A model generated the notes under the pieces. That model did not search any database and was not told the DNA's origin. It saw nothing but the letters and a program-made list of their open reading frames with translations. This document shows, piece after piece, positions 1 through 64,000 of a DNA stretch of 64,000 nt (position 1 is its first letter; each line of letters starts with the position of its first letter). Origin of the DNA: Terriglobus roseus (lineage in GTDB: Bacteria; Acidobacteriota; Terriglobia; Terriglobales; Acidobacteriaceae); assembly GCF_900102185.1 (NCBI RefSeq), contig NZ_LT629690.1, positions 3,720,001-3,784,000 on the forward strand, given 5' to 3'. The translations under genes were made by a program, and so were the position numbers.

Positions 1-678
1 CGTGGCTGGCTTATCCATACCGCCGACGACTTTAGGAATCTCGCGGCGCGGCGTGATCATGTTGCCCGGGTCTTCACGCTCCGGCGAAAACGCCACCAGG
101 ATGCCATCAATCTGTTCCGTTTCTTCCGGGGGAGCAATCTGTACGTTCACGCCTCGCTTCGCACCGGCTTCAGTAAGAATGCGCACCACAATCTCTTCCG
201 TCGTGCCGGGATACGTCGTGCTCTCCAGAACAATCAACTGTCCAGCACGCACATAAGGCGCAATCGCATGCACCGTCGTTTCCACATAGCTCAGGTCCGG
301 TGCATGATGCTCTGTCAGCGGCGTGGGCACGCAGATCAGCACGGCATCCATCTCTGCAATGTCTTTGAAGTCCGTCGTCGCGCGAAAGCCCTTGGCCTGC
401 GCCGCAGCAATATGTTCCGGCTCAATCCGCCATATATAGCTGGCGCCGTTGTTCAGCGTGTCGACCTTCTTCTCATCGACATCGAAGCCGGTGACGCGAA
501 AACCTTCGCTTGAGAACAGCAGCGTGAGCGGCAATCCCACATAACCCAACCCGATAATGCCAACGCGAGCCTCGCGGCTTTGAACCCGTGCTTTCCACTC
601 AGTGAGCGTGGTCACTGAGGGAACAGTCCCGCTGTTTGCAAGTGCCTGTTCGCTGTCTTCGATATTGCCTGTCGCCAT
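1..678 (-). CDS. Nucleotide-sugar 6-dehydrogenase, UDP-GlcNAc/UDP-Glc type (C-terminus cut by window edge)
   Basis: Reading the minus strand from the ATG at 678 gives 226 open codons that run off the window start. The product is the N-terminal NAD-binding half of the UDP-glucose/GDP-mannose dehydrogenase family, which oxidises C6 of a UDP-sugar to a uronic acid using two NAD+. Residues 40-50 carry the Rossmann glycine motif GLGYVG. The stretches CVPTP and STTYPGTTEE are also typical of the family. The catalytic cysteine lies in the missing C-terminal part. A short unusual extension of about 35 residues precedes the Rossmann fold. It sits 153 bp downstream of the epimerase gene on the same strand. 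That pairing is typical of surface-polysaccharide precursor synthesis (WbpA/TviB-like with WbpP/TviC-like). The exact sugar cannot be told from sequence. Confidence 0.9.
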   Translation of the reverse strand, partial: MATGNIEDSEQALANSGTVPSVTTLTEWKARVQSREARVGIIGLGYVGLPLTLLFSSEGFRVTGFDVDEKKVDTLNNGASYIWRIEPEHIAAAQAKGFRATTDFKDIAEMDAVLICVPTPLTEHHAPDLSYVETTVHAIAPYVRAGQLIVLESTTYPGTTEEIVVRILTEAGAKRGVNVQIAPPEETEQIDGILVAFSPEREDPGNMITPRREIPKVVGGMDKPAT

Positions 679-831
679 ACTGCCCCCGGAACGCACGGTT
701 TCCGCGGGCGAACCTCGCGTTGGGTGAAACCGTCATCAATGCTTTCCCCAATTTGACGCCCGGGCAGGCCTCAGGTTCCGCGTCAGCAGCGCCAAATACC
801 GCCAACGCATTCAACAAATTGAAACAAAGGG

Positions 832-1785
832 CTAAGGCCTCTTGGGAAGCTGCTCGCAGTACCACTCAACCGTTTTCTGCAGGCCCTCTTCGAAGCTGAC
901 GTGAGGCTTGTAACCAAACGCTTCCCGAGCCGCTTCAATGCTCGCCAGTGAATCCTTTACATCGCCGCGACGCTCGGGCCCATGAACAGGTTCCACCTTC
1001 GATTGCAGAAGCTCAGCGATCACGCGGTACGTCTCGTTCAACGTATGCCGCTCACCGCAGGCAACATTGAAAATCTTTCCAGCAACGTTCTCCGCGGGTG
1101 CCTCGCTTGCCAACAGGTTCGCCTGAACTGCATTCGCGACATAAGTAAAGTCGCGGCCCTGCTCGCCGTCACCAAAAATCGTTGGCTGTTCCCCCTGCAA
1201 CAGTTGCAGGATGAACTTCGCCATCACACCGGAATACTCTGAGTTCGGAACCTGCCGCGGTCCAAAGATGTTGAAGTAGCGCAGGCAGACCGTCTCCAGT
1301 CCATATACCTGCCAGTAGCTCTTCATGTAGAACTCGCCCGCCACCTTCTGCACCGGGTAGGGCGCAATGGGCATGGGAATCATCGTCTCCACACGCGGAA
1401 ACCCTGGCTGGTTGCCATATGCAGAACTGGACGCCGCATACACAACGCGCTTCACGCCTGCCGCACGCGCAGCCTCAAGCACCTCAAACGTTCCTTCAAT
1501 ATTCGCGACATGCGAACTGCGAGGATCCTTTACGCTGCGCGGCACGCTGGGAAGCGCGGCGAGATGAAAGATCACATCGACACCGTCGGCAGCCTTTGCC
1601 AACGCATCACGATCTGTCAGCGATGCTTCCGTGAACTCAATACGGTCGCGTACACCCGCAAGGTTTTCCGCAAGCCCAGTCGCAAAGTTATCCAACCCGC
1701 GCACGCGTTCACCGCGCGCCAATAGCGCATCCACCAGGTGCGAACCAATAAATCCGGCGGCGCCTGTCACCAGAACCGTTCTCAT
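832..1785 (-). CDS. NAD-dependent UDP-sugar epimerase (extended SDR, WbpP/GalE-like)
   Basis: A 317-residue extended short-chain dehydrogenase/reductase. From the chosen ATG at 1785 the protein opens directly with the beta strand and glycine motif (G8, G11, G14 in TGAAGFIG). Codons upstream to 1830 would add 15 unrelated residues, so the later start is preferred. The catalytic set is visible as SSSAYG (residues 119-124) and YPVQK (Tyr143, Lys147). The family epimerises C4 of UDP-glucose, UDP-GlcNAc or their uronic acids. The downstream dehydrogenase suggests the TviB/TviC type of pairing for surface glycan precursors. Substrate assignment is inference. Confidence 0.9.
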   Translation of the reverse strand: MRTVLVTGAAGFIGSHLVDALLARGERVRGLDNFATGLAENLAGVRDRIEFTEASLTDRDALAKAADGVDVIFHLAALPSVPRSVKDPRSSHVANIEGTFEVLEAARAAGVKRVVYAASSSAYGNQPGFPRVETMIPMPIAPYPVQKVAGEFYMKSYWQVYGLETVCLRYFNIFGPRQVPNSEYSGVMAKFILQLLQGEQPTIFGDGEQGRDFTYVANAVQANLLASEAPAENVAGKIFNVACGERHTLNETYRVIAELLQSKVEPVHGPERRGDVKDSLASIEAAREAFGYKPHVSFEEGLQKTVEWYCEQLPKRP

Positions 1786-1826
1786 AGCAATCCAGTATGC
1801 CAGCAGGACATGACAAAATGAGACAT

Positions 1827-1842
1827 GCAACTTTCTGGTTGC
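1827..1842. promoter_or_regulatory. Candidate ArsR operator 1
   Basis: Inverted repeat GCAAC-N6-GTTGC upstream of the SRPBCC/ArsR pair. The same arms and the same spacer length recur at 1873-1888, with centres 46 bp apart. This is consistent with autoregulation by the ArsR protein encoded downstream. Confidence 0.6.
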
Positions 1843-1868
1843 GTAATCTCATCGACGGTGCGATAGTT
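1840..1868 (+). promoter_or_regulatory. Possible promoter between the two operators
   Basis: A weak sigma70-like pair, TTGCGT and GATAGT, with a 17-bp spacer lies between the two palindromes. A dimer on either site would then overlap the promoter. The match to consensus is poor. Confidence 0.3.
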
Positions 1869-1872
1869 ATAT

Positions 1873-1888
1873 GCAACCGGGAGGTTGC
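1873..1888. promoter_or_regulatory. Candidate ArsR operator 2, overlapping the ribosome binding site
   Basis: Inverted repeat GCAACC-N4-GGTTGC, extended by TATAT-like flanks. The GGGAGG inside it is also the best Shine-Dalgarno for the ATG at 1893, so repressor binding and translation initiation share the same bases. Confidence 0.65.
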
Positions 1889-1892
1889 GTAT

Positions 1893-2354
1893 ATGCAGGA
1901 CTGTATCGACAAGGAAATCTTCATTGAAGCGCCCGTTTCACGCGTATGGAACGCTGTCACCAGCGCGGACGAATTCAGCGCATGGTTTGGTGTGAAGCTG
2001 GAATCAGAGTTCGCCGAGGGCGCCGCGATGGAGGGCATGATCACCAACCCGAAGTACAGCCACATCCGCCTGAAGCTGACCGTCGAAACCATCGAGCCGG
2101 AAACGCGCTTCGCCTATCGCTGGCTCCCCTACGCTCTCGATCCGGACGTGGACTATTCCGCAGAAACACCCACAACCGTTACCTTTCACTTCACTCCCGC
2201 CAATGGCGGCACACATCTGCGCGTAACGGAATGCGGCTTCGACAAGGTGCCGGAGTGGCGCCGCGAGCTAGCCTTCAAGATGAACAGCAACGGATGGGAG
2301 CAGCAGGTGGCACGTATCCAGCGCTACGTTCTCACCGGATCGCCCGATGCGTAA
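1893..2354 (+). CDS. SRPBCC (AHSA1-like) domain protein
   Basis: A 153-residue START/Bet v 1-fold protein. The opening segment DKEIFIEAPVSRVWNAVT and the later FHFTPANGGTHLRVTECGF follow the usual AHSA1-type strand pattern. The ATG at 1893 was chosen because it follows GGGAGG at good spacing and starts at the domain edge. An upstream start at 1797 would add 32 residues of unlikely sequence across the operators. The stop overlaps the ArsR start by 8 bp, so the two are translationally coupled. SRPBCC/ArsR pairs are common and the natural ligand is generally unknown. A small hydrophobic ligand is plausible. Confidence 0.85.
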   Translation: MQDCIDKEIFIEAPVSRVWNAVTSADEFSAWFGVKLESEFAEGAAMEGMITNPKYSHIRLKLTVETIEPETRFAYRWLPYALDPDVDYSAETPTTVTFHFTPANGGTHLRVTECGFDKVPEWRRELAFKMNSNGWEQQVARIQRYVLTGSPDA

Positions 2355-2691
2355 ACCAGCAGCAGCTGAACATCTGCGTCAGCAATGTGTCCCCATCTTC
2401 GCCGCATTGGGCGACGCCACACGGCTGTCATTAATGTCAAAGCTGGGCGAAGAGGGCGAGCAGTCCATCCAATCGCTGACCCAATCCACCAGCGTGACGC
2501 GACAGGCAGTAACCAAACACCTGCATGTACTGCAACGCGCGGGTCTGGTCCGCTGCCGGGAACAAGGCCGTGAAAGACACTACGGCCTCGCCCCCAACTC
2601 GCTGGACAGCGTCCGCGATTACCTGGAAGTCATCGCCCAACACTGGGACGAAACCCTGCTGCGCCTCAAAGCGCACGCAGAACGCAAATAA
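2347..2691 (+). CDS. ArsR-family winged-helix repressor
   Basis: A 114-residue ArsR/SmtB-type regulator. The helix-turn-helix region is about residues 38-75 (SIQSLTQSTSVTRQAVTKHL, then LVRCREQGRERHYGL as the wing). No metal-binding cysteine pair is seen, so a non-metal signal is likely. It overlaps the SRPBCC gene by 8 bp (ATGCGTAA). The two palindromes upstream of the pair are its probable operators. Assignment of family is firm; the inducer is unknown. Confidence 0.9.
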   Translation: MRKPAAAEHLRQQCVPIFAALGDATRLSLMSKLGEEGEQSIQSLTQSTSVTRQAVTKHLHVLQRAGLVRCREQGRERHYGLAPNSLDSVRDYLEVIAQHWDETLLRLKAHAERK

Positions 2692-2775
2692 GTGATACAA
2701 AAACGTGCAAAAAGTGCCTTTTTCGTGACCGAAAAATGCGCTCATTTGTCACAAAACACAGCAAAACAGCAAAAA

Positions 2776-2804
2776 TTCAGATTCTGACAAAGGCACGCTA
2801 TAAT
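2776..2804 (+). promoter_or_regulatory. Promoter of tRNA-Ser
   Basis: Perfect -10 TATAAT (2799-2804) preceded by TTCAGA (2776-2781) with a 17-bp spacer. It lies about 58 bp upstream of the mature tRNA, in an AT-rich stretch with no gene. Confidence 0.65.
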
Positions 2805-2862
2805 CAAACCTGTCTCGCCGTTCCGCGCTGTTTACGCGCGTTTTGAGCGCGCAAGGCTCCGC

Positions 2863-2955
2863 GGAGAGTTGGCCGAGTGGCTGAAGGCGGCGGTTTGCTA
2901 AACCGTTATAGGGTCAAAAGCTCTATCGGGGGTTCGAATCCCCCACTCTCCGCCA
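2863..2955 (+). tRNA. tRNA-Ser (anticodon GCU)
   Basis: Class II tRNA with an encoded CCA. The acceptor stem pairs GGAGAGT (2863-2869) with ACTCTCC (2945-2951), followed by discriminator G and CCA. The D-arm GGCCGAGTGGCTGAAGGC, the anticodon loop TTGCTAA (anticodon GCT), a long variable arm and the T-loop GGTTCGAATCC are all present. It decodes AGC/AGU serine codons. Confidence 0.97.
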
Positions 2956-3026
2956 GTCAGTCTCAGTTTGTTTTCGCTTTCGCGACAAGATCGCGATTTC
3001 CGCCCAAAGGTTTTTCTACGCTATTT

Positions 3027-4493
3027 TCAAGCGGTGGAGACTAAGTGAACGGTATCGCCTTGTTTTGATGTCTCCGACGAAGGAAGCGATATGGTCAGAC
3101 GTGTTCCACCTGCGCGGCGGTTTTCAGCGTGAAGGGTTCCTCCGTGGGCGCGGGTTACAGCTGCTACAAACGCGAGTCCAAGCCCGTGTCCATGTGACTC
3201 ACGCCCCTTGATTCTTCTTTCGCAGAGATGATTGGTGATCTCAGGATCAAATCCGGGGCCGTCATCTTCTATGACAAGTATTGCCATACCGTCTTCCCGG
3301 CTGAGTGAAAGTTCCACTGTGCTTGAGGAGGGGAGATGTTTCAGTTCGTTATCGAGTAGGTTGGCGATGACTCGATGAAATAGAGCCTGATCGACCATTA
3401 CCTTGATTGGACCTGCACTTCTGACGTGTATAGCGAGCCCTCTGTCGGCCATCGAGGGTTCATACAGATCGATCATGGTTCGTACTAATTGGTCGAGGTC
3501 CAACTCCGTTCGAGAGAGACGGAGCGCGTCAGCCTGAGCCTCGGCTACATCGAGTGACGTATTCAAAAATTCAGTTAAACGATCGAGATCTTCGATTGCA
3601 GTGACAATGGATTCGGTATGTTCGTTTTTCGAGTCGCTCGATAACGAAGTTTCTAACTTACTTCGAATCGCAGTCAGAGGACTTCGAATATCGTGCGACA
3701 AAGAATCTGTAATGGCGTGTAGTTGCTGGACGGTATTCTGGATCCTATCCAGCATGTAATTCAATGTCCGAGCAAGCTGGGCAATCTCGTCGTTCCCCTT
3801 AGTGTCAGGGACCCTGCTACTTAAATCGGACTGTCCAATGAGAGATGCTGCTTCGGTGATTTGGCTGACGCGGCCCAGCATCTTCCTCGTGGCGTAAAAC
3901 ACTATGAGGAAGCCTAAAAGAATGGTGACCGCACACAGAACCAGGAAGCGAATGCGAAGCTTTCTTAAAACGTGAAGTTCGTCACGTTCTGACAATCCAA
4001 GGTAGATGCTGGTTCCGTCGTCGATTCGTACCGAAGCTACTCGAAACGGAACATTCACGCCCTGAATGTTCACATCAAAGGGAACATCCTGCAGCACACG
4101 AACTGAACGGATCGCTGCGAGGGTTGCAATTCCATCTCCCGTACCAACCCAAAGCTTCGGAGGTCCAGCCTCACTGGCTTGAAGAAAGAACACGGCATCG
4201 TTTTCGCTGCCCTTGGTTTGCTGCTTATCGGGCACTTCGCGGCTCGCGAGTTCTGCTACTTCTCCGACGACTTTCTGGTAAAGGCGATCTTTAGGAGTTC
4301 GCTCAGCAACATCACTCAGTACCTCAACCTCGCCTGAAAGCCACGCGTCAGTTCGTCGCTGGATGTCTTCCGCTACAAAGCGATGCAGCATGGCGAACAC
4401 CAGTGCAGTCCCTAAGGCAAATGCCAGACTTGACCAAAGAGAAACGCGCCATGCGGCGCTCTGCATGATTGGGTTAGCCGCCCTTGAGGACAT
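3027..4493 (-). CDS. HAMP-type sensor histidine kinase
   Basis: About 488 residues. The order is a membrane helix near residues 15-35, an extracytoplasmic region of about 140 residues, a second helix near 180-200, HAMP, a HisKA domain with the phosphorylated His in SLSHDIRSPLT (about residue 267), and HATPase_c with NLLDNELKH (N box), EDDGPGF and HGLGLAF (G boxes). It is the membrane sensor partner of the regulator encoded just upstream (4474-5151). The start is uncertain: ATG at 4493 overlaps the regulator stop, ATG at 4466 would not overlap, and GTG at 4505 is also possible. The signal is unknown. The adjacent PepSY-like membrane gene suggests envelope sensing. Confidence 0.92.
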   Translation of the reverse strand: MSSRAANPIMQSAAWRVSLWSSLAFALGTALVFAMLHRFVAEDIQRRTDAWLSGEVEVLSDVAERTPKDRLYQKVVGEVAELASREVPDKQQTKGSENDAVFFLQASEAGPPKLWVGTGDGIATLAAIRSVRVLQDVPFDVNIQGVNVPFRVASVRIDDGTSIYLGLSERDELHVLRKLRIRFLVLCAVTILLGFLIVFYATRKMLGRVSQITEAASLIGQSDLSSRVPDTKGNDEIAQLARTLNYMLDRIQNTVQQLHAITDSLSHDIRSPLTAIRSKLETSLSSDSKNEHTESIVTAIEDLDRLTEFLNTSLDVAEAQADALRLSRTELDLDQLVRTMIDLYEPSMADRGLAIHVRSAGPIKVMVDQALFHRVIANLLDNELKHLPSSSTVELSLSREDGMAILVIEDDGPGFDPEITNHLCERRIKGRESHGHGLGLAFVAAVTRAHGGTLHAENRRAGGTRLTISLPSSETSKQGDTVHLVSTA

Positions 4494-5151
4494 AGCCAAC
4501 CCCACGCAGTGTCTTGATCAGTGGCTCTCGCCCTTCGGTGTCAATTTTTCCGCGAAGGCGATAGATATGGACGTCTACTACGTTGGTGTCCGGTTGAATG
4601 CGCATTCCCCAGACTTCAGTCAGCAACATGGAGCGTGTGACAACTCTCCCAGCATGGCGGCAGAGGTACTCCAGCAAGACAAACTCTTGCGGACTTAGGT
4701 TGAGAACCTCATCGCCTCGGATCGCTCGCCGCCGAAGGATATCGAGTTCAAGATCGCGGATACGAATACGTGTGGGGTCGTCGGCCGGAGGTGCATTCCG
4801 TTTGAGCAGGTTCCGTAATCTGGCGAGTAATTCTGCAACAGCGAATGGTTTCGTTAGGTAGTCATCGCCGCCGAGTTCCAGCCCTTTCACTCGGTCGTCC
4901 ACGGACCTCCGTGCCGAGAGAATCAATACCGGGCTACTGACTCCTAATTTTCGCAACTGGAGAATAAGGTCAATCCCATCCTGATCAGGTAAACCAAGAT
5001 CGATGATGAGTCCGTGATACACGTGTTTCGACGCAAGATGAGTTGCGGCTGCCGCAGTTCCTGCCGTGTGCACCTCATACCCAGCGCTTCGCAATGAGTG
5101 CTCGACAACATTCTGAATATCGAGTTCGTCCTCAACAAGCAGGATCCGCAT
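4474..5151 (-). CDS. OmpR/PhoB-family response regulator
   Basis: A 225-residue two-domain regulator. The receiver domain has the acidic pair in LLVEDELD, the phospho-acceptor Asp in IIDLGLPDQDG and the Lys in LTKPFAVAEL. The C-terminal winged helix contains LNLSPQEFVLLEYLCRHAGRVV and VDVHIYRLRGKI. It is transcribed with the downstream kinase, with which it probably overlaps. The PepSY-like gene lies 27 bp upstream on the same strand. The divergent polyketide synthase promoter region lies 5' of that three-gene unit, so it may be a target, which is inference. Confidence 0.95.
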   Translation of the reverse strand: MRILLVEDELDIQNVVEHSLRSAGYEVHTAGTAAAATHLASKHVYHGLIIDLGLPDQDGIDLILQLRKLGVSSPVLILSARRSVDDRVKGLELGGDDYLTKPFAVAELLARLRNLLKRNAPPADDPTRIRIRDLELDILRRRAIRGDEVLNLSPQEFVLLEYLCRHAGRVVTRSMLLTEVWGMRIQPDTNVVDVHIYRLRGKIDTEGREPLIKTLRGVGYVLKGG

Positions 5152-5178
5152 GAAGCCTCGTCCTATCGCGTATGACGA

Positions 5179-5646
5179 TCAAAGCAGGAGAAGCGCCAGT
5201 GGACACACAATCCCTGCAAGCAACACTCCTGCAACTACCAGCTTACGACGCGCATACTTCCAAGCCAACACGATGCCTGTACACGTCGAAAGTGTCAATG
5301 ACAAGGCTGTTGCGGCGAAGAAGATCTTCGTCGGGAGAGGGTTAGGCGGTGGTGGAGATGAAGGCGATGGAGATGGCTTCGGCGCCTCTGGTTTTGGAGA
5401 ATCGGCCTTTGGAGCTGCAGGGGGTACAGCCTCTCGTTTCGGCATATACAGCGTGCCTTTTTTATGTAGTTGCGAGAGGTGTACCAGAATCGCAGGAGGC
5501 ACATACGAGCTTCCACGGGTGGTTTCGTGAAAGCTGAACATCTGCAATCCGCCCGTGATGGCAAAGAAGAGGATGGTTGGAGCGAAGAACACGCCAAGGT
5601 AGTTATGCGTCAACCGTATTGCTTTGAGAGTGTTCGCAGATATCAT
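5179..5646 (-). CDS. Small PepSY-associated-type membrane protein with Pro-rich linker
   Basis: About 155 residues from the ATG at 5646; a TTG at 5667 would add seven residues. The N-terminal helix region IRLTHNYLGVFFAPTILFFAITGGLQMF has the pattern of PepSY-associated TM proteins. A roughly 40-residue linker rich in Pro, Ser and Lys follows, with a run of Pro and Ser near residue 95. Two hydrophobic helices close the protein (FFAATALSLTLSTCTGIVLAW and VAGVLLAGIVCPLALLLL). It is much shorter than full PepSY transporters and lacks a complete PepSY domain. It heads the unit with the regulator and kinase and may modulate the kinase. Function is not known. Confidence 0.7.
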   Translation of the reverse strand: MISANTLKAIRLTHNYLGVFFAPTILFFAITGGLQMFSFHETTRGSSYVPPAILVHLSQLHKKGTLYMPKREAVPPAAPKADSPKPEAPKPSPSPSSPPPPNPLPTKIFFAATALSLTLSTCTGIVLAWKYARRKLVVAGVLLAGIVCPLALLLL

Positions 5647-5988
5647 TCCCCAGCCGCTTTCATCCAAGACTTAAAGTTCAGACCGAGGCAGTGTCAGATC
5701 CATAACCGGTCCATACATCTGCATCTTCCTGATTTCTCTGTACCGTAGCACGTCATCGTTGCGATCCAGTCGAGAGCATTTGCGATATGGCCTCGCATGA
5801 ACGAATCGTCATCGTTTGCGTTCTGTGCGAGTGCTATCAAAGGAACGGAAGCCGCGTCTCAACGAACAGCTATTGGTTTCGGTATGAGAAATCGAAAGGC
5901 GGCTCATCCGATGGCCGCAGTAAGAGGCACAGCCCTCTTCTAAGAGAAACGAACCTTTAACCATTCTCAGACTGAGGTCGATTGTTTC
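5647..5988. other. Divergent intergenic region, sensor unit versus PKS cluster
   Basis: About 340 bp between the start of the PepSY-like gene (minus) and the type III PKS gene (plus). It must hold both promoters. I see no convincing -35/-10 pair, terminator or strong palindrome. Confidence 0.5.
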
Positions 5989-7050
5989 ATGACTACGGCT
6001 TATCTCAATCGCATCGCAACAGCGGTCCCGGAACATGATGTGCACGCGGACTTCGCTGTCTTTGCAGAACAGATGCTTAGCGATCCACGAGTTCGATCCG
6101 TCTTTCGGCGTATGACGAGTCGCGCGGACATTGCACATCGTTACTCCTTTCTTGATCCGCGGATAGATCCGGGTAAGTTTTCATCGCATGATGCGCGGAA
6201 GTTTTACCGGCTAGGTAACTTTCCCAATACTTCGCAGCGGATGGAGCTCTTTGAGCAGACAGCGCCAGTCTTGATGCGCCAAACGATCGACCGGCTCGCA
6301 CTCACAGAGGAGGAGCGCCTGGGCATCAGCCACGTCGTGGTGACTTGCTGCACAGGGCTCTATGCACCGGGCCTCGACTTCGAAATTCTCCAGCATCTCA
6401 ACCTTTCAACTCACGTCGAACGTACGATGGTTGGCTTTATGGGTTGCTATGCCGCCATCAATGGGCTGAAGCTGGCGCGACACATAGTCCGCTCAGACCC
6501 GAACGCGAATGTGTTGATGCTGAACCTTGAGCTGTGTACGCTGCATTTCCAGGAGACGCAAGACCTGGAACAGGTTCTGTCATTTCTGGTATTTGCAGAT
6601 GGGGCCGCAGCCAGCCTTATTTCTGCGCGACAGTCAGGCATTGCGATCGACAGCTTCAAAGCCGTGATGGTTCCCGATACGCAAGACCTGATTACCTGGA
6701 AGATTCGTGGTCAGGGCTTTGACATGCTTCTTTCTGGAAAGGTTCCAGCGGCATTGGGGCACGCGCTCGGTGGAACTGAACTCATGGAGGAACGTGATGC
6801 CATCGATTTATGGGCAGTGCATCCCGGCGGACGAACGGTTCTTGACGCAGTTGAAAAAGGGCTGGAACTTCCTCCAGAAGTACTGACTGCCTCGCGTGAA
6901 ATTCTTTCCGAGTTCGGTAATATGTCGTCGGCAACGGTAATGTTTGTGTTGCAGCGACTGATGGAACAGGCGCAACCGGGGCAGCGTGGCTGCGCCATGG
7001 CGTTTGGTCCAGGACTCACTGCGGAGACGATGCGTTTTCATGCGGTCTAG
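5989..7050 (+). CDS. Type III polyketide synthase (chalcone synthase fold)
   Basis: A 353-residue homodimeric ketosynthase-like enzyme that condenses malonyl-CoA extender units onto an acyl-CoA starter. The catalytic triad is readable: Cys153 in GFMGCYAAING, His278 in WAVHPGGRTVLDA and Asn311 in SEFGNMSSATV. The segment VVTCCTGLYAPGLDFEI and the FADGAAASLI strand are typical of bacterial members. Length matches the family. It heads a plus-strand unit with a methyltransferase (11-bp overlap) and a membrane protein. Products in related clusters are alkylresorcinols, alkylpyrones or phenolic quinone lipids. The starter unit cannot be read from sequence. Confidence 0.95.
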   Translation: MTTAYLNRIATAVPEHDVHADFAVFAEQMLSDPRVRSVFRRMTSRADIAHRYSFLDPRIDPGKFSSHDARKFYRLGNFPNTSQRMELFEQTAPVLMRQTIDRLALTEEERLGISHVVVTCCTGLYAPGLDFEILQHLNLSTHVERTMVGFMGCYAAINGLKLARHIVRSDPNANVLMLNLELCTLHFQETQDLEQVLSFLVFADGAAASLISARQSGIAIDSFKAVMVPDTQDLITWKIRGQGFDMLLSGKVPAALGHALGGTELMEERDAIDLWAVHPGGRTVLDAVEKGLELPPEVLTASREILSEFGNMSSATVMFVLQRLMEQAQPGQRGCAMAFGPGLTAETMRFHAV

Positions 7051-7750
7051 CCCATCCCTCGATCTGAGTAAACGAGTCTCTCCGCGTGAACTGCCGGAGT
7101 TAATGGATGGCGACTGCACGTATGAAGAGTTTCGCGACTGTCTGCGTAGTCTGCAGAAGATCAATCGCTGGCTGCTTGGCTATAGGCCCACATTGCGTTG
7201 GTTGGAGCACATGCCTCGCCAGAGTAATGCGGTCCATATTCTCGATGTGGGAAGCGGCGGTGGCGATCTTCTAAGAACAATCGTTCATTGGGCTGATAGG
7301 CGACAGATCAAAGTCGATTTGACCGGAATTGATCTGAATCCATATGCTGCCCGCGCAGCATCCGAGTTCACCGCCGCGCGGTACAACATCAGATGGGTTA
7401 CGGGAGATGCGATGGCCTACCAGCCTGCGAATCCCGTGGACATTGCGGTCAGTTCACTGATGGCACATCATCTGGAAGATGACGAGATCGTTGCGCTTTT
7501 GCAATGGCTCGATAGGAATGTCCGTGCCGGTTGGTTCATCAATGATCTAGAACGAAGTGAACGGAGTCTTCGCATGTTTGGGCTGGTGCCCTGGCATCCA
7601 ATTGTCCGGCACGACGGTCCTGTTTCATTTCGACGAGCATTCTTGCGTGATGACTGGTTGCGTCTGCTCGATGCGGCAGAGATTCCTCTCGACTCGGTCA
7701 CGATTGAAAACTGGCGGCCAGGGCGGCTATGCGTTGGACGGTGGAAGTGA
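7040..7750 (+). CDS. SAM-dependent methyltransferase of the PKS cluster
   Basis: A 236-residue class I methyltransferase with motif I at residues 67-76 (ILDVGSGGGD), an acidic residue ending strand 2 (DLTGIDLN) and GDAMAYQ as the motif III region. The ATG at 7040 overlaps the PKS stop by 11 bp. The longer reading from 6986 would run far into the PKS gene. Tight coupling to the PKS suggests it methylates the polyketide product, as SrsB does in Streptomyces phenolic-lipid synthesis. That substrate is inferred from position only. Confidence 0.9.
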   Translation: MRSSPSLDLSKRVSPRELPELMDGDCTYEEFRDCLRSLQKINRWLLGYRPTLRWLEHMPRQSNAVHILDVGSGGGDLLRTIVHWADRRQIKVDLTGIDLNPYAARAASEFTAARYNIRWVTGDAMAYQPANPVDIAVSSLMAHHLEDDEIVALLQWLDRNVRAGWFINDLERSERSLRMFGLVPWHPIVRHDGPVSFRRAFLRDDWLRLLDAAEIPLDSVTIENWRPGRLCVGRWK

Positions 7751-8421
7751 TGGAGATCGCCAATGCGCGCGCTCATGCTTCGGAACGAGGTAGGGGAGCA
7801 TCTGGACCTATTCATCCTCGCTTCAAGATCACCCTATGGACGACTCTAGGCCTCGTCGTTCTATTTGTCTTCATTACCTCCGAACTCCTCCTGATCACTG
7901 ACTACCCGATGTATCACGCCTATCGTTTGCAGGTGATTGCGGATCGTCACTTGCTTATTCCGCACACGATTGCTGGCACTCTTGCATTGCTCGTTGGTCC
8001 AGTTAACTTCTCGTCGCGGATACGCAGGTGGCAGCCCAAGGTTCATCGCGCCTTGGGTTACATCTATGTGGTCTCAGTCTTTGTTGGTTCTTTTACGGGC
8101 ATTACTCTCGCTGTGGGGCGTCCGGGCTTACCGGGAACGTCGATGCAATCTGCCGCTTGGATGGTCTGCACCCTTGTCGCACTCATCACGGCACGAAACC
8201 ATCAATTCACAAAGCACCGCCAATGGATGGCGCGCTCATATGCGGTGACCTTTACCTTCGTCTCAAGCCGTGTGTTGAATCTGTGGCCACGCTATTGGAG
8301 CCATCTTGGCGATGTGCTCTCCGCTGTGGGAGTCATTGCGTTTACGCTAGCGTCTCTATTGATCGTAGATCTGGCACTGGATTGGCACGAACTCACCAGT
8401 CAGCGCAATCCATCGCGCTAA
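7750..8421 (+). CDS. DUF2306-type membrane protein
   Basis: A 223-residue protein with about six hydrophobic helices, the first starting near residue 28 (ITLWTTLGLVVLFVFITSEL). HTIAGTLALLVGPVNFSSRIRR and HRALGYIYVVSVFVGSFTG are the conserved segments of DUF2306, with histidines next to membrane helices. Its ATG overlaps the methyltransferase stop (TGATG at 7748-7752). An earlier in-frame ATG at 7729 is less likely. The family has no established function. Conserved membrane histidines would fit a haem or redox role, which is speculation. Confidence 0.8.
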   Translation: MEIANARAHASERGRGASGPIHPRFKITLWTTLGLVVLFVFITSELLLITDYPMYHAYRLQVIADRHLLIPHTIAGTLALLVGPVNFSSRIRRWQPKVHRALGYIYVVSVFVGSFTGITLAVGRPGLPGTSMQSAAWMVCTLVALITARNHQFTKHRQWMARSYAVTFTFVSSRVLNLWPRYWSHLGDVLSAVGVIAFTLASLLIVDLALDWHELTSQRNPSR

Positions 8422-8446
8422 GCGTCATCGAATGTAGTTAGCAGGA

Positions 8447-9229
8447 CTACTCATGACTGAAGTTACTTCCCACCAGGTCTGAGCTGATGACAGGCCCATA
8501 ACCGCCCAGTTGCCCAATCACAACAGCAACCGCAGGATCATCACCTTCCAGTACCCAGACTCTTACATCTTTTGGCTGAAGACCGATTAACCGCGCAAAG
8601 ATGCTGACAAAACCGTTCAGCACTGGGTGAACACGAAACACTGTCGCCTGGAACGTCTGGCCCTCCAGTTGAACTATCTGGTCACTCTCGGGCGAGATTA
8701 GAAGCTGAACCAGCCGCCCCCCGCCAAACGGTGCAAGCATGCTCACGCGGAAGGGCGCAGTGTTGTGCGGTACGTTCAAGAGAAGCGTTCCAACGATGCC
8801 ATTCGCCAGATCGTCCGGGAGATTCATGTGTTTGCTTTCGGCATGTGTGGTGCCGTTCGTGTCTGTCGTGCGGTTGGTTACAGTACCTGTCGCAGCTTCC
8901 ACTGCAAAGTCGAAAGGCTTCGTAAAGTAAGGCCCCTTCTCTACATGGTGGTATCGGACCAGTCGAAATCTATTCCGTTGCGTATAGGTGGTCATCTCAT
9001 CATCGACTGATCCATCAACAAAGCGATAGATCAGGTGAATTGTGACTTCATCGCCAGCCGTCGTCTGCGTGAACTCCCCACCGGCGACGGTCTTGCCATC
9101 TTGGGTCCGAGCCACCATCAGGCGATGCAGTGGACGCTGAATATGTCTCACTGGAATTGTTTCAGCGGATGCGGCGAGAAGCATGGCAACGGTAGAAAGA
9201 ATCGCGACTGCAACGATACTCCGGCTCAT
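8447..9229 (-). CDS. Exported protein of unknown function
   Basis: A 260-residue protein with a clear signal peptide (MSRSIVAVAILSTVAMLLAA, cleavage likely near SAET). The mature part is rich in alternating polar and hydrophobic residues that suggest beta structure. No family is recognised. It is the only minus-strand gene inside the PKS cluster, converging on the DUF2306 gene and diverging from the FAD oxidoreductase gene. It may have been inserted, or it may be a periplasmic lipid-handling partner. Neither is shown by the sequence. Confidence 0.75.
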   Translation of the reverse strand: MSRSIVAVAILSTVAMLLAASAETIPVRHIQRPLHRLMVARTQDGKTVAGGEFTQTTAGDEVTIHLIYRFVDGSVDDEMTTYTQRNRFRLVRYHHVEKGPYFTKPFDFAVEAATGTVTNRTTDTNGTTHAESKHMNLPDDLANGIVGTLLLNVPHNTAPFRVSMLAPFGGGRLVQLLISPESDQIVQLEGQTFQATVFRVHPVLNGFVSIFARLIGLQPKDVRVWVLEGDDPAVAVVIGQLGGYGPVISSDLVGSNFSHE

Positions 9230-9343
9230 GCAAGACCTCGCCTTGCCACATTAGACGTTGTGATTGTGGCCCTTCAGCGTGCAGAAAATGACGATTTGTA
9301 CAGAATCGTTTGCCAGTAGGCCGTTTGCTCGTCTACTAAGAGC

Positions 9344-10486
9344 ATGCTCCAAAACTCGCGGAATGACGTTCTGATCATTGGTGGAGGTGTTGCAGGTAGC
9401 GCTGCTGCGATTGCGCTTGCACGCCAAGGACGAGGAGTCACGTTAATGGAACGTGACTCCGAGCCCCGCCATAAGGTCTGTGGCGAGTTCCTGAGCGGGG
9501 AAGCACTTGAAGATTTGGATGCACTCGACATTGACGTTGCATCGCTCGGAGCTGTTCCAATCAACTATGTTCGTCTTGCTGCAGCCAGGAACGCAGCTCA
9601 AGCGCCATTACCATTTCCCGCAGCTTCGCTCACACGCAAAGCGCTCGACACGGCACTACTTGCGGCGGCGGTGAAGGCGGGCGTACGAGTTGAAACCGGC
9701 CGCGCAGTGCAGTCGCTTTTACGTACAGACGCGAACTGTTGGAGGGCAACGCTTGAAGGAGGAGCGACGCATGAAGCATCGACTGCATTTCTAGCAACGG
9801 GGAAGCACGATCTCCGCGGTCATGGCCGCCCGAAAAATCCTCAACAGTGGGTTGCCTTCAAGATGTATTACAAGCTTTCGCGGGATCAGACAGCAGACCT
9901 TGGAGATGCCTCTGAGCTGACTCTCTACGCCGGAGGGTACGGTGGTATTCAACCTGTCGAAAATGGCGTTACGAACTTTTGTTGCGTAGTGCAGCAACGC
10001 TATCTTGTCGAGGCAGGTCTGCGATGGGAGCTCCTCATCCAACGAATGCAGCAGGACTGTCCTCACCTGGCGAAGCGGTTGACTGGTGCTGTCCCACTGC
10101 TTGACAAACCAATCGCGATCACACACATCCCCTATGGATACATGCGGCACACGACAGAAGATGGCCTGTACTGCATCGGCGATCAGGCAGCTGTGATCCC
10201 TTCGTTTACTGGTGACGGAATCTCGATCGCGCTGCATACGGCGCGTAGCGCCACTTCTGCTTACCTCGCGGGAGAACCTGCAGCCGCATTTCAAAAGAAT
10301 CTTCGCGCTGCGATGAAGTCACAAATGCGACTTGCCGAGCTGGCTGCAGATGGCTTGAATAACGCGTTGGCTCGTGCCGTGCTGCCGTTTGTCCTTAGAG
10401 TGTGGCCTGGAGCCATGCGCGTGACAGCGAGCCTTACACGAGTTACTCAGCCTGCGCACGTTGTGCCTCAGGTGTTGGCGGGCTAG
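9344..10486 (+). CDS. FAD-dependent oxidoreductase, geranylgeranyl-reductase-like
   Basis: A 380-residue flavoprotein. The FAD-binding Rossmann motif is at residues 10-20 (LIIGGGVAGSA). RHKVCGEFLSGEAL follows, the Cys-containing segment of the geranylgeranyl reductase/PHBH-like group. The second FAD contact is CIGDQAAVIPSFTGDGISIAL near residue 285. In type III PKS clusters such a flavoprotein can hydroxylate the aromatic product (compare SrsC), but the motif set is equally that of a C=C reductase. It lies 115 bp downstream of the divergent exported-protein gene, so it has its own promoter region. YceI follows 35 bp later. Confidence 0.88.
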   Translation: MLQNSRNDVLIIGGGVAGSAAAIALARQGRGVTLMERDSEPRHKVCGEFLSGEALEDLDALDIDVASLGAVPINYVRLAAARNAAQAPLPFPAASLTRKALDTALLAAAVKAGVRVETGRAVQSLLRTDANCWRATLEGGATHEASTAFLATGKHDLRGHGRPKNPQQWVAFKMYYKLSRDQTADLGDASELTLYAGGYGGIQPVENGVTNFCCVVQQRYLVEAGLRWELLIQRMQQDCPHLAKRLTGAVPLLDKPIAITHIPYGYMRHTTEDGLYCIGDQAAVIPSFTGDGISIALHTARSATSAYLAGEPAAAFQKNLRAAMKSQMRLAELAADGLNNALARAVLPFVLRVWPGAMRVTASLTRVTQPAHVVPQVLAG

Positions 10487-10521
10487 ATAGGCCCAGAGAA
10501 GTCTGTTCGATGAGGGATCGC

Positions 10522-11097
10522 ATGAAATTGCTCACGGCTCTCGCGCTCACGCTATTACTCGTCCCTTGGGCCGTGGCGCAGCACAATACCTTTACTCTAG
10601 ATTCCGATTCCAGCTCCGTCAGGATGACTCTCAATACGACACGTGAGGTCGTCAATGGGACCTTTCGCGTTCAAGCTTGTTCCATCGAGTTTGAACCGAA
10701 CAGTTCTGCAATGTCCGGAGCTGTGACCGTACTTGCGGGCAGCGGAAAGACCGGGAACGACACTCGGGACAAGAAGATGACGAAGAGCATTTTGCAGGCC
10801 GGCCAATATACGACCGTTTCTTTTGCTCCTAAGGCCTACTCAGGAACGATTCCGCAATACGCATCCTCGACGATTGAGGTGACTGGCACCTTCACCTTGC
10901 TCGATAAACCGCATGACATGACGATTCCGATGCAGATCGTTGTGGACCGATCCAAGGCAACAGCGAAAGCTCATTTCGTTGTGCCATATGTTCAGTGGGG
11001 TCTCAAAAATCCCAGCTTCTTGTTTTGGAAAGCTGAGAACGATGTCGTCATTGATCTCAGTCTGGTCGGTCAAATCTCCTATGCCACAACTCATTGA
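10522..11097 (+). CDS. YceI-family polyisoprenoid-binding-like periplasmic protein
   Basis: About 191 residues from the ATG at 10522, which follows GAGGG. ATG at 10510 is an alternative. A longer open frame from 10402 overlaps the FAD gene and is rejected. The signal peptide is MKLLTALALTLLLVPWAVAQ. The mature domain has the lipocalin-like YceI pattern: FTLDSDSSSVRMTLNTT, MTKSILQAGQYTTVSFAPK, then VTGTFTLLDKPHDMTIPM. Known family members bind long-chain isoprenoids or related lipids in a beta-barrel. A place at the end of a lipid-polyketide cluster and next to a carotenoid operon fits transport or storage of a hydrophobic product. That fit is inference. Confidence 0.88.
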   Translation: MKLLTALALTLLLVPWAVAQHNTFTLDSDSSSVRMTLNTTREVVNGTFRVQACSIEFEPNSSAMSGAVTVLAGSGKTGNDTRDKKMTKSILQAGQYTTVSFAPKAYSGTIPQYASSTIEVTGTFTLLDKPHDMTIPMQIVVDRSKATAKAHFVVPYVQWGLKNPSFLFWKAENDVVIDLSLVGQISYATTH

Positions 11098-11370
11098 GAC
11101 TGCTGAGAAATAAGGCCTTCTGGTCGGACTGAGTCAGCGTTTTTCTCTCTAGAACGTCACTGTCGTCGGAACCAAGCTTGTCCTGAAACGGAATATATGG
11201 CCAGCATTACTGCCTTGAGACTCTTCTCGCCCGGACGACGCATCACGACTATCCTTTCGGTGCTGGCTATCTCCACCTGATAACACTGCGTAAACGGGAT
11301 TTTATGCCGCTGTCCTCGGCCGGGTTCGTTCAAATCGATCCGAGAACTTCACGTCTAATTAGCTGAGACT
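11098..11370. other. Convergent intergenic region between YceI and crtO
   Basis: About 270 bp between two convergent gene ends. No open frame of interest and no stem-loop with a T-run was seen, so no terminator is called. Confidence 0.5.
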
Positions 11371-11826
11371 TCACTGACAGGCGTGTCGAGATTGGACAAG
11401 ATTGCGGTTGTACCGCTGTGCAGCAATGCAAGGGGCATTTGTACAGATCGCATAAAGAGTCATGAGCAATGCGGCCCATGTTGGATTCCAAAACCAACAC
11501 GGTATCGCAAAGGCCACTTGCATCCAATGTGCCACTTCAGCGCGGCGCAGTTCCGATAGAAATCGTGATACATCCGATCGGCTGTATGGATTGACCGTCT
11601 TCCTGGTACCACCAACCAGAAACGCAGCGTCGGGCAGCCTCTTCTTCCAGCTAGGAACACCAAATAATCGATATAGAGAAAGCGATCGCTCCCATTTACG
11701 AGCGCGTGTAATCCAACCGTCCGACGAGAATTTGCTCGTAGGGATACGGACCAATACTGCACTGACCGAAAGCTGGACAATCGGCCAGTAGACAACATCT
11801 ACCAGCGCAACATAGAAGCTTCTCAT
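11371..11826 (-). CDS. crtO: CrtO-type glycosyl carotenoate acyltransferase
   Basis: A 151-residue membrane protein matching the staphyloxanthin-pathway acyltransferase, which esterifies the sugar C6 hydroxyl of glycosyl-diaponeurosporenoate with a fatty acid. Diagnostic segments are KKRLPDAAFLVGG, then FLSELRRAEVAHWMQ, then FWNPTWAALLMTLYAICTNAPCIAAQRYNR. The N-terminus is a membrane helix (VDVVYWPIVQLSVSAVLV). The open frame extends to 12141, but that portion reads the crtQ gene in the wrong frame. The true start is the ATG at 11826, which shares ATGA with the crtQ stop. It is the last gene of the five-gene crt operon. Confidence 0.92.
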   Translation of the reverse strand: MRSFYVALVDVVYWPIVQLSVSAVLVRIPTSKFSSDGWITRARKWERSLSLYRLFGVPSWKKRLPDAAFLVGGTRKTVNPYSRSDVSRFLSELRRAEVAHWMQVAFAIPCWFWNPTWAALLMTLYAICTNAPCIAAQRYNRNLVQSRHACQ

Positions 11827-12902
11827 ACGCTGCGTCCGCGCCAGCTCGTGTGCTTTCCGAAAGCGCGTCGCATCGCGGATCGTGTAAAGACAACGAAGAA
11901 GAAGATCAACGGCAACGGGAACAACAGACAGGTTGCGATACGGAAGCTGCCAATCTTTCGAGCGAAGAAGAAAACCTGTATAGCCGCCAATAGGTAGAGC
12001 GTGGCCACCATCCATCGTTCTTGCATTGGCCCAACGAACAAAAGAACCGCGATAGAGGCCAATGCAGAGAGCCAAAGGATCGTGACCGCTAGGACGCGGA
12101 TATCTGTGGAACGGGCTCCATCCGCAAAGGCCTTCGTCCATCCATCACACAATTGTTCAAAGCCGTCAGGAAACATGCGCATGTGCAGATCATTCTTTCC
12201 GCCGAGGCAGTAGGGCTTCCCTTGGGCCGCTTCCAGATTCCGCGCCAAATGGACATTCTCCAGAACAGAATTGCCAACAGCAGCGTAACCGCCAATCCCT
12301 GAGTAGAGCTCACGGGATAAGAGCAGCGATTGACCGAACAGTCTCGACGACTGAAAAACGCCAAAGCCTCCCGCGCCGAATGCCATCAGGAGATTGAAAA
12401 AGAGTGAAAACTCTTCATACGGTCGCACTGTTACAGCAAACGGCAAAACAGATAACGCCGTGTTGTGCGGTTGCTTCTTGTAGGTTTGCAGCATGGCGGA
12501 AAGGCCATCGGACTGAAAGAACGTGTCCGCATCGAGAAATAGAAGCAGTGGCGCACTTGCGGCTACCGCTCCACGCGCACAGGCCCATACCTTCCCGGTT
12601 ACATCGTTCGGTGGATTCCCGGGTTGCAGAACACGCGCCCCATGCTGACCGGCAATCTCCGCCGTGCGGTCGATTGAGCCATCGTCGACGACGATGATCT
12701 CGGCAATCTCTGGAAGACGTGGAATGGAGCTAAGTAGCCGTGGGAGGTTCTGATCTTCATTCCTCGCAGGGATGATGATTGAAACGAGGTTCGGACTTAG
12801 CGCAGCTGATGCACTATCCATTTCCGAACATCGCGGAACGCGTGTCATCAACAGAAATCCAGTTGACAGTTGCGACACGCAGACCGCAAGCAGCAGTGTC
12901 AT
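11823..12902 (-). CDS. crtQ: CrtQ-type carotenoid glycosyltransferase (GT2)
   Basis: A 359-residue family 2 glycosyltransferase. After an N-terminal hydrophobic segment the GT-A core reads VSIIIPARNEDQNLPRLL, then VVDDGSIDRTAEIA, then LLFLDADTFFQ (the DxD metal motif). The C-terminal third holds several membrane helices. In the staphyloxanthin pathway CrtQ adds a glucosyl unit to the diaponeurosporenoic acid carboxyl group. The start overlaps the crtP stop by 4 bp (ATGA) and the end overlaps crtO by 4 bp, so the operon is translationally coupled. Sugar specificity is inferred from context. Confidence 0.9.
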   Translation of the reverse strand: MTLLLAVCVSQLSTGFLLMTRVPRCSEMDSASAALSPNLVSIIIPARNEDQNLPRLLSSIPRLPEIAEIIVVDDGSIDRTAEIAGQHGARVLQPGNPPNDVTGKVWACARGAVAASAPLLLFLDADTFFQSDGLSAMLQTYKKQPHNTALSVLPFAVTVRPYEEFSLFFNLLMAFGAGGFGVFQSSRLFGQSLLLSRELYSGIGGYAAVGNSVLENVHLARNLEAAQGKPYCLGGKNDLHMRMFPDGFEQLCDGWTKAFADGARSTDIRVLAVTILWLSALASIAVLLFVGPMQERWMVATLYLLAAIQVFFFARKIGSFRIATCLLFPLPLIFFFVVFTRSAMRRAFGKHTSWRGRSV

Positions 12903-14404
12903 TTTTGAAGCTGCTCCAAAATCATCCGTGCTACATGTTGTCCGCTGAGAGAAACCATCGGCATTCCCCCGCCAGGATTCGTGCTGCCTCCGACAAAGAA
13001 CAGGTTGTGATACTCCTTGCTACGCTTCGGAGCCTTGAAGGCAAAGTTCTTTCGACGATCGCACACAACGCCATAGATAGAGCCGCGATTGGAATAGTAT
13101 TGGCGCTCGATATCGAAGGGTGTCCAAAAGTCCTCCACCACAATGTGCTTCCTCAGATCCGTGAGGCCCATGCGTTCCAGCTTTGTCAGACACAGTTCCT
13201 TCAAAGCAACGCAATCCTCATACGTATATGGAGCCTTGTTATTGATGTACGGGATGTGCGGCAGAATCTTGACGTTGTCGCAACCCGCAGGAGCCTGCGA
13301 CGGATCGCTCCGTGTGGGGGCGACGAGATAAATCGTGGGATCATCCGGCAATTTCTTATCGTGAAAGACGCGATCAAAGTGTGATGACTGATCTCGCGAA
13401 TAGAAGAAATTATGGTGCGTGAGCTGCGGATACACTCGGTCCAATCCAAGATGAAGCACGATTCCCGAACACGCTGGTTCGAACCTCTGCAAACGCTTCA
13501 ATCGTGAGGACGTTTGTTTAAGAAGCCGTTCCGAAGCGGGGATCACTTCCATGTTGGAGATAACGAAATCCGCCGCTATGGTTTCTACTTCACCAGCGTA
13601 GTTCTTGATCTGAATGCCGGTGACCCGGTCATTGCTGTGGTCGATGCTTACAACTTCGGTATTGAGACGAACATCAACACCAAGCTCTTCTAGACGGCGA
13701 CCGAAGGCGCGAGCCAATTCATACAAGCCGCCCTTTACATACCAGAGGCCGAATCCGAGTTGAATGTACGGCATGAGGTTCATGAAGCCAGGAGAATCAT
13801 TGGCTGATGAACCAACGTATTTGATGAAGTAACCAAAGATATCGCGGAGATAACCGTTACGGACTCGTTTCGAAATTGCGCCGGACATGGAGTGTGTCCA
13901 GTCCATCTCACGCCCCCCATTCAATCCGTAAAAACGGATGAGTTGCCAGAAACCATCAAGTCCTTCGCGCAGGTAGCCGCGCTCTACAACCTCATACTGC
14001 TGGCGAGCGTACTCCACAAATCGCTCATAATCCTGAAAGGCAGAGTCACTATCCGAAAGCTTTTTCAACTCCTCGCGCATGTCTTCCGTCTTTTCCCATA
14101 GGTCAAGCACGGTGCCATCTTCAAAGAAGTTGCGCCATTGAGGATCCACGCGGCGCATGGGGACATAGTCTTCGAGCATGCGGCCATCGTCTTCAAAGAG
14201 AGGACGGAATACCTGAGGAAGCGTCAGTATCGATGGACCAAGATCAAATTTGAAGCCTTGGGTCTCCAGCAAATTCAGCTTGCCACCTAGCCGCTCGTTC
14301 TTCTCAAAGATAGTGACCTTAAGGCCCGCCTTCGCCAACTGAATCGCAGCAGACATACCGCCGATGCCGGCGCCGATGATCGCGACCTTCCCGGATGATG
14401 TCAT
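12899..14404 (-). CDS. crtP: CrtP-type diapocarotene terminal oxygenase (CrtI/CrtN superfamily)
   Basis: A 501-residue flavoprotein. The FAD motif is at residues 7-20 (VAIIGAGIGGMSAA), followed by GGKLNLLETQGFKFDLGPSI. It is told apart from the desaturase by CrtP-like segments WRNFFEDGT, LRDIFGYFIKYVGSS, ISNMEVIP and the C-terminal FVGGSTNPGGGMPMVSLSGQ. I recall these as close to Staphylococcus CrtP. The enzyme oxidises the terminal methyl of 4,4'-diaponeurosporene toward the aldehyde. It follows crtNc with a 4-bp ATGA overlap and overlaps crtQ by 4 bp. Assignment as oxygenase rather than a second desaturase rests on recalled similarity, not a search. Confidence 0.9.
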   Translation of the reverse strand: MTSSGKVAIIGAGIGGMSAAIQLAKAGLKVTIFEKNERLGGKLNLLETQGFKFDLGPSILTLPQVFRPLFEDDGRMLEDYVPMRRVDPQWRNFFEDGTVLDLWEKTEDMREELKKLSDSDSAFQDYERFVEYARQQYEVVERGYLREGLDGFWQLIRFYGLNGGREMDWTHSMSGAISKRVRNGYLRDIFGYFIKYVGSSANDSPGFMNLMPYIQLGFGLWYVKGGLYELARAFGRRLEELGVDVRLNTEVVSIDHSNDRVTGIQIKNYAGEVETIAADFVISNMEVIPASERLLKQTSSRLKRLQRFEPACSGIVLHLGLDRVYPQLTHHNFFYSRDQSSHFDRVFHDKKLPDDPTIYLVAPTRSDPSQAPAGCDNVKILPHIPYINNKAPYTYEDCVALKELCLTKLERMGLTDLRKHIVVEDFWTPFDIERQYYSNRGSIYGVVCDRRKNFAFKAPKRSKEYHNLFFVGGSTNPGGGMPMVSLSGQHVARMILEQLQK

Positions 14405-15855
14405 CGCGACCTCACGATGTTGAGAACCGATCCCAGAAACCCGGAGAGTTTCGCAAACGTTTGAAAGCGAAATCGAATCAGCTTTCGCAAGAGATCGTAT
14501 TCTTTCGCCGTGAACGGGAACCAGTTGCGCTCACGCGTAGCTTTCGAGCGGCCATACATTACAGTCTTTGTTCGGCTGAACGTCCTCAACCCGGCAGGAC
14601 CGTGATATCGCCCATAGCCACTCGATTGGTTACCGCCGAACGATACTGCTGGATTCGCGATATTGCGAATCACATCATTAATCGCAATGTTGGCCGCATG
14701 CATCTGCGACGCCACACGGGTCGCTCGCGCGGGATCACTCGTCCAAACACTTGCACCGAGAGCAAAGATACTGTCATCCGCAAGGTGTATCGCGTCCTCC
14801 TCACTGTGGAACCGAGAGACACAAAGCACTGGGCCGAACGATTCTTCACTCAAGAGAGCCGCGTCGCGAGGCACTTCGATCAGTACGAGAGGTGTTTCCC
14901 CCGAAAGATCTGCGGGATCTGTTGCCACTTGCGCTCCCCGCTGCAACGCATCCGCTATCTGCACCTGCAATCGTTGTAAGAGTGATTTGGACGAAACAGG
15001 CGAAAGGTCATGAGGATCTTCATTTCCTGCGCTGATTGAAAGGCCCCATATCCGTTGTTTGAAACGGACCATAAAGTCTGTATAGATTGCTTCTTCAATA
15101 AACAGCCGTTTGATTCCTACGCACACCTGTCCAGAATTTAGAAAGGCTCCATAGACAACTCCCTCGATCGTGCGTTCCAGATTGCAGTCACTGAAGACGA
15201 TTGCGGCATCCTTGCCTCCCAGTTCCATGAGAGTAGGAATCAAAAAACGCGCGGCGCGTTCCGCAACCCGCGCGCCATTCACACTGCTCCCGGTGAAGCA
15301 GATGAAGTCGGGCCGCGCATCGATATAGCTTTCTGCGGTTGCTGGAGAATCGCACACAATCTGAACGAGATTCGCAGGCAGCGCAGCCTCGATGACAATC
15401 TTTTTGAGAATCTCTGCAAGCTTGGGAGTCTGTTCCGACATCTTCAGTACAACCGCGTTCCCCGCATACATCGCTGTGATGGCAGGGATCATCGACAGTT
15501 GAAGCGGATAGTTTGCTGGACCGTAAATCAACACGACGCCATGTGGCTCGAACGTCTCGATAAAGTGAGACCCATGGAACAGCAGCCAATCACCGGCAAC
15601 GCGCCGAGGCATGAGCACCTTGTGCGCGTGCCGATGGTAGTAGCGCATCTGCTCAAGCGTTACGAGGACGTCACCGCTAAGTGCGTCAAGAGAGGGCTTG
15701 CCGACGTCTTGCACGATGGCTGAGACAAGATCATCCTGCCTTGCGGCCAGCACAGAAGCCAAACGCGAGAGCACACGACGGCGGGCCATGGATGTTTGTT
15801 GCGACCACTGTCTACCAGCAGCGCGGCCTATCTCGATTATCTGATTAGTATCCAT
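14401..15855 (-). CDS. crtNc: Carotenoid aldehyde dehydrogenase (4,4'-diaponeurosporen-aldehyde dehydrogenase type)
   Basis: A 484-residue NAD(P)-dependent aldehyde dehydrogenase. Catalytic residues are visible: Asn115 in YGPANYP, Glu211 in LMELGGKD and Cys245 in NSGQVCVGIKR. The FTGS cofactor loop is at 187-190. The C-terminus is extended by basic, aromatic-rich sequence (YDLLRKLIRFRFQTFAKL), which may bind membrane. Sitting between crtN and crtP, it should oxidise the carotenoid aldehyde from CrtP to the carboxylic acid that CrtQ glycosylates. It begins 3 bp after the crtN stop and overlaps crtP by 4 bp. The enzyme class is firm; the substrate follows from the operon. Confidence 0.9.
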   Translation of the reverse strand: MDTNQIIEIGRAAGRQWSQQTSMARRRVLSRLASVLAARQDDLVSAIVQDVGKPSLDALSGDVLVTLEQMRYYHRHAHKVLMPRRVAGDWLLFHGSHFIETFEPHGVVLIYGPANYPLQLSMIPAITAMYAGNAVVLKMSEQTPKLAEILKKIVIEAALPANLVQIVCDSPATAESYIDARPDFICFTGSSVNGARVAERAARFLIPTLMELGGKDAAIVFSDCNLERTIEGVVYGAFLNSGQVCVGIKRLFIEEAIYTDFMVRFKQRIWGLSISAGNEDPHDLSPVSSKSLLQRLQVQIADALQRGAQVATDPADLSGETPLVLIEVPRDAALLSEESFGPVLCVSRFHSEEDAIHLADDSIFALGASVWTSDPARATRVASQMHAANIAINDVIRNIANPAVSFGGNQSSGYGRYHGPAGLRTFSRTKTVMYGRSKATRERNWFPFTAKEYDLLRKLIRFRFQTFAKLSGFLGSVLNIVRSR

Positions 15856-15858
15856 GGA

Positions 15859-17391
15859 TCAGACAGATGCCAATGCCAAATCACGATAGGGCGTAGCTTC
15901 GCGGTACGCAACCCCGTAATGGTCACAGATCAGATTGGCGGCAATACGCGCTGATTCGAAGATGGTAGGTAGACCCGAACCAGGATGCGTTCCTCCACCC
16001 ACTAGATAACAATGGTCAACCTCTTCGAACTTATTGTGCGGACGCAGATACAACATCTGAGCCCAGTTGTGTCCCATGTTGAACGTGGCACCCTGATACA
16101 CCGACTGTTTGTGTTCCCAGTCAGATGGAGTGACCATCACTTCTTTTACGATGTGCTGCTGCAAGTCACCAAACGGCGTTCGTTCCGCAAGAAGCCGGAA
16201 GACACGTTCGCGGTACTTCCATTTCTCTTGCCCCCAGTCGATGCCGCTCATATTGTTTGGAACGGGCACAAGGATGTACAGCGAGGAGTGCCCCGCAGGG
16301 GCAGTCGATGGATCAGTGATTACCGAATTGCGGACATAGACCGAGATATCCTCCGACGCAACGTGGCGCTGGGAAATATCTTTGAGATTTTGCTTGTAAT
16401 CCCGCGCGAAAACGATCGTGTGATGATCCGTATCGGGATAAGTCTTATCAACGCCGAGATACATCATGAACGTCGAACAGGACCACCTTTTCCGACTTAA
16501 AACATCGGGGGTATATTTCCGTATCGTTCCAGGCTCAAACAAATTACCCATGGCATACCCGAAATCAGCGTTGAGCACCACGTCATCATAAAGCCGCTTT
16601 TCACCGTCCACCAATTCAACGCCAACTGCGGTTCCCGCCTTCGTAAGTACACGGCGCACAGGAGTCGACGTATGGATTCGCGCACCATTCTCGTTCGCGA
16701 CACGAGCAAGTGCATCACTGATGCGGCATAGGCCTCCCTGTACGTGATAAATGCCATGCGCATGCTCGGTGTACGGGATCATTGCAAACAGGCCAGGACA
16801 ATCCCATGGCGACATACCGAGATATTTGGACTGGAAAGTGAAGGCGAGACGTAATTCTTCCGACTTGAAGTAGCTCCCAAGGACATCGAATAGAGAACGC
16901 CCCATAGCGATATGCGGCAACGCCGCAGTGAGCGTTCTGCTCACCATAGAAGAGAGAGTTCCGTAAGGCTTCTGCAGGCAGGGATACAGTTTTTCAAACC
17001 GCTCCCCTTCCCGTTTTAGAAATCGTTCTAGAGCAATACCCTCGCCCGGGAAAACACGGTCGATCTCCGCCTGCATCGCGGATGGCTCCGAGCGCGCTAA
17101 TAAAGACTTGTCCTTGAAGGTCAGCCGATACATCGGATCAAGAAGCCTGCAATCCAAGTAGTCAGAGATCGAACGCCCCGTCTCCTCAAAGAGTTCATCG
17201 AGAAGGAACTTCATCATCAGGAACGTCGGCCCTAGATCAAAACGATATGACCCGAGCTTCAACTCGGCATTGCGACCACCGATGACATCCTGCTTCTCAA
17301 AGAGGTCAACCTGGAACCCTCGGCTGGAGAGCAGCATTGCCGCTGCGAGTCCACCGGGGCCTCCTCCTACTACTGCAATCTTTTTCGACAT
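15859..17391 (-). CDS. crtN: CrtN-type dehydrosqualene/squalene desaturase
   Basis: A 510-residue CrtI-superfamily desaturase. Residues 5-17 hold the FAD motif (AVVGGGPGGLAAA), followed by GGRNAELKLGSYRFDLGPTFLMM. The middle segment RWSCSTFMMYLGVDKTYP and the C-terminal LVGGGTHPGSGLPTIFESARI match CrtN rather than CrtP. It introduces successive double bases into a C30 backbone to give diaponeurosporene. It is the first gene of the crt operon; the promoter must lie in 17392-17971. No crtM (dehydrosqualene synthase) gene is in the window, so the C30 substrate must come from elsewhere, possibly squalene. Confidence 0.9.
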   Translation of the reverse strand: MSKKIAVVGGGPGGLAAAMLLSSRGFQVDLFEKQDVIGGRNAELKLGSYRFDLGPTFLMMKFLLDELFEETGRSISDYLDCRLLDPMYRLTFKDKSLLARSEPSAMQAEIDRVFPGEGIALERFLKREGERFEKLYPCLQKPYGTLSSMVSRTLTAALPHIAMGRSLFDVLGSYFKSEELRLAFTFQSKYLGMSPWDCPGLFAMIPYTEHAHGIYHVQGGLCRISDALARVANENGARIHTSTPVRRVLTKAGTAVGVELVDGEKRLYDDVVLNADFGYAMGNLFEPGTIRKYTPDVLSRKRWSCSTFMMYLGVDKTYPDTDHHTIVFARDYKQNLKDISQRHVASEDISVYVRNSVITDPSTAPAGHSSLYILVPVPNNMSGIDWGQEKWKYRERVFRLLAERTPFGDLQQHIVKEVMVTPSDWEHKQSVYQGATFNMGHNWAQMLYLRPHNKFEEVDHCYLVGGGTHPGSGLPTIFESARIAANLICDHYGVAYREATPYRDLALASV

Positions 17392-17971
17392 CGGCTGTGA
17401 TCGCCTCGGATCTGGTTGAAGAAATTCCCTTCCGGCACAGACATTAGCACCTTGAAGGATCAGCAGACTGAGTAGGATGCATGACGGAGTGGATCGGTTC
17501 CGTCAGGGAGACTAAAAAATCAGAACGCTAATTGAGAGTTCCATGAGGCTTGCGATCTAACGGATCTCGGGATATTTCGATTGGTAATCGCAGGCCGTCT
17601 AGTAAGTTCCGAATGCGCGGGTCGGCCAAAAGAAAGCTGCCCACCGACTCGGGTCTACGTCACACATCCTCGAAAGCCCCCTTTGCCACCCGAGCAATAG
17701 TGTTCCTCTCCGCCCGACAACTTCGATTCCCCTTCAAGAAGGACTTATCGATTAGAAAGAAGTTAGGGGCGCCAACGAAGGTTTGGGCTTGAGTTCATCT
17801 AGACAGGTTTGTGAGCATGAATGCTAGCAAGACGACAACCTGAGGAATATTGTTTTCAGGGTGAGCCGGTCGTTCCTTTGCTGTCGCTTTGGCTAGAATT
17901 GTTAACGATGTCGCTCAAATCGTCCGAGGACTTTGGTCGATGTGCGGACTGCTTTTGCAAGAAGGATTGCA
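17392..17971. other. Intergenic region upstream of the crt operon
   Basis: About 580 bp between divergent genes. The minus strand holds a 43-codon open stretch (17659 to 17528) lacking its own start, with a stop ahead of it and more open sequence beyond. It could be the end of a decayed gene upstream of crtN. It resembles no family I know. No clear promoter or riboswitch was identified. Confidence 0.45.
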
Positions 17972-18367
17972 ATGAATCGACAGCGGATTCTTATTGCAGA
18001 AGACTATGTTCGACTTGCGGAGGCTTTTCGAAAGCTGCTTGAACCGGAGTTCGAGGTGCTTGGTATCGTGTCTGACGGTCGCACCCTTTTGCGCGAGGCT
18101 ATGCGATTACGGCCTAACCTCATCACGCTTGATCTTTCGATGCCGTCGTTCGACGTAAACGAAGCCAGGCGACAATTGACTGAGTTCGCACCGCATACGA
18201 AACTGCTTATCGTTACGATGAACGAGGACCCAGAGATCGCAGCGAGTGCCTTGAGCGGTTGGGCACATGGTTATGTGCTCAAGAAGTCGGCAAGTTCTGA
18301 GCTGGTACATGCTGTTCGGGAAGTGCTAGCGGGAAGACAGTATATGACTCCCAGACTTGTCCGCTGA
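17972..18367 (+). CDS. Single-domain response regulator (NarL-type receiver without HTH)
   Basis: About 131 residues from the ATG at 17972, preferred over an upstream start at 17933 because it begins at the receiver fold (RILIAED). The phospho-acceptor is Asp54 in ITLDLSMPSF and the conserved Lys is in YVLKKSASSEL. The sequence ends at TPRLVR, exactly where NarL-type regulators go on into the HTH domain. The next codons after the stop do not resemble an HTH, so the gene is either a true lone receiver or truncated. It converges on the sensor kinase gene 45 bp away. That kinase is of the NarL-partner class, so they may be a pair. Confidence 0.85.
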   Translation: MNRQRILIAEDYVRLAEAFRKLLEPEFEVLGIVSDGRTLLREAMRLRPNLITLDLSMPSFDVNEARRQLTEFAPHTKLLIVTMNEDPEIAASALSGWAHGYVLKKSASSELVHAVREVLAGRQYMTPRLVR

Positions 18368-18412
18368 GTTGAAAGACAGCCGATGAACGAAACCCCAAGG
18401 TGAGAAGCGTGA

Positions 18413-20200
18413 TCATGCAGCGGAGTCGCGTTGTGTCTCTTCTGGATCGTGCCCCGCAACCGCGTCGCGCAAGGGTAGCGAAGCACTGATCGTGGTGCCG
18501 ACCCCCAATTTAGAAGACACTGAAAAAGTGCCGGAGATCGCCTTCAGGCGCTCCTCCATCGTTACAAGCCCAAGACCTGCGGGAGATTTGGCTGCTTCGA
18601 ACCCATGGCCAAAGTCTTTCACGATCATCGTGACTCGATCTCCTGCTCCGCTAACGCTTATTTCAACCCGGTCACTACCACTGTGGCGCACGATGTTGTT
18701 TAAAGCTTCCTGCGCTATGCGGTAGAGGCAGACCGAGACGTCCGATCGTAATTCCGGGGGGAGATCGGCACACTCCACCGCGATGTTCAGATTGTTTCGC
18801 TGAGCGATGCTTCTGCATAGATTCCGCAGGGCAACATCTAAGCCAAGATGCTGCACCTGCGAGGAATGCAGTTGGTGTGAGAGGTCGTGCACGTCCGTAA
18901 CAAGTGCATCTACCTCGTGAAGGCATTCCTTCAGTTCTTGCGATTCGATTTCATTTCCAGATCGGATGACCATGGAATCAAGCTGTGCTGACAATAGCGA
19001 AAGCCGCTGGCCAATATCGTCATGCAGTTCGCTGGCAACGCGCTTACGCTCATCCTCGGTTGCATGAATCAACCGCATCGTCAGACCACGAATCGCCACA
19101 TTGGCGCGTTGACGGGCTCGCACTTGGACAAGCAACACCATCAGCAACAGAGTCTGACCAATCACCACAGCAGCGGCGATCCAGAGGTAGCGCCGGTAGC
19201 GCTCCCATATGGTGAGCTCGCGAAACATGATCGTGGCGTTCGGTGGTACGTTACTCTCTGGAATCGACCATCGCTTCAGCTGCCGCCAGTCAACTATGAC
19301 CTTATTGGTAGGTCCCTCCTCAACGGCCAAGGAAGTGGCAGCGGTGCCGCGAAGGATTTTCAGCCCGAGCTTAGCCGCTGCATGAGTCTGCGGCCCAAAA
19401 TCGAATAGGCTGCCCCCTACAATTCCGCTACCGAGAGCGCCCTGCAGGGTCGCATACACCGGGGCATTCGACGCGGCGACAATCACGGGCGCAAGGTTTG
19501 CGGTGACGAATGTATTCCCCTCGTTGTCTTTGAAGAACGTCGTGTAGATCACAACGCTGTGTGGAGGCAGACCGGAGAGTTGATTCAAAAGTTGCGGTAG
19601 AGGAAGACCGTTTGTGTAAGTGAAGTCCAGTCGTCCCCCGTAAGGGCGGAACTCGTTCTGCGCAATACCCCGGCGCTCAATCTCCCAGGGAGCGCCACCT
19701 CCTATGTAGAAGACGTGCTGCACATCGGGTTGCAGTCGGAGTGCCAAGTCAATGGTGGGCGCGAAGCGAAAGAAGCCGTATACGCCAGTAGTGTCCGGTG
19801 GAAGCTGCGCCGGCCTACCATCGACGTCAGCAAACACTCTCGGAACAGACGGCCAGAGCTGTTCCCCGAATTGTGCAAGGAATTCGAGTGCAGGTGGCCC
19901 GACGGTCATGATGAGAGCGAAGTGTTGTCCGGCATATTTGCGGGCAAAGACATCGGCTATCGTCGCACCATCCTCGCCCAGGCGATTCTCATCAAGATAC
20001 TCTTCAAATATTTGAACGGTAGGTTCTCGCCCCAGGACCTCTTGGATCGCTCGGGATGCCGCGGCGTTCGCAGGCGTATGTGAATTTTCCATGTGCAGGA
20101 CAAGGACATTCTTCGAATGCTCACCGTGAGCCGCGGTGGCAACGAAGAACAAAATGGCGAACACGTAGGCGAAATATCGGCTAGTTGCCATGGATGACAT
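18413..20200 (-). CDS. Sensor histidine kinase with ABC-type substrate-binding sensor domain
   Basis: A 595-residue protein. A signal peptide (residues 1-26) leads into an exported domain of about 280 residues resembling the ABC_sub_bind periplasmic-binding fold (KNVLVLHMENSHTP, LIMTVGPPALEFL). A membrane helix follows (YLWIAAAVVIGQTLLLMVLLV), then a HisKA_3 dimerisation helix with His in ASELHDDIGQRLSLL, then HATPase_c (IVRHSGSDRVEISV, DFGHGFE, AGLGLVTMEER). This is the NarX/UhpB-like class that normally drives a NarL-type regulator. The only nearby candidate is the convergent receiver lacking an HTH. The ribosome site GAGAG precedes the ATG. A 6-bp inverted repeat (ACGCCG-AA-CGGCGT, 20213-20226) lies in its leader. 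Confidence 0.9.
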   Translation of the reverse strand: MSSMATSRYFAYVFAILFFVATAAHGEHSKNVLVLHMENSHTPANAAASRAIQEVLGREPTVQIFEEYLDENRLGEDGATIADVFARKYAGQHFALIMTVGPPALEFLAQFGEQLWPSVPRVFADVDGRPAQLPPDTTGVYGFFRFAPTIDLALRLQPDVQHVFYIGGGAPWEIERRGIAQNEFRPYGGRLDFTYTNGLPLPQLLNQLSGLPPHSVVIYTTFFKDNEGNTFVTANLAPVIVAASNAPVYATLQGALGSGIVGGSLFDFGPQTHAAAKLGLKILRGTAATSLAVEEGPTNKVIVDWRQLKRWSIPESNVPPNATIMFRELTIWERYRRYLWIAAAVVIGQTLLLMVLLVQVRARQRANVAIRGLTMRLIHATEDERKRVASELHDDIGQRLSLLSAQLDSMVIRSGNEIESQELKECLHEVDALVTDVHDLSHQLHSSQVQHLGLDVALRNLCRSIAQRNNLNIAVECADLPPELRSDVSVCLYRIAQEALNNIVRHSGSDRVEISVSGAGDRVTMIVKDFGHGFEAAKSPAGLGLVTMEERLKAISGTFSVSSKLGVGTTISASLPLRDAVAGHDPEETQRDSAA

Positions 20201-20419
20201 GATTACACTCTCACGCCGAACGGCGTAGGTAACTGCGTCCTGTAGATACGATTAGAAATGCCACCCGGCGGCCCTCGCTCGGAATTTCCGGTCCACCGCT
20301 TCCCTGAGTTGGCCCCGTTCGTTCGACATGAGAGTTCGGAAACGCTTGATTCTCTGTTCAGTGCCTGGCAACATCTGGCGATTGGCCTAAAGTAGCGGTG
20401 ATAGGACCACTCTCGCCGC

Positions 20420-20985
20420 TAAAACTGCGCATATACCCTGTAAAAATCCCTGATCAAACGTTCCAAACCAGAGAGAGGTTTGGCTGGGACTCCCCACCAC
20501 CACTCAGTCTTGGTTTGTTTATCTTTCCGGAGAAAGTCGTGGATCTGGCCCGAAATGATGCTGAAGTTTTGACAAGTTTGGTTAACATCAAGCTGCCGAT
20601 GAGACGGCTTCCGGTTCGATTCTCTACCCAGTAATTTCTCTCTTGTCCCTGCTTACAGCTTTCAAAGTTTGCGATAGATACCCCATCCCGACATACGCCA
20701 ACGCAAGCAGGACTGGAAGGCCCGAGATTTTTTCTCCATCAGATTAGGTGAATCTGTAATACCAAAATGGAAAACCAGCCCGCAGACTGATGCTTTCGAA
20801 AAGCATTCCAGTGCCTAGGCAAAAGCTTGTGAAGACCAGCATTCCGCACAAACGATAGATGCGTGCTCCATGCTCCAGTGCGAAAAGTGCAGGAGGAATC
20901 ACATGAAAGACAACGATCATGAGGCTGGGAACTCATCCTGCAACAGCTGAAGGATCCTGCCTATCAGGTACACCAGAAGCAACGT
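20420..20985 (-). pseudogene. Decayed carotenoid biosynthesis membrane protein (DUF422/CruF-like)
   Basis: No intact frame exists, but reading the minus strand across frames gives a recognisable DUF422 protein. First LLLVYLIGRILQLLQDEFP (20982 to 20926). After a frame change comes a 58-codon stretch from the ATG at 20920 with VVFHVIPPALFALEHG and RAGFPFWYYRFT, ended by TAA at 20744-20746. The same frame then continues as GLPVLLALAYVGMGYLSQTL to about 20660. A further fragment WWWGVP (about 20485-20508) and a shifted tail may be the C-terminal region. At least one frameshift and two in-frame stops (20986 and 20744) are seen. DUF422 proteins act in carotenoid end-group chemistry, so this is a lost neighbour of the crt operon. 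The part below 20650 is less certain. Confidence 0.72.
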
Positions 20986-21403
20986 CTATAGAGAGAATCG
21001 GTTCTGATAGCTCCGCATAACGGCTCAGAGGTTCAGGTGGATTCTACGTAACCTTAGAGCGTTCCTCACTACGATTAGAGGCCGTTTGTTGCGCAGCGGA
21101 CTAGTACTCTCATAAGCCGGCTTTTCGTCACCTCTCAGTATCTTCACCTGCGCTGCAACTCTCCACTAGGCGAGTGGTATATCGCGAACAGCGGAACAGT
21201 CCCTGAAGCATTTGATTGAGCAGCTGCCTGTGGATGGCCAGATCAATCAGAATTTCCCTCGACTGGCTAGATAGTGACGAACGAATGCAATCGTCGTGCT
21301 TCCTTAACCGGCTGGTGATGTCGAGTACTTCCAAGTCAGGGGTACGAACGGGAGTTTCAATCGAATTCGCTAGCCAGGGCACCGAACCTCGTCCCGTAAT
21401 TTC
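20986..21403. other. Intergenic region upstream of the PadR gene
   Basis: About 420 bp between the pseudogene and the PadR operator. It may include further decayed sequence of the carotenoid gene, but I could not extend the match. No open frame with a family signature was seen. Confidence 0.45.
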
Positions 21404-21420
21404 CACTTGACATTCAAGTG
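21404..21420. promoter_or_regulatory. Candidate PadR operator 1 over the -35 element
   Basis: Inverted repeat CACTTG-N5-CAAGTG. It contains the perfect -35 hexamer TTGACA (21407-21412). A TTTACT -10 lies 18 bp downstream (21431-21436). A repressor here would block polymerase. Confidence 0.7.
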
Positions 21421-21433
21421 AATAAGACGCTTT

Positions 21434-21448
21434 ACTTGAATTCCAAGT
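21434..21448. promoter_or_regulatory. Candidate PadR operator 2 overlapping -10 and start codon
   Basis: ACTTG-N5-CAAGT, the same arms and spacer as the first site, centred 29 bp downstream. Its right arm includes the first two bases of the GTG start at 21447. The expected transcript start is only a few bases upstream of the GTG, so the mRNA would be nearly leaderless. Confidence 0.65.
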
Positions 21449-21785
21449 GAAGAAGACGCCCATTCCGATATTGCAAGGCACACTAGATCTGATGATTCTC
21501 CGCACTTTGGCTACGATGGGGCCTCAGCACGCGTACGGAATCGCCAGCCGGATTGAACAAGTTTCAGGGGACCAGTTAAACCTGAACCAAGGCACCATTT
21601 ATCCGGCCCTTATCCGATTGGAACAGCACGGATGGACACAAGCTTCCTGGGGAACGACGGAGAACAACCGCGAAGCAAAGTACTACGCCATCACGAAAGC
21701 AGGATTGAAAGGGCTTAAAGAAGAGACGAATCGCTGGCGTCAGATGTCGAGTGTGGTCGAAAAGCTGTTGGCCGAGGAGCAATAA
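21447..21785 (+). CDS. PadR-family transcriptional regulator
   Basis: A 112-residue PadR protein with the family opening IPILQGTLDLMILRTLATMGPQHAYGIASRIEQ, then NQGTIYPALIRLEQHGW (recognition helix and wing) and YYAITKAGLKGL. The GTG at 21447 is the only possible start, since an in-frame stop lies at 21423 and no other start codon intervenes. It is followed 2 bp later by the large permease gene. This is a recurring acidobacterial arrangement in which the regulator probably controls itself and the permease through the paired palindromes. The inducer is unknown. Confidence 0.93.
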   Translation: MKKTPIPILQGTLDLMILRTLATMGPQHAYGIASRIEQVSGDQLNLNQGTIYPALIRLEQHGWTQASWGTTENNREAKYYAITKAGLKGLKEETNRWRQMSSVVEKLLAEEQ

Positions 21786-21787
21786 TC

Positions 21788-24643
21788 GTGTCGCGTTTAA
21801 GACGAAACTTTGCGAAGTTAAACAGTCTCTTCCGCAACAACCGCGTAGAAGAAGAGCTTGCACGTGAAGTGACGTCCCATCTCACACTGCTCTCAGACGA
21901 TTTCGAACGCCGCGGTATGTCGCCTGAAGAAGCTCAATTGGCCGCGAAGCGAGCCTACGGCGGTGTCGAGCAGGCAAAGCAGGCGCATCGCGACGAACGA
22001 TCCCTGCTTTGGATCGAGCACGCGATACAGGATCTGCGTTATGCGCTGCGTATGCTGGGAAGATCGCCGGGCTTTGCGGCTGTAGCGATTCTTACACTGG
22101 CGCTTGGCATCGGTGCCAACTCCGCGATCTTCAGTGTCATTAATGCGGTGTTGCTACGGGCTTTGCCGGGTGAAGACTCGCAGCGCCTGGTGGTGCTTAG
22201 TTGGAATTCACATCAAGAGCCGAAGCTGAATGGACACAGCAAATATGGGGATTGCGACGACGATAACCACACTAGGGATTGCGCATTTTCCGTGCCGTTT
22301 TATAAGGCCCTCCGTAGCCACACGACAACATTCTCCGGCTTGGCTGCGTTTGCGGGTCCTTTTGAGGTCGGCTTCAGTGGCAATGGGGCTGCAAATATTG
22401 CGCGCGGCGAATATGTCTCTGGCGATTACTTCTCGACCGTCGGCGTGAAGACAGTTGAAGGGCGGCCATTGAGTCCTGCAGATGATGCTCCTTCCGCCTC
22501 GCCGGCAATTGTGCTGGACTACGGCTACTGGCAGCGCGCGTTTGGCGCCGATCCTTCTGCCGTGGGCCGCACTATCCGTCTCAACAACGTGGATGTCGCC
22601 ATCGTGGGCGTTGCCGAGCGGAGCTTCACCAGCCTGACGCCAGGCAAGAGCCAGGACTTCTTTATGCCCTTATCACTCGCAATGCGCGTACAAGGCGAGC
22701 AGTGGCGGACACAGGATCGACTATCTGATCCTGCAAGTTGGTGGGTGGTTCTGGTTGGCCGGCTGAAGCCGGGTGTTTCTCTCGAACAGGCACAGGCTGA
22801 GACAACCACGCTCTTTCACATCGAGGTACTGCACTCGGCCAAGCCGATCTTCAGTGCGGGTGATACGCCCTCTCTTCGACTCTTGCCAGCGCGTGAGGCT
22901 TTGAACGGAGCGAGCAGCGAAATTGCCCCCATGCTCGAACTCATCATGGCTGCGGTGGGCTTTATCCTACTCATCGCCTGCGCCAACGTGGCCGGCTTAA
23001 TTCTGGCTCGCTCTGCCAACCGCCAAAAGGAATTGGCTATGCGACAGGCACTGGGCGCCGGGCGCGCGCGGATTGTGCGTCAGCTTCTTACCGAGGGCCT
23101 GGTGTTGGCAATCACTGGCGGCGGGCTCGGCATCCTGGTTGCTGTCTGGGGCGTACATGCACTCACCAGCTTGATCTCGAGCGGCCTCAATAGTCCCTTT
23201 CCGTTTGTCATCGCTCTCGACTGGCGTGTGCTTGCGTTCACCAGCTGCGCTGCCCTCGCCACAGGCGTCGTGTGTGGTCTTGTCCCCAGCTTCCTCAGCG
23301 TACGCGCTGACCTTACTCCATCGATCAGGGAGACTGCACCGTCCACCTCCGGTGGCGCATCTCAAGGCGGCTGGCGTTTCCGGTCAGGCGACGCATTGGT
23401 TGTCGCGCAGGTGGCACTCTCGGTAGTGGTCTTGGTCGGCGCGGGATTGCTGGTGCGTACCCTACATAAGCTGCAAACGCTCGACCCCGGTTTCGATACG
23501 CAAAACGTTCTGCTCTTTGGTATCAACCCGAGCCTGGCAGGATACAAAGACCGCCAAACGGTCGATCTCTACCGACAGTTGCAGGAGAGGTTCGAAGCAG
23601 TGCCCGGAGTGATGTCGGCCAGTTATTCCGAGGACGCACTCTTGAGTGGAAGCTGGTCGGCCAGCGACGTGCATCTCGATGGTGCGCCTCCCAAGACGAA
23701 TGCCAACACCGCCACACTACGAGTCGGGCCGGATTTCTTCCGGACGATGCAGATCCCCATAATTGCCGGCCGCTTATTTACGCCAGCTGACTTTGCGTCG
23801 GCAGAGGCGACGAACGGAGTGATTAAGGCGGCGAAACAGGTTGTCGCATCTGATAGTCCCAAGGCCGCGAACCCAACCGGCGAACCGCAGACGGCTCCCG
23901 AGCCTATTCTCATCAACCAAGCGTTTGCCAGGAAGTATTTCCCCAATCAGAATTCTATAGGCCTGCATGTAGGCAATAGACAAGGTGATGAGCCGTCAAC
24001 TGGTCCGCAGCCGGGCTATCTCATCGTCGGCATAGTCGGAAACACTAAATACTCTCGTTTGCGGAGAGAGATCATGCCCACCATGTTTCTGCCTTTGGTG
24101 GGCAACAGTGCTCACTTCGAGTTGCGTACCTCCGGCGACCCCGTGGCATTGGTAAAACAGGTGCGCGCCATCGTCGCACAGGCCGATAACAACCTGCCCC
24201 TCTTCGATGTGCGCACCCAGTCACAACAGATCGAGCAAGCTCTCTATCAGGAGCGCCTCATGTCGCGCCTGTCGAGCTTTTTTGCATTCCTGGCTTTGAT
24301 ATTGGCGTGCATTGGTCTGTATGGATTGCTCTCTTACGAAGTAGCGCGACGCACCCGCGAGATGGGAATACGCATGGCTCTTGGCGCGCAAAGAGGCGCA
24401 TTGATGCGGCTGGTGGTGCGGCGCGGACTTCTTCTGGCGATGGCCGGCGCAGTCATTGGCACGGGCGCGGCTCTGGCAGTGACACGCCTCATGTCCGCGA
24501 TCCTTTATGACGTGCGCCCTTATGACCCCGCGACCCTTGCGGGGGTGTGCATTCTGCTTGTGATGGTGGCGCTAGTTGCGTGCTTGGTTCCTGCTCGGCG
24601 CGCCATGTCCATCGACCCCATGGTCGCGCTGCGCAATGAGTGA
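21788..24643 (+). CDS. Duplicated FtsX/MacB-like permease (acidobacterial orphan permease type)
   Basis: A 951-residue membrane protein with a GTG start 2 bp after the PadR stop. Residues 1-75 form a soluble helical segment (EEELAREVTSHLTLLSDDFERRGMSPEEA). A first MacB-like module follows: IQDLRYALRMLGRSPGFAAVA, a TM helix, a periplasmic domain, then three TM helices including ANRQKELAMRQALGAGR. A second MacB/FtsX module ends with RTREMGIRMALGAQRGALMRLVV and a last helix pair. No ATPase gene is adjacent, which is the defining oddity of these orphan permeases. They are usually thought to work in efflux or envelope processes, with substrate unknown. Confidence 0.92.
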   Translation: MSRLRRNFAKLNSLFRNNRVEEELAREVTSHLTLLSDDFERRGMSPEEAQLAAKRAYGGVEQAKQAHRDERSLLWIEHAIQDLRYALRMLGRSPGFAAVAILTLALGIGANSAIFSVINAVLLRALPGEDSQRLVVLSWNSHQEPKLNGHSKYGDCDDDNHTRDCAFSVPFYKALRSHTTTFSGLAAFAGPFEVGFSGNGAANIARGEYVSGDYFSTVGVKTVEGRPLSPADDAPSASPAIVLDYGYWQRAFGADPSAVGRTIRLNNVDVAIVGVAERSFTSLTPGKSQDFFMPLSLAMRVQGEQWRTQDRLSDPASWWVVLVGRLKPGVSLEQAQAETTTLFHIEVLHSAKPIFSAGDTPSLRLLPAREALNGASSEIAPMLELIMAAVGFILLIACANVAGLILARSANRQKELAMRQALGAGRARIVRQLLTEGLVLAITGGGLGILVAVWGVHALTSLISSGLNSPFPFVIALDWRVLAFTSCAALATGVVCGLVPSFLSVRADLTPSIRETAPSTSGGASQGGWRFRSGDALVVAQVALSVVVLVGAGLLVRTLHKLQTLDPGFDTQNVLLFGINPSLAGYKDRQTVDLYRQLQERFEAVPGVMSASYSEDALLSGSWSASDVHLDGAPPKTNANTATLRVGPDFFRTMQIPIIAGRLFTPADFASAEATNGVIKAAKQVVASDSPKAANPTGEPQTAPEPILINQAFARKYFPNQNSIGLHVGNRQGDEPSTGPQPGYLIVGIVGNTKYSRLRREIMPTMFLPLVGNSAHFELRTSGDPVALVKQVRAIVAQADNNLPLFDVRTQSQQIEQALYQERLMSRLSSFFAFLALILACIGLYGLLSYEVARRTREMGIRMALGAQRGALMRLVVRRGLLLAMAGAVIGTGAALAVTRLMSAILYDVRPYDPATLAGVCILLVMVALVACLVPARRAMSIDPMVALRNE

Positions 24644-25168
24644 TAGTTCAGGAGACATTGAAGGGTTTGCAGATTCTGTAGGATGCACACCGCAACTCAA
24701 ATGGTTCAGGAAACAGACACCAAAATCACGATGTCAGCGTGGAAACACGGCATGCAGATATCGACTGCCCACGTGGCGAACGCCGGGGCGGCAAGGTGCA
24801 GCGGGAGTCTCTCCCATCCTTAGAGCAGCAAAGCGGAACGGATAGGACGAAGCGCAGTGGAGGTCTGCACAAGCGCAAGCGCGGAAGACTGGGGATACCC
24901 CTTGCGAAGCGCTAGGGCTGAGCCCACAGCAAAGTTGGCTTCCGCATCGGTGCGCAAACTCGCACATGAACTTCAGGAAGGGCGATCCTCAAGACGATTG
25001 CATCTCGACGACCGTTCGGGCGCTTCCACCTGCGCCTAGGATTCTTCGAAAAGGCATCGAAGAATCGCATGTAATGCGCGAATCCATCCGACTTGTACGG
25101 ACAATCCACAAAGTCGATTCCAAGGAAACCAACGGAGTAAACACATCCCCTGTGGCTAAAATGATTTG
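24644..25168. other. Intergenic region with GC-rich, possibly repetitive sequence
   Basis: About 525 bp with no supported gene. Bases 24730-24930 are GC-rich and contain short internal repeats (AAGCGC, GCGAAGCGC). They look like a dispersed intergenic element, which cannot be confirmed within one window. A perfect stem-loop lies at 25040-25066 (listed separately). Confidence 0.4.
25040..25066. repeat. Perfect 10-bp inverted repeat upstream of the sugar regulator
   Basis: GATTCTTCGA and TCGAAGAATC separated by 7 bases. It has no T-run on either side, so it is not an obvious intrinsic terminator. It lies 103 bp upstream of the hybrid regulator start and could be an operator or an mRNA structure. 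Confidence 0.55.
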
Positions 25169-26284
25169 ATGGCGGGGTCGAAGACGCGACATTACGGTTC
25201 CGGAACCTTCGATAAAGGACTGGATGTCCTTGAAAGCTTGGAACGCGCTCCGGAGCCGCTGCGGATTCATGACATCGCGCAGCTAACTAGCCTTGACCGG
25301 GCTGCTGTTTTCCGCCTCTTGTGTACGCTCGAGGACCGCGGATATATCGAGCGTCTGGCGGACAAACGTTACCGAGCAAAGAATCGCAAGCGGATGCCAC
25401 GCGTTAGTTACATCGCGCCGCTCACAGGAAATCCCTTTCGTGAAGAAGTCACCAGGAGCCTGCAGCGTGCGGCCGCCAACAGTGGCTTGCAGTTGGAACT
25501 TGTCGATACTGGTGACATCGAACTTCCACGCGATCAGATCGACGCCGTACTGCGCTCCGGTGCAGAAGCGGTAATCCTTTTCCAACGTCGTGGCTCACTC
25601 GCGCACTTACTCGCCGATCGTTTTCTTCAAGAGCAAATCCCGCTCATCAGTGTAGAAACACCTATAGCGGGTGCTCTCTATTTTGGAGGCAATAACTATC
25701 GCGCAGGTCTGCTCGCCGGTGAAGCTTTGGGCACATTTGCACGCAGACAATGGCAGGGGAACTTCGACAAGCTGGTCCTCCTCGAGTCTTCACTTTCTGC
25801 AGCGGCGACAATGGCACGTCTTACCGGAACAGTCGAGGGACTAAACACCACGCTCAACATTGATGCGTCTACGCGCGTGATTCATGTGGATGGTCTTGCC
25901 TCCGTTGAGACCAGCAGAGCTGCATGCCTGCGCGTATTAAAGTCGCTGCCGCGCAGGAGCAAGGTACTCATCTCGTGTTTCAACGACCTTAGCGCCATGG
26001 GAGCGGTGCAAGCGGCGCGAGCGTTAGGAATTGCAGATCAGGTTGCCATCGTCGGTCAGAACGGTACAGCCGAAGCACGAGCTGAACTGGCACTTACCTC
26101 GAGCCCGCTCATCGCAACCGTGGCTTATTTCCCCGAACGCTACGGTGAAGAACTTCTCAAATTAGCAGCTACAGTTATTGCCCACCAGAAAACTCCGCTG
26201 GCAGTCTACGTCGACCACATCCTTTTGAATCGCACCAATCTCAGGCGTTACTATCCTCGTGCTTCTGCTTCCTCATTGAAGTAG
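25169..26284 (+). CDS. Hybrid regulator: IclR-type HTH fused to a LacI/RbsB-type sugar-binding domain
   Basis: A 371-residue protein. Residues 8-70 form an IclR-style winged helix (FDKGLDVLESL, LRIHDIAQLTSLDRAAVFRLLCTLEDRGYIERL). From about residue 77 the fold is a type 1 periplasmic-binding domain as in LacI regulators (NPFREEVTRSLQRAAANSGLQLELVD, AVILFQRRG, NYRAGLLAGEAL, SCFNDLSAMGAVQAARALG). LacI regulators normally carry a different N-terminal HTH, and IclR proteins a GAF-like domain. The start is ATG at 25169; a TTG sits immediately before. It probably controls the adjacent TonB/sugar operon through sites at 26313-26436, with a sugar as inducer. That is inference. Confidence 0.9.
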   Translation: MAGSKTRHYGSGTFDKGLDVLESLERAPEPLRIHDIAQLTSLDRAAVFRLLCTLEDRGYIERLADKRYRAKNRKRMPRVSYIAPLTGNPFREEVTRSLQRAAANSGLQLELVDTGDIELPRDQIDAVLRSGAEAVILFQRRGSLAHLLADRFLQEQIPLISVETPIAGALYFGGNNYRAGLLAGEALGTFARRQWQGNFDKLVLLESSLSAAATMARLTGTVEGLNTTLNIDASTRVIHVDGLASVETSRAACLRVLKSLPRRSKVLISCFNDLSAMGAVQAARALGIADQVAIVGQNGTAEARAELALTSSPLIATVAYFPERYGEELLKLAATVIAHQKTPLAVYVDHILLNRTNLRRYYPRASASSLK

Positions 26285-26312
26285 TTGGCCGTCTTTGCAG
26301 GCCGACACAATA

Positions 26313-26325
26313 TTCAATATGTGAA
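26313..26325. promoter_or_regulatory. Operator half-set A (TTCAATATGTGAA)
   Basis: A 13-base near-palindrome, matching the site at 26424-26436 in 12 of 13 positions. It is one of two like sites flanking the promoter region of the TonB receptor gene. Confidence 0.5.
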
Positions 26326-26364
26326 CAATGATGCACAAAATGCAGCCACAGTGACGACTTGTTC

Positions 26365-26395
26365 TTGACAGTGGATTAATGCAACAAGCATTAAT
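26365..26395 (+). promoter_or_regulatory. Promoter region with perfect ATTAATGC-N5-GCATTAAT palindrome
   Basis: A consensus -35 TTGACA (26365-26370) is followed by a perfect 8-bp inverted repeat with a 5-base spacer at 26375-26395, covering where the -10 should lie. The 21-base size suits a LacI-type or IclR-type dimer. No good -10 hexamer is visible, so the promoter call is weaker than the palindrome. Confidence 0.6.
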
Positions 26396-26406
26396 GGGTT
26401 CCGCCA

Positions 26407-26436
26407 ACATATACACACATATGTTCACTATGTGAA
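26407..26436. promoter_or_regulatory. Operator set B before the TonB receptor gene
   Basis: ACATAT-N6-ATATGT (26407-26424) runs into TTCACTATGTGAA (26424-26436). The latter nearly repeats the site at 26313. It ends 14 bp before the receptor ATG, so it may also act on translation. Confidence 0.5.
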
Positions 26437-26450
26437 TAGGCGAGGTGACC

Positions 26451-29400
26451 ATGAATCCCAGGCATTTCCGCTCCTCCCAAGTCCTGCTTGCACTGCCACT
26501 CGTAGCGCCTTTCATATTGCCTTGCTCGTTACTCGGACAGGGCTCTCAGGGCCAGGTCAATGGCCGGGTTGCTGATCCCACGGGCGCATCCGTTGCTGGG
26601 GCAACTGTACAGCTGATGAACGTTGCTACGGCTCAAGTGAAAGAGACAACCACCAACGCCGAGGGTTACTACAGCTTTCCCGCTCTGCTACCGAGTGAAT
26701 ACAGGCTCAGTGTCAGTATGGCCGGCTTCAAGACCATCGAATCACGAATCACTTTGGACGTGAATCAGACACTCAAGGATGATGTGTCGCTCCAGATCGG
26801 CGAGACGACCAGCAAGGTCGAAGTGCAGGCAACAGCTCCTCTGGTTCAAAGTGAGACGTCATCGACTGGCCAAATCATCACAGGGCAGCAGGTGTTGCAG
26901 ATGCCCTTGAATGGTCGCAATGTATTCGCTCTGAGCCTGTTAGTACCCGGCGCATCAGAGAATCCAGGGGCGCAAAGCACCTTCAGCATCAACGGTGCAC
27001 GCGGCAATCAGACCTCTGTATTGCTCGACGGTGTGGACGCCCGCCTCTTTCAAAACGGCCGTCCTGCCATTACTCCGTCGGTTGATGCAGTGCAGGAATT
27101 CAAGATTCAACAGAATGCCAACTCTGCCGCATACGGCGATGGTCTTGCCATCATCAACACGGCAATCCGATCAGGCAGCAATAGCATTCATGGTGATGTG
27201 TGGGAGTTTCTTCGCAACAATATCCTTGATGCCAAGCCGTATTTCAGCAAGACGACACCCGTACTGAAACGCAATCAGTTTGGCTTTACTCTCGGCGGCC
27301 CTCTCTGGAAAGATCACACGTTCGCATTTGGAAGCTATGAGGGACTCCGTGTTCGTCAAGCACAAACGCTCTATGCGCTCATTCCCACACCTGCTCAGCT
27401 GGCCGGGAACTTCTCAGGAAGCGCACAGATCTACGACCCGTTTATTCTCACCGCTGGTGCTCGCACCCCCTACGCGAACAATCAAATTCCAGCGAACGAA
27501 ATCTCAAAGATAGGCAAAGCGGCGGCTTCACTCTATCCCGCGCCCAATCTGACCGGCGTTGCTGGCTATAACTACGTGGCATCCAGTTCCCTACCTGATG
27601 ATGCCAACCAGTTCAACATCCGCGTCGATCATCAGATCAGCAAATCTGACAACATCTTCGGACGCTTCAGCAACACATCAGAAAATGCACAGAGCTACAA
27701 CTTTCCTCTGCCCTACAGCGGCACCGTCAACAGTTACAAGGGCAAACAGGCCATTCTGCATGAAACGCATATCTTCAACCCGAATCTACTCAACGAAGCA
27801 GCATTCGGCTGGACTTATGGCCTCTTCTCATTGCAACTCATTCTTGCGGACCATGACGTTGCCACCCAGGATTTTGGCTTAACCAATCTCAAGATCCCCA
27901 CATTTGAACAAGGCGCACCAATCCTGAGTGTGCAGGGCTATTCCTCCATGGGATCGCCTATCAACGTGCCCACTGGTGGTTACGAGAATAACTATCAGTT
28001 CAATGACGATCTGACTTGGATACGTGGTGCGCACACGATGCGTTTCGGTTTTGAGGCGCGTCAGTATCGACCTGCGCAGTACGACCCTGCAACGCCGAAC
28101 GGCAATCTCTCCTTCGACGGGCGCTTCACAGGTAGTGATGCAACGCATACGGGGAATCCAGTTGCCGACCTCATCCTTGGTATTCCCTATACCGCGACGG
28201 TGACACAACTTGTCACCTCAAACGGCCTGGTGGTGCTTCGATGGAATCAGTATCAAACATATGTTCAGGACGACTGGAAGATAGCCCGAAACCTTACCCT
28301 GAACCTCGGTCTTCGCTATGAGTACAACCAGCCGTTCCGGGAAGTACACAACCAGGCAAATGTCTGGGACCGTGGCTGCAACTGTTTCCTCACTCCCGGT
28401 AATGGCATTGATGGGCTGATCAAGCCAGATCGCAACAACTTCGCACCACGTCTGGGTTTTGCCTATAGCATCACGCCGCGTACTGTCATCCGTGGTGGCT
28501 CAGGCATCTACTACGGATTCATTCGCGGATCGGAGCTCTCATCGGGTTATGGATTGAATCCGCCTTTCCTCGCGAGCACAACGGTCAACTCTGCTTCCTC
28601 AACTCCGACCCTCACGGGAGGCATCTTCGGACCGGCATCACCCGCGGTCACCCCAACTTCCAACATCTTCTCGGTCGACCACAATCTTCCTGACAACTAC
28701 ACGTATCAGTACAACCTCACGGTCCAACGCCAGTTAACTGACACGTTCGCGGTTCAAGCCGCTTATGTCGGCTCGTCCGCACACAAGCTCACTGGACGTG
28801 ACCTAATCAATCAGGCTCGCGTCGACGCGAATCCTGCGAACCCAACGTCCATCGCTTCACGCAGACCATTCGCCGGCGCGGCAGACATCAGCATCACACG
28901 CGCAATCGATCAAGCGAACTACAATGCGCTACAGGTCACAGCAGAGAAACGAATGTCTCACGGCATCTCCGCACTGGCAGCGTACACCTATTCGAAAGCG
29001 ATGGGCATTGCAGAGGCGGGCGACCAGTCCGCCATCGGCAATGAGTATGTGCCACGCCACCGCTACTACGGTCCGACGGTTTACAGCCAGCCGCACCGAC
29101 TGACCATCAGTCCCACAGTCGAACTTCCCATTGGCCGCAATCGCGCCTTCCTGAATAGCGCTCCAGTCATCGTGGACAAGCTGATCAGTGGTTGGAGTGG
29201 TAACGGCATCCTCACCTTTTTCAAGGGTGAATTCATTTCACCCACCTCGAACATCAGCGCAAACGTCGGCCGAGTTGATCGTAACTTCCCCAACTGCATC
29301 GGGAATCCAAATCTCTCTGGAAGCCAACGCACCATCACTCGCTGGTTCGATACATCCAAGATTGTCTCGCAGCCGTTCGGAACATTCGGTAACTGCGCCA

Positions 29401-29630
29401 CCGGAGTCATTCAAGTGCCAGGCGAAAACAATGTCGATCTTTCTGCTGTGAAGAACACCGTCTTCCATGATCGCTATCGGGTGGAGTTTCGTGCAGAGTT
29501 TTTCAACGCCTTCAATCACCCCAGCTTCGGAAATCCAAATACGACTGTCGGATCACCATCGTTTGGTGTAATCACCAGCACACGAACAAACAACCGTCAG
29601 ATTCAGTTCGGTCTGAAGGCATACTGGTAG
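26451..29630 (+). CDS. Oar-like TonB-dependent receptor with N-terminal CarboxypepD_reg-like domain
   Basis: About 1059 residues, with ATG at 26451 after an AGGCGAGG ribosome site; a GTG at 26445 is possible. A signal peptide is followed by GQVNGRVADPTGASVAGATVQLMNV, a carboxypeptidase-regulatory-like beta-sandwich (about residues 30-115). The plug domain comes next (VLQMPLNGRNVFALSLLVPG, NGARGNQTSVLLDGVD). The remainder is a beta-barrel with many aromatic-ended strands, closing FGVITSTRTNNRQIQFGLKAYW. This outer-membrane receptor type dominates acidobacterial sugar loci. It is the first gene after the hybrid regulator and likely imports the oligosaccharide processed by the downstream enzymes. 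Confidence 0.94.
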   Translation: MNPRHFRSSQVLLALPLVAPFILPCSLLGQGSQGQVNGRVADPTGASVAGATVQLMNVATAQVKETTTNAEGYYSFPALLPSEYRLSVSMAGFKTIESRITLDVNQTLKDDVSLQIGETTSKVEVQATAPLVQSETSSTGQIITGQQVLQMPLNGRNVFALSLLVPGASENPGAQSTFSINGARGNQTSVLLDGVDARLFQNGRPAITPSVDAVQEFKIQQNANSAAYGDGLAIINTAIRSGSNSIHGDVWEFLRNNILDAKPYFSKTTPVLKRNQFGFTLGGPLWKDHTFAFGSYEGLRVRQAQTLYALIPTPAQLAGNFSGSAQIYDPFILTAGARTPYANNQIPANEISKIGKAAASLYPAPNLTGVAGYNYVASSSLPDDANQFNIRVDHQISKSDNIFGRFSNTSENAQSYNFPLPYSGTVNSYKGKQAILHETHIFNPNLLNEAAFGWTYGLFSLQLILADHDVATQDFGLTNLKIPTFEQGAPILSVQGYSSMGSPINVPTGGYENNYQFNDDLTWIRGAHTMRFGFEARQYRPAQYDPATPNGNLSFDGRFTGSDATHTGNPVADLILGIPYTATVTQLVTSNGLVVLRWNQYQTYVQDDWKIARNLTLNLGLRYEYNQPFREVHNQANVWDRGCNCFLTPGNGIDGLIKPDRNNFAPRLGFAYSITPRTVIRGGSGIYYGFIRGSELSSGYGLNPPFLASTTVNSASSTPTLTGGIFGPASPAVTPTSNIFSVDHNLPDNYTYQYNLTVQRQLTDTFAVQAAYVGSSAHKLTGRDLINQARVDANPANPTSIASRRPFAGAADISITRAIDQANYNALQVTAEKRMSHGISALAAYTYSKAMGIAEAGDQSAIGNEYVPRHRYYGPTVYSQPHRLTISPTVELPIGRNRAFLNSAPVIVDKLISGWSGNGILTFFKGEFISPTSNISANVGRVDRNFPNCIGNPNLSGSQRTITRWFDTSKIVSQPFGTFGNCATGVIQVPGENNVDLSAVKNTVFHDRYRVEFRAEFFNAFNHPSFGNPNTTVGSPSFGVITSTRTNNRQIQFGLKAYW

Positions 29631-29634
29631 GCCC

Positions 29635-32193
29635 ATGAAAAATCCAACTCGACGTGACATCTTCCGCTACGTCGCTGCTTCGACCGTGGTCAGTGCAGCA
29701 GGTCGCTCCATCGAGGCTCAGCACGGAGCCGACTTGGCGTCTCTACGCGACGTACCGTGGCCGCAAGAGCCGAATCTTGAGAACACAGCGTTTGATCGCG
29801 TGACGCTCGAGATGAGTCTCAAACCATTTCGACAGACCGATCAGGCATATGTCGAAGCGGTCTGCCAGGATCTTTTCCATCAGTGGCTGCCATTGATACG
29901 GCGAGTGAATGCGGTCGCAGTCATGCTGTGGTCTGCCGATGGCAGCGAGATCCTCGACTACCGCGGGCGCAGTACAGACGAGTTTGAGTGGGCCAAGTGG
30001 ATTGGCATCGGCAACCGTCCCGAGGCTGCACCGGGAGATGATCCTGACCGCAAGGGTTTGCACTCGGTGCCGCATCTCTACATCGATAATCCACCCGTCA
30101 TGACATATGGCGTACTCGGACGCATCGTTGCCACGCTCAAACGTATCGGAACCGCTGTCACTGGCAAACCAGTCACGGTGGGAGCCACCTTTGATCCAGG
30201 ACCCGAGTTCGCGAAGTCATCCTTCAAATACACGCGCCATCCTGAAATCGCGAATGACAACACAATGGGGCACAGCACATTCGTGACCTGCGTAACACAT
30301 CTTCACGCTGATAAGGTTTCGTACGCTGCCTTTCCAAATGGCATCACGGAAGGCATGAGCCTAGGCACCTTTCTTGGCGGCCAGGCTCAGCATTTCCTCT
30401 CAGATCTTGGCTTCGACTATCTCTGGCTTTCCAACGGCTTCGGTTTTTCAGTAAGCCCTTGGGCGGTAAAGGGACCGCTCTTTGATGGCACGAAGTTCGA
30501 TGTGCATGCAGCACCCGCGCTGCGGGATGCCATCCTCGGCTTCTGGAAAGACTTCCGTAAGCAATGCCCAAAGTTCCCTCTGGAAACGCGAGGCACGAAT
30601 CTCCTGCTCGGCAGCGACCTCGCCACGAATGCTTGCCCGCTACAGCAGATTTACGATGGCGGCTTCAACATGGTCGCACCTCCCAATTCACCATGGGCCG
30701 CCATCGACGGCGATTTCGGACTTGAACTCGTGGGTTATCTCTCTCGCATTGCAGAGCTACCGCCGGATGGCCGCTTCCCTTTCCGCTTCTATGTCCACGA
30801 TCCCTGGTGGCTCAATAGTCCTTGGTTTGATCGCTACGGACGGGAGCCACACGATATCAATCTTCCACTTGCAGTGGCACGCATCAATGGCAATGCAGAC
30901 ATCACACGTCCAGCATTCTTCGAGATGCTTACCGTAGACAACAGCTACGGGCGCATGCCGGAACAAGCTGCGAATGAAGTGACGCCTCATGTGCTTGGTG
31001 CAGTCGATGACTTCTCCGACGCTCCGGGATTACTCACATGGATCTGTCCCTTCCGTGAATATCACGACATGGTTTTCGGCGAGGCGCCCAATCCTCAACT
31101 CCCGTTCTTTGCCGATTGGTATCTTCGCGGTGCCGTGAATACAGGGCTTCCTCTCAACTCTGTCGTCTCCACGACAAATTACCTGTCGACGCTTCGCCAA
31201 AACCACGCGTTCTTCGATGAAACCGTCTTGCTGACTCTTGTTCCAACTGCAGGCTCACTCTTGGAGGAAGCCTTACTGGATCGCGCACGCCGTGGTCTTC
31301 CGGTGCTCTTCTACGGCCCTGTAACACATGCCAGTAAGACGATGCTCGATTACCTCGGGCTCGCCCTGTCCGATGGAATTGATGGCGAGTTGGCGCTGCA
31401 GAGCAGCCTCCATCTGGATGATGTGCAACATGGCGCGCAGGCCATGCGTTTCCAACATCGCAGCCTTACGAATGCTGGCAACATCAATACGGTCGCTCAG
31501 TCAGGCACAACGGTGCTTGCAACCGTCAGCGCAAACGGGAAGGAACGGGCCTACGCTGTACAACATGGCAACAGTGCCTGGATTCGCGGCACCTTCTGTT
31601 CGCGCATTCCTGAGAACGCCTCGGCCCGCATTCCTATACCGGATGATCCTGCCACATCATTCCAAGCGGAGGCGCTTGCCCGCGCAGTGCTTGCGAAGCT
31701 TGGTGTCTCTATTGTGGTGAGCAAGACTTCTCCAGAAACGCGGTTGCCCGTCATCTTTGGCGCACGCTGCCGCAACGGCTACTTCTTCTCTGGCTATGCG
31801 CCTTCCACAACATCAAGCGTACGTCTCCGTCTCTCTATGGGCGCTCCACTGTTTGTCGGTCGCGAAGCATGGCTTGAAGACGGACATGCTGTCTACACAT
31901 TGCCACGTGCTTGGCATCATGAGGCGCGTGTCTTCGTTCAAACACAGCAGGCGGGGGAAGTTTCATGCGTCGAGTACTACGCAGGCATGACTGGTTTCCG
32001 ACGCAGGACTCTAATCAAAGGGCTCAAAGATGCGACCGTAACCTTCCTTCCTGAAGATGATGGCCGTGTCATCTTTCAGGCCAACGACATGCGACTCCAT
32101 GTGGAACAAAACTCCGTCCCCGTAACCCGCAGCGAGAACGGGCGCAGGCTTACAGTCCATGGGATCACCGGCTCCCTCTTCATTTCCTGGTAA
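29635..32193 (+). CDS. Large Tat-exported protein of unknown family in a sugar locus
   Basis: 852 residues, starting 5 bp after the receptor stop. The N-terminus TRRDIFRYVAASTVVSAAG is a twin-arginine signal. The first 500 or so residues are rich in Trp, Asp, His and Gly (FDRVTLEMSLKPF, MLWSADGSEILDYRGR, FDYLWLSNGFGFS, FYVHDPWWLNSPWFDRYG). This looks like a TIM-barrel glycosidase-like fold. The C-terminal 300 residues look beta-rich. I recognise no CAZy family. Context with a TonB receptor, isomerase, carrier and esterase suggests a periplasmic glycan-cleaving enzyme. Catalytic residues cannot be named. Confidence 0.8.
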   Translation: MKNPTRRDIFRYVAASTVVSAAGRSIEAQHGADLASLRDVPWPQEPNLENTAFDRVTLEMSLKPFRQTDQAYVEAVCQDLFHQWLPLIRRVNAVAVMLWSADGSEILDYRGRSTDEFEWAKWIGIGNRPEAAPGDDPDRKGLHSVPHLYIDNPPVMTYGVLGRIVATLKRIGTAVTGKPVTVGATFDPGPEFAKSSFKYTRHPEIANDNTMGHSTFVTCVTHLHADKVSYAAFPNGITEGMSLGTFLGGQAQHFLSDLGFDYLWLSNGFGFSVSPWAVKGPLFDGTKFDVHAAPALRDAILGFWKDFRKQCPKFPLETRGTNLLLGSDLATNACPLQQIYDGGFNMVAPPNSPWAAIDGDFGLELVGYLSRIAELPPDGRFPFRFYVHDPWWLNSPWFDRYGREPHDINLPLAVARINGNADITRPAFFEMLTVDNSYGRMPEQAANEVTPHVLGAVDDFSDAPGLLTWICPFREYHDMVFGEAPNPQLPFFADWYLRGAVNTGLPLNSVVSTTNYLSTLRQNHAFFDETVLLTLVPTAGSLLEEALLDRARRGLPVLFYGPVTHASKTMLDYLGLALSDGIDGELALQSSLHLDDVQHGAQAMRFQHRSLTNAGNINTVAQSGTTVLATVSANGKERAYAVQHGNSAWIRGTFCSRIPENASARIPIPDDPATSFQAEALARAVLAKLGVSIVVSKTSPETRLPVIFGARCRNGYFFSGYAPSTTSSVRLRLSMGAPLFVGREAWLEDGHAVYTLPRAWHHEARVFVQTQQAGEVSCVEYYAGMTGFRRRTLIKGLKDATVTFLPEDDGRVIFQANDMRLHVEQNSVPVTRSENGRRLTVHGITGSLFISW

Positions 32194-32228
32194 CCCGCTA
32201 AGACGCATAACAACAAAGGAGCTTGAAC

Positions 32229-33725
32229 ATGAATCCCCAGTTTGCAGAGACTAAGAGCCCCGAAACAGCAGCGGCTGCCAAGGTACGTAAGAAGCACACA
32301 CGCGCGCGCATTGGTGTTTTCAATGTTGGTTTTCATCGCTACTGGCCACAATTTCCCGGGTTGCGCGAAGAGCTTGCTGGCTATCGTGACGAGTTCGAAG
32401 AGCGACTCCGCAAGATGGATGTTGAAGTGATCTCAGGCGGCCTTGTAGACACGGTAGAAAGCGGCCGTGTTGCGGGAGACCTTTTTGCATCCCAGAATGT
32501 GGACCTGATCGTATGCTTCGTGACCACCTATGTACAGAGCGCGTTCGTGGTTCCCGTCGCACAACGCGGCAAGGCACACATGCTCTTGGTGGGGCTTCAG
32601 CCTACGGCCGGCATGGACGTGAAAAAGGTAACTACGCATGTGCAGCTGGCGCACGATAACTGCACATCGCTGCCAGAGATCATGTATGCGTTGCGACGTT
32701 GCGGGCTGCGCGCGGATAGTGTCTTCGGCACCTTGCACGATGACCCTCGCTCCGAACGCATGATTGAAGACTGGGTCTACGCGGCAAAAGCTGTGCACAC
32801 CTTGAAGAATGCACGTATTGGTCTATTAGGTCACCCGTTTGAAGGCATGCTTGATATGAACGTCGATCCAACCTCTTTCACGGTTGCGTTCGGCATGCAC
32901 GTCGACATGATTGAAATGGGCGATCTTGCGAAGCGTGTGGACGAAGCCACCGAAGCCGAAATCGAAGGCATGACGGAACGTATCCGGGCATTCTTCACTT
33001 TCCCAGAACCCGGTTCTGATTCAGCAATCGCTGGCAGAGTGACACCAGAAGCCATGCGTGACTCCGCGCGTGTCGCGGTTGGTCTTGAGAAGCTCGTGGC
33101 CGACTACAAACTCGACGGCCTCTCTCACTACTATCGCGGCCTGCCTAATAATCAGGACGAGTTCCTCATCGCGAACATCATTGTTGGCGCCTCACTACTA
33201 ACCGCCCAAGGTATTCCGGTAGCGGGTGAAGGTGATCTGAAGAACTGCACAGCGATGCTCATCATGGATCGCCTGGAGGCAGGCGGATCGTTCTGTGAAT
33301 TGCATCCCGCAGATTTTCGTGAGGACTTCGTCTTCATCGGCCATGATGGCCCTGGCCACATCGGCATCAGCGACGAACAGCCAGCACTGCGTGGTCTCAG
33401 CCTGTACCACGGTAAATTCGGCCACGGCGTCTCAGTGGAGTTCAAGGTGAAGAATGGGCCCATCACAATTACCGGTCTTACCGTACGAGAAGATGGTCGC
33501 TTTGCATTCATCGTCGCGGAAGGAGCATCGCTCCCTGGGGGCATCCCAGAAACCGGCAATACCAATACGCGTGGAAAGTTCGCTCCGGACATGCCAACTT
33601 TCGTGGAGAATTGGACGGACGCTGGTGTAACCCATCACTTCGCACTTGGCATCGGAAATCAGATCGACAGACTTAAAAAGATTGCACGCATCCTCGACTT
33701 GGAGATTCAGATCGTCGCGCAATGA
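32229..33725 (+). CDS. L-arabinose/L-fucose isomerase-like protein
   Basis: About 498 residues, with ATG at 32229 placed 7 bp after AAAGGAG. The order of likely metal ligands follows L-arabinose isomerase: Glu in VAGEGDLKN (about residue 335), Asp/Glu and His in FREDFVFIGHDGPGH (about 370), and His in THHFALGIG (about 470). The N-terminal half has the Rossmann-like segment RIGVFNVGFHRYWPQFPG. The family interconverts aldoses and ketoses with Mn2+. Sequence beyond the ligands looks distant from classical AraA, so the true sugar is open. It would act in the cytoplasm on the imported sugar. Confidence 0.82.
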   Translation: MNPQFAETKSPETAAAAKVRKKHTRARIGVFNVGFHRYWPQFPGLREELAGYRDEFEERLRKMDVEVISGGLVDTVESGRVAGDLFASQNVDLIVCFVTTYVQSAFVVPVAQRGKAHMLLVGLQPTAGMDVKKVTTHVQLAHDNCTSLPEIMYALRRCGLRADSVFGTLHDDPRSERMIEDWVYAAKAVHTLKNARIGLLGHPFEGMLDMNVDPTSFTVAFGMHVDMIEMGDLAKRVDEATEAEIEGMTERIRAFFTFPEPGSDSAIAGRVTPEAMRDSARVAVGLEKLVADYKLDGLSHYYRGLPNNQDEFLIANIIVGASLLTAQGIPVAGEGDLKNCTAMLIMDRLEAGGSFCELHPADFREDFVFIGHDGPGHIGISDEQPALRGLSLYHGKFGHGVSVEFKVKNGPITITGLTVREDGRFAFIVAEGASLPGGIPETGNTNTRGKFAPDMPTFVENWTDAGVTHHFALGIGNQIDRLKKIARILDLEIQIVAQ

Positions 33726-34960
33726 TGAAACGGAAACGATTCCCGTGGTTCACCGTCGGCATGCTATTCATGGCGACAGCGCTCAGCTTTCTGGATCGAC
33801 AGGTGCTGTCGATACTTGCGCCTAGTATCCTTGCGAACTTCGGGATAACCAACACTACGTATTCGCATATCGTGTTTGCGTTTCAATTGAGCTACACGGT
33901 CATGGCAGCGTTCGGCGGCTACATGATAGACCGTCTGGGAGTGAAGCTTGGTCTCACGCTTTCTCTCGGTATTTGGTCGGCAGCCTCGGCAGCGCATGCA
34001 TTCGTTCGAAACGGCGCTCAACTTGCAATTGCACGCTTTGCACTTGGTTTCGGTGAGGGGGCATGCTTTCCTGCAGCGACGCGCGGAGCCGTGGAATACT
34101 CCGCTCCGGAAGACCGATCCTTTGCAACTGGGATCGCCATCGGTGGATCAGCACTTGGAGCGGTTCTTACACCACCACTGACTGTGCTGCTGGCCGTCCG
34201 TTACGGCTGGCGTGGAGCCTTCCTTATTTCCGGCCTGCTCGGTATTTTGTGGTGTGCAGTCTGGATCATCTTCGTTAAACCCGCTCCACGGAGTACACAC
34301 AGCAGCACAGCATCGAGTTACAGCGAACTGTTAAAGCAACCCGGTCTTCTGTGGTTCCTGCTCGCACGCTTTGTCTTCGATCCGGTCTTCTACTTCTACA
34401 TGTTTTGGATCCCTCAGTTCCTTTCCAAGGAACGTGGGTTGCCATTGCAAACCATAGGCAACCTCTTCTGGATTCCATTCCTCATGTTGAGCGTTAGTCA
34501 GATTTTCAGTGGAAGATTGACAGACGTTCTTTCCAAAACAATGGGTTCTGTAACAGCAAAGCGCCGGATGTTGTTGATTGCGGCAGCAATGACACCCGTG
34601 TCGTGGTGTGCCGGATTGGTAGGCAGCATCCCTGCAGCCATCGGGTGCATGAGCCTCCTGTTGTTTGCACATGGCATCTGGATCACCAACTACCTTTCGC
34701 TTGTGACAGACTTACTTCCCGCTGAAAACAATGCATCCATTGTTGGTCTGACCGGTATGGTGGGTGGCATATCGGGCATGATCTCGACCCTCATTATCGG
34801 CCCTACTGTAGACCGCTTTTCGTTTGCGCCTGTCTTCGCGGTCTCGGGTGTCGTATACCCGTGCGCGTACGTCTGCGTAACGCTCGCCATCCGCTCGGCC
34901 GACCGCGCGAAATCGCTTTCCTTAACAGGAGTACCGATACATGCCGATCAATCGTCGTAG
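33722..34960 (+). CDS. MFS transporter (ACS-like, sugar acid or sugar)
   Basis: 412 residues and about 12 membrane helices. The pattern FLDRQVLSILAPSI in helix 1 and GFGEGACFPAATRGAVEYSAPEDRSFATGIA around helices 4-5 is typical of the anion:cation symporter branch of the major facilitator superfamily (hexuronate, galactonate and similar). Its start overlaps the isomerase stop (ATGATG at 33722-33727). It overlaps the esterase gene by 20 bp at its end, so the operon is tight. It is the likely inner-membrane carrier for the released sugar. Confidence 0.9.
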   Translation: MMKRKRFPWFTVGMLFMATALSFLDRQVLSILAPSILANFGITNTTYSHIVFAFQLSYTVMAAFGGYMIDRLGVKLGLTLSLGIWSAASAAHAFVRNGAQLAIARFALGFGEGACFPAATRGAVEYSAPEDRSFATGIAIGGSALGAVLTPPLTVLLAVRYGWRGAFLISGLLGILWCAVWIIFVKPAPRSTHSSTASSYSELLKQPGLLWFLLARFVFDPVFYFYMFWIPQFLSKERGLPLQTIGNLFWIPFLMLSVSQIFSGRLTDVLSKTMGSVTAKRRMLLIAAAMTPVSWCAGLVGSIPAAIGCMSLLLFAHGIWITNYLSLVTDLLPAENNASIVGLTGMVGGISGMISTLIIGPTVDRFSFAPVFAVSGVVYPCAYVCVTLAIRSADRAKSLSLTGVPIHADQSS

Positions 34961-35876
34961 CTTCGAGATATGGGCAGCTTTCAGCTTCCTCCTCTTATTG
35001 TTCAATACAGCATTCGCGCAAGAACCCACCTTCCCATCAGAGGAAGGCATGCGCGCGGCTTTTCAGTTGCGCGCACGCTACGCCATGACGCCTAACATCA
35101 CGTACCTGCTAGCAAGTGGTGTGGACCTGAAGCTTGATCTCTATCAGCGCATCGATACAGATAAACCCATGCCAACCCTCATTTTCATCCATGGCGGTGG
35201 ATGGATTGGACTCAACAAGGAGTACTCTATCGGCGCCTTCATGCCTTGGGTGATGATGGGCTGGAACGTTGTGAATGTCGAATATCGCATGGCGCATGTT
35301 GCACTCGCGCCCGCCGCCGTCGAAGACTGCCTTTGTGCACTTCGCTGGGTTGCACAACATGCGAAGGACAAACACTTCGATCTATCGAGACTGGTCATTG
35401 CTGGAGAATCGGCAGGCGGTCACCTCGCACTTACCACGGGCCTTATCCAGGAATCAGCAGGGCTTGATCGCGAGTGCCCAGGCATGCCGCTCCCACGTGT
35501 AGCTGCCGTCGTTAGCTGGTTTGGCGTAGGCGACATGGAAAAGTTGCTACATCAAGATAACTTGCCGCCGGGCCGCGATGACGCGATTACATGGTTCGGC
35601 AGTATGCCCAACCGCGAAGCGATGGCGCGCCTCGTCTCGCCCATTCACTATGTTCGAAAAGACGGTCCGGCTGTCTTCCTTATCGCTGGGAACGAAGATC
35701 CCATCCTCGACTTTCACCAGAGTGTTGACATGGATGCTGCATTGAAAAGAGTCGGTGAACCATCTGAGCTGATGATCATCAATCACGGCCTTCATGGCCA
35801 CTTCACACCGGAGCAACAGATCACTATCTACTCGAAACTTCGCGCATTTCTGAAATCGAATCACGTTGAGCCTTAA
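34941..35876 (+). CDS. Exported alpha/beta-hydrolase, acetyl-esterase-like
   Basis: 311 residues with a signal peptide (FEIWAAFSFLLLLFNTAFAQ). The oxyanion motif HGGGW lies near residue 80 and the nucleophile elbow GESAGGH near 155. The acid is in GNEDPILDF and the His in NHGLHGHF. This is the BD-FAE/hormone-sensitive-lipase type used to deacylate sugars. It is the last gene of the sugar locus. It likely removes acyl groups from the imported glycan in the periplasm, which is inference. Confidence 0.88.
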   Translation: MPINRRSFEIWAAFSFLLLLFNTAFAQEPTFPSEEGMRAAFQLRARYAMTPNITYLLASGVDLKLDLYQRIDTDKPMPTLIFIHGGGWIGLNKEYSIGAFMPWVMMGWNVVNVEYRMAHVALAPAAVEDCLCALRWVAQHAKDKHFDLSRLVIAGESAGGHLALTTGLIQESAGLDRECPGMPLPRVAAVVSWFGVGDMEKLLHQDNLPPGRDDAITWFGSMPNREAMARLVSPIHYVRKDGPAVFLIAGNEDPILDFHQSVDMDAALKRVGEPSELMIINHGLHGHFTPEQQITIYSKLRAFLKSNHVEP

Positions 35877-35993
35877 CCGCACGCTTTCCATCCCATTTCA
35901 CTATCCGCAAGGGATATGGGCCAGCTGACTCCAGGATCAGCCGCTGTGCGATCTAATCAGGCGCAAAGACAGAACCGTGTATCGATGTACCAG

Positions 35994-37436
35994 TTACGGG
36001 GCGAGTTCCATCCCCGTTGCGGCGCTTAGCGCATGAACGGACATCCAGCTCTGCGAGTATGCATTCAGCGCATCGCTGGTGGAAGAGCGAGCATCGCGCA
36101 GTGCATCCAGATAATCGATCAGTGCTAAACCTCCGTGTTCAAATGCATAACGGGCGACAGATAGGACGTCGGCAGACTCATCGAGGTAGTGGTCACTGAA
36201 GCGATTCGAAATATTCAGTGCGTGAAGATAGCCAATCCAGGCCTGGTTCACATCAGAGGCGATCTGGTTGCGCGTCGCCTGTTCCGTCAAGCGAGCCGCC
36301 TGGGCCTGATAGCGGGCGGTGTCTTTGTTTCCCTGATTGCGATCGAAGATCCGCAATGGGATATTGACATTGAAGCCGGCAGAGTTGTCTGTACCGTTGC
36401 GATCGTATTCGGCTTCGACCGTGGGATCGGTAGTTCCGTTTGCTACAGCCAGCTTCACGGACGCATCAGCAGCCTGCACCCCTGCTTCCGCGGCTCGGAG
36501 ATCCGGACGCTGCTGGAGTGCTGTTGCGGTCAGAGTTTCACGCGACTGAGAAATGGGAATCGGGACAATCGGACCGGTCACATCGAAATCCGGTGAAGAC
36601 GTACCGATGCCCATCAAATTCTGCAAATGGTCCGAGGCTTGTTCCAACGTAATCTCGGTAGTCTGTTCATCTAGTTCAAAGGAACCCAACTGCATATCGA
36701 GACGTTCGTAGTCGAGCTTTCCGAGATCACCTGCTAAAAAACGATCGTGTCCGAGCTGCACTTCGTGACGGAAATCCGCAAGCTGTGCACGCGATATTTC
36801 CAGTGCAGCTTTCGCAATCAGCATTGTGGTGAACGCCTGGCGAACAGCGAGCTCTGTCTGTCGTACCGTGTCCTGAAGCTGCGCTTCTGTTTGCGCAGTA
36901 GTTGCACGAGCATTCTCAACTCGGTATTCACGTTTGTTTCCGCGCTCGAATAACCGTGACACCTGCACCGCATAAAAATACGGGTTGTTCCCCGTGGATG
37001 GGACGGTGACATTCGACGCCGAAACTCCAAGGTATGGATTGGCCCTTACGGCTGCTTGGATCTCCTGTGCACGCACGCCTCGAAGGTTCTGTTCCGCAGC
37101 TGCCAATGTGGGATTGTGCAGTCGCGCGGCATCCAATACCTGTCGCAGGGTCATCGCTCCCGGCTTTGCCGCAGGCAGCTTCCGCGGATCGGCCCCCGAT
37201 GGTGCTGCTGCGGCATAGCTTGCCGGCGTTTGGGCCACTTCCAGTGGTGACTGTGAGGGATGTGAGGCATCGGTACCGACGCTTTGACCCAATACGGTTC
37301 CAGCGTTAGTTCCCCCCGTTGCACCTCCCGTGGTGTTGCCTGCTCCGGAAGCACCGCCAACCTGTGCGGTGCAGAAAGGAGTCAGGAGTAATGTACCTGC
37401 CAATGCGATTTCTTGGATTGCATAACGATTTCTCAA
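35994..37436 (-). CDS. czcC: Outer-membrane efflux protein, CzcC/TolC-like
   Basis: 480 residues with a signal peptide and a Gly/Thr-rich stretch after it (residues 25-50). Two helical OEP repeats follow (LRQVLDAARLHNPTLAAAEQNLRGVRAQEI, then RPDLRAAEAGVQAADASVKLAVANG). It forms the trimeric outer-membrane channel of a tripartite metal pump. It is the last gene of the minus-strand operon and overlaps the RND gene by 4 bp. Confidence 0.92.
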   Translation of the reverse strand: MRNRYAIQEIALAGTLLLTPFCTAQVGGASGAGNTTGGATGGTNAGTVLGQSVGTDASHPSQSPLEVAQTPASYAAAAPSGADPRKLPAAKPGAMTLRQVLDAARLHNPTLAAAEQNLRGVRAQEIQAAVRANPYLGVSASNVTVPSTGNNPYFYAVQVSRLFERGNKREYRVENARATTAQTEAQLQDTVRQTELAVRQAFTTMLIAKAALEISRAQLADFRHEVQLGHDRFLAGDLGKLDYERLDMQLGSFELDEQTTEITLEQASDHLQNLMGIGTSSPDFDVTGPIVPIPISQSRETLTATALQQRPDLRAAEAGVQAADASVKLAVANGTTDPTVEAEYDRNGTDNSAGFNVNIPLRIFDRNQGNKDTARYQAQAARLTEQATRNQIASDVNQAWIGYLHALNISNRFSDHYLDESADVLSVARYAFEHGGLALIDYLDALRDARSSTSDALNAYSQSWMSVHALSAATGMELAP

Positions 37437-40400
37437 TGTGCGAACTCCTCATCAGTCGTCGGCAGCCGGTCTTCCTTTCGGGCGAGCCACACATACAACG
37501 TGGGCAATAGGAAGACGTTGATGATCAGCGCGCCGACGAGCCCGCCGACAATTACGATTGCGAACGGGCGTTGCGAATCTGAACCGATGCCATGCGACAG
37601 CGCTGCTGGCAATAAACCCAGCGTAGCCACCAGCATCGTCATGAGAATGGGACGAAGCCGCAGTACAGCTCCCTCGATCGCCGCTTTCTCTGGCGAACTA
37701 CCGTTCGAGCGTAGCTGGTTCATGTACTCGAGCATGATGATGCCGGTCTGCACCGAAACACCGAACAACGCAAGGAAACCGACACCCGAGGAAACTGAGA
37801 AGTGCGTACCAGTGATAAGCAGAGCCAACAGACCACCAATGGGGGCCATTGAAAGGTTGACGAGAATCAAAGAAGCCCACTTAGCAGAATTGAACATCGT
37901 GTAAAGGATGATGAAGATGAGCAGGAGCGTGATCGGCAGCACGATAAGCAGGCGGCGCGACGAGCGTTTCTGGCTTTCGTATTCGCCCGCCCAGTCGAGC
38001 TTGTAGCCAGGTGGCATCGTGACCTGAGCGTTCACTTTACGAATCGCCTCTTCCACTGTCGATCCGAGGTCGCGATCGCGAACAGAGTACTTAATCGCTA
38101 CATAGCGAAGCCCATTCTCGCGATAGATCTCTTCTGCACCATCGGTCGTCTGCAGCTTCGTGACCTGCGCCAAAGAGACGCGTTCTCCGGAAGGTGAAAC
38201 GAGACGAATATCGTTGATCGCTTCTGGTGTCGAACGATAGGGACCCGCATATCGTGTCGTCACGTCGTAACGAGCTTCTCCATCCAGCACCGTTGTGACT
38301 GCGCTGCCACCTACGGCAGTTTCGATAGCATCCTGGATATCCGAGACATTGAGTCCGAAACGCGCAGCAGCATCACGATCAACCACAAAATTCAGATTGG
38401 GTTGGCCTATGACACGGAATAGTCCTAGATCGTGAATGCCGCGTACCGTTCCCATCACGCGCAGGATCTCGTTTGCTTTGGCCTCGAGATCCTTCAGATC
38501 GGTACCGTAGAGTTTGACCGCAAGCTCTCCCTTCACGCCGCTTACAGCTTCTTCCACGTTGTCTGAAATAGGCTGCGAAAAGTTCCAAATCACGCCCGGC
38601 AACTCATCAAGCTGCCGATTCATGGCCGTGATGAGTTCATCCTTATCCTGGTGAAAGACAGGCCGCCACTGCTCCTTGGGCTTCAGATCAACGTAATACT
38701 CCGTGTTAAAGAAACCGGTTGTATCGGTACCATCATCCGGACGTCCGATCTGGCTCACGACCTGCAAGACTTCAGGAAACGATGCCAGCTTGATTCGAGT
38801 GCGATTCGCAACGGCAAGACTCTCCGATGGGCCTGTCGACGGCGCCAGTGTGCCACGAACCCATATAGCACCTTCATCAAGGTGCGGAAGAAACTCCGAT
38901 CCAATGACCCCGCTCGCCACGAGGCCGAGCGATGTGAGCAACGCAGCAGCAGCGACGCTGAATGTGATCGCACGATGTTCGATCGCCCACTGTACAGCCC
39001 AACGATATCGCCCCGTCAGCCAGACAAGAACGGGATTCTCCCACTCGGAAGTACCTTTACGGAAGAAGAAGCTGGCGAGCATGGGAGCCACCAGCATGGA
39101 GAAAATCAAAGCGCCGAGCAGAGCAAATGCGACCGTCCAACTCATCGGTTTGAACAGACGTCCTTCTACCGACTGCAGAGTAAAGATCGGGAGATAGGTC
39201 GTGATGATAATGCCGATGGCATAAAACACCGGCCTCTGCACTTCATGTGCTGCCAGACGGATCTGCTCACGCACCGTGAGATCTTCGCGACGCGCGTGGC
39301 TGAGATGTCGGACGATGTTCTCGATCATTACCACAGCGCCATCAACAACCATGCCGAAGTCGAGCGCACCAAGCGATAGAAGATTTGCGGGGATTTGGCG
39401 TAGATCAAGACAAATCGACGCAAACAGTAGCGAGAATGGGATCGTGAGGGCAACGATCAACGCGCCACGCAGATTCCCGAGGAATAGAAACAGGATGATG
39501 ACGACGAGGACGATGCCTTCCGTGAGGTTGTGCAGAACTGTGTGCGTTGTAAGATGCAACAGATTCGATCGATCGAGGAACGGAACAAGTTGTACCCCCT
39601 TGGGAAGTACACGCGAATTCAGCTCGTCTACCTTTGCGTGGATGCCCTCCAACGTGACGTCGGAGTTCGCGCCCTTTTGCAGTAAGGCAAGACCTTCCAC
39701 GGCGTCGGGATTATCGGCTAGTTTCCCGTCTCCTCGTCGTATCGTCTGACCGATCTGACCAAGGCGAATCTTCGGGCCTTGCGAAACCGTTGCAATGTCA
39801 CGGATACGGAGGGCGGTTCCGTTCTGCGCCTTGATGGAAGTGTTCCCGATGTCGTCGACGGTGCGATAGAGCCCAACCTCCCGTACGTTAATTTGTTGCG
39901 ATCCCTGTTCGATGAAGCTGCCGCCGGCATTCGTGTTGTTCGCAGCAAGTGCCTGTTTCACCTGAGCGATGTTCAACCCGTACGATACGAGTTTCTCTGG
40001 GTCCACAACCACGTGGTACTCACGCGTTGGGCCGCCGAAGCTCGATACATCCACGACTCCTGGAACGGTGCGAAGATTTTTCTCGAGCGTCCAATCCTCG
40101 AGGCTTTTCAACGCCATGGTGTCATAGCTGGGGTTGGTACTCTGCAATGTGTACCAGTAGATCTGGCCTACAGGACTCCAGTCTGTTCCTATCTGTGGCT
40201 GCAGGTTGTTTGGGAGCGTCACCTGCGTCAACCGTTCAACGACCTTCTCTCGATTCCAGTCGTTGACACTGTCGTCATCGAAGATCATGGTGACACTGGA
40301 GAGTCCAGCAAGTGATGTGGACCGCAAATGTGTCATATGCGGAATGCCGGCAAACCCTATCTCCAGAGGAACTGTTACCTGTTGCTCCACCTCTTCGGCT

Positions 40401-40570
40401 GCACGACCAGGCCATTGCGTGATGACCGTGACATAGTTGTTTGCGACATCGGGATACGCTTCAACCGGCAGGTTGTGGAATGAAATGATGCCCCAACCAA
40501 ATAAGAGAATGGCAACGGTCGCAACGATGAAGGGGTTATCCAGCGCGAAATCGACGAGTTTCCGAATCAT
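37433..40570 (-). CDS. czcA: Heavy-metal RND efflux pump, CzcA-type
   Basis: 1045 residues, the usual length for the HME subfamily of RND transporters. Helix 1 is preceded by MIRKLVDFALDNPF. Two large periplasmic loops and 12 helices are evident. The membrane motif LDFGMVVDGAVVMIENIVRHL contains the Asp pattern of the CzcA branch (divalent Co/Zn/Cd/Ni) rather than the AxGAMVDA form of CusA (Cu/Ag). The second half ends FALFGVSVQTGIIMLEYM and DSQRPFAIVIVGGL. It exchanges protons for metal ions from periplasm or cytoplasm. Its ATG shares one base with the adaptor stop, so translation is coupled. Confidence 0.94.
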   Translation of the reverse strand: MIRKLVDFALDNPFIVATVAILLFGWGIISFHNLPVEAYPDVANNYVTVITQWPGRAAEEVEQQVTVPLEIGFAGIPHMTHLRSTSLAGLSSVTMIFDDDSVNDWNREKVVERLTQVTLPNNLQPQIGTDWSPVGQIYWYTLQSTNPSYDTMALKSLEDWTLEKNLRTVPGVVDVSSFGGPTREYHVVVDPEKLVSYGLNIAQVKQALAANNTNAGGSFIEQGSQQINVREVGLYRTVDDIGNTSIKAQNGTALRIRDIATVSQGPKIRLGQIGQTIRRGDGKLADNPDAVEGLALLQKGANSDVTLEGIHAKVDELNSRVLPKGVQLVPFLDRSNLLHLTTHTVLHNLTEGIVLVVIILFLFLGNLRGALIVALTIPFSLLFASICLDLRQIPANLLSLGALDFGMVVDGAVVMIENIVRHLSHARREDLTVREQIRLAAHEVQRPVFYAIGIIITTYLPIFTLQSVEGRLFKPMSWTVAFALLGALIFSMLVAPMLASFFFRKGTSEWENPVLVWLTGRYRWAVQWAIEHRAITFSVAAAALLTSLGLVASGVIGSEFLPHLDEGAIWVRGTLAPSTGPSESLAVANRTRIKLASFPEVLQVVSQIGRPDDGTDTTGFFNTEYYVDLKPKEQWRPVFHQDKDELITAMNRQLDELPGVIWNFSQPISDNVEEAVSGVKGELAVKLYGTDLKDLEAKANEILRVMGTVRGIHDLGLFRVIGQPNLNFVVDRDAAARFGLNVSDIQDAIETAVGGSAVTTVLDGEARYDVTTRYAGPYRSTPEAINDIRLVSPSGERVSLAQVTKLQTTDGAEEIYRENGLRYVAIKYSVRDRDLGSTVEEAIRKVNAQVTMPPGYKLDWAGEYESQKRSSRRLLIVLPITLLLIFIILYTMFNSAKWASLILVNLSMAPIGGLLALLITGTHFSVSSGVGFLALFGVSVQTGIIMLEYMNQLRSNGSSPEKAAIEGAVLRLRPILMTMLVATLGLLPAALSHGIGSDSQRPFAIVIVGGLVGALIINVFLLPTLYVWLARKEDRLPTTDEEFAH

Positions 40571-41736
40571 TACTGCGCCGCCGTGTTCTGCAACTCAAGA
40601 GCATTCGAAACGACGTGCGCTCCGGCTCCGAGGCCGGAAGCCACCTCCACCGACCCATTCGAAAGTGTCTGCGATACACGCACCGAAGTACGGTGATAGG
40701 TATTGTTCGCATTGGTCGGCACGAAGACGTAGTCCCGATCGTGCAGGTGGAGGATGGCGGCTCCGGGGATGATGACTGCAGGATGCGCTTTCTGCCCGTG
40801 AAAGGTCGCCGTCGCGAACATACCAATGCGCAACAGGTTGTTCGGATTGTTCACCTGGATGCGGACCTTCGCTGTGCGGATGGAAGGATCGAGAATGGCC
40901 CCAATGTCCGAAACCGTGCCTGCGTGCGACTTCTCCGGAAAAGCATTCAGGCGAATGTCGGCTAGTTCGCCTAGATGCACAGTCGAAAGGTCATTCTCGT
41001 AAACGTCGCAAATGACCCATACATAAGATAGATCGGCGATCGTGAGTGAGCCTGCAATACCCGCGAGGTTGATACCAGCGGCACCGGCGGTGGTGGTGTT
41101 TTGTGCCACGACGATGCCCGCGATAGGAGCGTAAACCTTGACGGTGTCGCCCGGATGGTCCTTGTCCACGCCAAGTATGCGGAGCTGCTGTTCTGCCGCA
41201 CGCTGTGCAGCGCGAGCATCATCATCCGCGTTCTGAGCAACGTCAAGTTGGCTCTTGGCAATCGCTCCCTTATCGAAGAGCAGCTTGTCACGAGTCAGCG
41301 TTGTGTTTGTCAGATCCGCATTCGACAACGCGGTTTGATAGCTCTGGAAAGCTTGCGTCACATCGGGTGACTGTACTTCCATCACAAGCTGGCCCTTACG
41401 GACGGTATCGCCCAGACCTACGTGCAACGCGACGACCCTGCCGTTTGCGATGGAGAGCACCGGTACCTCACGCGAGACGTCAGGCTGAACGGTGCCAGTA
41501 ACGTTAAGGGTGTCGTACACCGACTGCTGCTGGGCTGCGACTAGCGGAAAACGCGCTGCATCCGCGACCTGCACAGTATCGTCAGTACCGGCACTGACCA
41601 CTTGAGGTGTGTTCGGCGGATCTTCCGCCGCCTCAGAAGTATTGGCTTTGTGGCAGCCATTCAGGGCGCAGAAGAGGCCTGCAATCGCGAGAGCAGTGCT
41701 GAGGCGCCGAGCCTGCTCTGTGAGCGTGAAGTTCAT
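40570..41736 (-). CDS. czcB: RND efflux periplasmic adaptor (membrane-fusion lipoprotein)
   Basis: About 388 residues from the ATG at 41736; a GTG at 41766 would add ten. A lipoprotein signal ends in the lipobox LNGC, so the protein is anchored by its lipidated Cys. The barrel-sandwich half-motifs (REVPVLSIANGRVVALHVGLGDTVRKGQLVMEV and VYAPIAGIVVAQNTTTAGAAG) flank a coiled-coil hairpin. It links the CzcA-type pump to the outer-membrane channel. First gene of the efflux operon, divergent from the sensor kinase at 41892. Confidence 0.92.
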   Translation of the reverse strand: MNFTLTEQARRLSTALAIAGLFCALNGCHKANTSEAAEDPPNTPQVVSAGTDDTVQVADAARFPLVAAQQQSVYDTLNVTGTVQPDVSREVPVLSIANGRVVALHVGLGDTVRKGQLVMEVQSPDVTQAFQSYQTALSNADLTNTTLTRDKLLFDKGAIAKSQLDVAQNADDDARAAQRAAEQQLRILGVDKDHPGDTVKVYAPIAGIVVAQNTTTAGAAGINLAGIAGSLTIADLSYVWVICDVYENDLSTVHLGELADIRLNAFPEKSHAGTVSDIGAILDPSIRTAKVRIQVNNPNNLLRIGMFATATFHGQKAHPAVIIPGAAILHLHDRDYVFVPTNANNTYHRTSVRVSQTLSNGSVEVASGLGAGAHVVSNALELQNTAAQ

Positions 41737-41891
41737 CTTCGTAGACGTGTTTCCTTGGTTGGACACAGCTTCAGGATGCCAGCTAAAGCGTGGTGATCGA
41801 AGCGAATACGGACGTATCTTCCGATATGAGGAGCTATCTTTTGATCACTTGCAGATGCACCGCTCCTGAGACTGAGCGATGATCTATAGCT

Positions 41892-43283
41892 GTGCAAACA
41901 TGGCTCACTCTCCGGTCCCATCCATGGGCAACCACCGCCGTTGCGGTTGGGTTGATCTGCGTCATTGGACCTTTGGATTTCGTACTGCCGCACGGCATTC
42001 CCTTGCTCCTTGCCTATCTCCTACCGATTGCGTTGATAGGTACAGTGAGCTCGCGAGTCGGCATTCTGTTGGCGGCGTCCGTTTGCACAGCAGTATCGGA
42101 AGCTACCGATGCATACGTCTGGAACGTGCGCGAGGGCATCGCGCGTGATTTGGTCACTCTCATCGCATTCGCGGCGGTTGGGCTTTATGTAAGAGAATTT
42201 GTAACCAAACAGGAAACAGAGCGGCTGCACGTTCAAGCACTCAGCGATGAGAATGCTGCACGTATCGAGGCTGAAGAGCAGCTAACTCTTCTTATCGGTA
42301 ACTCAGCCCTTTCTATCCTCACGATGAGCGACGATGGCTCCGTTTTGCAGGCAAACATTGCAGCCCAACGTATGTTCTCGGGCAAGGATGAAGATACGCA
42401 AATTGTAGGGCTCAAGATTGACACACTTCTCCCATCCTTAGGTCGCGTGATGGCACGTTCCGCGGAAGGACGAAACATGAGGACGATGATGCAGGCGCAG
42501 GGAGTTCGATTTGATGGCGAACCCTTCCTGAGCGAAGTATGGTTCTCAAATTACTCCACAAGCCTCGGCAGACGAACAGCAGCCATGGTCGTGGATATCT
42601 CTGAAGAATTTCGCAACCGAGAGGAGTCTGTCACCGAACAGCTACTCAACAACTCACGCCTCGCAGTTGGCGCGATGGCGCATGAAATGCGCAACGTAGT
42701 GGGTGCGATCCAGTTGGTGATGCAATCGCTCGCGTCGGACTCGCCCGTGTTTGTCCAGAGTACGAATATGGTTGCGATGAGAGAGCTTGTCTCAACCCTT
42801 GAAACTATGGCTTCAAGTCAACTTTCCTACGTCAAACGAAATGCCGCACAAATCTCGCTAAATCAATTCCTATCCGAACTGTATGTTGTCGCACGCGCCA
42901 TCCTTTCGGAATACGACATCGAGTTGCTTTGGGACGTTCCTCAAAATCATCCTTCTGTGTGGGCTGATACCGAAGGTCTTATGCAAGTCTTCTTGAACTT
43001 GCTACGCAATTCTCGCTCAGCGCTCTTACATACGACGAATGCGCGCGTTCGTATTCAAAGCCGCGTTGTAGAAGATCGTGTAGAGATCACTTGTTCGGAC
43101 AATGGTCCTGGTGTAGCAGATCCCGCAAAACTCTTTCGCCCATTCCAATCGTCACGACCCGTGACAGGTCTCGGGCTATATCTGTCACGGGCCATTCTAA
43201 ACAGCTTCCGCGGAGAACTACGCTTCGTTCCGAAAGAAGAAGGGGCCGAATTCGTTGTGGAACTTGAGGTGGTGCAGGCATGA
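41892..43283 (+). CDS. Membrane PAS-type sensor histidine kinase
   Basis: 463 residues from a GTG start. Several N-terminal helices (about residues 12-105) are followed by a short coiled linker and a PAS-like domain (ILTMSDDGSVLQANIAAQRMF, about residues 137-230). The kinase core has GAMAHEMRNVVGAIQL (phospho-His), NLLRNSRSALLH (N box), CSDNGPGV and VTGLGLYLSRAIL (G boxes). It overlaps the regulator gene by 4 bp. The 155-bp gap shared with the metal-efflux operon suggests it may control that operon, though the sensor domain shows no obvious metal site. Confidence 0.9.
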   Translation: MQTWLTLRSHPWATTAVAVGLICVIGPLDFVLPHGIPLLLAYLLPIALIGTVSSRVGILLAASVCTAVSEATDAYVWNVREGIARDLVTLIAFAAVGLYVREFVTKQETERLHVQALSDENAARIEAEEQLTLLIGNSALSILTMSDDGSVLQANIAAQRMFSGKDEDTQIVGLKIDTLLPSLGRVMARSAEGRNMRTMMQAQGVRFDGEPFLSEVWFSNYSTSLGRRTAAMVVDISEEFRNREESVTEQLLNNSRLAVGAMAHEMRNVVGAIQLVMQSLASDSPVFVQSTNMVAMRELVSTLETMASSQLSYVKRNAAQISLNQFLSELYVVARAILSEYDIELLWDVPQNHPSVWADTEGLMQVFLNLLRNSRSALLHTTNARVRIQSRVVEDRVEITCSDNGPGVADPAKLFRPFQSSRPVTGLGLYLSRAILNSFRGELRFVPKEEGAEFVVELEVVQA

Positions 43284-43948
43284 ACCCCATTTCGCGAGTC
43301 GTCAGAATCGTGCTCATCGATGATCATGTCCTTTTTCGTGAAGGCCTGCGTAGCGTTCTGGAAGGCAACGATGCTTTCAGCATAGTCGGAACTGCGTCTA
43401 CGCTGCCCGATGCATTGGAGCTTTGCGCGAAAGGACCTAGCTTCGATCTGGCACTTATCGATTATCAGTTGCACACAGATGACAACACCGCGAACGGTCT
43501 TGAGGTTCTTCGAACACTTCGCGCTAGCCGCCCCGAAGCCAACGCCATAGTGCTGACTGGCGGGCTACCGACAGATACTTTGCTCGAGATTCTGAAGCAA
43601 CATCGAGCAGGTGTCTTCCTCAAGACAGAGCCCGTCTCGGAACTCCTGATAGCAATCGAGAAGACCTTACGTGGTGAAGTTGCTATCTCCGCGAAAGCAG
43701 CAGAAGCGTTGTTGCAAGCAACAGAACTGGGCAACACCGCCGCTGCACCCGCGTCCTTCAGTGAGCGCGATCTCCTTGTTTTGCGGCTAATCACGGAGGG
43801 TCTCGCGAACAAAGAGATCGCCATACATCTGAACACCTCTGAGAGCAACGTTAAGGCGATCCTCCAACGTCTTTTTGAGAAGACGGGTGTTCGATCCCGC
43901 TCCCAGCTCGTTCGCTATGTCTTCGAATTCAATTTGGAGCTTTCTTGA
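43280..43948 (+). CDS. NarL/FixJ-family response regulator
   Basis: 222 residues. The receiver carries the acidic pair in IVLIDDHVLFREGL and the phospho-Asp in LALIDYQLH. The LuxR-type HTH is LITEGLANKEIAIHLNTSESNVKAILQRLFEKTGVRSRSQLV at the C-terminus. The ATG overlaps the kinase stop (ATGA). NarL regulators usually pair with HisKA_3 kinases, whereas the partner here has an ordinary HisKA-like AHEMRN box, a slightly unusual pairing. Confidence 0.93.
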   Translation: MNPISRVVRIVLIDDHVLFREGLRSVLEGNDAFSIVGTASTLPDALELCAKGPSFDLALIDYQLHTDDNTANGLEVLRTLRASRPEANAIVLTGGLPTDTLLEILKQHRAGVFLKTEPVSELLIAIEKTLRGEVAISAKAAEALLQATELGNTAAAPASFSERDLLVLRLITEGLANKEIAIHLNTSESNVKAILQRLFEKTGVRSRSQLVRYVFEFNLELS

Positions 43949-44420
43949 GACCGAAAAGGTCAGTAAGGGAGCACATACGGCGCTGCCGGCGTCGCCAACG
44001 CATTCGATCGAATCTCCTGCTGGCGATCTTCTTTGGAATTCCCTTGTTTCTGTTGGTCGTAACGATACTCTTTCGCTTCCTTGAGAGACCTCGATAGTAT
44101 GTTGAGCCAGCCACAGCTGTAGCTACATGGAGCTGCCTGCATCCCAGGGTTGAACGGAATTGGAGACTCCCCGCCTGCAACAAGGCGATATGTCTTTGCC
44201 GGGCACGTTCGCGTTAGGCACAAAAAGATGCAAGCGAATTTGAAATCAGAACTTAGTCCTGCAAGGCACACCAACAGAGCCGAAGGGAGATTAAGGAGTT
44301 AATGCAGCCGATATGGACGGCTTCTTTTAGATCTTCTCGGGTCAATTCTGCGGGACCTCGCCATCGACGGTGGCTGGCAAAACCTCCATATGCGCAAACG
44401 GTAGGCGTAACGTCGCCCTA
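43949..44420. other. Convergent intergenic region
   Basis: About 470 bp between the response regulator (plus) and the cupin gene (minus). A minus-strand frame at 43960-44274 exists but has no family signature or ribosome site and is not called. No terminator hairpin with a T-run was found. Confidence 0.45.
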
Positions 44421-44861
44421 CTACTTCTGATCTCCACCGATCGCGATCACCATATACTTCGCGGGCGTGTCCCCCACGTTGCGAACCGTATGCATCGTCC
44501 CATAGGCCACGTAGATCACGCTGCCAGGCTCGGCCTTCTCCGAAACGCCATCATGTTCAAAGAGCAGCGTTCCTTCGCGCACCAGGATGAATTCTGAGTG
44601 CTGAATGGTATGCGGTGGATTCGGCTTGGCTCCGACCGGCTGCGTGGACTCATGGATCGAGACCGGCTCTCCGGTGGCCAATGCTGCATGCAGAATGTCA
44701 CGGCTCTGCCCACCGTTCGCCATCGTGCGCACGCTGCCCTGTTCCGGCGTAAACACCCGCGCCTTCGCCAGCTCTCCCGTACCCATCGTAGGCGCTGCAG
44801 AACTTTGCCCAAGACCCATACCGCACCCCATCAGCAAACAAGCCACTGCAAGATATTTCAT
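44421..44861 (-). CDS. Exported cupin-domain protein
   Basis: About 146 residues from the ATG at 44861; an ATG three codons earlier is possible. A signal peptide (MKYLAVACLLMGCGMGLGQ) contains a Cys that could serve as a lipobox. The cupin barrel motifs are PHTIQHSEFILVREGTLLFEHDG (motif 1) and PGSVIYVAYGTMHTVRNVG (motif 2), with His and Glu metal ligands. It is downstream of the PQQ dehydrogenase on the same strand, 173 bp away. It may be an auxiliary carbohydrate-binding or isomerase-like protein. Function is unknown. Confidence 0.82.
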   Translation of the reverse strand: MKYLAVACLLMGCGMGLGQSSAAPTMGTGELAKARVFTPEQGSVRTMANGGQSRDILHAALATGEPVSIHESTQPVGAKPNPPHTIQHSEFILVREGTLLFEHDGVSEKAEPGSVIYVAYGTMHTVRNVGDTPAKYMVIAIGGDQK

Positions 44862-45033
44862 GGCGCCCATCGTACGCCGTTCGCTGAACGTTAAAGAAGA
44901 AGAACGTTAACCTTTATCGCCAGCACTGAACCAAACTATGTGGCCGAACCATAGCCGGTCATTGAGGAGTCACCCGTCCCGGTCAAACCGAGACCAGACG
45001 GGAGCGGTTCAGGTGCGACGCGTTTGCCTTCGA

Positions 45034-46779
45034 TCATTGCGATAGCCGAAAGGCGTATACCGTGTCGCCCGTTACCGTCAGGATGTACTGCCGGCCATCC
45101 AGCAGATAGGTCTCTGGAGCGTTGGACACGTTGCCGATGCGGGCGTGCCACAGCGGTTTTGGCGTGCTGGTGTCATAGGCCACCAGATTGCCGGAGCCGT
45201 CACCGGAAAACAGCAGATGTCCTGCCGTGGTGAGCAGTCCCGTGGGAGAGCCGTCCTCCGGGAAGACATAGTTGTACACGGTCTTGCCGGTGCGATAGTC
45301 AATGCCGACAATCGAGCTAGGGTAAGAGCCCACGGGGACTTCTTCCTTGCCTCCCAACCCCATGATCTGCTTCGGATCGGTCTGTGTGAGGTAGTACATC
45401 GCGTATCCCTGATGCAGACCGACGTAGAACAGACCTGTCTGCGGGGAAAAGCTGGGCGGCTGCCAGTTGACCGAGCCACCGTTGGTGGGTGAGACCAGCG
45501 AACCGGCCACCGTCGAGTCCTGATCTGGATCTCGAATCGGATTGCCGTTCGCGTTCACCCCGGTCGCCCAATTCGCCGCCGGTGAATACTTCGTGGTCAG
45601 CAGATGCTGCCCGGTCACGCGGTCCAGGACGAAGAAGTAACCGTTGCGGGTCGCTTCCATTACCAGCTTGCGAGGCTTGCCTTCGAACGTACCATCGACA
45701 AAAACCGGGGCCTGCACGGAATCCCAATCGTGGGTGTCGTCGGGCGAGGTCTGGTAGTACCAGGCCATTTTGCCTGTTTCGACATCGAGCGCGACGATCG
45801 AGCAGGTGAACAGATTGGTGTCTTTCGCGTCCTTACCGCGCGGAGCAACCGAATAGGCAGGGATCGGATTCCCGGTGCCGAAGATGTAAAGCTTGGTTGC
45901 CGGATCGTAGGAGCCGGAGAGCCAGGGCATAGCACCGCCGTGCTGGGCCGCGTCCATGCTGCCCCAGGTATCCCATCCCGGATCACCTTTTTTCATTGGC
46001 ACCAGGAAGGTCTTCCATTGCAGTTCACCCGTTTCGGCGTTGAACGACTGGAGGAAGCCCGGCTGATCGAGGTTACTGCTGGTGCCAACGAGGACGTGAT
46101 TGCCCACCACCACTGGCGCAGTGGTTGAGAAGTACTGCTGAGTATAGGGTGCAATCTCCTTGTGCCACCGCTCCTTACCCGTCTTCGCGTCCAGCGCCAC
46201 AAGGTAGTCCTCAGGCACCTCGAAGTACAGCGTATCGCCGTACATGGCCATGCCGCGATTGCCAATGTGATCGCCGCCGCGCGTTGTCCAACAGTAATGC
46301 CACAGGACCGTGCCATCGCGAGCATCCATGGCCCAGGCATTGTCAGGCGACGAGATGTAGAGCACGCCATTCACCTGGAGGATGGAACCGGTGATGCGAG
46401 GAGAGCCACTGCTGGAACCCGGGACCGGGACCGGTGTCTCAGTGACGCCACCCACAATGGTCGGCGCGACAAATCCCGGCGGCCCGAAGCCTCGCCGTGC
46501 CCCTGCTCCACCGCCCGGTCCGGCGGTAAGAGCTACGCTCTTCCAAGCCAGCGTCAGATCCTTGACGTTGGTGCGGTTTACCTGGTCAAGAACGCTATAG
46601 CGCCGCTGTGAGTAATCGCCCGCATAGGTCGGCCATGAAGTGGTTGCCGGCTGCGCCAACTGCTGTGTCAAAGTGGCCGGGTCCAGCCCCACGCCAGCCG
46701 CTGCTGTTGTTTGGCCCTGCAGCGCCATCGGCAACAGGAAAGACAACCCGGCCATGAGCCGCATCATTGTGTTCGTCAC
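45034..46779 (-). CDS. PQQ-dependent quinoprotein dehydrogenase
   Basis: 581 residues with a signal peptide (LMAGLSFLLPMALQG). The eight-bladed propeller shows the usual W-motif repeats: WPTYAGDYSQRRYSVLDQVN, AMDARDGTVLWHY, ALDAKTGKERWHKE, ALDVETGKMAWYYQ and IDYRTGKTVYNY. A Gly/Arg-rich insertion (about residues 87-105) sits between blades 1 and 2. It oxidises an alcohol or sugar in the periplasm and passes electrons to a cytochrome c. The cytochrome gene lies 10 bp upstream in the same operon, and a TIM-barrel protein precedes it. The substrate is not readable. Confidence 0.9.
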   Translation of the reverse strand: MTNTMMRLMAGLSFLLPMALQGQTTAAAGVGLDPATLTQQLAQPATTSWPTYAGDYSQRRYSVLDQVNRTNVKDLTLAWKSVALTAGPGGGAGARRGFGPPGFVAPTIVGGVTETPVPVPGSSSGSPRITGSILQVNGVLYISSPDNAWAMDARDGTVLWHYCWTTRGGDHIGNRGMAMYGDTLYFEVPEDYLVALDAKTGKERWHKEIAPYTQQYFSTTAPVVVGNHVLVGTSSNLDQPGFLQSFNAETGELQWKTFLVPMKKGDPGWDTWGSMDAAQHGGAMPWLSGSYDPATKLYIFGTGNPIPAYSVAPRGKDAKDTNLFTCSIVALDVETGKMAWYYQTSPDDTHDWDSVQAPVFVDGTFEGKPRKLVMEATRNGYFFVLDRVTGQHLLTTKYSPAANWATGVNANGNPIRDPDQDSTVAGSLVSPTNGGSVNWQPPSFSPQTGLFYVGLHQGYAMYYLTQTDPKQIMGLGGKEEVPVGSYPSSIVGIDYRTGKTVYNYVFPEDGSPTGLLTTAGHLLFSGDGSGNLVAYDTSTPKPLWHARIGNVSNAPETYLLDGRQYILTVTGDTVYAFRLSQ

Positions 46780-46789
46780 AGCGGAGCTC

Positions 46790-47635
46790 CTATTTCAATG
46801 TTGTCAGGTACGCCGTCAGGTTGCGGAGATCACTGTTTTTCCAGGTCCGCAGCATGTCTACGTGCGTCTGCAGAGGATCGTGAACCACCACCTGCGGTGC
46901 GCCGTTGATGATCTCGAAGCTCATGTGTGTGCCGTCCTTCTGAGTTAGCGAGACGTTGAATGCATCCAGGTGATCCAGGCGGCCCTCAACTGTCCGTCCA
47001 CCAGAGGTCACGGTCACAGTCTTCCCACCTCTACCGCGACCCGCGCGACCGGAGACGATTGCGTTCTGCAAATCTTTCGGCGAGTACTTGCCGCCGATGC
47101 CAGCAAAATCTCCGGTGACGGAGTGGCATGTGCTGCATTTGCCGGCACCGTCGAAGTAGGCCTTACCCATCTGAGTATTGCCCACCACGATGTCCAGCGT
47201 TGAAGGCGCACCCCTGTTGCCTAGCGGCTGGCTGTGCAACCACCCAGCGATGGCGACAATGTCATCATTAGCCAGGTTGAACTTGGGCATGCCCTCAGCC
47301 TGCCGGCTACCGTGTACGACGGGTTCGATGAGCTCGCCATTCTGATCGTCCAGCACCACCTTGTTGCGGATCAGGTTTGGGCCCACCGATCCCCCACGCG
47401 CATCGTCGCCGTGGCAGAAGCTGCAGTTGGCGCTGAACACTTCTTTGCCGTGCGCTATTACAGCGGGAGCTACCGGTGGCCGAGGGGCGTTGTAGGGCTC
47501 GGTTTGCAGGCGGCCTTGCGGGCCCGCCGGGCTGGCACCGGCATGGCCCTCTGCTGCCGGCTGCTGAGCTTTCAGGATGGATGGCAAGGATGCCAGTACT
47601 ATCACCATCCACCACCACTGCGATTTTTGCTTCAT
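46790..47635 (-). CDS. Exported dihaem cytochrome c
   Basis: 281 residues with a signal peptide (WWWMVIVLASLPSILKAQ). Two covalent haem sites are seen: CSFCH (about residue 71) and CSTCH (about residue 165). The linker between signal and first domain is Pro/Ala-rich. It ends with a C-terminal segment LQTHVDMLRTWKNSDLRNLTAYLTTL. Placed directly upstream of the PQQ enzyme, it is its likely electron acceptor. The cytochrome domain pair matches the type fused to quinoproteins in other bacteria. Confidence 0.92.
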   Translation of the reverse strand: MKQKSQWWWMVIVLASLPSILKAQQPAAEGHAGASPAGPQGRLQTEPYNAPRPPVAPAVIAHGKEVFSANCSFCHGDDARGGSVGPNLIRNKVVLDDQNGELIEPVVHGSRQAEGMPKFNLANDDIVAIAGWLHSQPLGNRGAPSTLDIVVGNTQMGKAYFDGAGKCSTCHSVTGDFAGIGGKYSPKDLQNAIVSGRAGRGRGGKTVTVTSGGRTVEGRLDHLDAFNVSLTQKDGTHMSFEIINGAPQVVVHDPLQTHVDMLRTWKNSDLRNLTAYLTTLK

Positions 47636-47710
47636 TAAAGGCTACCCTCGACTACTACGATCCGACGCGGCTGTTCCCGAAGTGCTCGCGCGCTGCGAGC
47701 CTGTTTCTGG

Positions 47711-48733
47711 CTATGCTAATGCGGCCTTCGCATACGCAAGGCACTTCACAATTTCTTTCTCGCTGTTTGATCCTTCGGGCGGCTGGTACTCCAGCTCGAT
47801 CGTGGCCGGAAACTTATACTTATCCTTCTTCATCAGTGCCAGCACTTCCTTGATGGGAGTGTCGCCCTGTCCCCATGGCATGTTCGCGCCGCCATTTTCT
47901 TTGAACTTGCGATCCTTGAGGTGCACGCTGGTGATGCGCTCATGATTCTTCTGCACGAAGGCAACAGCATCGTGATTGCCAGCGGCGGTATAGTGGCCGA
48001 TGTCGAGATTGATGCAGTTGTAAGGTGACTGCGACATTGCCTCATCCCAGGTCGTTGGTGTCGCTTGCAGATGGGCATGATACCCAACCCTCGTTTTGTG
48101 CTTGAGCGCAAACTTGCCTATGCGCGCGGTCAGGGCAGAATCGCCATCCGGCATCTCCATCGTCAACTGATTCGCGCCAAGAACCTTCACTACCTCGAAC
48201 GTCCAGTCATATAGCTCATCCGGCATCGCGTTGGTCAGGCTCATTTTGAAACCGTAGATCCAAATGCCTGCGTCGTTGTACAACTTGCGAACTTCTTCGA
48301 ACTTGGCAGGCGGCGTTGCAAGACGCCACTTGTTGAGTGCTTCCTGATAGGCGAGTTGTTCCGGGCTTGGAGCACGAGGAGCCCGCGGCTCACCGGCAGG
48401 GGGGACGGAGGCAGGACGTCCGGCACCCGCAGCAGGGGCAGCGACGGGCCGCGGCCGGGCAGGCGCCTTCGGAGCACCCAGGAACTCTGCCAACGGCTCG
48501 TCATGGCTCTCGGTCGCACTGATGCCGTCCCTGACCATGTAACTCACCAGGGATCGGGCGTCGTCCGGCATGTTGTGGTAGCTGTACGCCGTGATGATTC
48601 CGACCTGGACGCCGCTGAATACGGAATTAGGTTTGCCCTGGGCAAAGAGCGACCTCGGGTATGACGCTGCAGCCGCGGCGAATGGGAGAGTGGTTGCTGC
48701 CAGCTTGCCGAACTGCCGTCGCGTATACGTCAT
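47711..48733 (-). CDS. Tat-exported xylose-isomerase-like TIM-barrel protein
   Basis: About 340 residues from the ATG at 48733, which places TRRQFGKLAATTLPFAAAAAS as a twin-arginine signal at the N-terminus. An upstream start at 48769 would add 12 residues. A Pro/Ala/Arg-rich insertion of about 45 residues (near 85-130) interrupts the barrel. Later segments GYHAHLQATPTTWDEA, NCINLDIGHYTAAGNHD, ITSVHLKDRKFKENGG and ATIELEYQPP are the usual sugar-phosphate isomerase/epimerase metal-site strands. It heads the operon with cytochrome c and PQQ dehydrogenase. It probably acts on a periplasmic sugar; the reaction is unknown. Confidence 0.87.
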   Translation of the reverse strand: MTYTRRQFGKLAATTLPFAAAAASYPRSLFAQGKPNSVFSGVQVGIITAYSYHNMPDDARSLVSYMVRDGISATESHDEPLAEFLGAPKAPARPRPVAAPAAGAGRPASVPPAGEPRAPRAPSPEQLAYQEALNKWRLATPPAKFEEVRKLYNDAGIWIYGFKMSLTNAMPDELYDWTFEVVKVLGANQLTMEMPDGDSALTARIGKFALKHKTRVGYHAHLQATPTTWDEAMSQSPYNCINLDIGHYTAAGNHDAVAFVQKNHERITSVHLKDRKFKENGGANMPWGQGDTPIKEVLALMKKDKYKFPATIELEYQPPEGSNSEKEIVKCLAYAKAALA

Positions 48734-49434
48734 GGTATGGCTCCGATTCTTTTTCAGTTCTGCGAACACTCGTTGGGTGAGGTCGAAGACGTAAATGACA
48801 TGTCAGACTGCGATCCACGTTAGATCCCCACTGTCACGAAGCGCAATCACTATCATCAGCTCGCGCGAACAGCCGCAAAAAGCCTGAGTGTGGCCAGCCG
48901 GGAATTGTCCTTGTGAATCGCTGCGAATTTTAGTATGAGGGCCCAACTCTTAGCAAAGGCGGCTCTGTTCACTGGTGCAATGCCCAGACACGCAGCGCTC
49001 TTCCCCACATGACATCACTCAGGCCCTCCGCGCTCATGCCGGGCGGGGTGACTCCTTAGAAGTAGTGAACAAGTCTAACGTCTTCACCTGAGTGAGATGA
49101 GCAAGTCTGATTCGTACAGTAATAGTGGTTAGCAATAACACTTGCCATCGATGCGATCCAATCACGAGCCCTGGGCTCATCGCCATCCGCGCTTCTCGCA
49201 TTCATGGCAGCCGAATCATCCCCCGTGAAACCATAATTCGCCCACGATTTGGGTTGGGTGTGGGCTATCGTCTGTTCTGACGACGCCTGACAAAACAAGC
49301 TCAGTGCCCCCCCGTACTAAGAAGTGAAATCTCCTTGACATCGCGTCTGCATTCGCTAGTCTTGGTGATCTCAGCGAGAGCGTATTACTTTGCGTTGCCA
49401 AAACTCATAGGACCGTTTCTGCAGGAGATCTCCC
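48734..49434. other. Divergent intergenic region
   Basis: About 700 bp between the TIM-barrel gene (minus) and the membrane-protein gene (plus). A TTGACA (49335-49340) near the right end may be the -35 of the downstream gene, but the -10 is poor. No gene, repeat or RNA was recognised. Confidence 0.45.
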
Positions 49435-50505
49435 ATGCTGAACTCCACAGCCCTTGAAGTAGCGATTGGGTTGGCGCTGGTCTTCCTTCTCCTCAGTCTG
49501 TTCTGCACCACGATCAATGAGTCCATTGCGGCTGTTCTCGGTTGGAGAGCCAAGACCCTGGAGAAGGGTATCCAAAGTCTGTTCAGTGGCGGCCAGATCA
49601 CCGTGCTGGATGCGAACAACGTTGCAACGCTGCGCAGCCTGTCCGATGTTGTGTACAACCACGGCCTTGTGCAAGGCCTGTACAAGGGAAGCCCTTCCCA
49701 GACGTTTACCCCAGCTTCGCTGATTCATCCGCGCTCACTCCCCTCATACATCCCGTCGCGGGTTTTTGCGAGTACGCTTTACGACATCCTGTTCAACGGA
49801 CCTGCTCAAGCGTTACGAGATACTTCGCCAGCGGCAAGCCTCAGGAACATGCTCGACTCTCTCAACCAATTGCCTGACAGCAAGGCTAAGGAGGCGCTAT
49901 TACTGTTGGTGCGAGAGGCTGGAGGCGATGTTGATGCCACACGAAAGGCGATTGAGGGCTGGTTCAACGATGGCATGGATCGTGTTTCCGGCTGGTATAA
50001 ACGCCGCACACAACTGGTGCTCTTCTCGCTTGGTATTTCCATCGCGATACTGCTGAATATCAACACCATCGCAGTGGCCAAGACGTTCTGGGCGAGTCCG
50101 GCCGCGCGCGCCTATGCCATCAAAGCTGCCGAAAGCTACACACCGCCTCCGCAAGAAGCTACCTCGCCAGGATCCACAACGAGCACCGCGGCCTCAAGCG
50201 TGAAGAAACTACCAGTAACAGCCTCGGAACAGATCGCTGCGCTTGGCGACCTTGCATTACCGCTCGGTTGGAACAACGGTTGGTATCCATGGCCAAAGAA
50301 TTCCAACGGTACCGAGTTCACGGGAAGCCAGTTAATTCTGAACTTCGCCATGACAATCCTGGGGTGGACTCTTACTGGATTTGCTGTGACACTTGGCGCT
50401 CCCTTCTGGTTCGATCTGTTGAACCAGTTCATGGTTGTTCGTTCTACTGTTAAGCCATCTGAAAAGAGCGGCAACGAAGGATCGAAGGATCCGCAGCCCT
50501 CTTAA
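49435..50505 (+). CDS. Membrane protein of unknown function with three hydrophobic segments
   Basis: 356 residues. Segment 1 is LEVAIGLALVFLLLSLFCTTINESIAAVLGW. A soluble helical region of about 150 residues follows. Segment 2 is TQLVLFSLGISIAILLNINTIAVAKTFW. A Ser/Thr/Pro-rich loop leads to segment 3, LILNFAMTILGWTLTGFAVTLGAPFWFDLLNQF. The C-terminal tail is polar. I do not recognise a named family, though the first segment looks like a widespread uncharacterised bacterial membrane protein. It is followed by the propeller gene 42 bp later on the same strand. Both lead toward the unusual cluster at 51761-60057. Confidence 0.8.
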   Translation: MLNSTALEVAIGLALVFLLLSLFCTTINESIAAVLGWRAKTLEKGIQSLFSGGQITVLDANNVATLRSLSDVVYNHGLVQGLYKGSPSQTFTPASLIHPRSLPSYIPSRVFASTLYDILFNGPAQALRDTSPAASLRNMLDSLNQLPDSKAKEALLLLVREAGGDVDATRKAIEGWFNDGMDRVSGWYKRRTQLVLFSLGISIAILLNINTIAVAKTFWASPAARAYAIKAAESYTPPPQEATSPGSTTSTAASSVKKLPVTASEQIAALGDLALPLGWNNGWYPWPKNSNGTEFTGSQLILNFAMTILGWTLTGFAVTLGAPFWFDLLNQFMVVRSTVKPSEKSGNEGSKDPQPS

Positions 50506-50547
50506 ACACTCAACCTCCACCTCACCGCGCTTCACGCCGGACAAGAC

Positions 50548-51777
50548 ATGAAGACCTACCCCTACTCCTTTCACATTGCGCTGGATGGTAACGGCATCAA
50601 CGGTCTTGAAGGCATGGCGGGGATGTGCCTTTTCCACTTCGATCCAGCAGACAACAGCTACGCCTACAAGGTGAAGTATTACGACGGCGCATCCGCCGGC
50701 CACGCTTGCATGGTCAGCCCGGATGGCAAGCATGGTTATCTGGGCAATGCCGGCCAGCACTTGCTGTTCTATGACGCGGCAACGATCGAGGAGCAACAGC
50801 GCATCTCTACGCTGCGGTATGAAGCGAACGATTCCACGATTCGAGGCAGCACGCACGTTGTATGGCTGAACGACAAAGAAGTGTTGACCGCAGTAGGCAA
50901 TTACTTCTATCGCTTTTCCGTGGACAGCCTGGACAAGGGCGAGCGGTTGATGCCACACAACGTGAAGCTGCCACATGGGATGAAGGTAAGTGCGTCCGGC
51001 CGATACTTAGCCTACGGCTCCATGGATAACCCAGCCTTTGGGGCCAAGGGCGAAGCGCGGGAAATTGGCATACTCGACTTAGTCACGGGTGAGGTCACGC
51101 ATCTGCCCATGCCGACGACGTGTTGGCATATCGTCGCGCATCCCAAGAAGGATCTCTTCTACGCAGTATCGTTTCGTGTGCTGCCGCAGGACAACGTGAA
51201 CTATCACGAGTGGGCAATGGCGTTTTTGAAGGAGTATGCCTACGAGATTGATCCAGCCGAAAAGCGGATTTCACGTCATTGGTCGACAAGTCGGGAGACA
51301 CCAGCACACATTAATTCCGACATCACGATCTCCGATACAGAACTCATGTTTTGCAATGGCGGCAGTCAGACGATCGTCTGTGTAGACCTGGAGACATTCT
51401 CAAAGTATCGCGTGATTGATGAGCGTCCCAGCTTTCTTACGCAGATGAAAAACCCTCGTCAGGTCGGCACGCAGATTTACGACGTGCTCGCACGTGGCGG
51501 GCTCTTCAGCAGTTCGAAACACCTGCTGGATGCCATGCGGGTGAGCCGGTTTACTTTTTTGGATTCGATCTATGCGTGTCAGTTGTCGAAGGATCAATCA
51601 CTGCTTTTCACGGCGAATCGTGGATTGAATCACATCACCGTCTACAACTATCCCGAAGCCACCATTCGACTGAGAGTGCAGATGCCCGATCTGCATGAGT
51701 TTATGCCATCGCTTACGACGATTGCCGATCCGCGGCTGGGCTTTCATCACAGCTATCTGATCAGCCCGCAGATGTGA
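50548..51777 (+). CDS. Cytoplasmic beta-propeller-like protein, unknown function
   Basis: 409 residues with no signal peptide. Repeated beta-rich segments of a propeller are seen: HACMVSPDGKHGYLGNAGQHLLFYDAAT, VSASGRYLAYGSMDN, LSKDQSLLFTANRGLNHITVYN. They are followed by a His-rich end LGFHHSYL. No enzymatic signature was found. The last 17 bp overlap the end of the convergent SRPBCC gene. It likely belongs with the preceding membrane protein. Confidence 0.8.
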   Translation: MKTYPYSFHIALDGNGINGLEGMAGMCLFHFDPADNSYAYKVKYYDGASAGHACMVSPDGKHGYLGNAGQHLLFYDAATIEEQQRISTLRYEANDSTIRGSTHVVWLNDKEVLTAVGNYFYRFSVDSLDKGERLMPHNVKLPHGMKVSASGRYLAYGSMDNPAFGAKGEAREIGILDLVTGEVTHLPMPTTCWHIVAHPKKDLFYAVSFRVLPQDNVNYHEWAMAFLKEYAYEIDPAEKRISRHWSTSRETPAHINSDITISDTELMFCNGGSQTIVCVDLETFSKYRVIDERPSFLTQMKNPRQVGTQIYDVLARGGLFSSSKHLLDAMRVSRFTFLDSIYACQLSKDQSLLFTANRGLNHITVYNYPEATIRLRVQMPDLHEFMPSLTTIADPRLGFHHSYLISPQM

Positions 51778-52315
51778 CCTGCGGCGTTGCGTTCGCGAGC
51801 GTCTCCGCGGCCATGGCGAGCTTGCGAAAGTTACCGGGAATGAGGGACGTCACAAAGCTCTCGGCAGCGGCGGCGACGGTCGATTCAAGAATAGAAGGCA
51901 CACCCGGAAGTCCCTTTGCATTTAAGCTGAACTCGCCCGCGAAAGTAATACGCGTACCACGCCCGCCAAGGGCCGGTTCAAACGTTGTCAGGCCTGTGCA
52001 GCGCGTGCGATCTGGCGCGAAGTGCAGCTCGATTTGCCATGCACATTCATGATTCTTTTCGTGCCACATTGCGCGGTCTGTCCAGGCCAACATATCGGAC
52101 TTGATGACTGTAGAAAGCACAGCGGGAAACTTAGCCTTTGCCTGCCACAGGTTGACGAGAAAGATGTCGCCATCAGGCTGCGTCGTTCGTTCCTGAACAG
52201 CGACGCTCTCAATTTCATCAAGATGAGGCACGAGTTCGCCGAGCCGGTCACGAATGGCTAACCATGCGTCTTCCACTGGGATCTTCACAATTTGAATGGA
52301 CTTGAATGTTTTCAC
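51761..52315 (-). CDS. SRPBCC-family lipid-binding-like protein
   Basis: 184 residues with the START/polyketide-cyclase pattern: FKSIQIVKIPVEDAWLAIRDRL, FLVNLWQAKAKFPAV, LTTFEPALGGRGTRITFAGEFSLNAKG, and a final amphipathic helix. It is the last gene of a four-gene minus-strand operon and overlaps the SDR gene by 4 bp. Members bind hydrophobic ligands such as polyketides or lipids. The ligand here is unknown. Confidence 0.82.
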   Translation of the reverse strand: MKTFKSIQIVKIPVEDAWLAIRDRLGELVPHLDEIESVAVQERTTQPDGDIFLVNLWQAKAKFPAVLSTVIKSDMLAWTDRAMWHEKNHECAWQIELHFAPDRTRCTGLTTFEPALGGRGTRITFAGEFSLNAKGLPGVPSILESTVAAAAESFVTSLIPGNFRKLAMAAETLANATPQVTSAG

Positions 52316-53373
52316 GGTGCTTCCTTCATGAGTGCTGCGCGTGCGTCGTAGACTTCGCGGCCGAGCGAGAGCGTTTGCCGCAGCGGAATGGAAACATGTT
52401 TGCCAGCTACCAGTGAGGCGATGGCAGTGGCAAGTGCAGCACGCGCGGGTCCTGGCGCATAGCCCAGTTCATCTGCCGCCTTCGCATGGCTGTACCAGTA
52501 GAACTGCCCAACCATTTTCGCTTGTTCGCGTGTTGTGGTTGGGCGCGTGCCAGAAAACTGCGCCCACATCTCATGCGCGGTCGCGGCCAGAAAGCTGATG
52601 GTGTGGTTTGCGTAGAACTGAGGACCGGAGACACCGCAGAGTTCACCGACGGTGCGATGAATCAGCGACCACTCCATGTTTTCGGAACCAAGCAGGTAGC
52701 ACTCACCACGTCTTCCCTTCTCAGCAGCGAGAATATGCCCCCGAGCGACGTCGGTCGCGGATACGATGTTGCACCCACCGGGAAAGGTAGTGCGAAAAGG
52801 ATCGGAGAGATAGGCGATGATGATGCCGTTGCTTGGACTAAGTTTTGTGTCGTGCGGACCTACCGTCATGCATGGGTTGACGACCACAAGATCAAGGTCA
52901 AGGTCTGCAGCGAGTTTTAGTGCCGTACGTTCCTGGTGCAGCTTACTGAGGCAATATGCTGGCGACGATGTTTCATCGGGCGCATCCGTCTCTGACCGTA
53001 CTGCGGTGTAACTGGAAGAGCCGAACACCACCGACGAAGACGTAAGTACTACGCGCTTCACGCTCGCGGTGCGTGCTGCAATCAATACGTTAGATACGCC
53101 ATCAACGGCAGTCTTCTCCAGGTCATCATCGGTGATGCCCCAGTACGAAAACACGGAAGCCACATGGAAAACGACATCGCAACCGGCGACAGCAGGAAGC
53201 AGTGTCTCCGGTTGCAGTACATCGCCGTAAACGATGGCGAGAGATAGATCCTTGATCGCACTCAGGTCGCTGCTGGTGCGCACGAAGGCGCGCACCTCAT
53301 ATCCATCCTTGAGCAAAGCACGACAAAGGTTTGCGCCGATGAGACCATTTGCGCCTGTGACAAGAGCGATCAT
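52312..53373 (-). CDS. NAD(P)-dependent SDR, 3-beta-hydroxysteroid/dihydroflavonol reductase-like
   Basis: 353 residues. The Rossmann motif is TGANGLIGANL (residues 6-16). The active site is seen as LTSSSVVFG and YCLSK (Tyr and Lys, near residues 140-145). The C-terminal half is longer than in sugar epimerases and resembles HpnA/sterol-type extended SDRs. It abuts the 729-residue gene (stop at 53374). The substrate could be a hydroxylated lipid or terpenoid, but that rests on family resemblance alone. Confidence 0.88.
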   Translation of the reverse strand: MIALVTGANGLIGANLCRALLKDGYEVRAFVRTSSDLSAIKDLSLAIVYGDVLQPETLLPAVAGCDVVFHVASVFSYWGITDDDLEKTAVDGVSNVLIAARTASVKRVVLTSSSVVFGSSSYTAVRSETDAPDETSSPAYCLSKLHQERTALKLAADLDLDLVVVNPCMTVGPHDTKLSPSNGIIIAYLSDPFRTTFPGGCNIVSATDVARGHILAAEKGRRGECYLLGSENMEWSLIHRTVGELCGVSGPQFYANHTISFLAATAHEMWAQFSGTRPTTTREQAKMVGQFYWYSHAKAADELGYAPGPARAALATAIASLVAGKHVSIPLRQTLSLGREVYDARAALMKEAP

Positions 53374-55563
53374 TCAACTCTCCGGATTCTGTGTGCGATT
53401 CGGTGCGACGTCTCGCTGAATAGCCCTGGCTAAATCTCTCAAGAAATCGACTGCGCCATCCGTAACAGATTGCAGTTGAGCTTTGTCGATCAATGAAGAT
53501 ACCGGGCTGGCTGCAGCATCTGGCGTATTGGACGACGGCGCGAAGTGTGAGAAACCGTCCGCATCCACATAGATGGGTGGAGGAGGCGTCGTACGCAGCG
53601 AGAGCTTCGATGTAAGACGGTCGACCGCAACGCGTGCACTATCGGTAAGCTCGCTGAGTGAGTTGGAGAGCTTCGCGGAAGCAGGCTTAGGCTGTGTGTC
53701 GGCAGCAGTCCAGGGCTGGCCAACGCGGTATTCTCGTTGCTCAAATTGCGCGGTGAAGTTTGCGATTGTCTTCGTGAAGAAGTTCTTATACGCATCCGCC
53801 ACGAGGTAGTTCTTGAGCGCGGGATTCAGGTCAAGTTGCATCATCTGCCAGAACACCGGAAGAGAAAACTCCTGCCGCCCAACGATGGTGATTTCCACTT
53901 CATTCGCAGGTGTCCGCTTGAAGATAACGATGCCATCATCGAACCTTGCGGAGTTATTTTCACTCTTGATGGTGCGCCACCAGATTTTCTGCTCGTTCTC
54001 CGTGTATCGCGCAAACTCAAGTTTGGAAACATCGATCGGTTGGCCTCCGCTCGGCGCCGTGTAATTGGGCTGCGGCAGATAGATGTTGCGCTCCGCCTGA
54101 TGCGTCACACGACCAGCCTTATCGCGAAAAACGGGAACACACGAGCCACCGATGTAATCGTTCATCATGCGAATGGAACGGGTAATATCCACCTTTGCCA
54201 CAAAGTCATCGAATGGGATTGGGATTTCACGCGAGACATGGAACAGGATGGAATGATCGAGGGTGTGAAGCCGCATTCCATTGGCATCCGGCGGGAACTG
54301 CAGCACCAGTTGTTCCAGCGGTTCCATGTAGTCCTGCGACGCTTCATAGTCTGCCGCCGTTAAATCCTGCAAAGAGATGTTGAGCGGACGCTCCATCCAC
54401 TTCAACTTGTCCTTCGCAAACATCACCTTCGATGCATCATTGAGTTGGTTTGCGCTTCCCAGTGTGTAATTCAGACTTAGAAAGGCGGCGAACGAGAGTG
54501 GGTCTGCATCCAGGCTGCCGAACTGCGCGGCAAGTGTGCTGTTGATCCTGTCCGTCATCGCGTCCTTAAATGGAAAGAGCAGCCGATCCACACTCTGCAG
54601 CCAGGCAATGGCAGTGCGCTGCACTTCGAGCGATCCATTTCGTTTGGCCACAGCATCGGCCACCATGGGATGAACATTCTTTACTGCGGGAAACGGCGTC
54701 AGATCTCCAATGACCGAATACTGAGACGGTAGACCCTGTTCACGTAGTAGTTTCGCCACAATGGGAGACGTGTATGGATCGACGCCAAACTTATTTGCGA
54801 GCGTCCAGTCCGCCAAGGTTGCGCTGCTGCTTGCGATGATCGTTGAGACAGCGAGCGGCATTGCGCATCGCGAACCTGCGCTGCCATGGTTCGCCAGGTA
54901 CGCATCCACAATAGCGAAATGAACAGGCGTGTGTTGCAGCAACTCACTGCACACATCTTCCGGGCGCAGACGGTGATAGTACTGCAACTCAGTGTCCTGC
55001 AACGGCAAAACGCCAATCAGGTTTTGCGCTGTGCCAGCAAAGCTGAACTCATCATCGGTCTTTGCCTTCGCGAAGCTGATGCGAAAATCCGCATTCTTCC
55101 ACGAAGCATTGAGGGACGAACCGCTGAGGATGCTGGTTGCAGGAAACCCCGCATCGCAAAGATCTTCGCTAAGGTCTGAGAAATCGTATGCATTCTGTTG
55201 CGTGGTTTCGAAGCGATAGCCCGCGAGGTCTGCCACGATAAGTGGGTCGCGATTTTCCAACCAAAACCCTGAGCTGTTCTGAGCTGTGCCAATCGTTACA
55301 TTGGTGTATCCAGCGTTGTGCAGCCAATCAACCAGATGCTCTACCAATGCAGGGTCGGTGATGCAGGTGGCAGGCTTGAAATAGAAGTTCAGGTCGGGCT
55401 TGATGAAGATAGTTAACTGGGCGGCCGAAGTACTTGTCTGCTCGCACCGCAGGTTTAGTACCTGCAACAAGCCCGCCTGCGAAACAGCTTCGTCGAAACA
55501 GGCGAATTTGTCCTGCGGATCAGTAACGAGAGCTACGACGACGCCTTGTGTGGAGTCGTTCAT
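53374..55563 (-). CDS. 729-residue protein with DUF362-like N-terminus, unknown function
   Basis: The first 230 residues resemble DUF362: VVVALVTDPQDKFACFDEAV, IFIKPDLNFYFKPATCITDPALVEHLVDWLHNAGYTNVTIGTA. The middle (about 300-500) is mixed alpha/beta with no match I know (FHVSREIPIPFDDFVAKVDITRSIR). A Pro-rich tail and a final amphipathic helix region (VDRLTSKL, VTDGAVDFLRDLARAI) recall membrane or granule association. No [4Fe-4S] ferredoxin motif is present, unlike many DUF362 proteins. It overlaps the AarF gene by 4 bp. It appears specific to this cluster. Confidence 0.75.
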   Translation of the reverse strand: MNDSTQGVVVALVTDPQDKFACFDEAVSQAGLLQVLNLRCEQTSTSAAQLTIFIKPDLNFYFKPATCITDPALVEHLVDWLHNAGYTNVTIGTAQNSSGFWLENRDPLIVADLAGYRFETTQQNAYDFSDLSEDLCDAGFPATSILSGSSLNASWKNADFRISFAKAKTDDEFSFAGTAQNLIGVLPLQDTELQYYHRLRPEDVCSELLQHTPVHFAIVDAYLANHGSAGSRCAMPLAVSTIIASSSATLADWTLANKFGVDPYTSPIVAKLLREQGLPSQYSVIGDLTPFPAVKNVHPMVADAVAKRNGSLEVQRTAIAWLQSVDRLLFPFKDAMTDRINSTLAAQFGSLDADPLSFAAFLSLNYTLGSANQLNDASKVMFAKDKLKWMERPLNISLQDLTAADYEASQDYMEPLEQLVLQFPPDANGMRLHTLDHSILFHVSREIPIPFDDFVAKVDITRSIRMMNDYIGGSCVPVFRDKAGRVTHQAERNIYLPQPNYTAPSGGQPIDVSKLEFARYTENEQKIWWRTIKSENNSARFDDGIVIFKRTPANEVEITIVGRQEFSLPVFWQMMQLDLNPALKNYLVADAYKNFFTKTIANFTAQFEQREYRVGQPWTAADTQPKPASAKLSNSLSELTDSARVAVDRLTSKLSLRTTPPPPIYVDADGFSHFAPSSNTPDAAASPVSSLIDKAQLQSVTDGAVDFLRDLARAIQRDVAPNRTQNPES

Positions 55564-57257
55564 CGCTCTTGCCTCGCAGAAGCGTTCTTGTATCGAAACC
55601 CGCGATGAATCAAAGCTACGATGATGCTTGAAACGGCAGCAAGGACAGTCACCGCTAAGACTGCCTGTCGAACTGTTAGCAGCTTAGCCAGAATGAAGCT
55701 GCAGATAATGCCGCAGCCACCGAGCATAAGCAGGCCAACAAACAGGACCAACGCCAGTCGCGCATTAGCCCGGTCATAGCACCGACAGGCGTCTTCAAGG
55801 CCCAGGTGATCAAGCTGGATTTTGAGCTGTCCCTGCGCGAGTTGAGTGAACGTCGTCAGCAGCGTTGCAGAAAAATCCTGAAACCGCAGGAGAGTTCCCA
55901 GACCAATCCCGTAGTCCTGATGAGCGTTGGCATCCTGCGGCAATTCTGCCGGCTGGTTTTGACGAAGCAATGGCATTGCAATCGGAATCAAATCAAAAGC
56001 AGGATCGAGATTCTTGCCAACACTGTCTGCCGTTGCCAATACCTTAAAGGCGAGGTAGAAACCGCGTGGCAGGATAAGTCGGTATTTTCCAGTGATTGCC
56101 AAAATATCTGCGAGCAGACGGGGTACGACAACAGCATGCGTGGTTCGATGGCTCGCAAGAAAACGCCTCATGTCCTCACGCAGTGCGGCAGCATCAATGC
56201 TTCCGGTCGAATCCGAAAGAGCAAGGACGGAGGCCGTCGCTGATTCCGCATTCTGCTGCAACAAGCTGTACAGCAGCGTGTTCACGCACGCACGTTCCGG
56301 GGGACCAAGCTCTCCTACCAGGCCAAGGTCATAGAACCCGATCGCGCCATCCTTCGAGACGATGACATTGTCCGCATGTGGATCGCCGTGAAAGAACCCG
56401 AAACAGAAGATCTGCCGCAGTAACGTTCTCGCAAAGGCCTGCGCGGTCGACTTGTTGAAGGGCGTATAGCCCTGGAGATCCGCTAATTTCGTCCCCGGCT
56501 CATACGTTGTTGTAAGAACGTGACGCGCAGAGTGGGAACGGATGACGCGTGGAACACGAATACCGGAGTCATGTTCGAATTGCCAGGCAAACCGGTCAAG
56601 GTTGTTTGCCTCCAGTTCATAGTCCAACTCAGACTGAACGTCGTTCATAAAGTCTGAGACAAGTCGAGCCGCGGAATCGCCGTCGCCGCCAGTCTTCATG
56701 CGAAGAATTAGCTGTTGGATGATCGCGGTATCGCAGTGCAGCAGTTCTTCAAGGCCTTTTCCCTGCACTTTTACTGCGACTTCCGTGCCATCCTTCAACC
56801 ACGCACGATGCACCTGTCCGATAGAGCCTGAGGCGATGGGTATGCTCTCGATACGCTCAAAGAGCATAGAGATCGTGCCCTTGAGTTCCTCCTCGATGAC
56901 AGCTTGGGCCACTGCAAAGGAAAATGGCGTGGTTTCATCCTGCAGCTTGGCCAGTTCGTCGCGGAACGGCTTACTTAGAATTTCATCGCGCGTGGAAAGT
57001 AACTGGCCGAACTTAATGAAGGCGGGCCCAAGTTCACAGAGCGCGTCACGCACAGTTTTTGGTGAAACGCGTGGCGTGAATCTGCCACGGGCAAGATTCT
57101 CAAACATCTCAGAGAGGCCATACCGCACCAGGATTGCGAGCACGTCGCGGTAGCGTCCACGGCTGCGCGCATCAAGTATTCCGGTGATAGGTTCTGCCAC
57201 GGCCAATGTAGAGCCTCTTGCAGGGGGAAAATGTGCTGTGGGGGCCAAGATTATCAT
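55560..57257 (-). CDS. AarF/UbiB/ABC1 atypical kinase-like protein
   Basis: About 565 residues from the ATG at 57257; ATG at 57317 or 57302 would add up to 20. The family hallmarks are present: the KxGQ motif as KFGQLLSTR, GQVHRAWLKDGTEVAVKVQ (Ala-rich loop and Lys), FGFFHGDPHADN (catalytic loop) and FYDLGLVGEL (DFG-like). Two C-terminal membrane helices follow (ALVLFVGLLMLGGCGIICSFIL and AVLAVTVLAAVSSIIVALI). The family supports ubiquinone and other lipid metabolism through ATPase activity rather than protein phosphorylation. It is the first gene of the minus-strand operon, divergent from the 147-residue repeat gene. Confidence 0.9.
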   Translation of the reverse strand: MIILAPTAHFPPARGSTLAVAEPITGILDARSRGRYRDVLAILVRYGLSEMFENLARGRFTPRVSPKTVRDALCELGPAFIKFGQLLSTRDEILSKPFRDELAKLQDETTPFSFAVAQAVIEEELKGTISMLFERIESIPIASGSIGQVHRAWLKDGTEVAVKVQGKGLEELLHCDTAIIQQLILRMKTGGDGDSAARLVSDFMNDVQSELDYELEANNLDRFAWQFEHDSGIRVPRVIRSHSARHVLTTTYEPGTKLADLQGYTPFNKSTAQAFARTLLRQIFCFGFFHGDPHADNVIVSKDGAIGFYDLGLVGELGPPERACVNTLLYSLLQQNAESATASVLALSDSTGSIDAAALREDMRRFLASHRTTHAVVVPRLLADILAITGKYRLILPRGFYLAFKVLATADSVGKNLDPAFDLIPIAMPLLRQNQPAELPQDANAHQDYGIGLGTLLRFQDFSATLLTTFTQLAQGQLKIQLDHLGLEDACRCYDRANARLALVLFVGLLMLGGCGIICSFILAKLLTVRQAVLAVTVLAAVSSIIVALIHRGFRYKNASARQER

Positions 57258-57359
57258 CAATTTCGGGCCATAAAAGTAAATTGTGAAATCTGTTGTTGTC
57301 ATGCGATGAGTGCGCATATACTCCGGGCAGAATCAATACGCACTGAAAAGGCGGATTCT

Positions 57360-57803
57360 ATGTCTAAGGGCGGCACCCCCACAATTCCTAACGATTACAC
57401 GTATTCCATTGGCGGCACTGGAACTACACTGTCTGTCGATTACGGGTTGGATAACATCCATGTGAAAGAGTTGCCCGCGGTTGAAGTGGGCGTGACCTCG
57501 TTTCCAGAGGTTACGGGCAACGCTAACATCGCGATTAAAGAGTTGCCTCCCATCGTCTCCACCGTGACGACACTGTCCACTGTGAGTACGACTTCAAGTG
57601 TGGCAATTACAGAAATCCCGCCCATCACGACGAATCTGAATATCGCCGTCACGGAGATACCGGAACAGCGCATTCACTACCCGGCTCACTATCAGCTTGG
57701 GTTCAGTCTTCTGGGCATGGAGATCTGGGGCCTCTCGCTCTGCGGCGAAGCGCAGGTCATCAACGAAAAGTACGTTCCGCGTAGAACCGAGATTTGCCGT
57801 TAG
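57360..57803 (+). CDS. 147-residue protein with four short I-x-[IV]-[KT]-E-[IL]-P repeats
   Basis: The ATG at 57360 starts the coherent sequence; an earlier frame start at 57231 lies in the divergent promoter and is rejected. Four copies of a short unit are seen: NIHVKELPA (residue 32), NIAIKELPP (56), SVAITEIPP (80) and NIAVTEIPE (94). The spacing is 24, 24 and 14 residues, with Thr/Ser/Val-rich strands between. This suggests a small beta-solenoid or extended fibre. The C-terminal 45 residues (HYQLGFSLLGMEIWGLSLCGEAQVI) are a separate short domain. There is no signal peptide. No family is recognised. It leads the plus-strand operon of four tightly linked genes. Confidence 0.8.
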   Translation: MSKGGTPTIPNDYTYSIGGTGTTLSVDYGLDNIHVKELPAVEVGVTSFPEVTGNANIAIKELPPIVSTVTTLSTVSTTSSVAITEIPPITTNLNIAVTEIPEQRIHYPAHYQLGFSLLGMEIWGLSLCGEAQVINEKYVPRRTEICR

Positions 57804-57816
57804 AGCAGGAGTTCCA

Positions 57817-58611
57817 ATGGCCGAGTCAGTGATTCAGTACGCCAATGTTGACCCAAAGGGGGTTGTCTTTTACGGCCCTCCGAAGATGCTGCGTGGCACG
57901 TTACCGTTGGTCAATCCGACCGATCAGAAATTGAAGATGCAGTCGCTGGCTGTCACCACCGATACATTGCGTGGACCTGCATCTCTGCCGTTGCAAACCA
58001 TCGCCGTAGGTGTACGGCTGATGCCTGGGGAACAGGCCGCTGTGCGCAGTACGATTCAATTGGATCCGCAGACTGCTCCGGGAACGTACTCTTTCAGCGT
58101 CGATGTTGCCGGAACATCCGTTCCAGTGACCGCGCATGTGACGGAAGTCGTCGACTTCCGCATTGAGCCAGCATCGGTGACACTGCTCGCGGGATCGGAA
58201 AACTCGTTCGAACGAACCTTCGTCATTGAGAATGCAGGCAATGTTCCACTGCCGCTCGGCGAACGGTGTGAAGCTCCATTGACCGATTCGATCGATCTGA
58301 AGACATCCATGTTGCACGGGCTTAGCAACGCGGGCGATGCGGAAGTGAAAGAAAAAGTGAATGCATGGCTGAAGGACTGGGGCGAGCGCATGCCCGGCAT
58401 GCTTGTTGTCCTTCGCGACCCGATCGTACTGAGCCCCGGTAACAAAATGACTGCAACGGCGACCTTCCAGCTCCCAGATACTTTGCAGCCATTCCGCTGC
58501 TATACGGCGAACCTGCAGCTTTACAACGCATTTCTTACCGTGACGGTCTACACGACGCGCAACGTGAACACATCCAGTAAGAAGAAACGGGGGAATGAAG
58601 ATGGCGTGTAG
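57817..58611 (+). CDS. Ig-like beta-sandwich protein, unknown function
   Basis: 264 residues from the ATG at 57817, which follows AGGAG. A longer frame from 57697 reads the previous gene out of frame. Two or three Ig-like modules are suggested: LRGTLPLVNPTDQKLKMQSLAV, GTYSFSVDVAGTSVPVTAHV, RIEPASVTLLAGSENSFERTFVIENAGNVPLPL, and SPGNKMTATATFQLPD near the end. A helical insert (residues 175-200) breaks the strands. There is no signal peptide, so it would be cytoplasmic unless exported otherwise, unusual for such domains. The end overlaps the next gene by 11 bp. Confidence 0.8.
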   Translation: MAESVIQYANVDPKGVVFYGPPKMLRGTLPLVNPTDQKLKMQSLAVTTDTLRGPASLPLQTIAVGVRLMPGEQAAVRSTIQLDPQTAPGTYSFSVDVAGTSVPVTAHVTEVVDFRIEPASVTLLAGSENSFERTFVIENAGNVPLPLGERCEAPLTDSIDLKTSMLHGLSNAGDAEVKEKVNAWLKDWGERMPGMLVVLRDPIVLSPGNKMTATATFQLPDTLQPFRCYTANLQLYNAFLTVTVYTTRNVNTSSKKKRGNEDGV

Positions 58612-59350
58612 CGAATCCAGTGTCTCCAATCCAATGACTCAGGCCAGCCAGCAGGGCATGCAGTGGTTTACGGATTACACGAAAATGAACCTCCAGATGG
58701 CGCAAACTGCGACGCAGATGCTGACACCGGTGATGTCTGCCTGGATGAGTTGGTATCAGTCGCTGCTGCCGTCGCAGTTGAGCGATCTCACCAAGTCAAC
58801 GAGTGACACGCTGATGTCCATGGCGAAATCAGCCATGTGCGACATTCCTTCCACGACTTGTCCCCCGAAGTGCGCTTGCGATATCGACTGGTCAGCCTAC
58901 CCTGGCGAAATCCGTAAATCGACAGTGAAGATCAGGAACACCTCAAAAGACAGCATTGAATACACTTTTGTTGGTAAGCCCTTCTCACATTGCGGTAAGG
59001 CACTTGATCTGATTCCTGAGATCAACACCCAGTCCGTCACTGCTGCTCCAGGCGAGACGGTGAGTGTTGTGATCGGCGTTACGGTGGGCGAACAGTTCCA
59101 GAGCGGTGTTGCTTACGAGTCAGAAGTTCTGGTGCGCGGCAAGTATGAGCGCTGCATCAAGATCAAGTTGAGCGTAGCCTGCGGCTGCGACGATGCATGC
59201 AGCTTCGACCAGGGTGACATCCCATACCGCGTGCGCCCAGACAACTGGTACAAGCACTTCCAGTGCAGTGAACCGTGCTTTGAAGCGATCCAGCCGGGGC
59301 GCACTACAACTGGCGTCAATGGGACAGACGTTGCCGGAGTGAAGTCTTGA
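58601..59350 (+). CDS. Phasin-like helical domain fused to a Cys-rich beta domain
   Basis: 249 residues from the ATG at 58601, chosen because GGGGGA is well spaced; the ATG at 58595 is too close. Residues 10-80 are amphipathic and rich in Met, Gln and Ala (MQWFTDYTKMNLQMAQTATQM), recalling phasin proteins that coat hydrophobic granules. Residues 85-200 are a beta-sandwich-like domain with clustered cysteines (CDIPSTTCPPKCACD and CGCDDAC), possibly metal-binding or disulfide-linked. The fusion is unfamiliar to me. The end overlaps the next gene by 4 bp. Confidence 0.75.
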   Translation: MACSESSVSNPMTQASQQGMQWFTDYTKMNLQMAQTATQMLTPVMSAWMSWYQSLLPSQLSDLTKSTSDTLMSMAKSAMCDIPSTTCPPKCACDIDWSAYPGEIRKSTVKIRNTSKDSIEYTFVGKPFSHCGKALDLIPEINTQSVTAAPGETVSVVIGVTVGEQFQSGVAYESEVLVRGKYERCIKIKLSVACGCDDACSFDQGDIPYRVRPDNWYKHFQCSEPCFEAIQPGRTTTGVNGTDVAGVKS

Positions 59351-60057
59351 CGAATAACTCTCAAACGCTTGCAGACGCTTTGAAAACTCTTGAAGGCCAG
59401 GTCGTTGAGTCGTACGTTGACGGTTGGAAGAGCTATTGGAAGCTTGTGACAGATGTCGCGCGCGATCCATCATCGTTTCAGACTGCACAAAAGGAATATC
59501 TGAACCATGTGGTTCAGACAGTGCCAGGGAATGTCTCGAAGACCCTTCAGGCTGGTGTGCGGGTGTATGGAGCTCTTATTCAATCCGGCGGCCAGTTGGC
59601 TGGCGAACTCTACACGCGCACCGCACAAGACTTGACCAAGGCCGCAACTGCAGCTGCGACAACCGCAGAGACGGTAGCTGCGCGCGTCGTGGAACCAGCA
59701 CCGGTTGCGCCTTCGGAGTTTACCTTTGAGGGGTACGCGGAAGAAACACTCAGCAAGAGATTTCTTGTGTCGAACAGGTCTCCACATCCCGTCGACGTTG
59801 CTCTTGAGATCTCCAGCTTTACCCCGGATACTGAAGGTGCTTTGGTTCAAGTCAATGTGACACCGCAAACGTTTTCTCTTGCAGCCAATGAAGAGAACGT
59901 GGTGTCGTGCGCTGTGACGATCCCTCCCTCTCTTACGCCGATGAAGGACCACCGCGCTGTGCTTTCCGCTCCAGGCTTACCTTCTCTGAGCATTGGTTTG
60001 CATGTTCGCAGCATGGGTGAGCGGGACGTTGTGATTGAGGATGCGCCCACGGCTTGA
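59347..60057 (+). CDS. Second phasin-like plus beta-sandwich fusion protein
   Basis: 236 residues from a TTG start that overlaps the upstream stop (TTGA), with GGAG 6 bp ahead. Residues 5-110 form a long amphipathic helical region (LKTLEGQVVESYVDGWKSYW, YLNHVVQTVPGNVSKTLQAG, ATAAATTAETVAARVV) like a phasin. Residues 120-230 are a single Ig-like domain (FLVSNRSPHPVDVALEISSF, VNVTPQTFSLAANEENVVSC, HRAVLSAPGLPSLSIGLHV). The same two-part plan as the preceding protein, without its cysteine cluster, suggests an old duplication. It ends 11 bp before the convergent PAP2 gene. Confidence 0.75.
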   Translation: MTNNSQTLADALKTLEGQVVESYVDGWKSYWKLVTDVARDPSSFQTAQKEYLNHVVQTVPGNVSKTLQAGVRVYGALIQSGGQLAGELYTRTAQDLTKAATAAATTAETVAARVVEPAPVAPSEFTFEGYAEETLSKRFLVSNRSPHPVDVALEISSFTPDTEGALVQVNVTPQTFSLAANEENVVSCAVTIPPSLTPMKDHRAVLSAPGLPSLSIGLHVRSMGERDVVIEDAPTA

Positions 60058-60068
60058 TCCGCCTTGCA

Positions 60069-60638
60069 TTAGAAGAGGCAGAGAGCGAGAGATGTCGCAA
60101 CAAACGATCCGACTCCAATCCCTGCGATAAGATCCGAAGGATAGTGCTGGCCGCTTGCGACGCGAGCCCAGCACAGCAACAACAATCCGAACACAAGCTC
60201 TGGGATAGCTCGATGATGTTGCCAGCAAAGCAACACACCGACCACGGATAAGGTCATGCAATGACCGCTAGGGAAAGAGTATTGATCCAGGCAGCGCCCA
60301 CGATACGGAACGTTCTTGGCGAAGTGAAATGGCCGTTCGCGAGCAAGGCGTGGCTTGGTGGAACCGTACAACAGATGCGCTACGACAACCCCACTCAAAA
60401 GCGCGAATAACAGCTTCCACTCATGCAGAAAAATGACCCACAGCGCCAGCGGTGCATAAATCCAGCCATTGCACATCTGATTGGTGACATCTGCAAGTAG
60501 GCGAAACGGCCTGGGTTCTGATAGCCGTACCAGCTTCACGACCCACGGTATTTCCCTGTGATTCATGCGCAGGAATAACGCATCAATCCGAGCACGAGAC
60601 GAGGATGTAAGCGGGGCTAGGGCGTTTGTGGAAGACAT
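60069..60638 (-). CDS. PAP2-superfamily membrane phosphatase
   Basis: 189 residues with about five helices. The three phosphatase motifs are present: KPRLARERP (motif 1), YSFPSGHC (motif 2) and ARVASGQHYPSD (motif 3 with His and Asp). Such enzymes dephosphorylate phosphatidic acid, undecaprenyl or other isoprenyl diphosphates at the membrane. It is convergent with the second phasin-like gene and lies 226 bp from the dnaE2 end. The substrate is unknown. Confidence 0.9.
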   Translation of the reverse strand: MSSTNALAPLTSSSRARIDALFLRMNHREIPWVVKLVRLSEPRPFRLLADVTNQMCNGWIYAPLALWVIFLHEWKLLFALLSGVVVAHLLYGSTKPRLARERPFHFAKNVPYRGRCLDQYSFPSGHCMTLSVVGVLLCWQHHRAIPELVFGLLLLCWARVASGQHYPSDLIAGIGVGSFVATSLALCLF

Positions 60639-60833
60639 TGTCTTTCACCTGGCACTTGCAGAGATCAGAGGCGTGTTGCCGCGATGCTACACCCGTCTCA
60701 ATTCGCGAAACAAGCATAAAGCGCAAGAAATCGAAAATTAGGTGTTTCCTGCGGATCGCAGCTTCAGTATGGAACACCAGGTTGAAACGATCTGCAAGCA
60801 GATGTGGACTACGGTCCACCACGAGCCACTCTC

Positions 60834-60866
60834 GATCCTTATCGCATTAGAAATGCGATAAGGATC
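60834..60866. repeat. Perfect 15-bp inverted repeat at the dnaE2 stop codon
   Basis: GATCCTTATCGCATT and AATGCGATAAGGATC are separated by AGA. The stem includes two bases of the dnaE2 stop codon (60865-60867). No T-run follows on either strand, so it is not a classical rho-independent terminator. It may be an mRNA 3' end stabiliser or a protein site. Confidence 0.8.
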
Positions 60867-63800
60867 AATGGAAGTCGTGGGATCGAATATCGACAGGGTC
60901 AGCCGAGAAGGCCTCCAGAGATTTCGCCTTGATATGGATCACACTGTCTTGATTCTGTAATTGTCCATATACCTTAAGGAATTTTGCGCGAGTGACAAGA
61001 ACACGATAACGATCGTAAAGATCCGGATGGATGACAATATTCGCGATACCGGCCTCATCTTCCATAGACAGGAAGATAAAGCCCAGTGCAGTACCTGGAC
61101 GTTGGCGAGCGATGATGGCTCCCGCGATGGCAACAAAAGTCCCATCCTCTACAGAGCGAAGCTCCGTGCTGTTCAGTAGTCCTTCATGACGAAGTTGTGC
61201 GCGCCAGTAGGCCATGGGATGTGCGCTCGTGGTGAGACCTGTGCCGGCGTAGTCGCTTACCAGACGATCTCCCGTAGTCATACGCTTTAGAGGCGATACA
61301 TACTGCTCTTTCTGCACATCCACAGCACGCAGCAGAGGCCCCACAGCACGTGCAGCCTGTTCTACTTGCCAGATTGCATCGCGTCTATGCTCTACATCGC
61401 TGAATGAATTCAATGCCCCGATACGAGCCAGCTGGGTGAGATCGCCACGTGTAAGGCAAGGCACTCTGAGACTGAGGTCATTCACACTGCGAAAGTGACC
61501 GTGGGCCTTCCGCTCGTCTACGAGTGATGTTGCGGAACTTCTCTTCAAGCCTCGAACATAATTCAATCCCAGCTGCAATGAGAGCGAACCATCGTGTTCA
61601 GCTTGTACTGTGCACGCCACCTCGGATGTTTGCGCATCGATGTATCGCACCTTGAGTCCGTGTCGCTGCGCATCTTTGACGAGCACGGCCGCCGAATAAA
61701 ATCCCATTGGCTGATTGTTGAGCATGGCACAAGTGAACGCAGCGAGATACTTTACCTTGAAATAGGCCGAAGCATACGCGATGAGTGCAAAGCTGGCGGC
61801 GTGCGATTCAGGAAATCCATACAGTGCAAAGGACTGAATGCTCTGCACGATCACATCCTGCGTGGCGGGGGCAATCTTGTTAGTCTGCATGCCCGCACGA
61901 AGCTTTACCATCAGCTCTTCCATACGCTTCCAGGAACGGCGCATGCCTACGGCCTTGCGCAATTCCTCAGCTTCAGCCCCGCTGAAGTTACCTACGACCA
62001 TCGCAATCTTCAGCAGTTGCTCTTGAAAGAGAGGCACGCCTAAGGTGCGTTTAAGTACTGGCTCTAATTCATCGAGCGGATACGTCACTTTCTCTTTACC
62101 CTGCCTGCGGCGCATGTAAGGGTGCATCATCTTACCAACGATAGGTCCTGGACGGATGATGGCGACCTGCACAACGAGGTCGTAGAACTCTTTTGGATTA
62201 TTGCGTGGCAGCGAAGCCATTTGTGCACGACTCTCCACCTGAAACATCCCTACGGTGTCTGCACGGCTAAGAGTTTCATACACTTCCTTGTCTTCCGGCA
62301 TGTGGGCTAGATCCACTTCATCGCCGTAGTGCTGCGGAATCAAGGTAATGCAGTCTTTCATGACTGCCATCATGCCTAAACCAAGCAGATCGATTTTGAT
62401 TAAGCCTAAATCTGCGCAGTCTTCTTTATCCCATTGCACGACGCTGCGGCCACGCATTGACGCCCGTTCGAGTGGAACGACTTTATTCAGTTGCCCCTGG
62501 CAGACGATCATGCCGCCAGAGTGCTGCCCCAGATGGCGAGGCAAATCCTGCAAGCGCTCACACAATTCGACATACTTTGCGATTCTCCAATGCGATGGAT
62601 CAAAGCCTGCATGCCGAAAATTATCTTTTAGCGTTTCGTCCTTCTTGCGCCACTCCCAATGGCCGATAAGACCAGAGAGTCTGCCTAGAGTTTCTTCATC
62701 AAAGCCAAGCGCTTTGCCAACTTCCCTCGCCGCTGATTTTCCGCGATAACTGATCACATTCGCGGCCATGGCTGCACCCAATTCTCCATAGCGCGTATAG
62801 ATGTACTGGATCGCCTGCTCGCGCTTATCACCGGAGGGTAGATCCAGGTCGATGTCAGGCCATTCATTGCGGTTTTCGTTTAGGAAGCGTTCGAAGAGGA
62901 GGTCCATACCGATAGGGTCGATGGCTGTGATTTGAAGCGCATAGCAAACAACAGAATTTGCTGCGCTTCCCCTCCCCTGCACGAGGATGTCGCTTGACCT
63001 GCAGTATTGGACGATGTCCCACACGATGAGAAAGTAGCCAGCAAAGCCGAGCTTTTCAATAAGTGTAAGTTCTCGCTCCGCCTGCGTTTGGGCACGCTTA
63101 TATAACTCAGAATTGCGTTTGGCTCCGTAGCGAAGCGCCATACCTTCCGCGACGCGCTTGCGAAGGTAGATCTCCATTGGCTCGCCTGTATTGGTGGTGT
63201 AGCAGGGGAACTCATATCCCAGATCGTTCAGCTCAAATTTCAAGCGCTGCGAGATGAGCAATGTATTGTCCAGCGCTTCCGGCAGATCACGAAACAAATG
63301 ATGCATTGTTCTTGCGTTACGAACAAAACGCTGTGAGTTGCATTGCAACAGGCGGCCTGCATCATCCAGTGAAACGTGATTCTGAATGGATGTGAATACA
63401 TCCAGCACTTCACGATCATATGGAGTCGCGTAGCGAACTCCGTTGGTGGCCACAATGGGTAGTTTGAGAGACTCAGCGATACGCAGCGCGGCCTGGTTAC
63501 GAGCCTCTTGCGCTCTGATGCCATGGCGCTGCAATTCTACGTAGACATTGTGTGGTCCGTAGACGTCTACTAACTGTTCTACGCACCGTCTGCCTTCTGA
63601 TTCGCCACCACGTGTAAGGGCGGCAGCAAGTACACCTTCGTCTCCTCCGGTCATGCAGATGAGGCCAGCTCGGAACTCTTTCAAATCGTCTAAAAGCGCT
63701 ACCCCTTCACATTTGGTGGTTTCACGCATTTTGAAGCGCGTGATCATTTGGCAGAGATTTTGATACCCAACACGGGATGTACAGAGCAGGGGCACCCTTG

Positions 63801-64000
63801 CAGGTCGAGCAGGATATTGATCCGGGAGGCCTAATGGAGGAACAAGCTTCATCCCGAAATCTGCGACTGAGATCTCCGCGCCAACATGAGCACGCACATC
63901 GTTTTCTTTTGCTGACGTATGAAAACGAGCGGAGCCGTAGAAGCCGTTGCGATCAAGCAACGCAATCGCAGCCATGTCTTCCTGAAATGCAGCTTTGATG
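60865..64000 (-). CDS. dnaE2: Error-prone DNA polymerase DnaE2 (N-terminus cut by window edge)
   Basis: Open from the window end to the stop at 60865, giving about 1044 residues. The ATG at 63975 is internal; upstream sequence continues in frame and fits the family opening before ALLDRNGFYGSARF. The polymerase Asp motif is PDIDLDLPSGDKREQAIQYI. KGREG-type features of DnaE are followed by an OB-fold end (DEAGIANIVIHPDLYDRYR). DnaE2 carries out SOS-induced mutagenic translesion synthesis, usually with ImuA and ImuB. Those partner genes are not in this window and may lie upstream. Length and motifs are normal. Confidence 0.95.
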   Translation of the reverse strand, partial: IKAAFQEDMAAIALLDRNGFYGSARFHTSAKENDVRAHVGAEISVADFGMKLVPPLGLPDQYPARPARVPLLCTSRVGYQNLCQMITRFKMRETTKCEGVALLDDLKEFRAGLICMTGGDEGVLAAALTRGGESEGRRCVEQLVDVYGPHNVYVELQRHGIRAQEARNQAALRIAESLKLPIVATNGVRYATPYDREVLDVFTSIQNHVSLDDAGRLLQCNSQRFVRNARTMHHLFRDLPEALDNTLLISQRLKFELNDLGYEFPCYTTNTGEPMEIYLRKRVAEGMALRYGAKRNSELYKRAQTQAERELTLIEKLGFAGYFLIVWDIVQYCRSSDILVQGRGSAANSVVCYALQITAIDPIGMDLLFERFLNENRNEWPDIDLDLPSGDKREQAIQYIYTRYGELGAAMAANVISYRGKSAAREVGKALGFDEETLGRLSGLIGHWEWRKKDETLKDNFRHAGFDPSHWRIAKYVELCERLQDLPRHLGQHSGGMIVCQGQLNKVVPLERASMRGRSVVQWDKEDCADLGLIKIDLLGLGMMAVMKDCITLIPQHYGDEVDLAHMPEDKEVYETLSRADTVGMFQVESRAQMASLPRNNPKEFYDLVVQVAIIRPGPIVGKMMHPYMRRRQGKEKVTYPLDELEPVLKRTLGVPLFQEQLLKIAMVVGNFSGAEAEELRKAVGMRRSWKRMEELMVKLRAGMQTNKIAPATQDVIVQSIQSFALYGFPESHAASFALIAYASAYFKVKYLAAFTCAMLNNQPMGFYSAAVLVKDAQRHGLKVRYIDAQTSEVACTVQAEHDGSLSLQLGLNYVRGLKRSSATSLVDERKAHGHFRSVNDLSLRVPCLTRGDLTQLARIGALNSFSDVEHRRDAIWQVEQAARAVGPLLRAVDVQKEQYVSPLKRMTTGDRLVSDYAGTGLTTSAHPMAYWRAQLRHEGLLNSTELRSVEDGTFVAIAGAIIARQRPGTALGFIFLSMEDEAGIANIVIHPDLYDRYRVLVTRAKFLKVYGQLQNQDSVIHIKAKSLEAFSADPVDIRSHDFH

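Follow-up and report, generated by a model that had tools for sequence, protein, structure and literature searches.

A four-gene core of Ig-like and helix-Ig proteins recurring beside different lipid and polymer enzymes in two bacterial phyla

What purpose could proteins that join phasin-like helices to Ig-like domains serve in Terriglobus roseus, where they are encoded back to back with putative lipid enzymes? The question is raised by a block of genes in the window, by which we mean the whole stretch of 64,000 nucleotides analysed here, and in an earlier note on this DNA the block was taken for a ten-gene system. All ten open reading frames at 49435-60057 are present in the place and order given there, and an eleventh, coding for a PAP2-family lipid phosphatase that the note had missed, begins 11 bp past pha2 (Table 1). 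By their coordinates, the reading frames overlap by 4 bp at SDR/SRPBCC, DUF362/AarF and pha1/pha2, and by 17 bp at ig/pha1; the 11 bp claimed earlier for the last pair holds should the second ATG of pha1 (58601) be its start codon. The start of aarF probably lies downstream of 57317.

Table 1. Genes of the block, with positions counted in the window
Gene	Position	Strand	Product and remarks
mem	49435-50505	+	membrane protein, widespread family; accessory, absent from L064
prop	50548-51777	+	cytosolic beta-propeller-like protein; dN/dS 0.009
srp	51761-52315	-	SRPBCC/polyketide-cyclase-like lipid-binding fold; weak family match
sdr	52312-53373	-	extended SDR, HpnA/SdmB/OleD-like; GxxGxxG and YxxxK
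d362	53374-55563	-	729 aa; N-terminal DUF362 (PF04015)
aarF	55560-57317	-	ABC1/UbiB-family kinase; accessory, absent from L064
rep	57360-57803	+	147-aa repeat protein; core gene 1
ig	57820-58611	+	263-aa Ig-like protein, probably double beta-sandwich; core gene 2
pha1	58595 (or 58601)-59350	+	amphipathic helical N-terminus and Cys-rich Ig-like domain; core gene 3
pha2	59347-60057	+	phasin-like helices 2-110 and PapD/ASH/MSP-type beta-sandwich 123-222; core gene 4
pap2	60069-60638	-	PAP2-family lipid phosphatase; eleventh block gene

Every gene of the block is under purifying selection, with dN/dS between 0.009 and 0.17 in the comparison of the window with the congener G408. This congener carries all eleven genes, PAP2 included, in the same order over 11,434 bp at 91% identity, and within the 20 kb compared there is no similarity outside the block, the flanks being unrelated. 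Carriers are few: the ig profile finds whole-protein matches in 4 of 396 Acidobacteriota (the window genome, G408, and G036 and G195, both from one other genus), while the propeller was seen in 0 of 246 other genomes sampled and pha2 in 0 of 119 others of the family. The genome samples are partial, the contig scan used two short peptide patterns that diverged relatives can escape, and rep matches at E 0.01-0.05 were weak and taken as noise. Judged by its whole-block conservation in G408, its dN/dS range and its few carriers, the block is functional, behaves as a unit and is rare. Only the unrelated flanks suggest a recent transfer within the genus, since DnaE, tried as a clock of genome divergence, was dropped as multi-copy and probably mobile. 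A plasmid- or virus-borne system was also considered and rejected, as tblastn of the core and type 1 proteins against plasmids and two scans of viral contigs found nothing.

Sequence and predicted fold of the four core proteins

The four plus-strand genes from rep to pha2, which we call the core, encode proteins with little resemblance to curated families. Rep is built of xIxIxELPxI repeats with a C-terminal FSLLGMEIWGLSLCGEAQVI motif (dN/dS 0.036) and has relatives in the loci L035, L036, L047, L049, L064, L065 and L070. The ig protein (dN/dS 0.014) is 45% identical to its counterparts in L035, L036 and L049, with further relatives in L064, L065 and L070. Pha1 contains 12 Cys and the motif CDIPxTxCPPxCxC ... 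WYxHFxC, and it shares 30% identity with L064 and, over the Ig part, 37% with L070; relatives of pha2 occur in L064, L065 and L049. No signal-like N terminus was found on the core proteins or on their soluble partners.

The AlphaFold2 model of pha2 (six sequences, pLDDT 72), in which our confidence is moderate, places helices at 2-39 and 41-110 in front of a beta-sandwich at 123-222. Its top Foldseek matches are PapD-type chaperones, the ASH domain of OCRL, CEP192, Hydin and the MSP domains of VAP, so that on the predicted model the domain belongs with the MSP/ASH/PapD-type folds. Pha2 shares this predicted fold with VAP, OCRL, Hydin and the PapD chaperones; unlike them, it has no family membership at the sequence level, is fused to a phasin-like helix and is a cytosolic bacterial protein. 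The mean hydrophobic moment is 0.34 for pha1 (p = 0.001) and 0.39 for pha2 (p < 0.001) against shuffled sequences, and the counterparts in L064 and L049 are also strongly amphipathic against shuffles, that in L065 less clearly so. With the pha2 model, these moments make pha1 and pha2 helical proteins with amphipathic stretches, as phasins are, and the values lie within the range reported for PhaP1 (PMC5658603). We regard such features as those of a putative surface-active cytosolic protein.

Phasins are covered by four Pfam families, PF05597, PF09602, PF09650 and PF09361 (PMC5658603), none of which is matched by pha1 or pha2 at E <= 1 or by their counterparts in L064 and L065 at E <= 0.5. More generally, none of the four core proteins has a convincing match in Pfam or NCBIfam. 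PHROGs yields one weak match, of the rep repeat region to a family of unknown function (E 3.6e-5), and PADLOC yields marginal partial matches alone (E 0.004-0.007), for which reason a defence system was rejected. The fusion proteins around which the earlier note was written are thus real, as far as AlphaFold and amphipathicity predict helix and sandwich, and undescribed in the curated collections searched (Pfam, NCBIfam, PHROGs, PADLOC); among open-licence papers, no description of this gene set was found.

Enzyme partners of the core in two phyla

A search of the class of genome G497 brought up the pseudomonadotan genome G540, in whose locus L064 pha2, pha1, ig and rep stand on one strand, divergent from d362, sdr and srp, followed by the propeller and PAP2 genes; the layout matches that of the window, and nine of the eleven block genes are there. 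Identity to the window is highest for the propeller (69%), followed by SDR (54%), SRPBCC (51%), DUF362 (39%), rep (37%), pha1 (30%), ig (22%) and pha2 (20%). As a test set beforehand, the earlier note had asked whether its genes occur together, with unchanged order, in other genera; their failure to do so would have been a refutation, and since G540 carries nine block genes that refutation fails. The gene set is conserved, but a fixed ten-gene system has to be given up: AarF and mem are missing from L064 and therefore are not core. Comparison of these genomes shows that what is conserved as a unit is the quartet of genes on the plus strand, and that the enzymes adjoining it are exchangeable.

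The core recurs in eight loci from two phyla, with rep, ig and the Cys-rich Ig gene adjacent in all eight and the phasin-Ig gene present in seven. Its partners fall into four types. Type 1, that of the window, combines SDR, SRPBCC, DUF362, propeller and PAP2. In type 2 (L035 and L036 from Acidobacteriota, L049 from a proteobacterial MAG), homologues of ig, rep and the Cys-rich Ig protein and a phasin-like/Ig protein accompany a polyketide synthase of 1776-1777 aa with the order KS-AT-KR-ACP-MT (Pfam on L035); the copies of L035 and L049, which were checked, both retain intact KS, AT, ACP and MT motifs. Type 3 (L065, genome G634) is an operon of rep, ig, Cys-rich and phasin-Ig genes followed by a PhaC-family PHA synthase, which is class II-like and has the GxCxG-like (Cys), Asp and His active-site motifs. 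In type 4 (L070, genome G856), rep, ig and the Cys-rich gene have as neighbours an alpha/beta hydrolase, a GMC enzyme matching cholesterol oxidases (E 7e-31) and a DyP peroxidase (E 3e-50); no phasin-Ig gene was seen at L070. Profiles made from the rep and Cys-rich proteins of type 1 alone, searched against a small database, find rep of the other types (E 1e-12 to 3e-24) as well as the Cys-rich protein of type 4 (2e-36), and the pha2 profile, again in a small database, reaches L065 and L049 at 2e-4. Weakest is the connection from the type 2 Cys-rich protein to pha1, at hhalign E 0.0013 and a probability of 19%.

PhaC (PF07167) was found in none of the window genome (G000), G408, G036, G195 and G497, and a PHA synthase was seen in L065 only. 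A PHA granule in the window genome was rejected because PhaC was not found there.

Two side observations concern these loci. The type I polyketide synthase at L035:11340-16670 lacks a thioesterase and, unusually, carries its methyltransferase at the C-terminus, behind the ACP, an arrangement conserved in three genomes. Upstream of the type 4 locus, L070:13232-16470 encodes a GlpD-like FAD oxidase and an FAD-linked oxidase; the latter may resemble alkyl-DHAP synthase, and the two possibly belong to an ether-lipid pathway.

Coat, scaffold or membrane assembly

Since the core turns up in distant bacteria next to four differing sets of enzymes for lipids or polymers, its role may be that of a reusable coat or scaffold. 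The reading that most simply accounts for the data, to which we give a probability of roughly one half, is that the four proteins form a transferable cassette of this kind, serving a hydrophobic product. Through their amphipathic helices, pha1 and pha2 would enter the surface of this product, be it a droplet, a polymer granule or a membrane patch; their Ig domains would point to the cytosol and build a shell together with the double-Ig and repeat proteins, and the shell would keep the neighbouring enzymes in place there. Along with the enzymes, the cargo would be exchangeable: a lipid in type 1, and elsewhere the products of a polyketide synthase, of a PHA synthase, or of a cholesterol-oxidase-like enzyme with a DyP peroxidase. 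From the HpnA/SdmB/OleD-like SDR together with SRPBCC and PAP2 we infer a lipid cargo for type 1, and it is probably one other than PHA because the window genome is without PhaC.

The operon of L065 links the core proteins directly to a granule-forming enzyme; of all the evidence, this argues best for a module able to serve a hydrophobic granule. The hydrophobic inclusion proposed in the earlier note gains support here, because homologous core proteins share an operon with a PHA synthase and elsewhere adjoin polyketide- or sterol-type enzymes. The likeness to the PHA granule, or carbonosome, lies in genes for amphipathic helical proteins adjoining the gene of a hydrophobic-polymer synthase, which in L065 is one of the PhaC family. 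In contrast to that granule, the core proteins carry PapD/ASH/MSP-type Ig domains and stand outside the four phasin families (PMC5658603), two further proteins, rep and ig, are always present, and the window genome and the other carriers tested are without PhaC; as type 1 and type 2 carriers are among these, the granule analogy stands on the one type 3 locus. Further points against a coat are that the four enzyme sets share little beyond hydrophobic substrates, that no phasin-Ig was found in type 4, and that both the pha1 link to type 2 and the pha2 model are of limited strength. We are only tentative about the wider idea of a new class of organelle or coat, a single interchangeable shell of four proteins with Ig domains and amphipathic helices that bacteria would combine with varying enzymes, each time to store or assemble another hydrophobic product (PHA, polyketide, sterol-like, type 1 lipid).

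If the coat or scaffold reading is true, bacteria possess a general module, distinct from the classical phasins, that deals with water-repelling products and is reused with different synthases. Such a module would offer a genetic way to find storage or natural-product compartments that are new, would mark lipid products in Acidobacteriota that are not yet known and could possibly help to keep hydrophobic pathways together in engineered cells. The reading also predicts that wherever the core is present, a hydrophobic product of the neighbouring enzymes is present too.

Two other assemblies would each explain most of the data as well. The helix-Ig proteins could be soluble in the cytosol and, as scaffold or carrier, hand hydrophobic intermediates from one enzyme to the next with no inclusion at all: swappable enzyme sets fit docking as well as coating, the PapD/ASH/MSP-type Ig fold is a protein-protein docking domain elsewhere, and the Cys-rich domain could bind metal. 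The strong amphipathicity of the helices and, in L065, a PHA synthase as partner favour a surface function, however, and we think such a metabolon unlikely, if still a serious candidate. Less probable again is a core seated on the inner membrane with mem and PAP2 and modifying an isoprenoid or hopanoid-like lipid. The HpnA-like SDR, the intact PAP2 motifs, the adjacency of mem and the presence in the block of the genome's only strong AarF/UbiB-type ABC1 match speak for this arrangement; yet mem and AarF are absent from L064, the mem family is promiscuous, and in type 3 the enzyme that accompanies the core is a soluble one of granules.

An extracellular or envelope structure, such as a chaperone-usher-like fibre with the Ig proteins as subunits, is very improbable: PapD-type folds do head the structure matches, but the N termini are not signal-like, usher and pilin genes are missing nearby, and the partners are cytosolic enzymes. 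Equally implausible, despite the patchy distribution, are unrelated genes joined by chance or in a genomic island without joint function, already disfavoured by L064, for strong purifying selection on every gene and a gene order that Acidobacteriota and Pseudomonadota share at protein identities of 20-69% mark the block, on comparative grounds, as more than a chance assembly.

Enzymes, accessory genes and flanks in the window

Pfam confirms the earlier identities of AarF (ABC1/UbiB), DUF362 and the SDR (epimerase/3beta-HSD type), whereas for the SRPBCC and propeller calls family matches exist but are weak (for srp, DUF2505 at 1.7e-4 and Polyketide_cyc2 at 9e-4). The SDR scores best against HpnA, then SdmB and OleD, but below all curated cut-offs (HpnA, TIGR03466: 264 bits vs 367.65). 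AarF likewise stays below the UbiB cut-off (TIGR01982: 282 bits vs 487.55), its membership of the ABC1 superfamily being clear, and it is the only strong ABC1 match in the window genome. The propeller is the most conserved block gene across phyla, and PAP2, with its counterpart in L064, retains KX6RP, PSGH and (S)RX5H. The DUF362 protein is 39-40% identical to its L064 counterpart over the full length; a low-confidence model (pLDDT 38) gives its C-terminal half a START/SRPBCC-like order of elements, and neither PDB nor Pfam supports an SRPBCC domain there. DUF362 relatives in other Acidobacteriota (the short loci L007-L010) are single-domain matches, and inspection of large ORFs alone shows no sign of other block genes. 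Members of the mem family lie on the plasmid loci L037, L038, L039 and L040 beside amidases, patatin, a cyclase and DUF2235; since the family occurs on many plasmids next to amidases, patatins and others, mem is no part of the core, and the family is promiscuous, widespread and uncharacterised.

To the right of the block, at 60865-63975, lies a DNA polymerase III alpha/DnaE2-like gene without an ortholog of >70% identity in congeners; other DnaE copies are 91-96% identical between G000 and G408, and the window gene may be mobile. Immediately to the left, the minus strand at 45034-48769 encodes a PQQ-binding propeller, cytochrome c and xylose-isomerase-like proteins, and a cupin gene lies at 44421-44870.

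Follow-up and report, generated by a model that had tools for sequence, protein, structure and literature searches.

A rare operon of Terriglobus roseus with predicted helix and PapD-like domain proteins, whose core genes adjoin different enzymes in different bacteria

We analysed a window of 64,000 nucleotides of the Terriglobus roseus genome (contig NZ_LT629690.1), in which four genes on the + strand, P1 to P4, form an operon, the last two overlapping. P1 (57360..57803, +; 147 aa), the first gene of the operon, encodes short beta-like repeats and a conserved C-terminal segment. P2 (57817..58611, +; 264 aa), better conserved than any other member of the unit, is Ig-like and is probably made up of two such domains. 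P3 (starting at 58595 or 58601 and ending at 59350, +) is predicted to combine amphipathic N-terminal helices, a PapD/ASH/MSP-like domain and a Cys-rich tail, and P4 (59347..60057, +), the TTG start of which overlaps the stop of P3, four predicted helices and a PapD/ASH/MSP-like domain. The initial annotation had singled out P3 and P4; the unit is larger than these two, and P1 and P2 belong to it as well. Comparison with the copies in a congener (genome G013; 95% identical for P3 and 91% for P4) gave dN/dS of 0.04, 0.01, 0.07 and 0.10 for P1, P2, P3 and P4, respectively, and the last two values indicate that P3 and P4 are real genes under purifying selection. All four proteins stayed below the cut-offs of the Pfam and NCBIfam families, hydropathy gave no recognisable signal peptide or transmembrane helix in any of them, and P2, P3 and P4 had no convincing sequence match among solved structures.

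The repeats of P1 follow the pattern I-x-[IV]-x-E-[LI]-P and vary in number among the homologues; the conserved end of P1 (57360-57803, +) reads LGFSLLGMEIWGLSLCGEAQVINEKYVP. A match of P1 to phrog_9224 (PHROG, E 4e-5), a family the function of which is not known, is probably driven by the repeats and was set aside.

The operon lies in a block (49328-60760) that is colinear with G013 at 91%, and the DNA flanking it in G013 did not match. The block edges, at 49328 and 60760, are sharp; its G+C content is that of the remaining window, and the window's only tRNA (2863-2955) lies far from it. At the left edge is a membrane protein with a hydrophobic segment and no family (49435..50505, +); the left part of the block also holds a beta-propeller-like protein with weak matches (50548..51777, +), colinear in G013 too. 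Then follow, on the - strand, an SRPBCC (polyketide cyclase/lipid-transport-like) protein with weak Pfam matches (51761..52315), an SDR of the HpnA / 3-beta-HSD / OleD-like type (52312..53373; HpnA E 1e-78, below cut-off), a protein of 729 aa that starts with a DUF362 domain and whose long additional C-terminal region belongs to no family (53374..55563), and an AarF/UbiB-type ABC1 kinase (55560..57317; ABC1 E 3e-57), conserved in the block and divergent from P1. A PAP2-family phosphatase (60069..60638, -; PAP2 E 6e-18) stands at the right edge. The full-length DUF362 protein was found, among 61 genomes searched, only in the window genome and, at high identity, in G013; among the close relatives searched it occurs only where P1-P4 occur.

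P3 and P4 had been described as sharing a plan of N-terminal amphipathic helices and a C-terminal beta-sandwich-like domain, and the amphipathicity is clear. The mean hydrophobic moment was 0.32 over residues 12-80 of P3 and 0.40 over residues 5-113 of P4, versus 0.15 and 0.19 in shuffles, and of 1000 shuffles at most 0.2%, or not a single one, reached the observed value. AlphaFold2 models of both proteins show helices followed by a beta domain, the helices lying at 11-55 and 58-76 in P3 and, four in number, within 4-107 in P4; the pLDDT of the helices is only ~25-47, against ~65-87 for the beta domains. The models were built on 5-6 sequences, six aligned homologues in the case of P3, whereas the alignment for P4 took in three proteins linked to a polyketide synthase (PKS), the homology of which to P4 is not proven. 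The described richness in Ala, Gln and Met applies to the helix of P3 (36-43% A+Q+M) but not to P4 (16-23%), except for its Ala-rich second half (31%). We considered P3 and P4 as duplicates of one another and rejected the idea, no sequence homology between them being detectable; the plan is shared at the level of domains, not of sequence.

These features raise the question of whether P3 and P4 are true phasins that coat polyhydroxyalkanoate (PHA) granules, with the Ig-like domain as an add-on for protein display. A cytosolic location and the amphipathic, Ala/Gln/Met-rich N-terminus of P3 would suit this role. However, phasin families of Pfam and NCBIfam gave no match at E<=5, the only Phasin_2 (PF09361) signal in the same genome lies elsewhere and below cut-off, and those genes of the conserved block that were typed include no recognised PHA synthase or depolymerase. 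Because of the missing profile match and the absence of a recognised PHA gene from the block, we regard true phasins as highly improbable. The term 'phasin-like' used in the initial annotation does not hold beyond a loose analogy, given also the low confidence of the helices, which make up just a portion of each protein, and the lack of detectable homology between P3 and P4. Our literature search returned no relevant paper joining a phasin with an Ig-like domain or a PKS.

In the models, residues 92-192 of P3, followed by the unordered Cys-rich tail, and residues 109-222 of P4 are PapD-like beta-sandwiches, of seven strands in P3 and about seven in P4. By Foldseek and VIA-align, both fall in with ASH and MSP/VAP domains and with those of PapD-type chaperones (Foldseek E between ~1e-5 and 1e-6, at best 2.0e-6 and 2.5e-6; VIA Z ~10-11 over ~100 residues, at best 11.8 for P3 and 10.7 for P4), which places the proposed Ig-like domains in the PapD/ASH/MSP-like branch specifically. 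Some Ig-like domains of glycosidases, subtilisins and integrins score almost equally, and what is matched is therefore a class of fold rather than a function. Neither protein exceeded a curated cut-off for a PapD-like family; fn3_5, OCRL-like_ASH and PapD_N appeared at E 0.03-0.25 only. A phasin structure is absent among the fold matches listed, a comparison that barely probes the low-confidence helices.

P3 contains 12 Cys, and the Cys cluster pointed out earlier is conserved: all six homologues retain C80, C87, C91, C200, C222 and C226. The cluster would hold a structural metal, most likely zinc. Alternatively, the Cys could form disulphides, if P1-P4 built a structure of the cell envelope or outside the cell, such as a pilus-like or surface fibre, exported by an unrecognised route. 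The fold matches to PapD and Caf1M, the fibre-like repeats of P1 and its weak similarity to functionally uncharacterised phage families are in line with such a fibre. We nevertheless judge it improbable, as P1-P4 lack a signal peptide or transmembrane helix by hydropathy, and the genes of the block include no recognised usher, sortase or secretion gene.

The occurrence of P1-P4 is sporadic. P3 was found in 2 of 41 close relatives, the window genome included, and P4 likewise, if a match in G018 (E 7e-4, locus L006), which has no P1, P2 or P3 as a neighbour and was regarded as a chance hit, is left out. The genome searches covered part of the phyla, and the rarity is thus an impression rather than a census. 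More distant homologous loci were reached through searches with P1 and P2. Homologues of P1, P2 and P3 are adjacent in the window, in G013, G076, G233 and G514 and at locus L022, in the order P1-P2-P3 or P2-P1-P3; the set recurs in other Acidobacteriota and in genomes assigned to Pseudomonadota, each time with different enzymes. A further, partial P2 in G823 is cut off by the contig end. Homologues of P2 are 44-46% identical in three loci and 23% identical in that of G514 (L035; Z=22 versus shuffles). Window P3 and G514 P3 are 37% identical over 153 aa (BLASTP E 9e-30, Z=46), whereas the similarity of window P3 to P3 of the PKS-linked loci is weak (Z~5, profile E 0.0015), and its assignment leans partly on gene order. 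Weak matches to P2 in G386, G317 and G819 and to P1 in G434 were not accepted as belonging to the set, and a Nostoc match to P2 (29%, E 0.05) has unrelated neighbours. Plasmids searched by tblastn with P1-P4 and their homologues gave nothing real, and viral contigs searched with P1 held no relative. P1-P2-P3(-P4) is a rare gene set, without description in the libraries and papers searched.

The partner enzymes change between loci. In two genomes of the same family as the window genome (G076, locus L020; G233, locus L019), P2-P1-P3 faces a type I PKS of 1776-1777 aa. The arrangement at L022, on a contig titled 'Proteobacteria' (genome G444), is the same; L022 comes from a sampling project shared with the G233 record, so G444 may be misbinned. 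Beside the PKS in all three loci lies a protein of 330-331 aa (L022:7606-8601, -; L020:16682-17674, -; L019:2805-3800, +) in which a helical segment is duplicated in tandem (Z 7-9) and an Ig-like domain forms the C-terminus. These proteins had no Pfam match over cut-off, and the L022 copy, the sole one scanned, had none in NCBIfam. In G514, which is independent of these genomes and belongs to the same phylum set as G444, the genes after P1-P2-P3 encode an alpha/beta hydrolase, a GMC oxidoreductase resembling cholesterol oxidase, and a Dyp-type peroxidase. The stretch after P1-P2-P3 (L035:846-5561, -) holds, besides the peroxidase, a 423-aa protein, catalase-like by eye but without family match, and two family-less proteins of 192 and 502 aa.

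Since the partners vary yet suit hydrophobic substrates, a shared structural service best explains this apparently cytosolic set. We propose, with a probability of roughly 35%, that P1-P4 form a cytosolic scaffold or coat on a lipophilic surface for enzymes with hydrophobic products. The predicted amphipathic helices of P3 and P4 would rest on a lipid or product surface, either a membrane or an inclusion; their PapD/MSP-like domains, joined by the Ig-like protein P2 and by P1 with its repeats, would form the scaffold or coat, which would hold the partner enzymes at that surface. All partners suit lipophilic substrates (SDR/SRPBCC/AarF; type I PKS with KS-AT-KR-ACP-MT domains; GMC oxidoreductase/hydrolase/Dyp peroxidase). 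The other helix-plus-Ig-like protein, beside the PKS, the adjacency of P1-P2-P3, the lack of export signals, the amphipathicity and the six kept Cys are all consistent with a scaffold. In addition, the PapD/ASH/MSP fold class serves elsewhere as a protein-interaction scaffold. Against a scaffold or coat stand the low pLDDT of the P3 and P4 helices, the poor conservation of the helical part of P3 in G514 (not significant) and the lack of a significant sequence match between window P4 and the PKS-linked protein. Moreover, neighbours in an operon may be unconnected with the enzymes, and the PapD-like fold is common and reveals no function.

The main rival to the scaffold or coat is a direct enzyme adaptor without lipid: P1-P4 may act as adaptors or chaperones, accessory subunits that attach directly to the biosynthetic enzymes encoded next to them and stabilise these with neither a lipid surface nor an inclusion, the helices bundling for oligomerisation. 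Their tight linkage to differing enzyme sets, the frequent use of PapD-like domains to hold partner proteins and the tandem helical repeat in the PKS-linked protein would all suit adaptors. The partners, however, are so unlike one another that it is difficult to imagine a single conserved surface binding them all, and the strong amphipathicity does not decide, as it fits a bundle too. We consider adaptors possible but somewhat unlikely. It is rather unlikely that P1-P4 make a protein compartment or inclusion coat new to description, of helix-anchored PapD/MSP-like subunits, the cargo pathway of which is swapped between lineages. In such a compartment the PKS, the sterol-oxidase-like set and the SDR/SRPBCC/DUF362/AarF set would be alternative cargoes, by analogy with encapsulin or microcompartment shells.

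If the scaffold or coat is correct, bacteria would have a scaffold for pathways to hydrophobic products that is modular and swappable and is made of PapD/MSP-like domains, a fold that eukaryotes use at membrane contacts and centrosomes. P1-P2-P3 would then be a marker gene set for new lipid or polyketide clusters, and the proteins a new class for display on lipid surfaces. Even with a wrong mechanism, several unannotated proteins are united in one conserved module.

Among known systems, the 331-aa PKS-linked protein of L022, L020 and L019 resembles P4 in being helical and then Ig-like and in adjoining P1-P2-P3, but it has two helical repeats, and neither sequence nor profile comparison with window P4 was significant; P4 may thus be confined to the window lineage. 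NPCBM-associated / COG1470-type Ig-like domains (PF10633) are approached by the G514 homologue of P2 (E 3.9e-5, 24.2 bits, just missing the cut-off of 24.4), whereas window P2, apparently cytosolic and in a distinct operon, has no match. Phasins (PhaP) are small cytosolic proteins with amphipathic helices, as P3 and P4 are predicted to be, and P3 and P4 would likewise act at a hydrophobic surface. The Aeromonas PhaP structure, however, shows a granule-surface protein that is an all-helical coiled-coil tetramer (PMC5180188), while P3 and P4 add a PapD-like beta domain and lack both a phasin profile match and recognised PHA genes in their block. The ASH (CEP192, OCRL, Hydin) and MSP/VAP domains share the predicted fold of the C-terminal domains of P3 and P4 at ~10-20% identity; the latter differ in being bacterial, in being fused to N-terminal helices and, in P3, in the Cys-rich tail. 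According to PMC11922060, ASH domains take part in the assembly of the centrosome scaffold.
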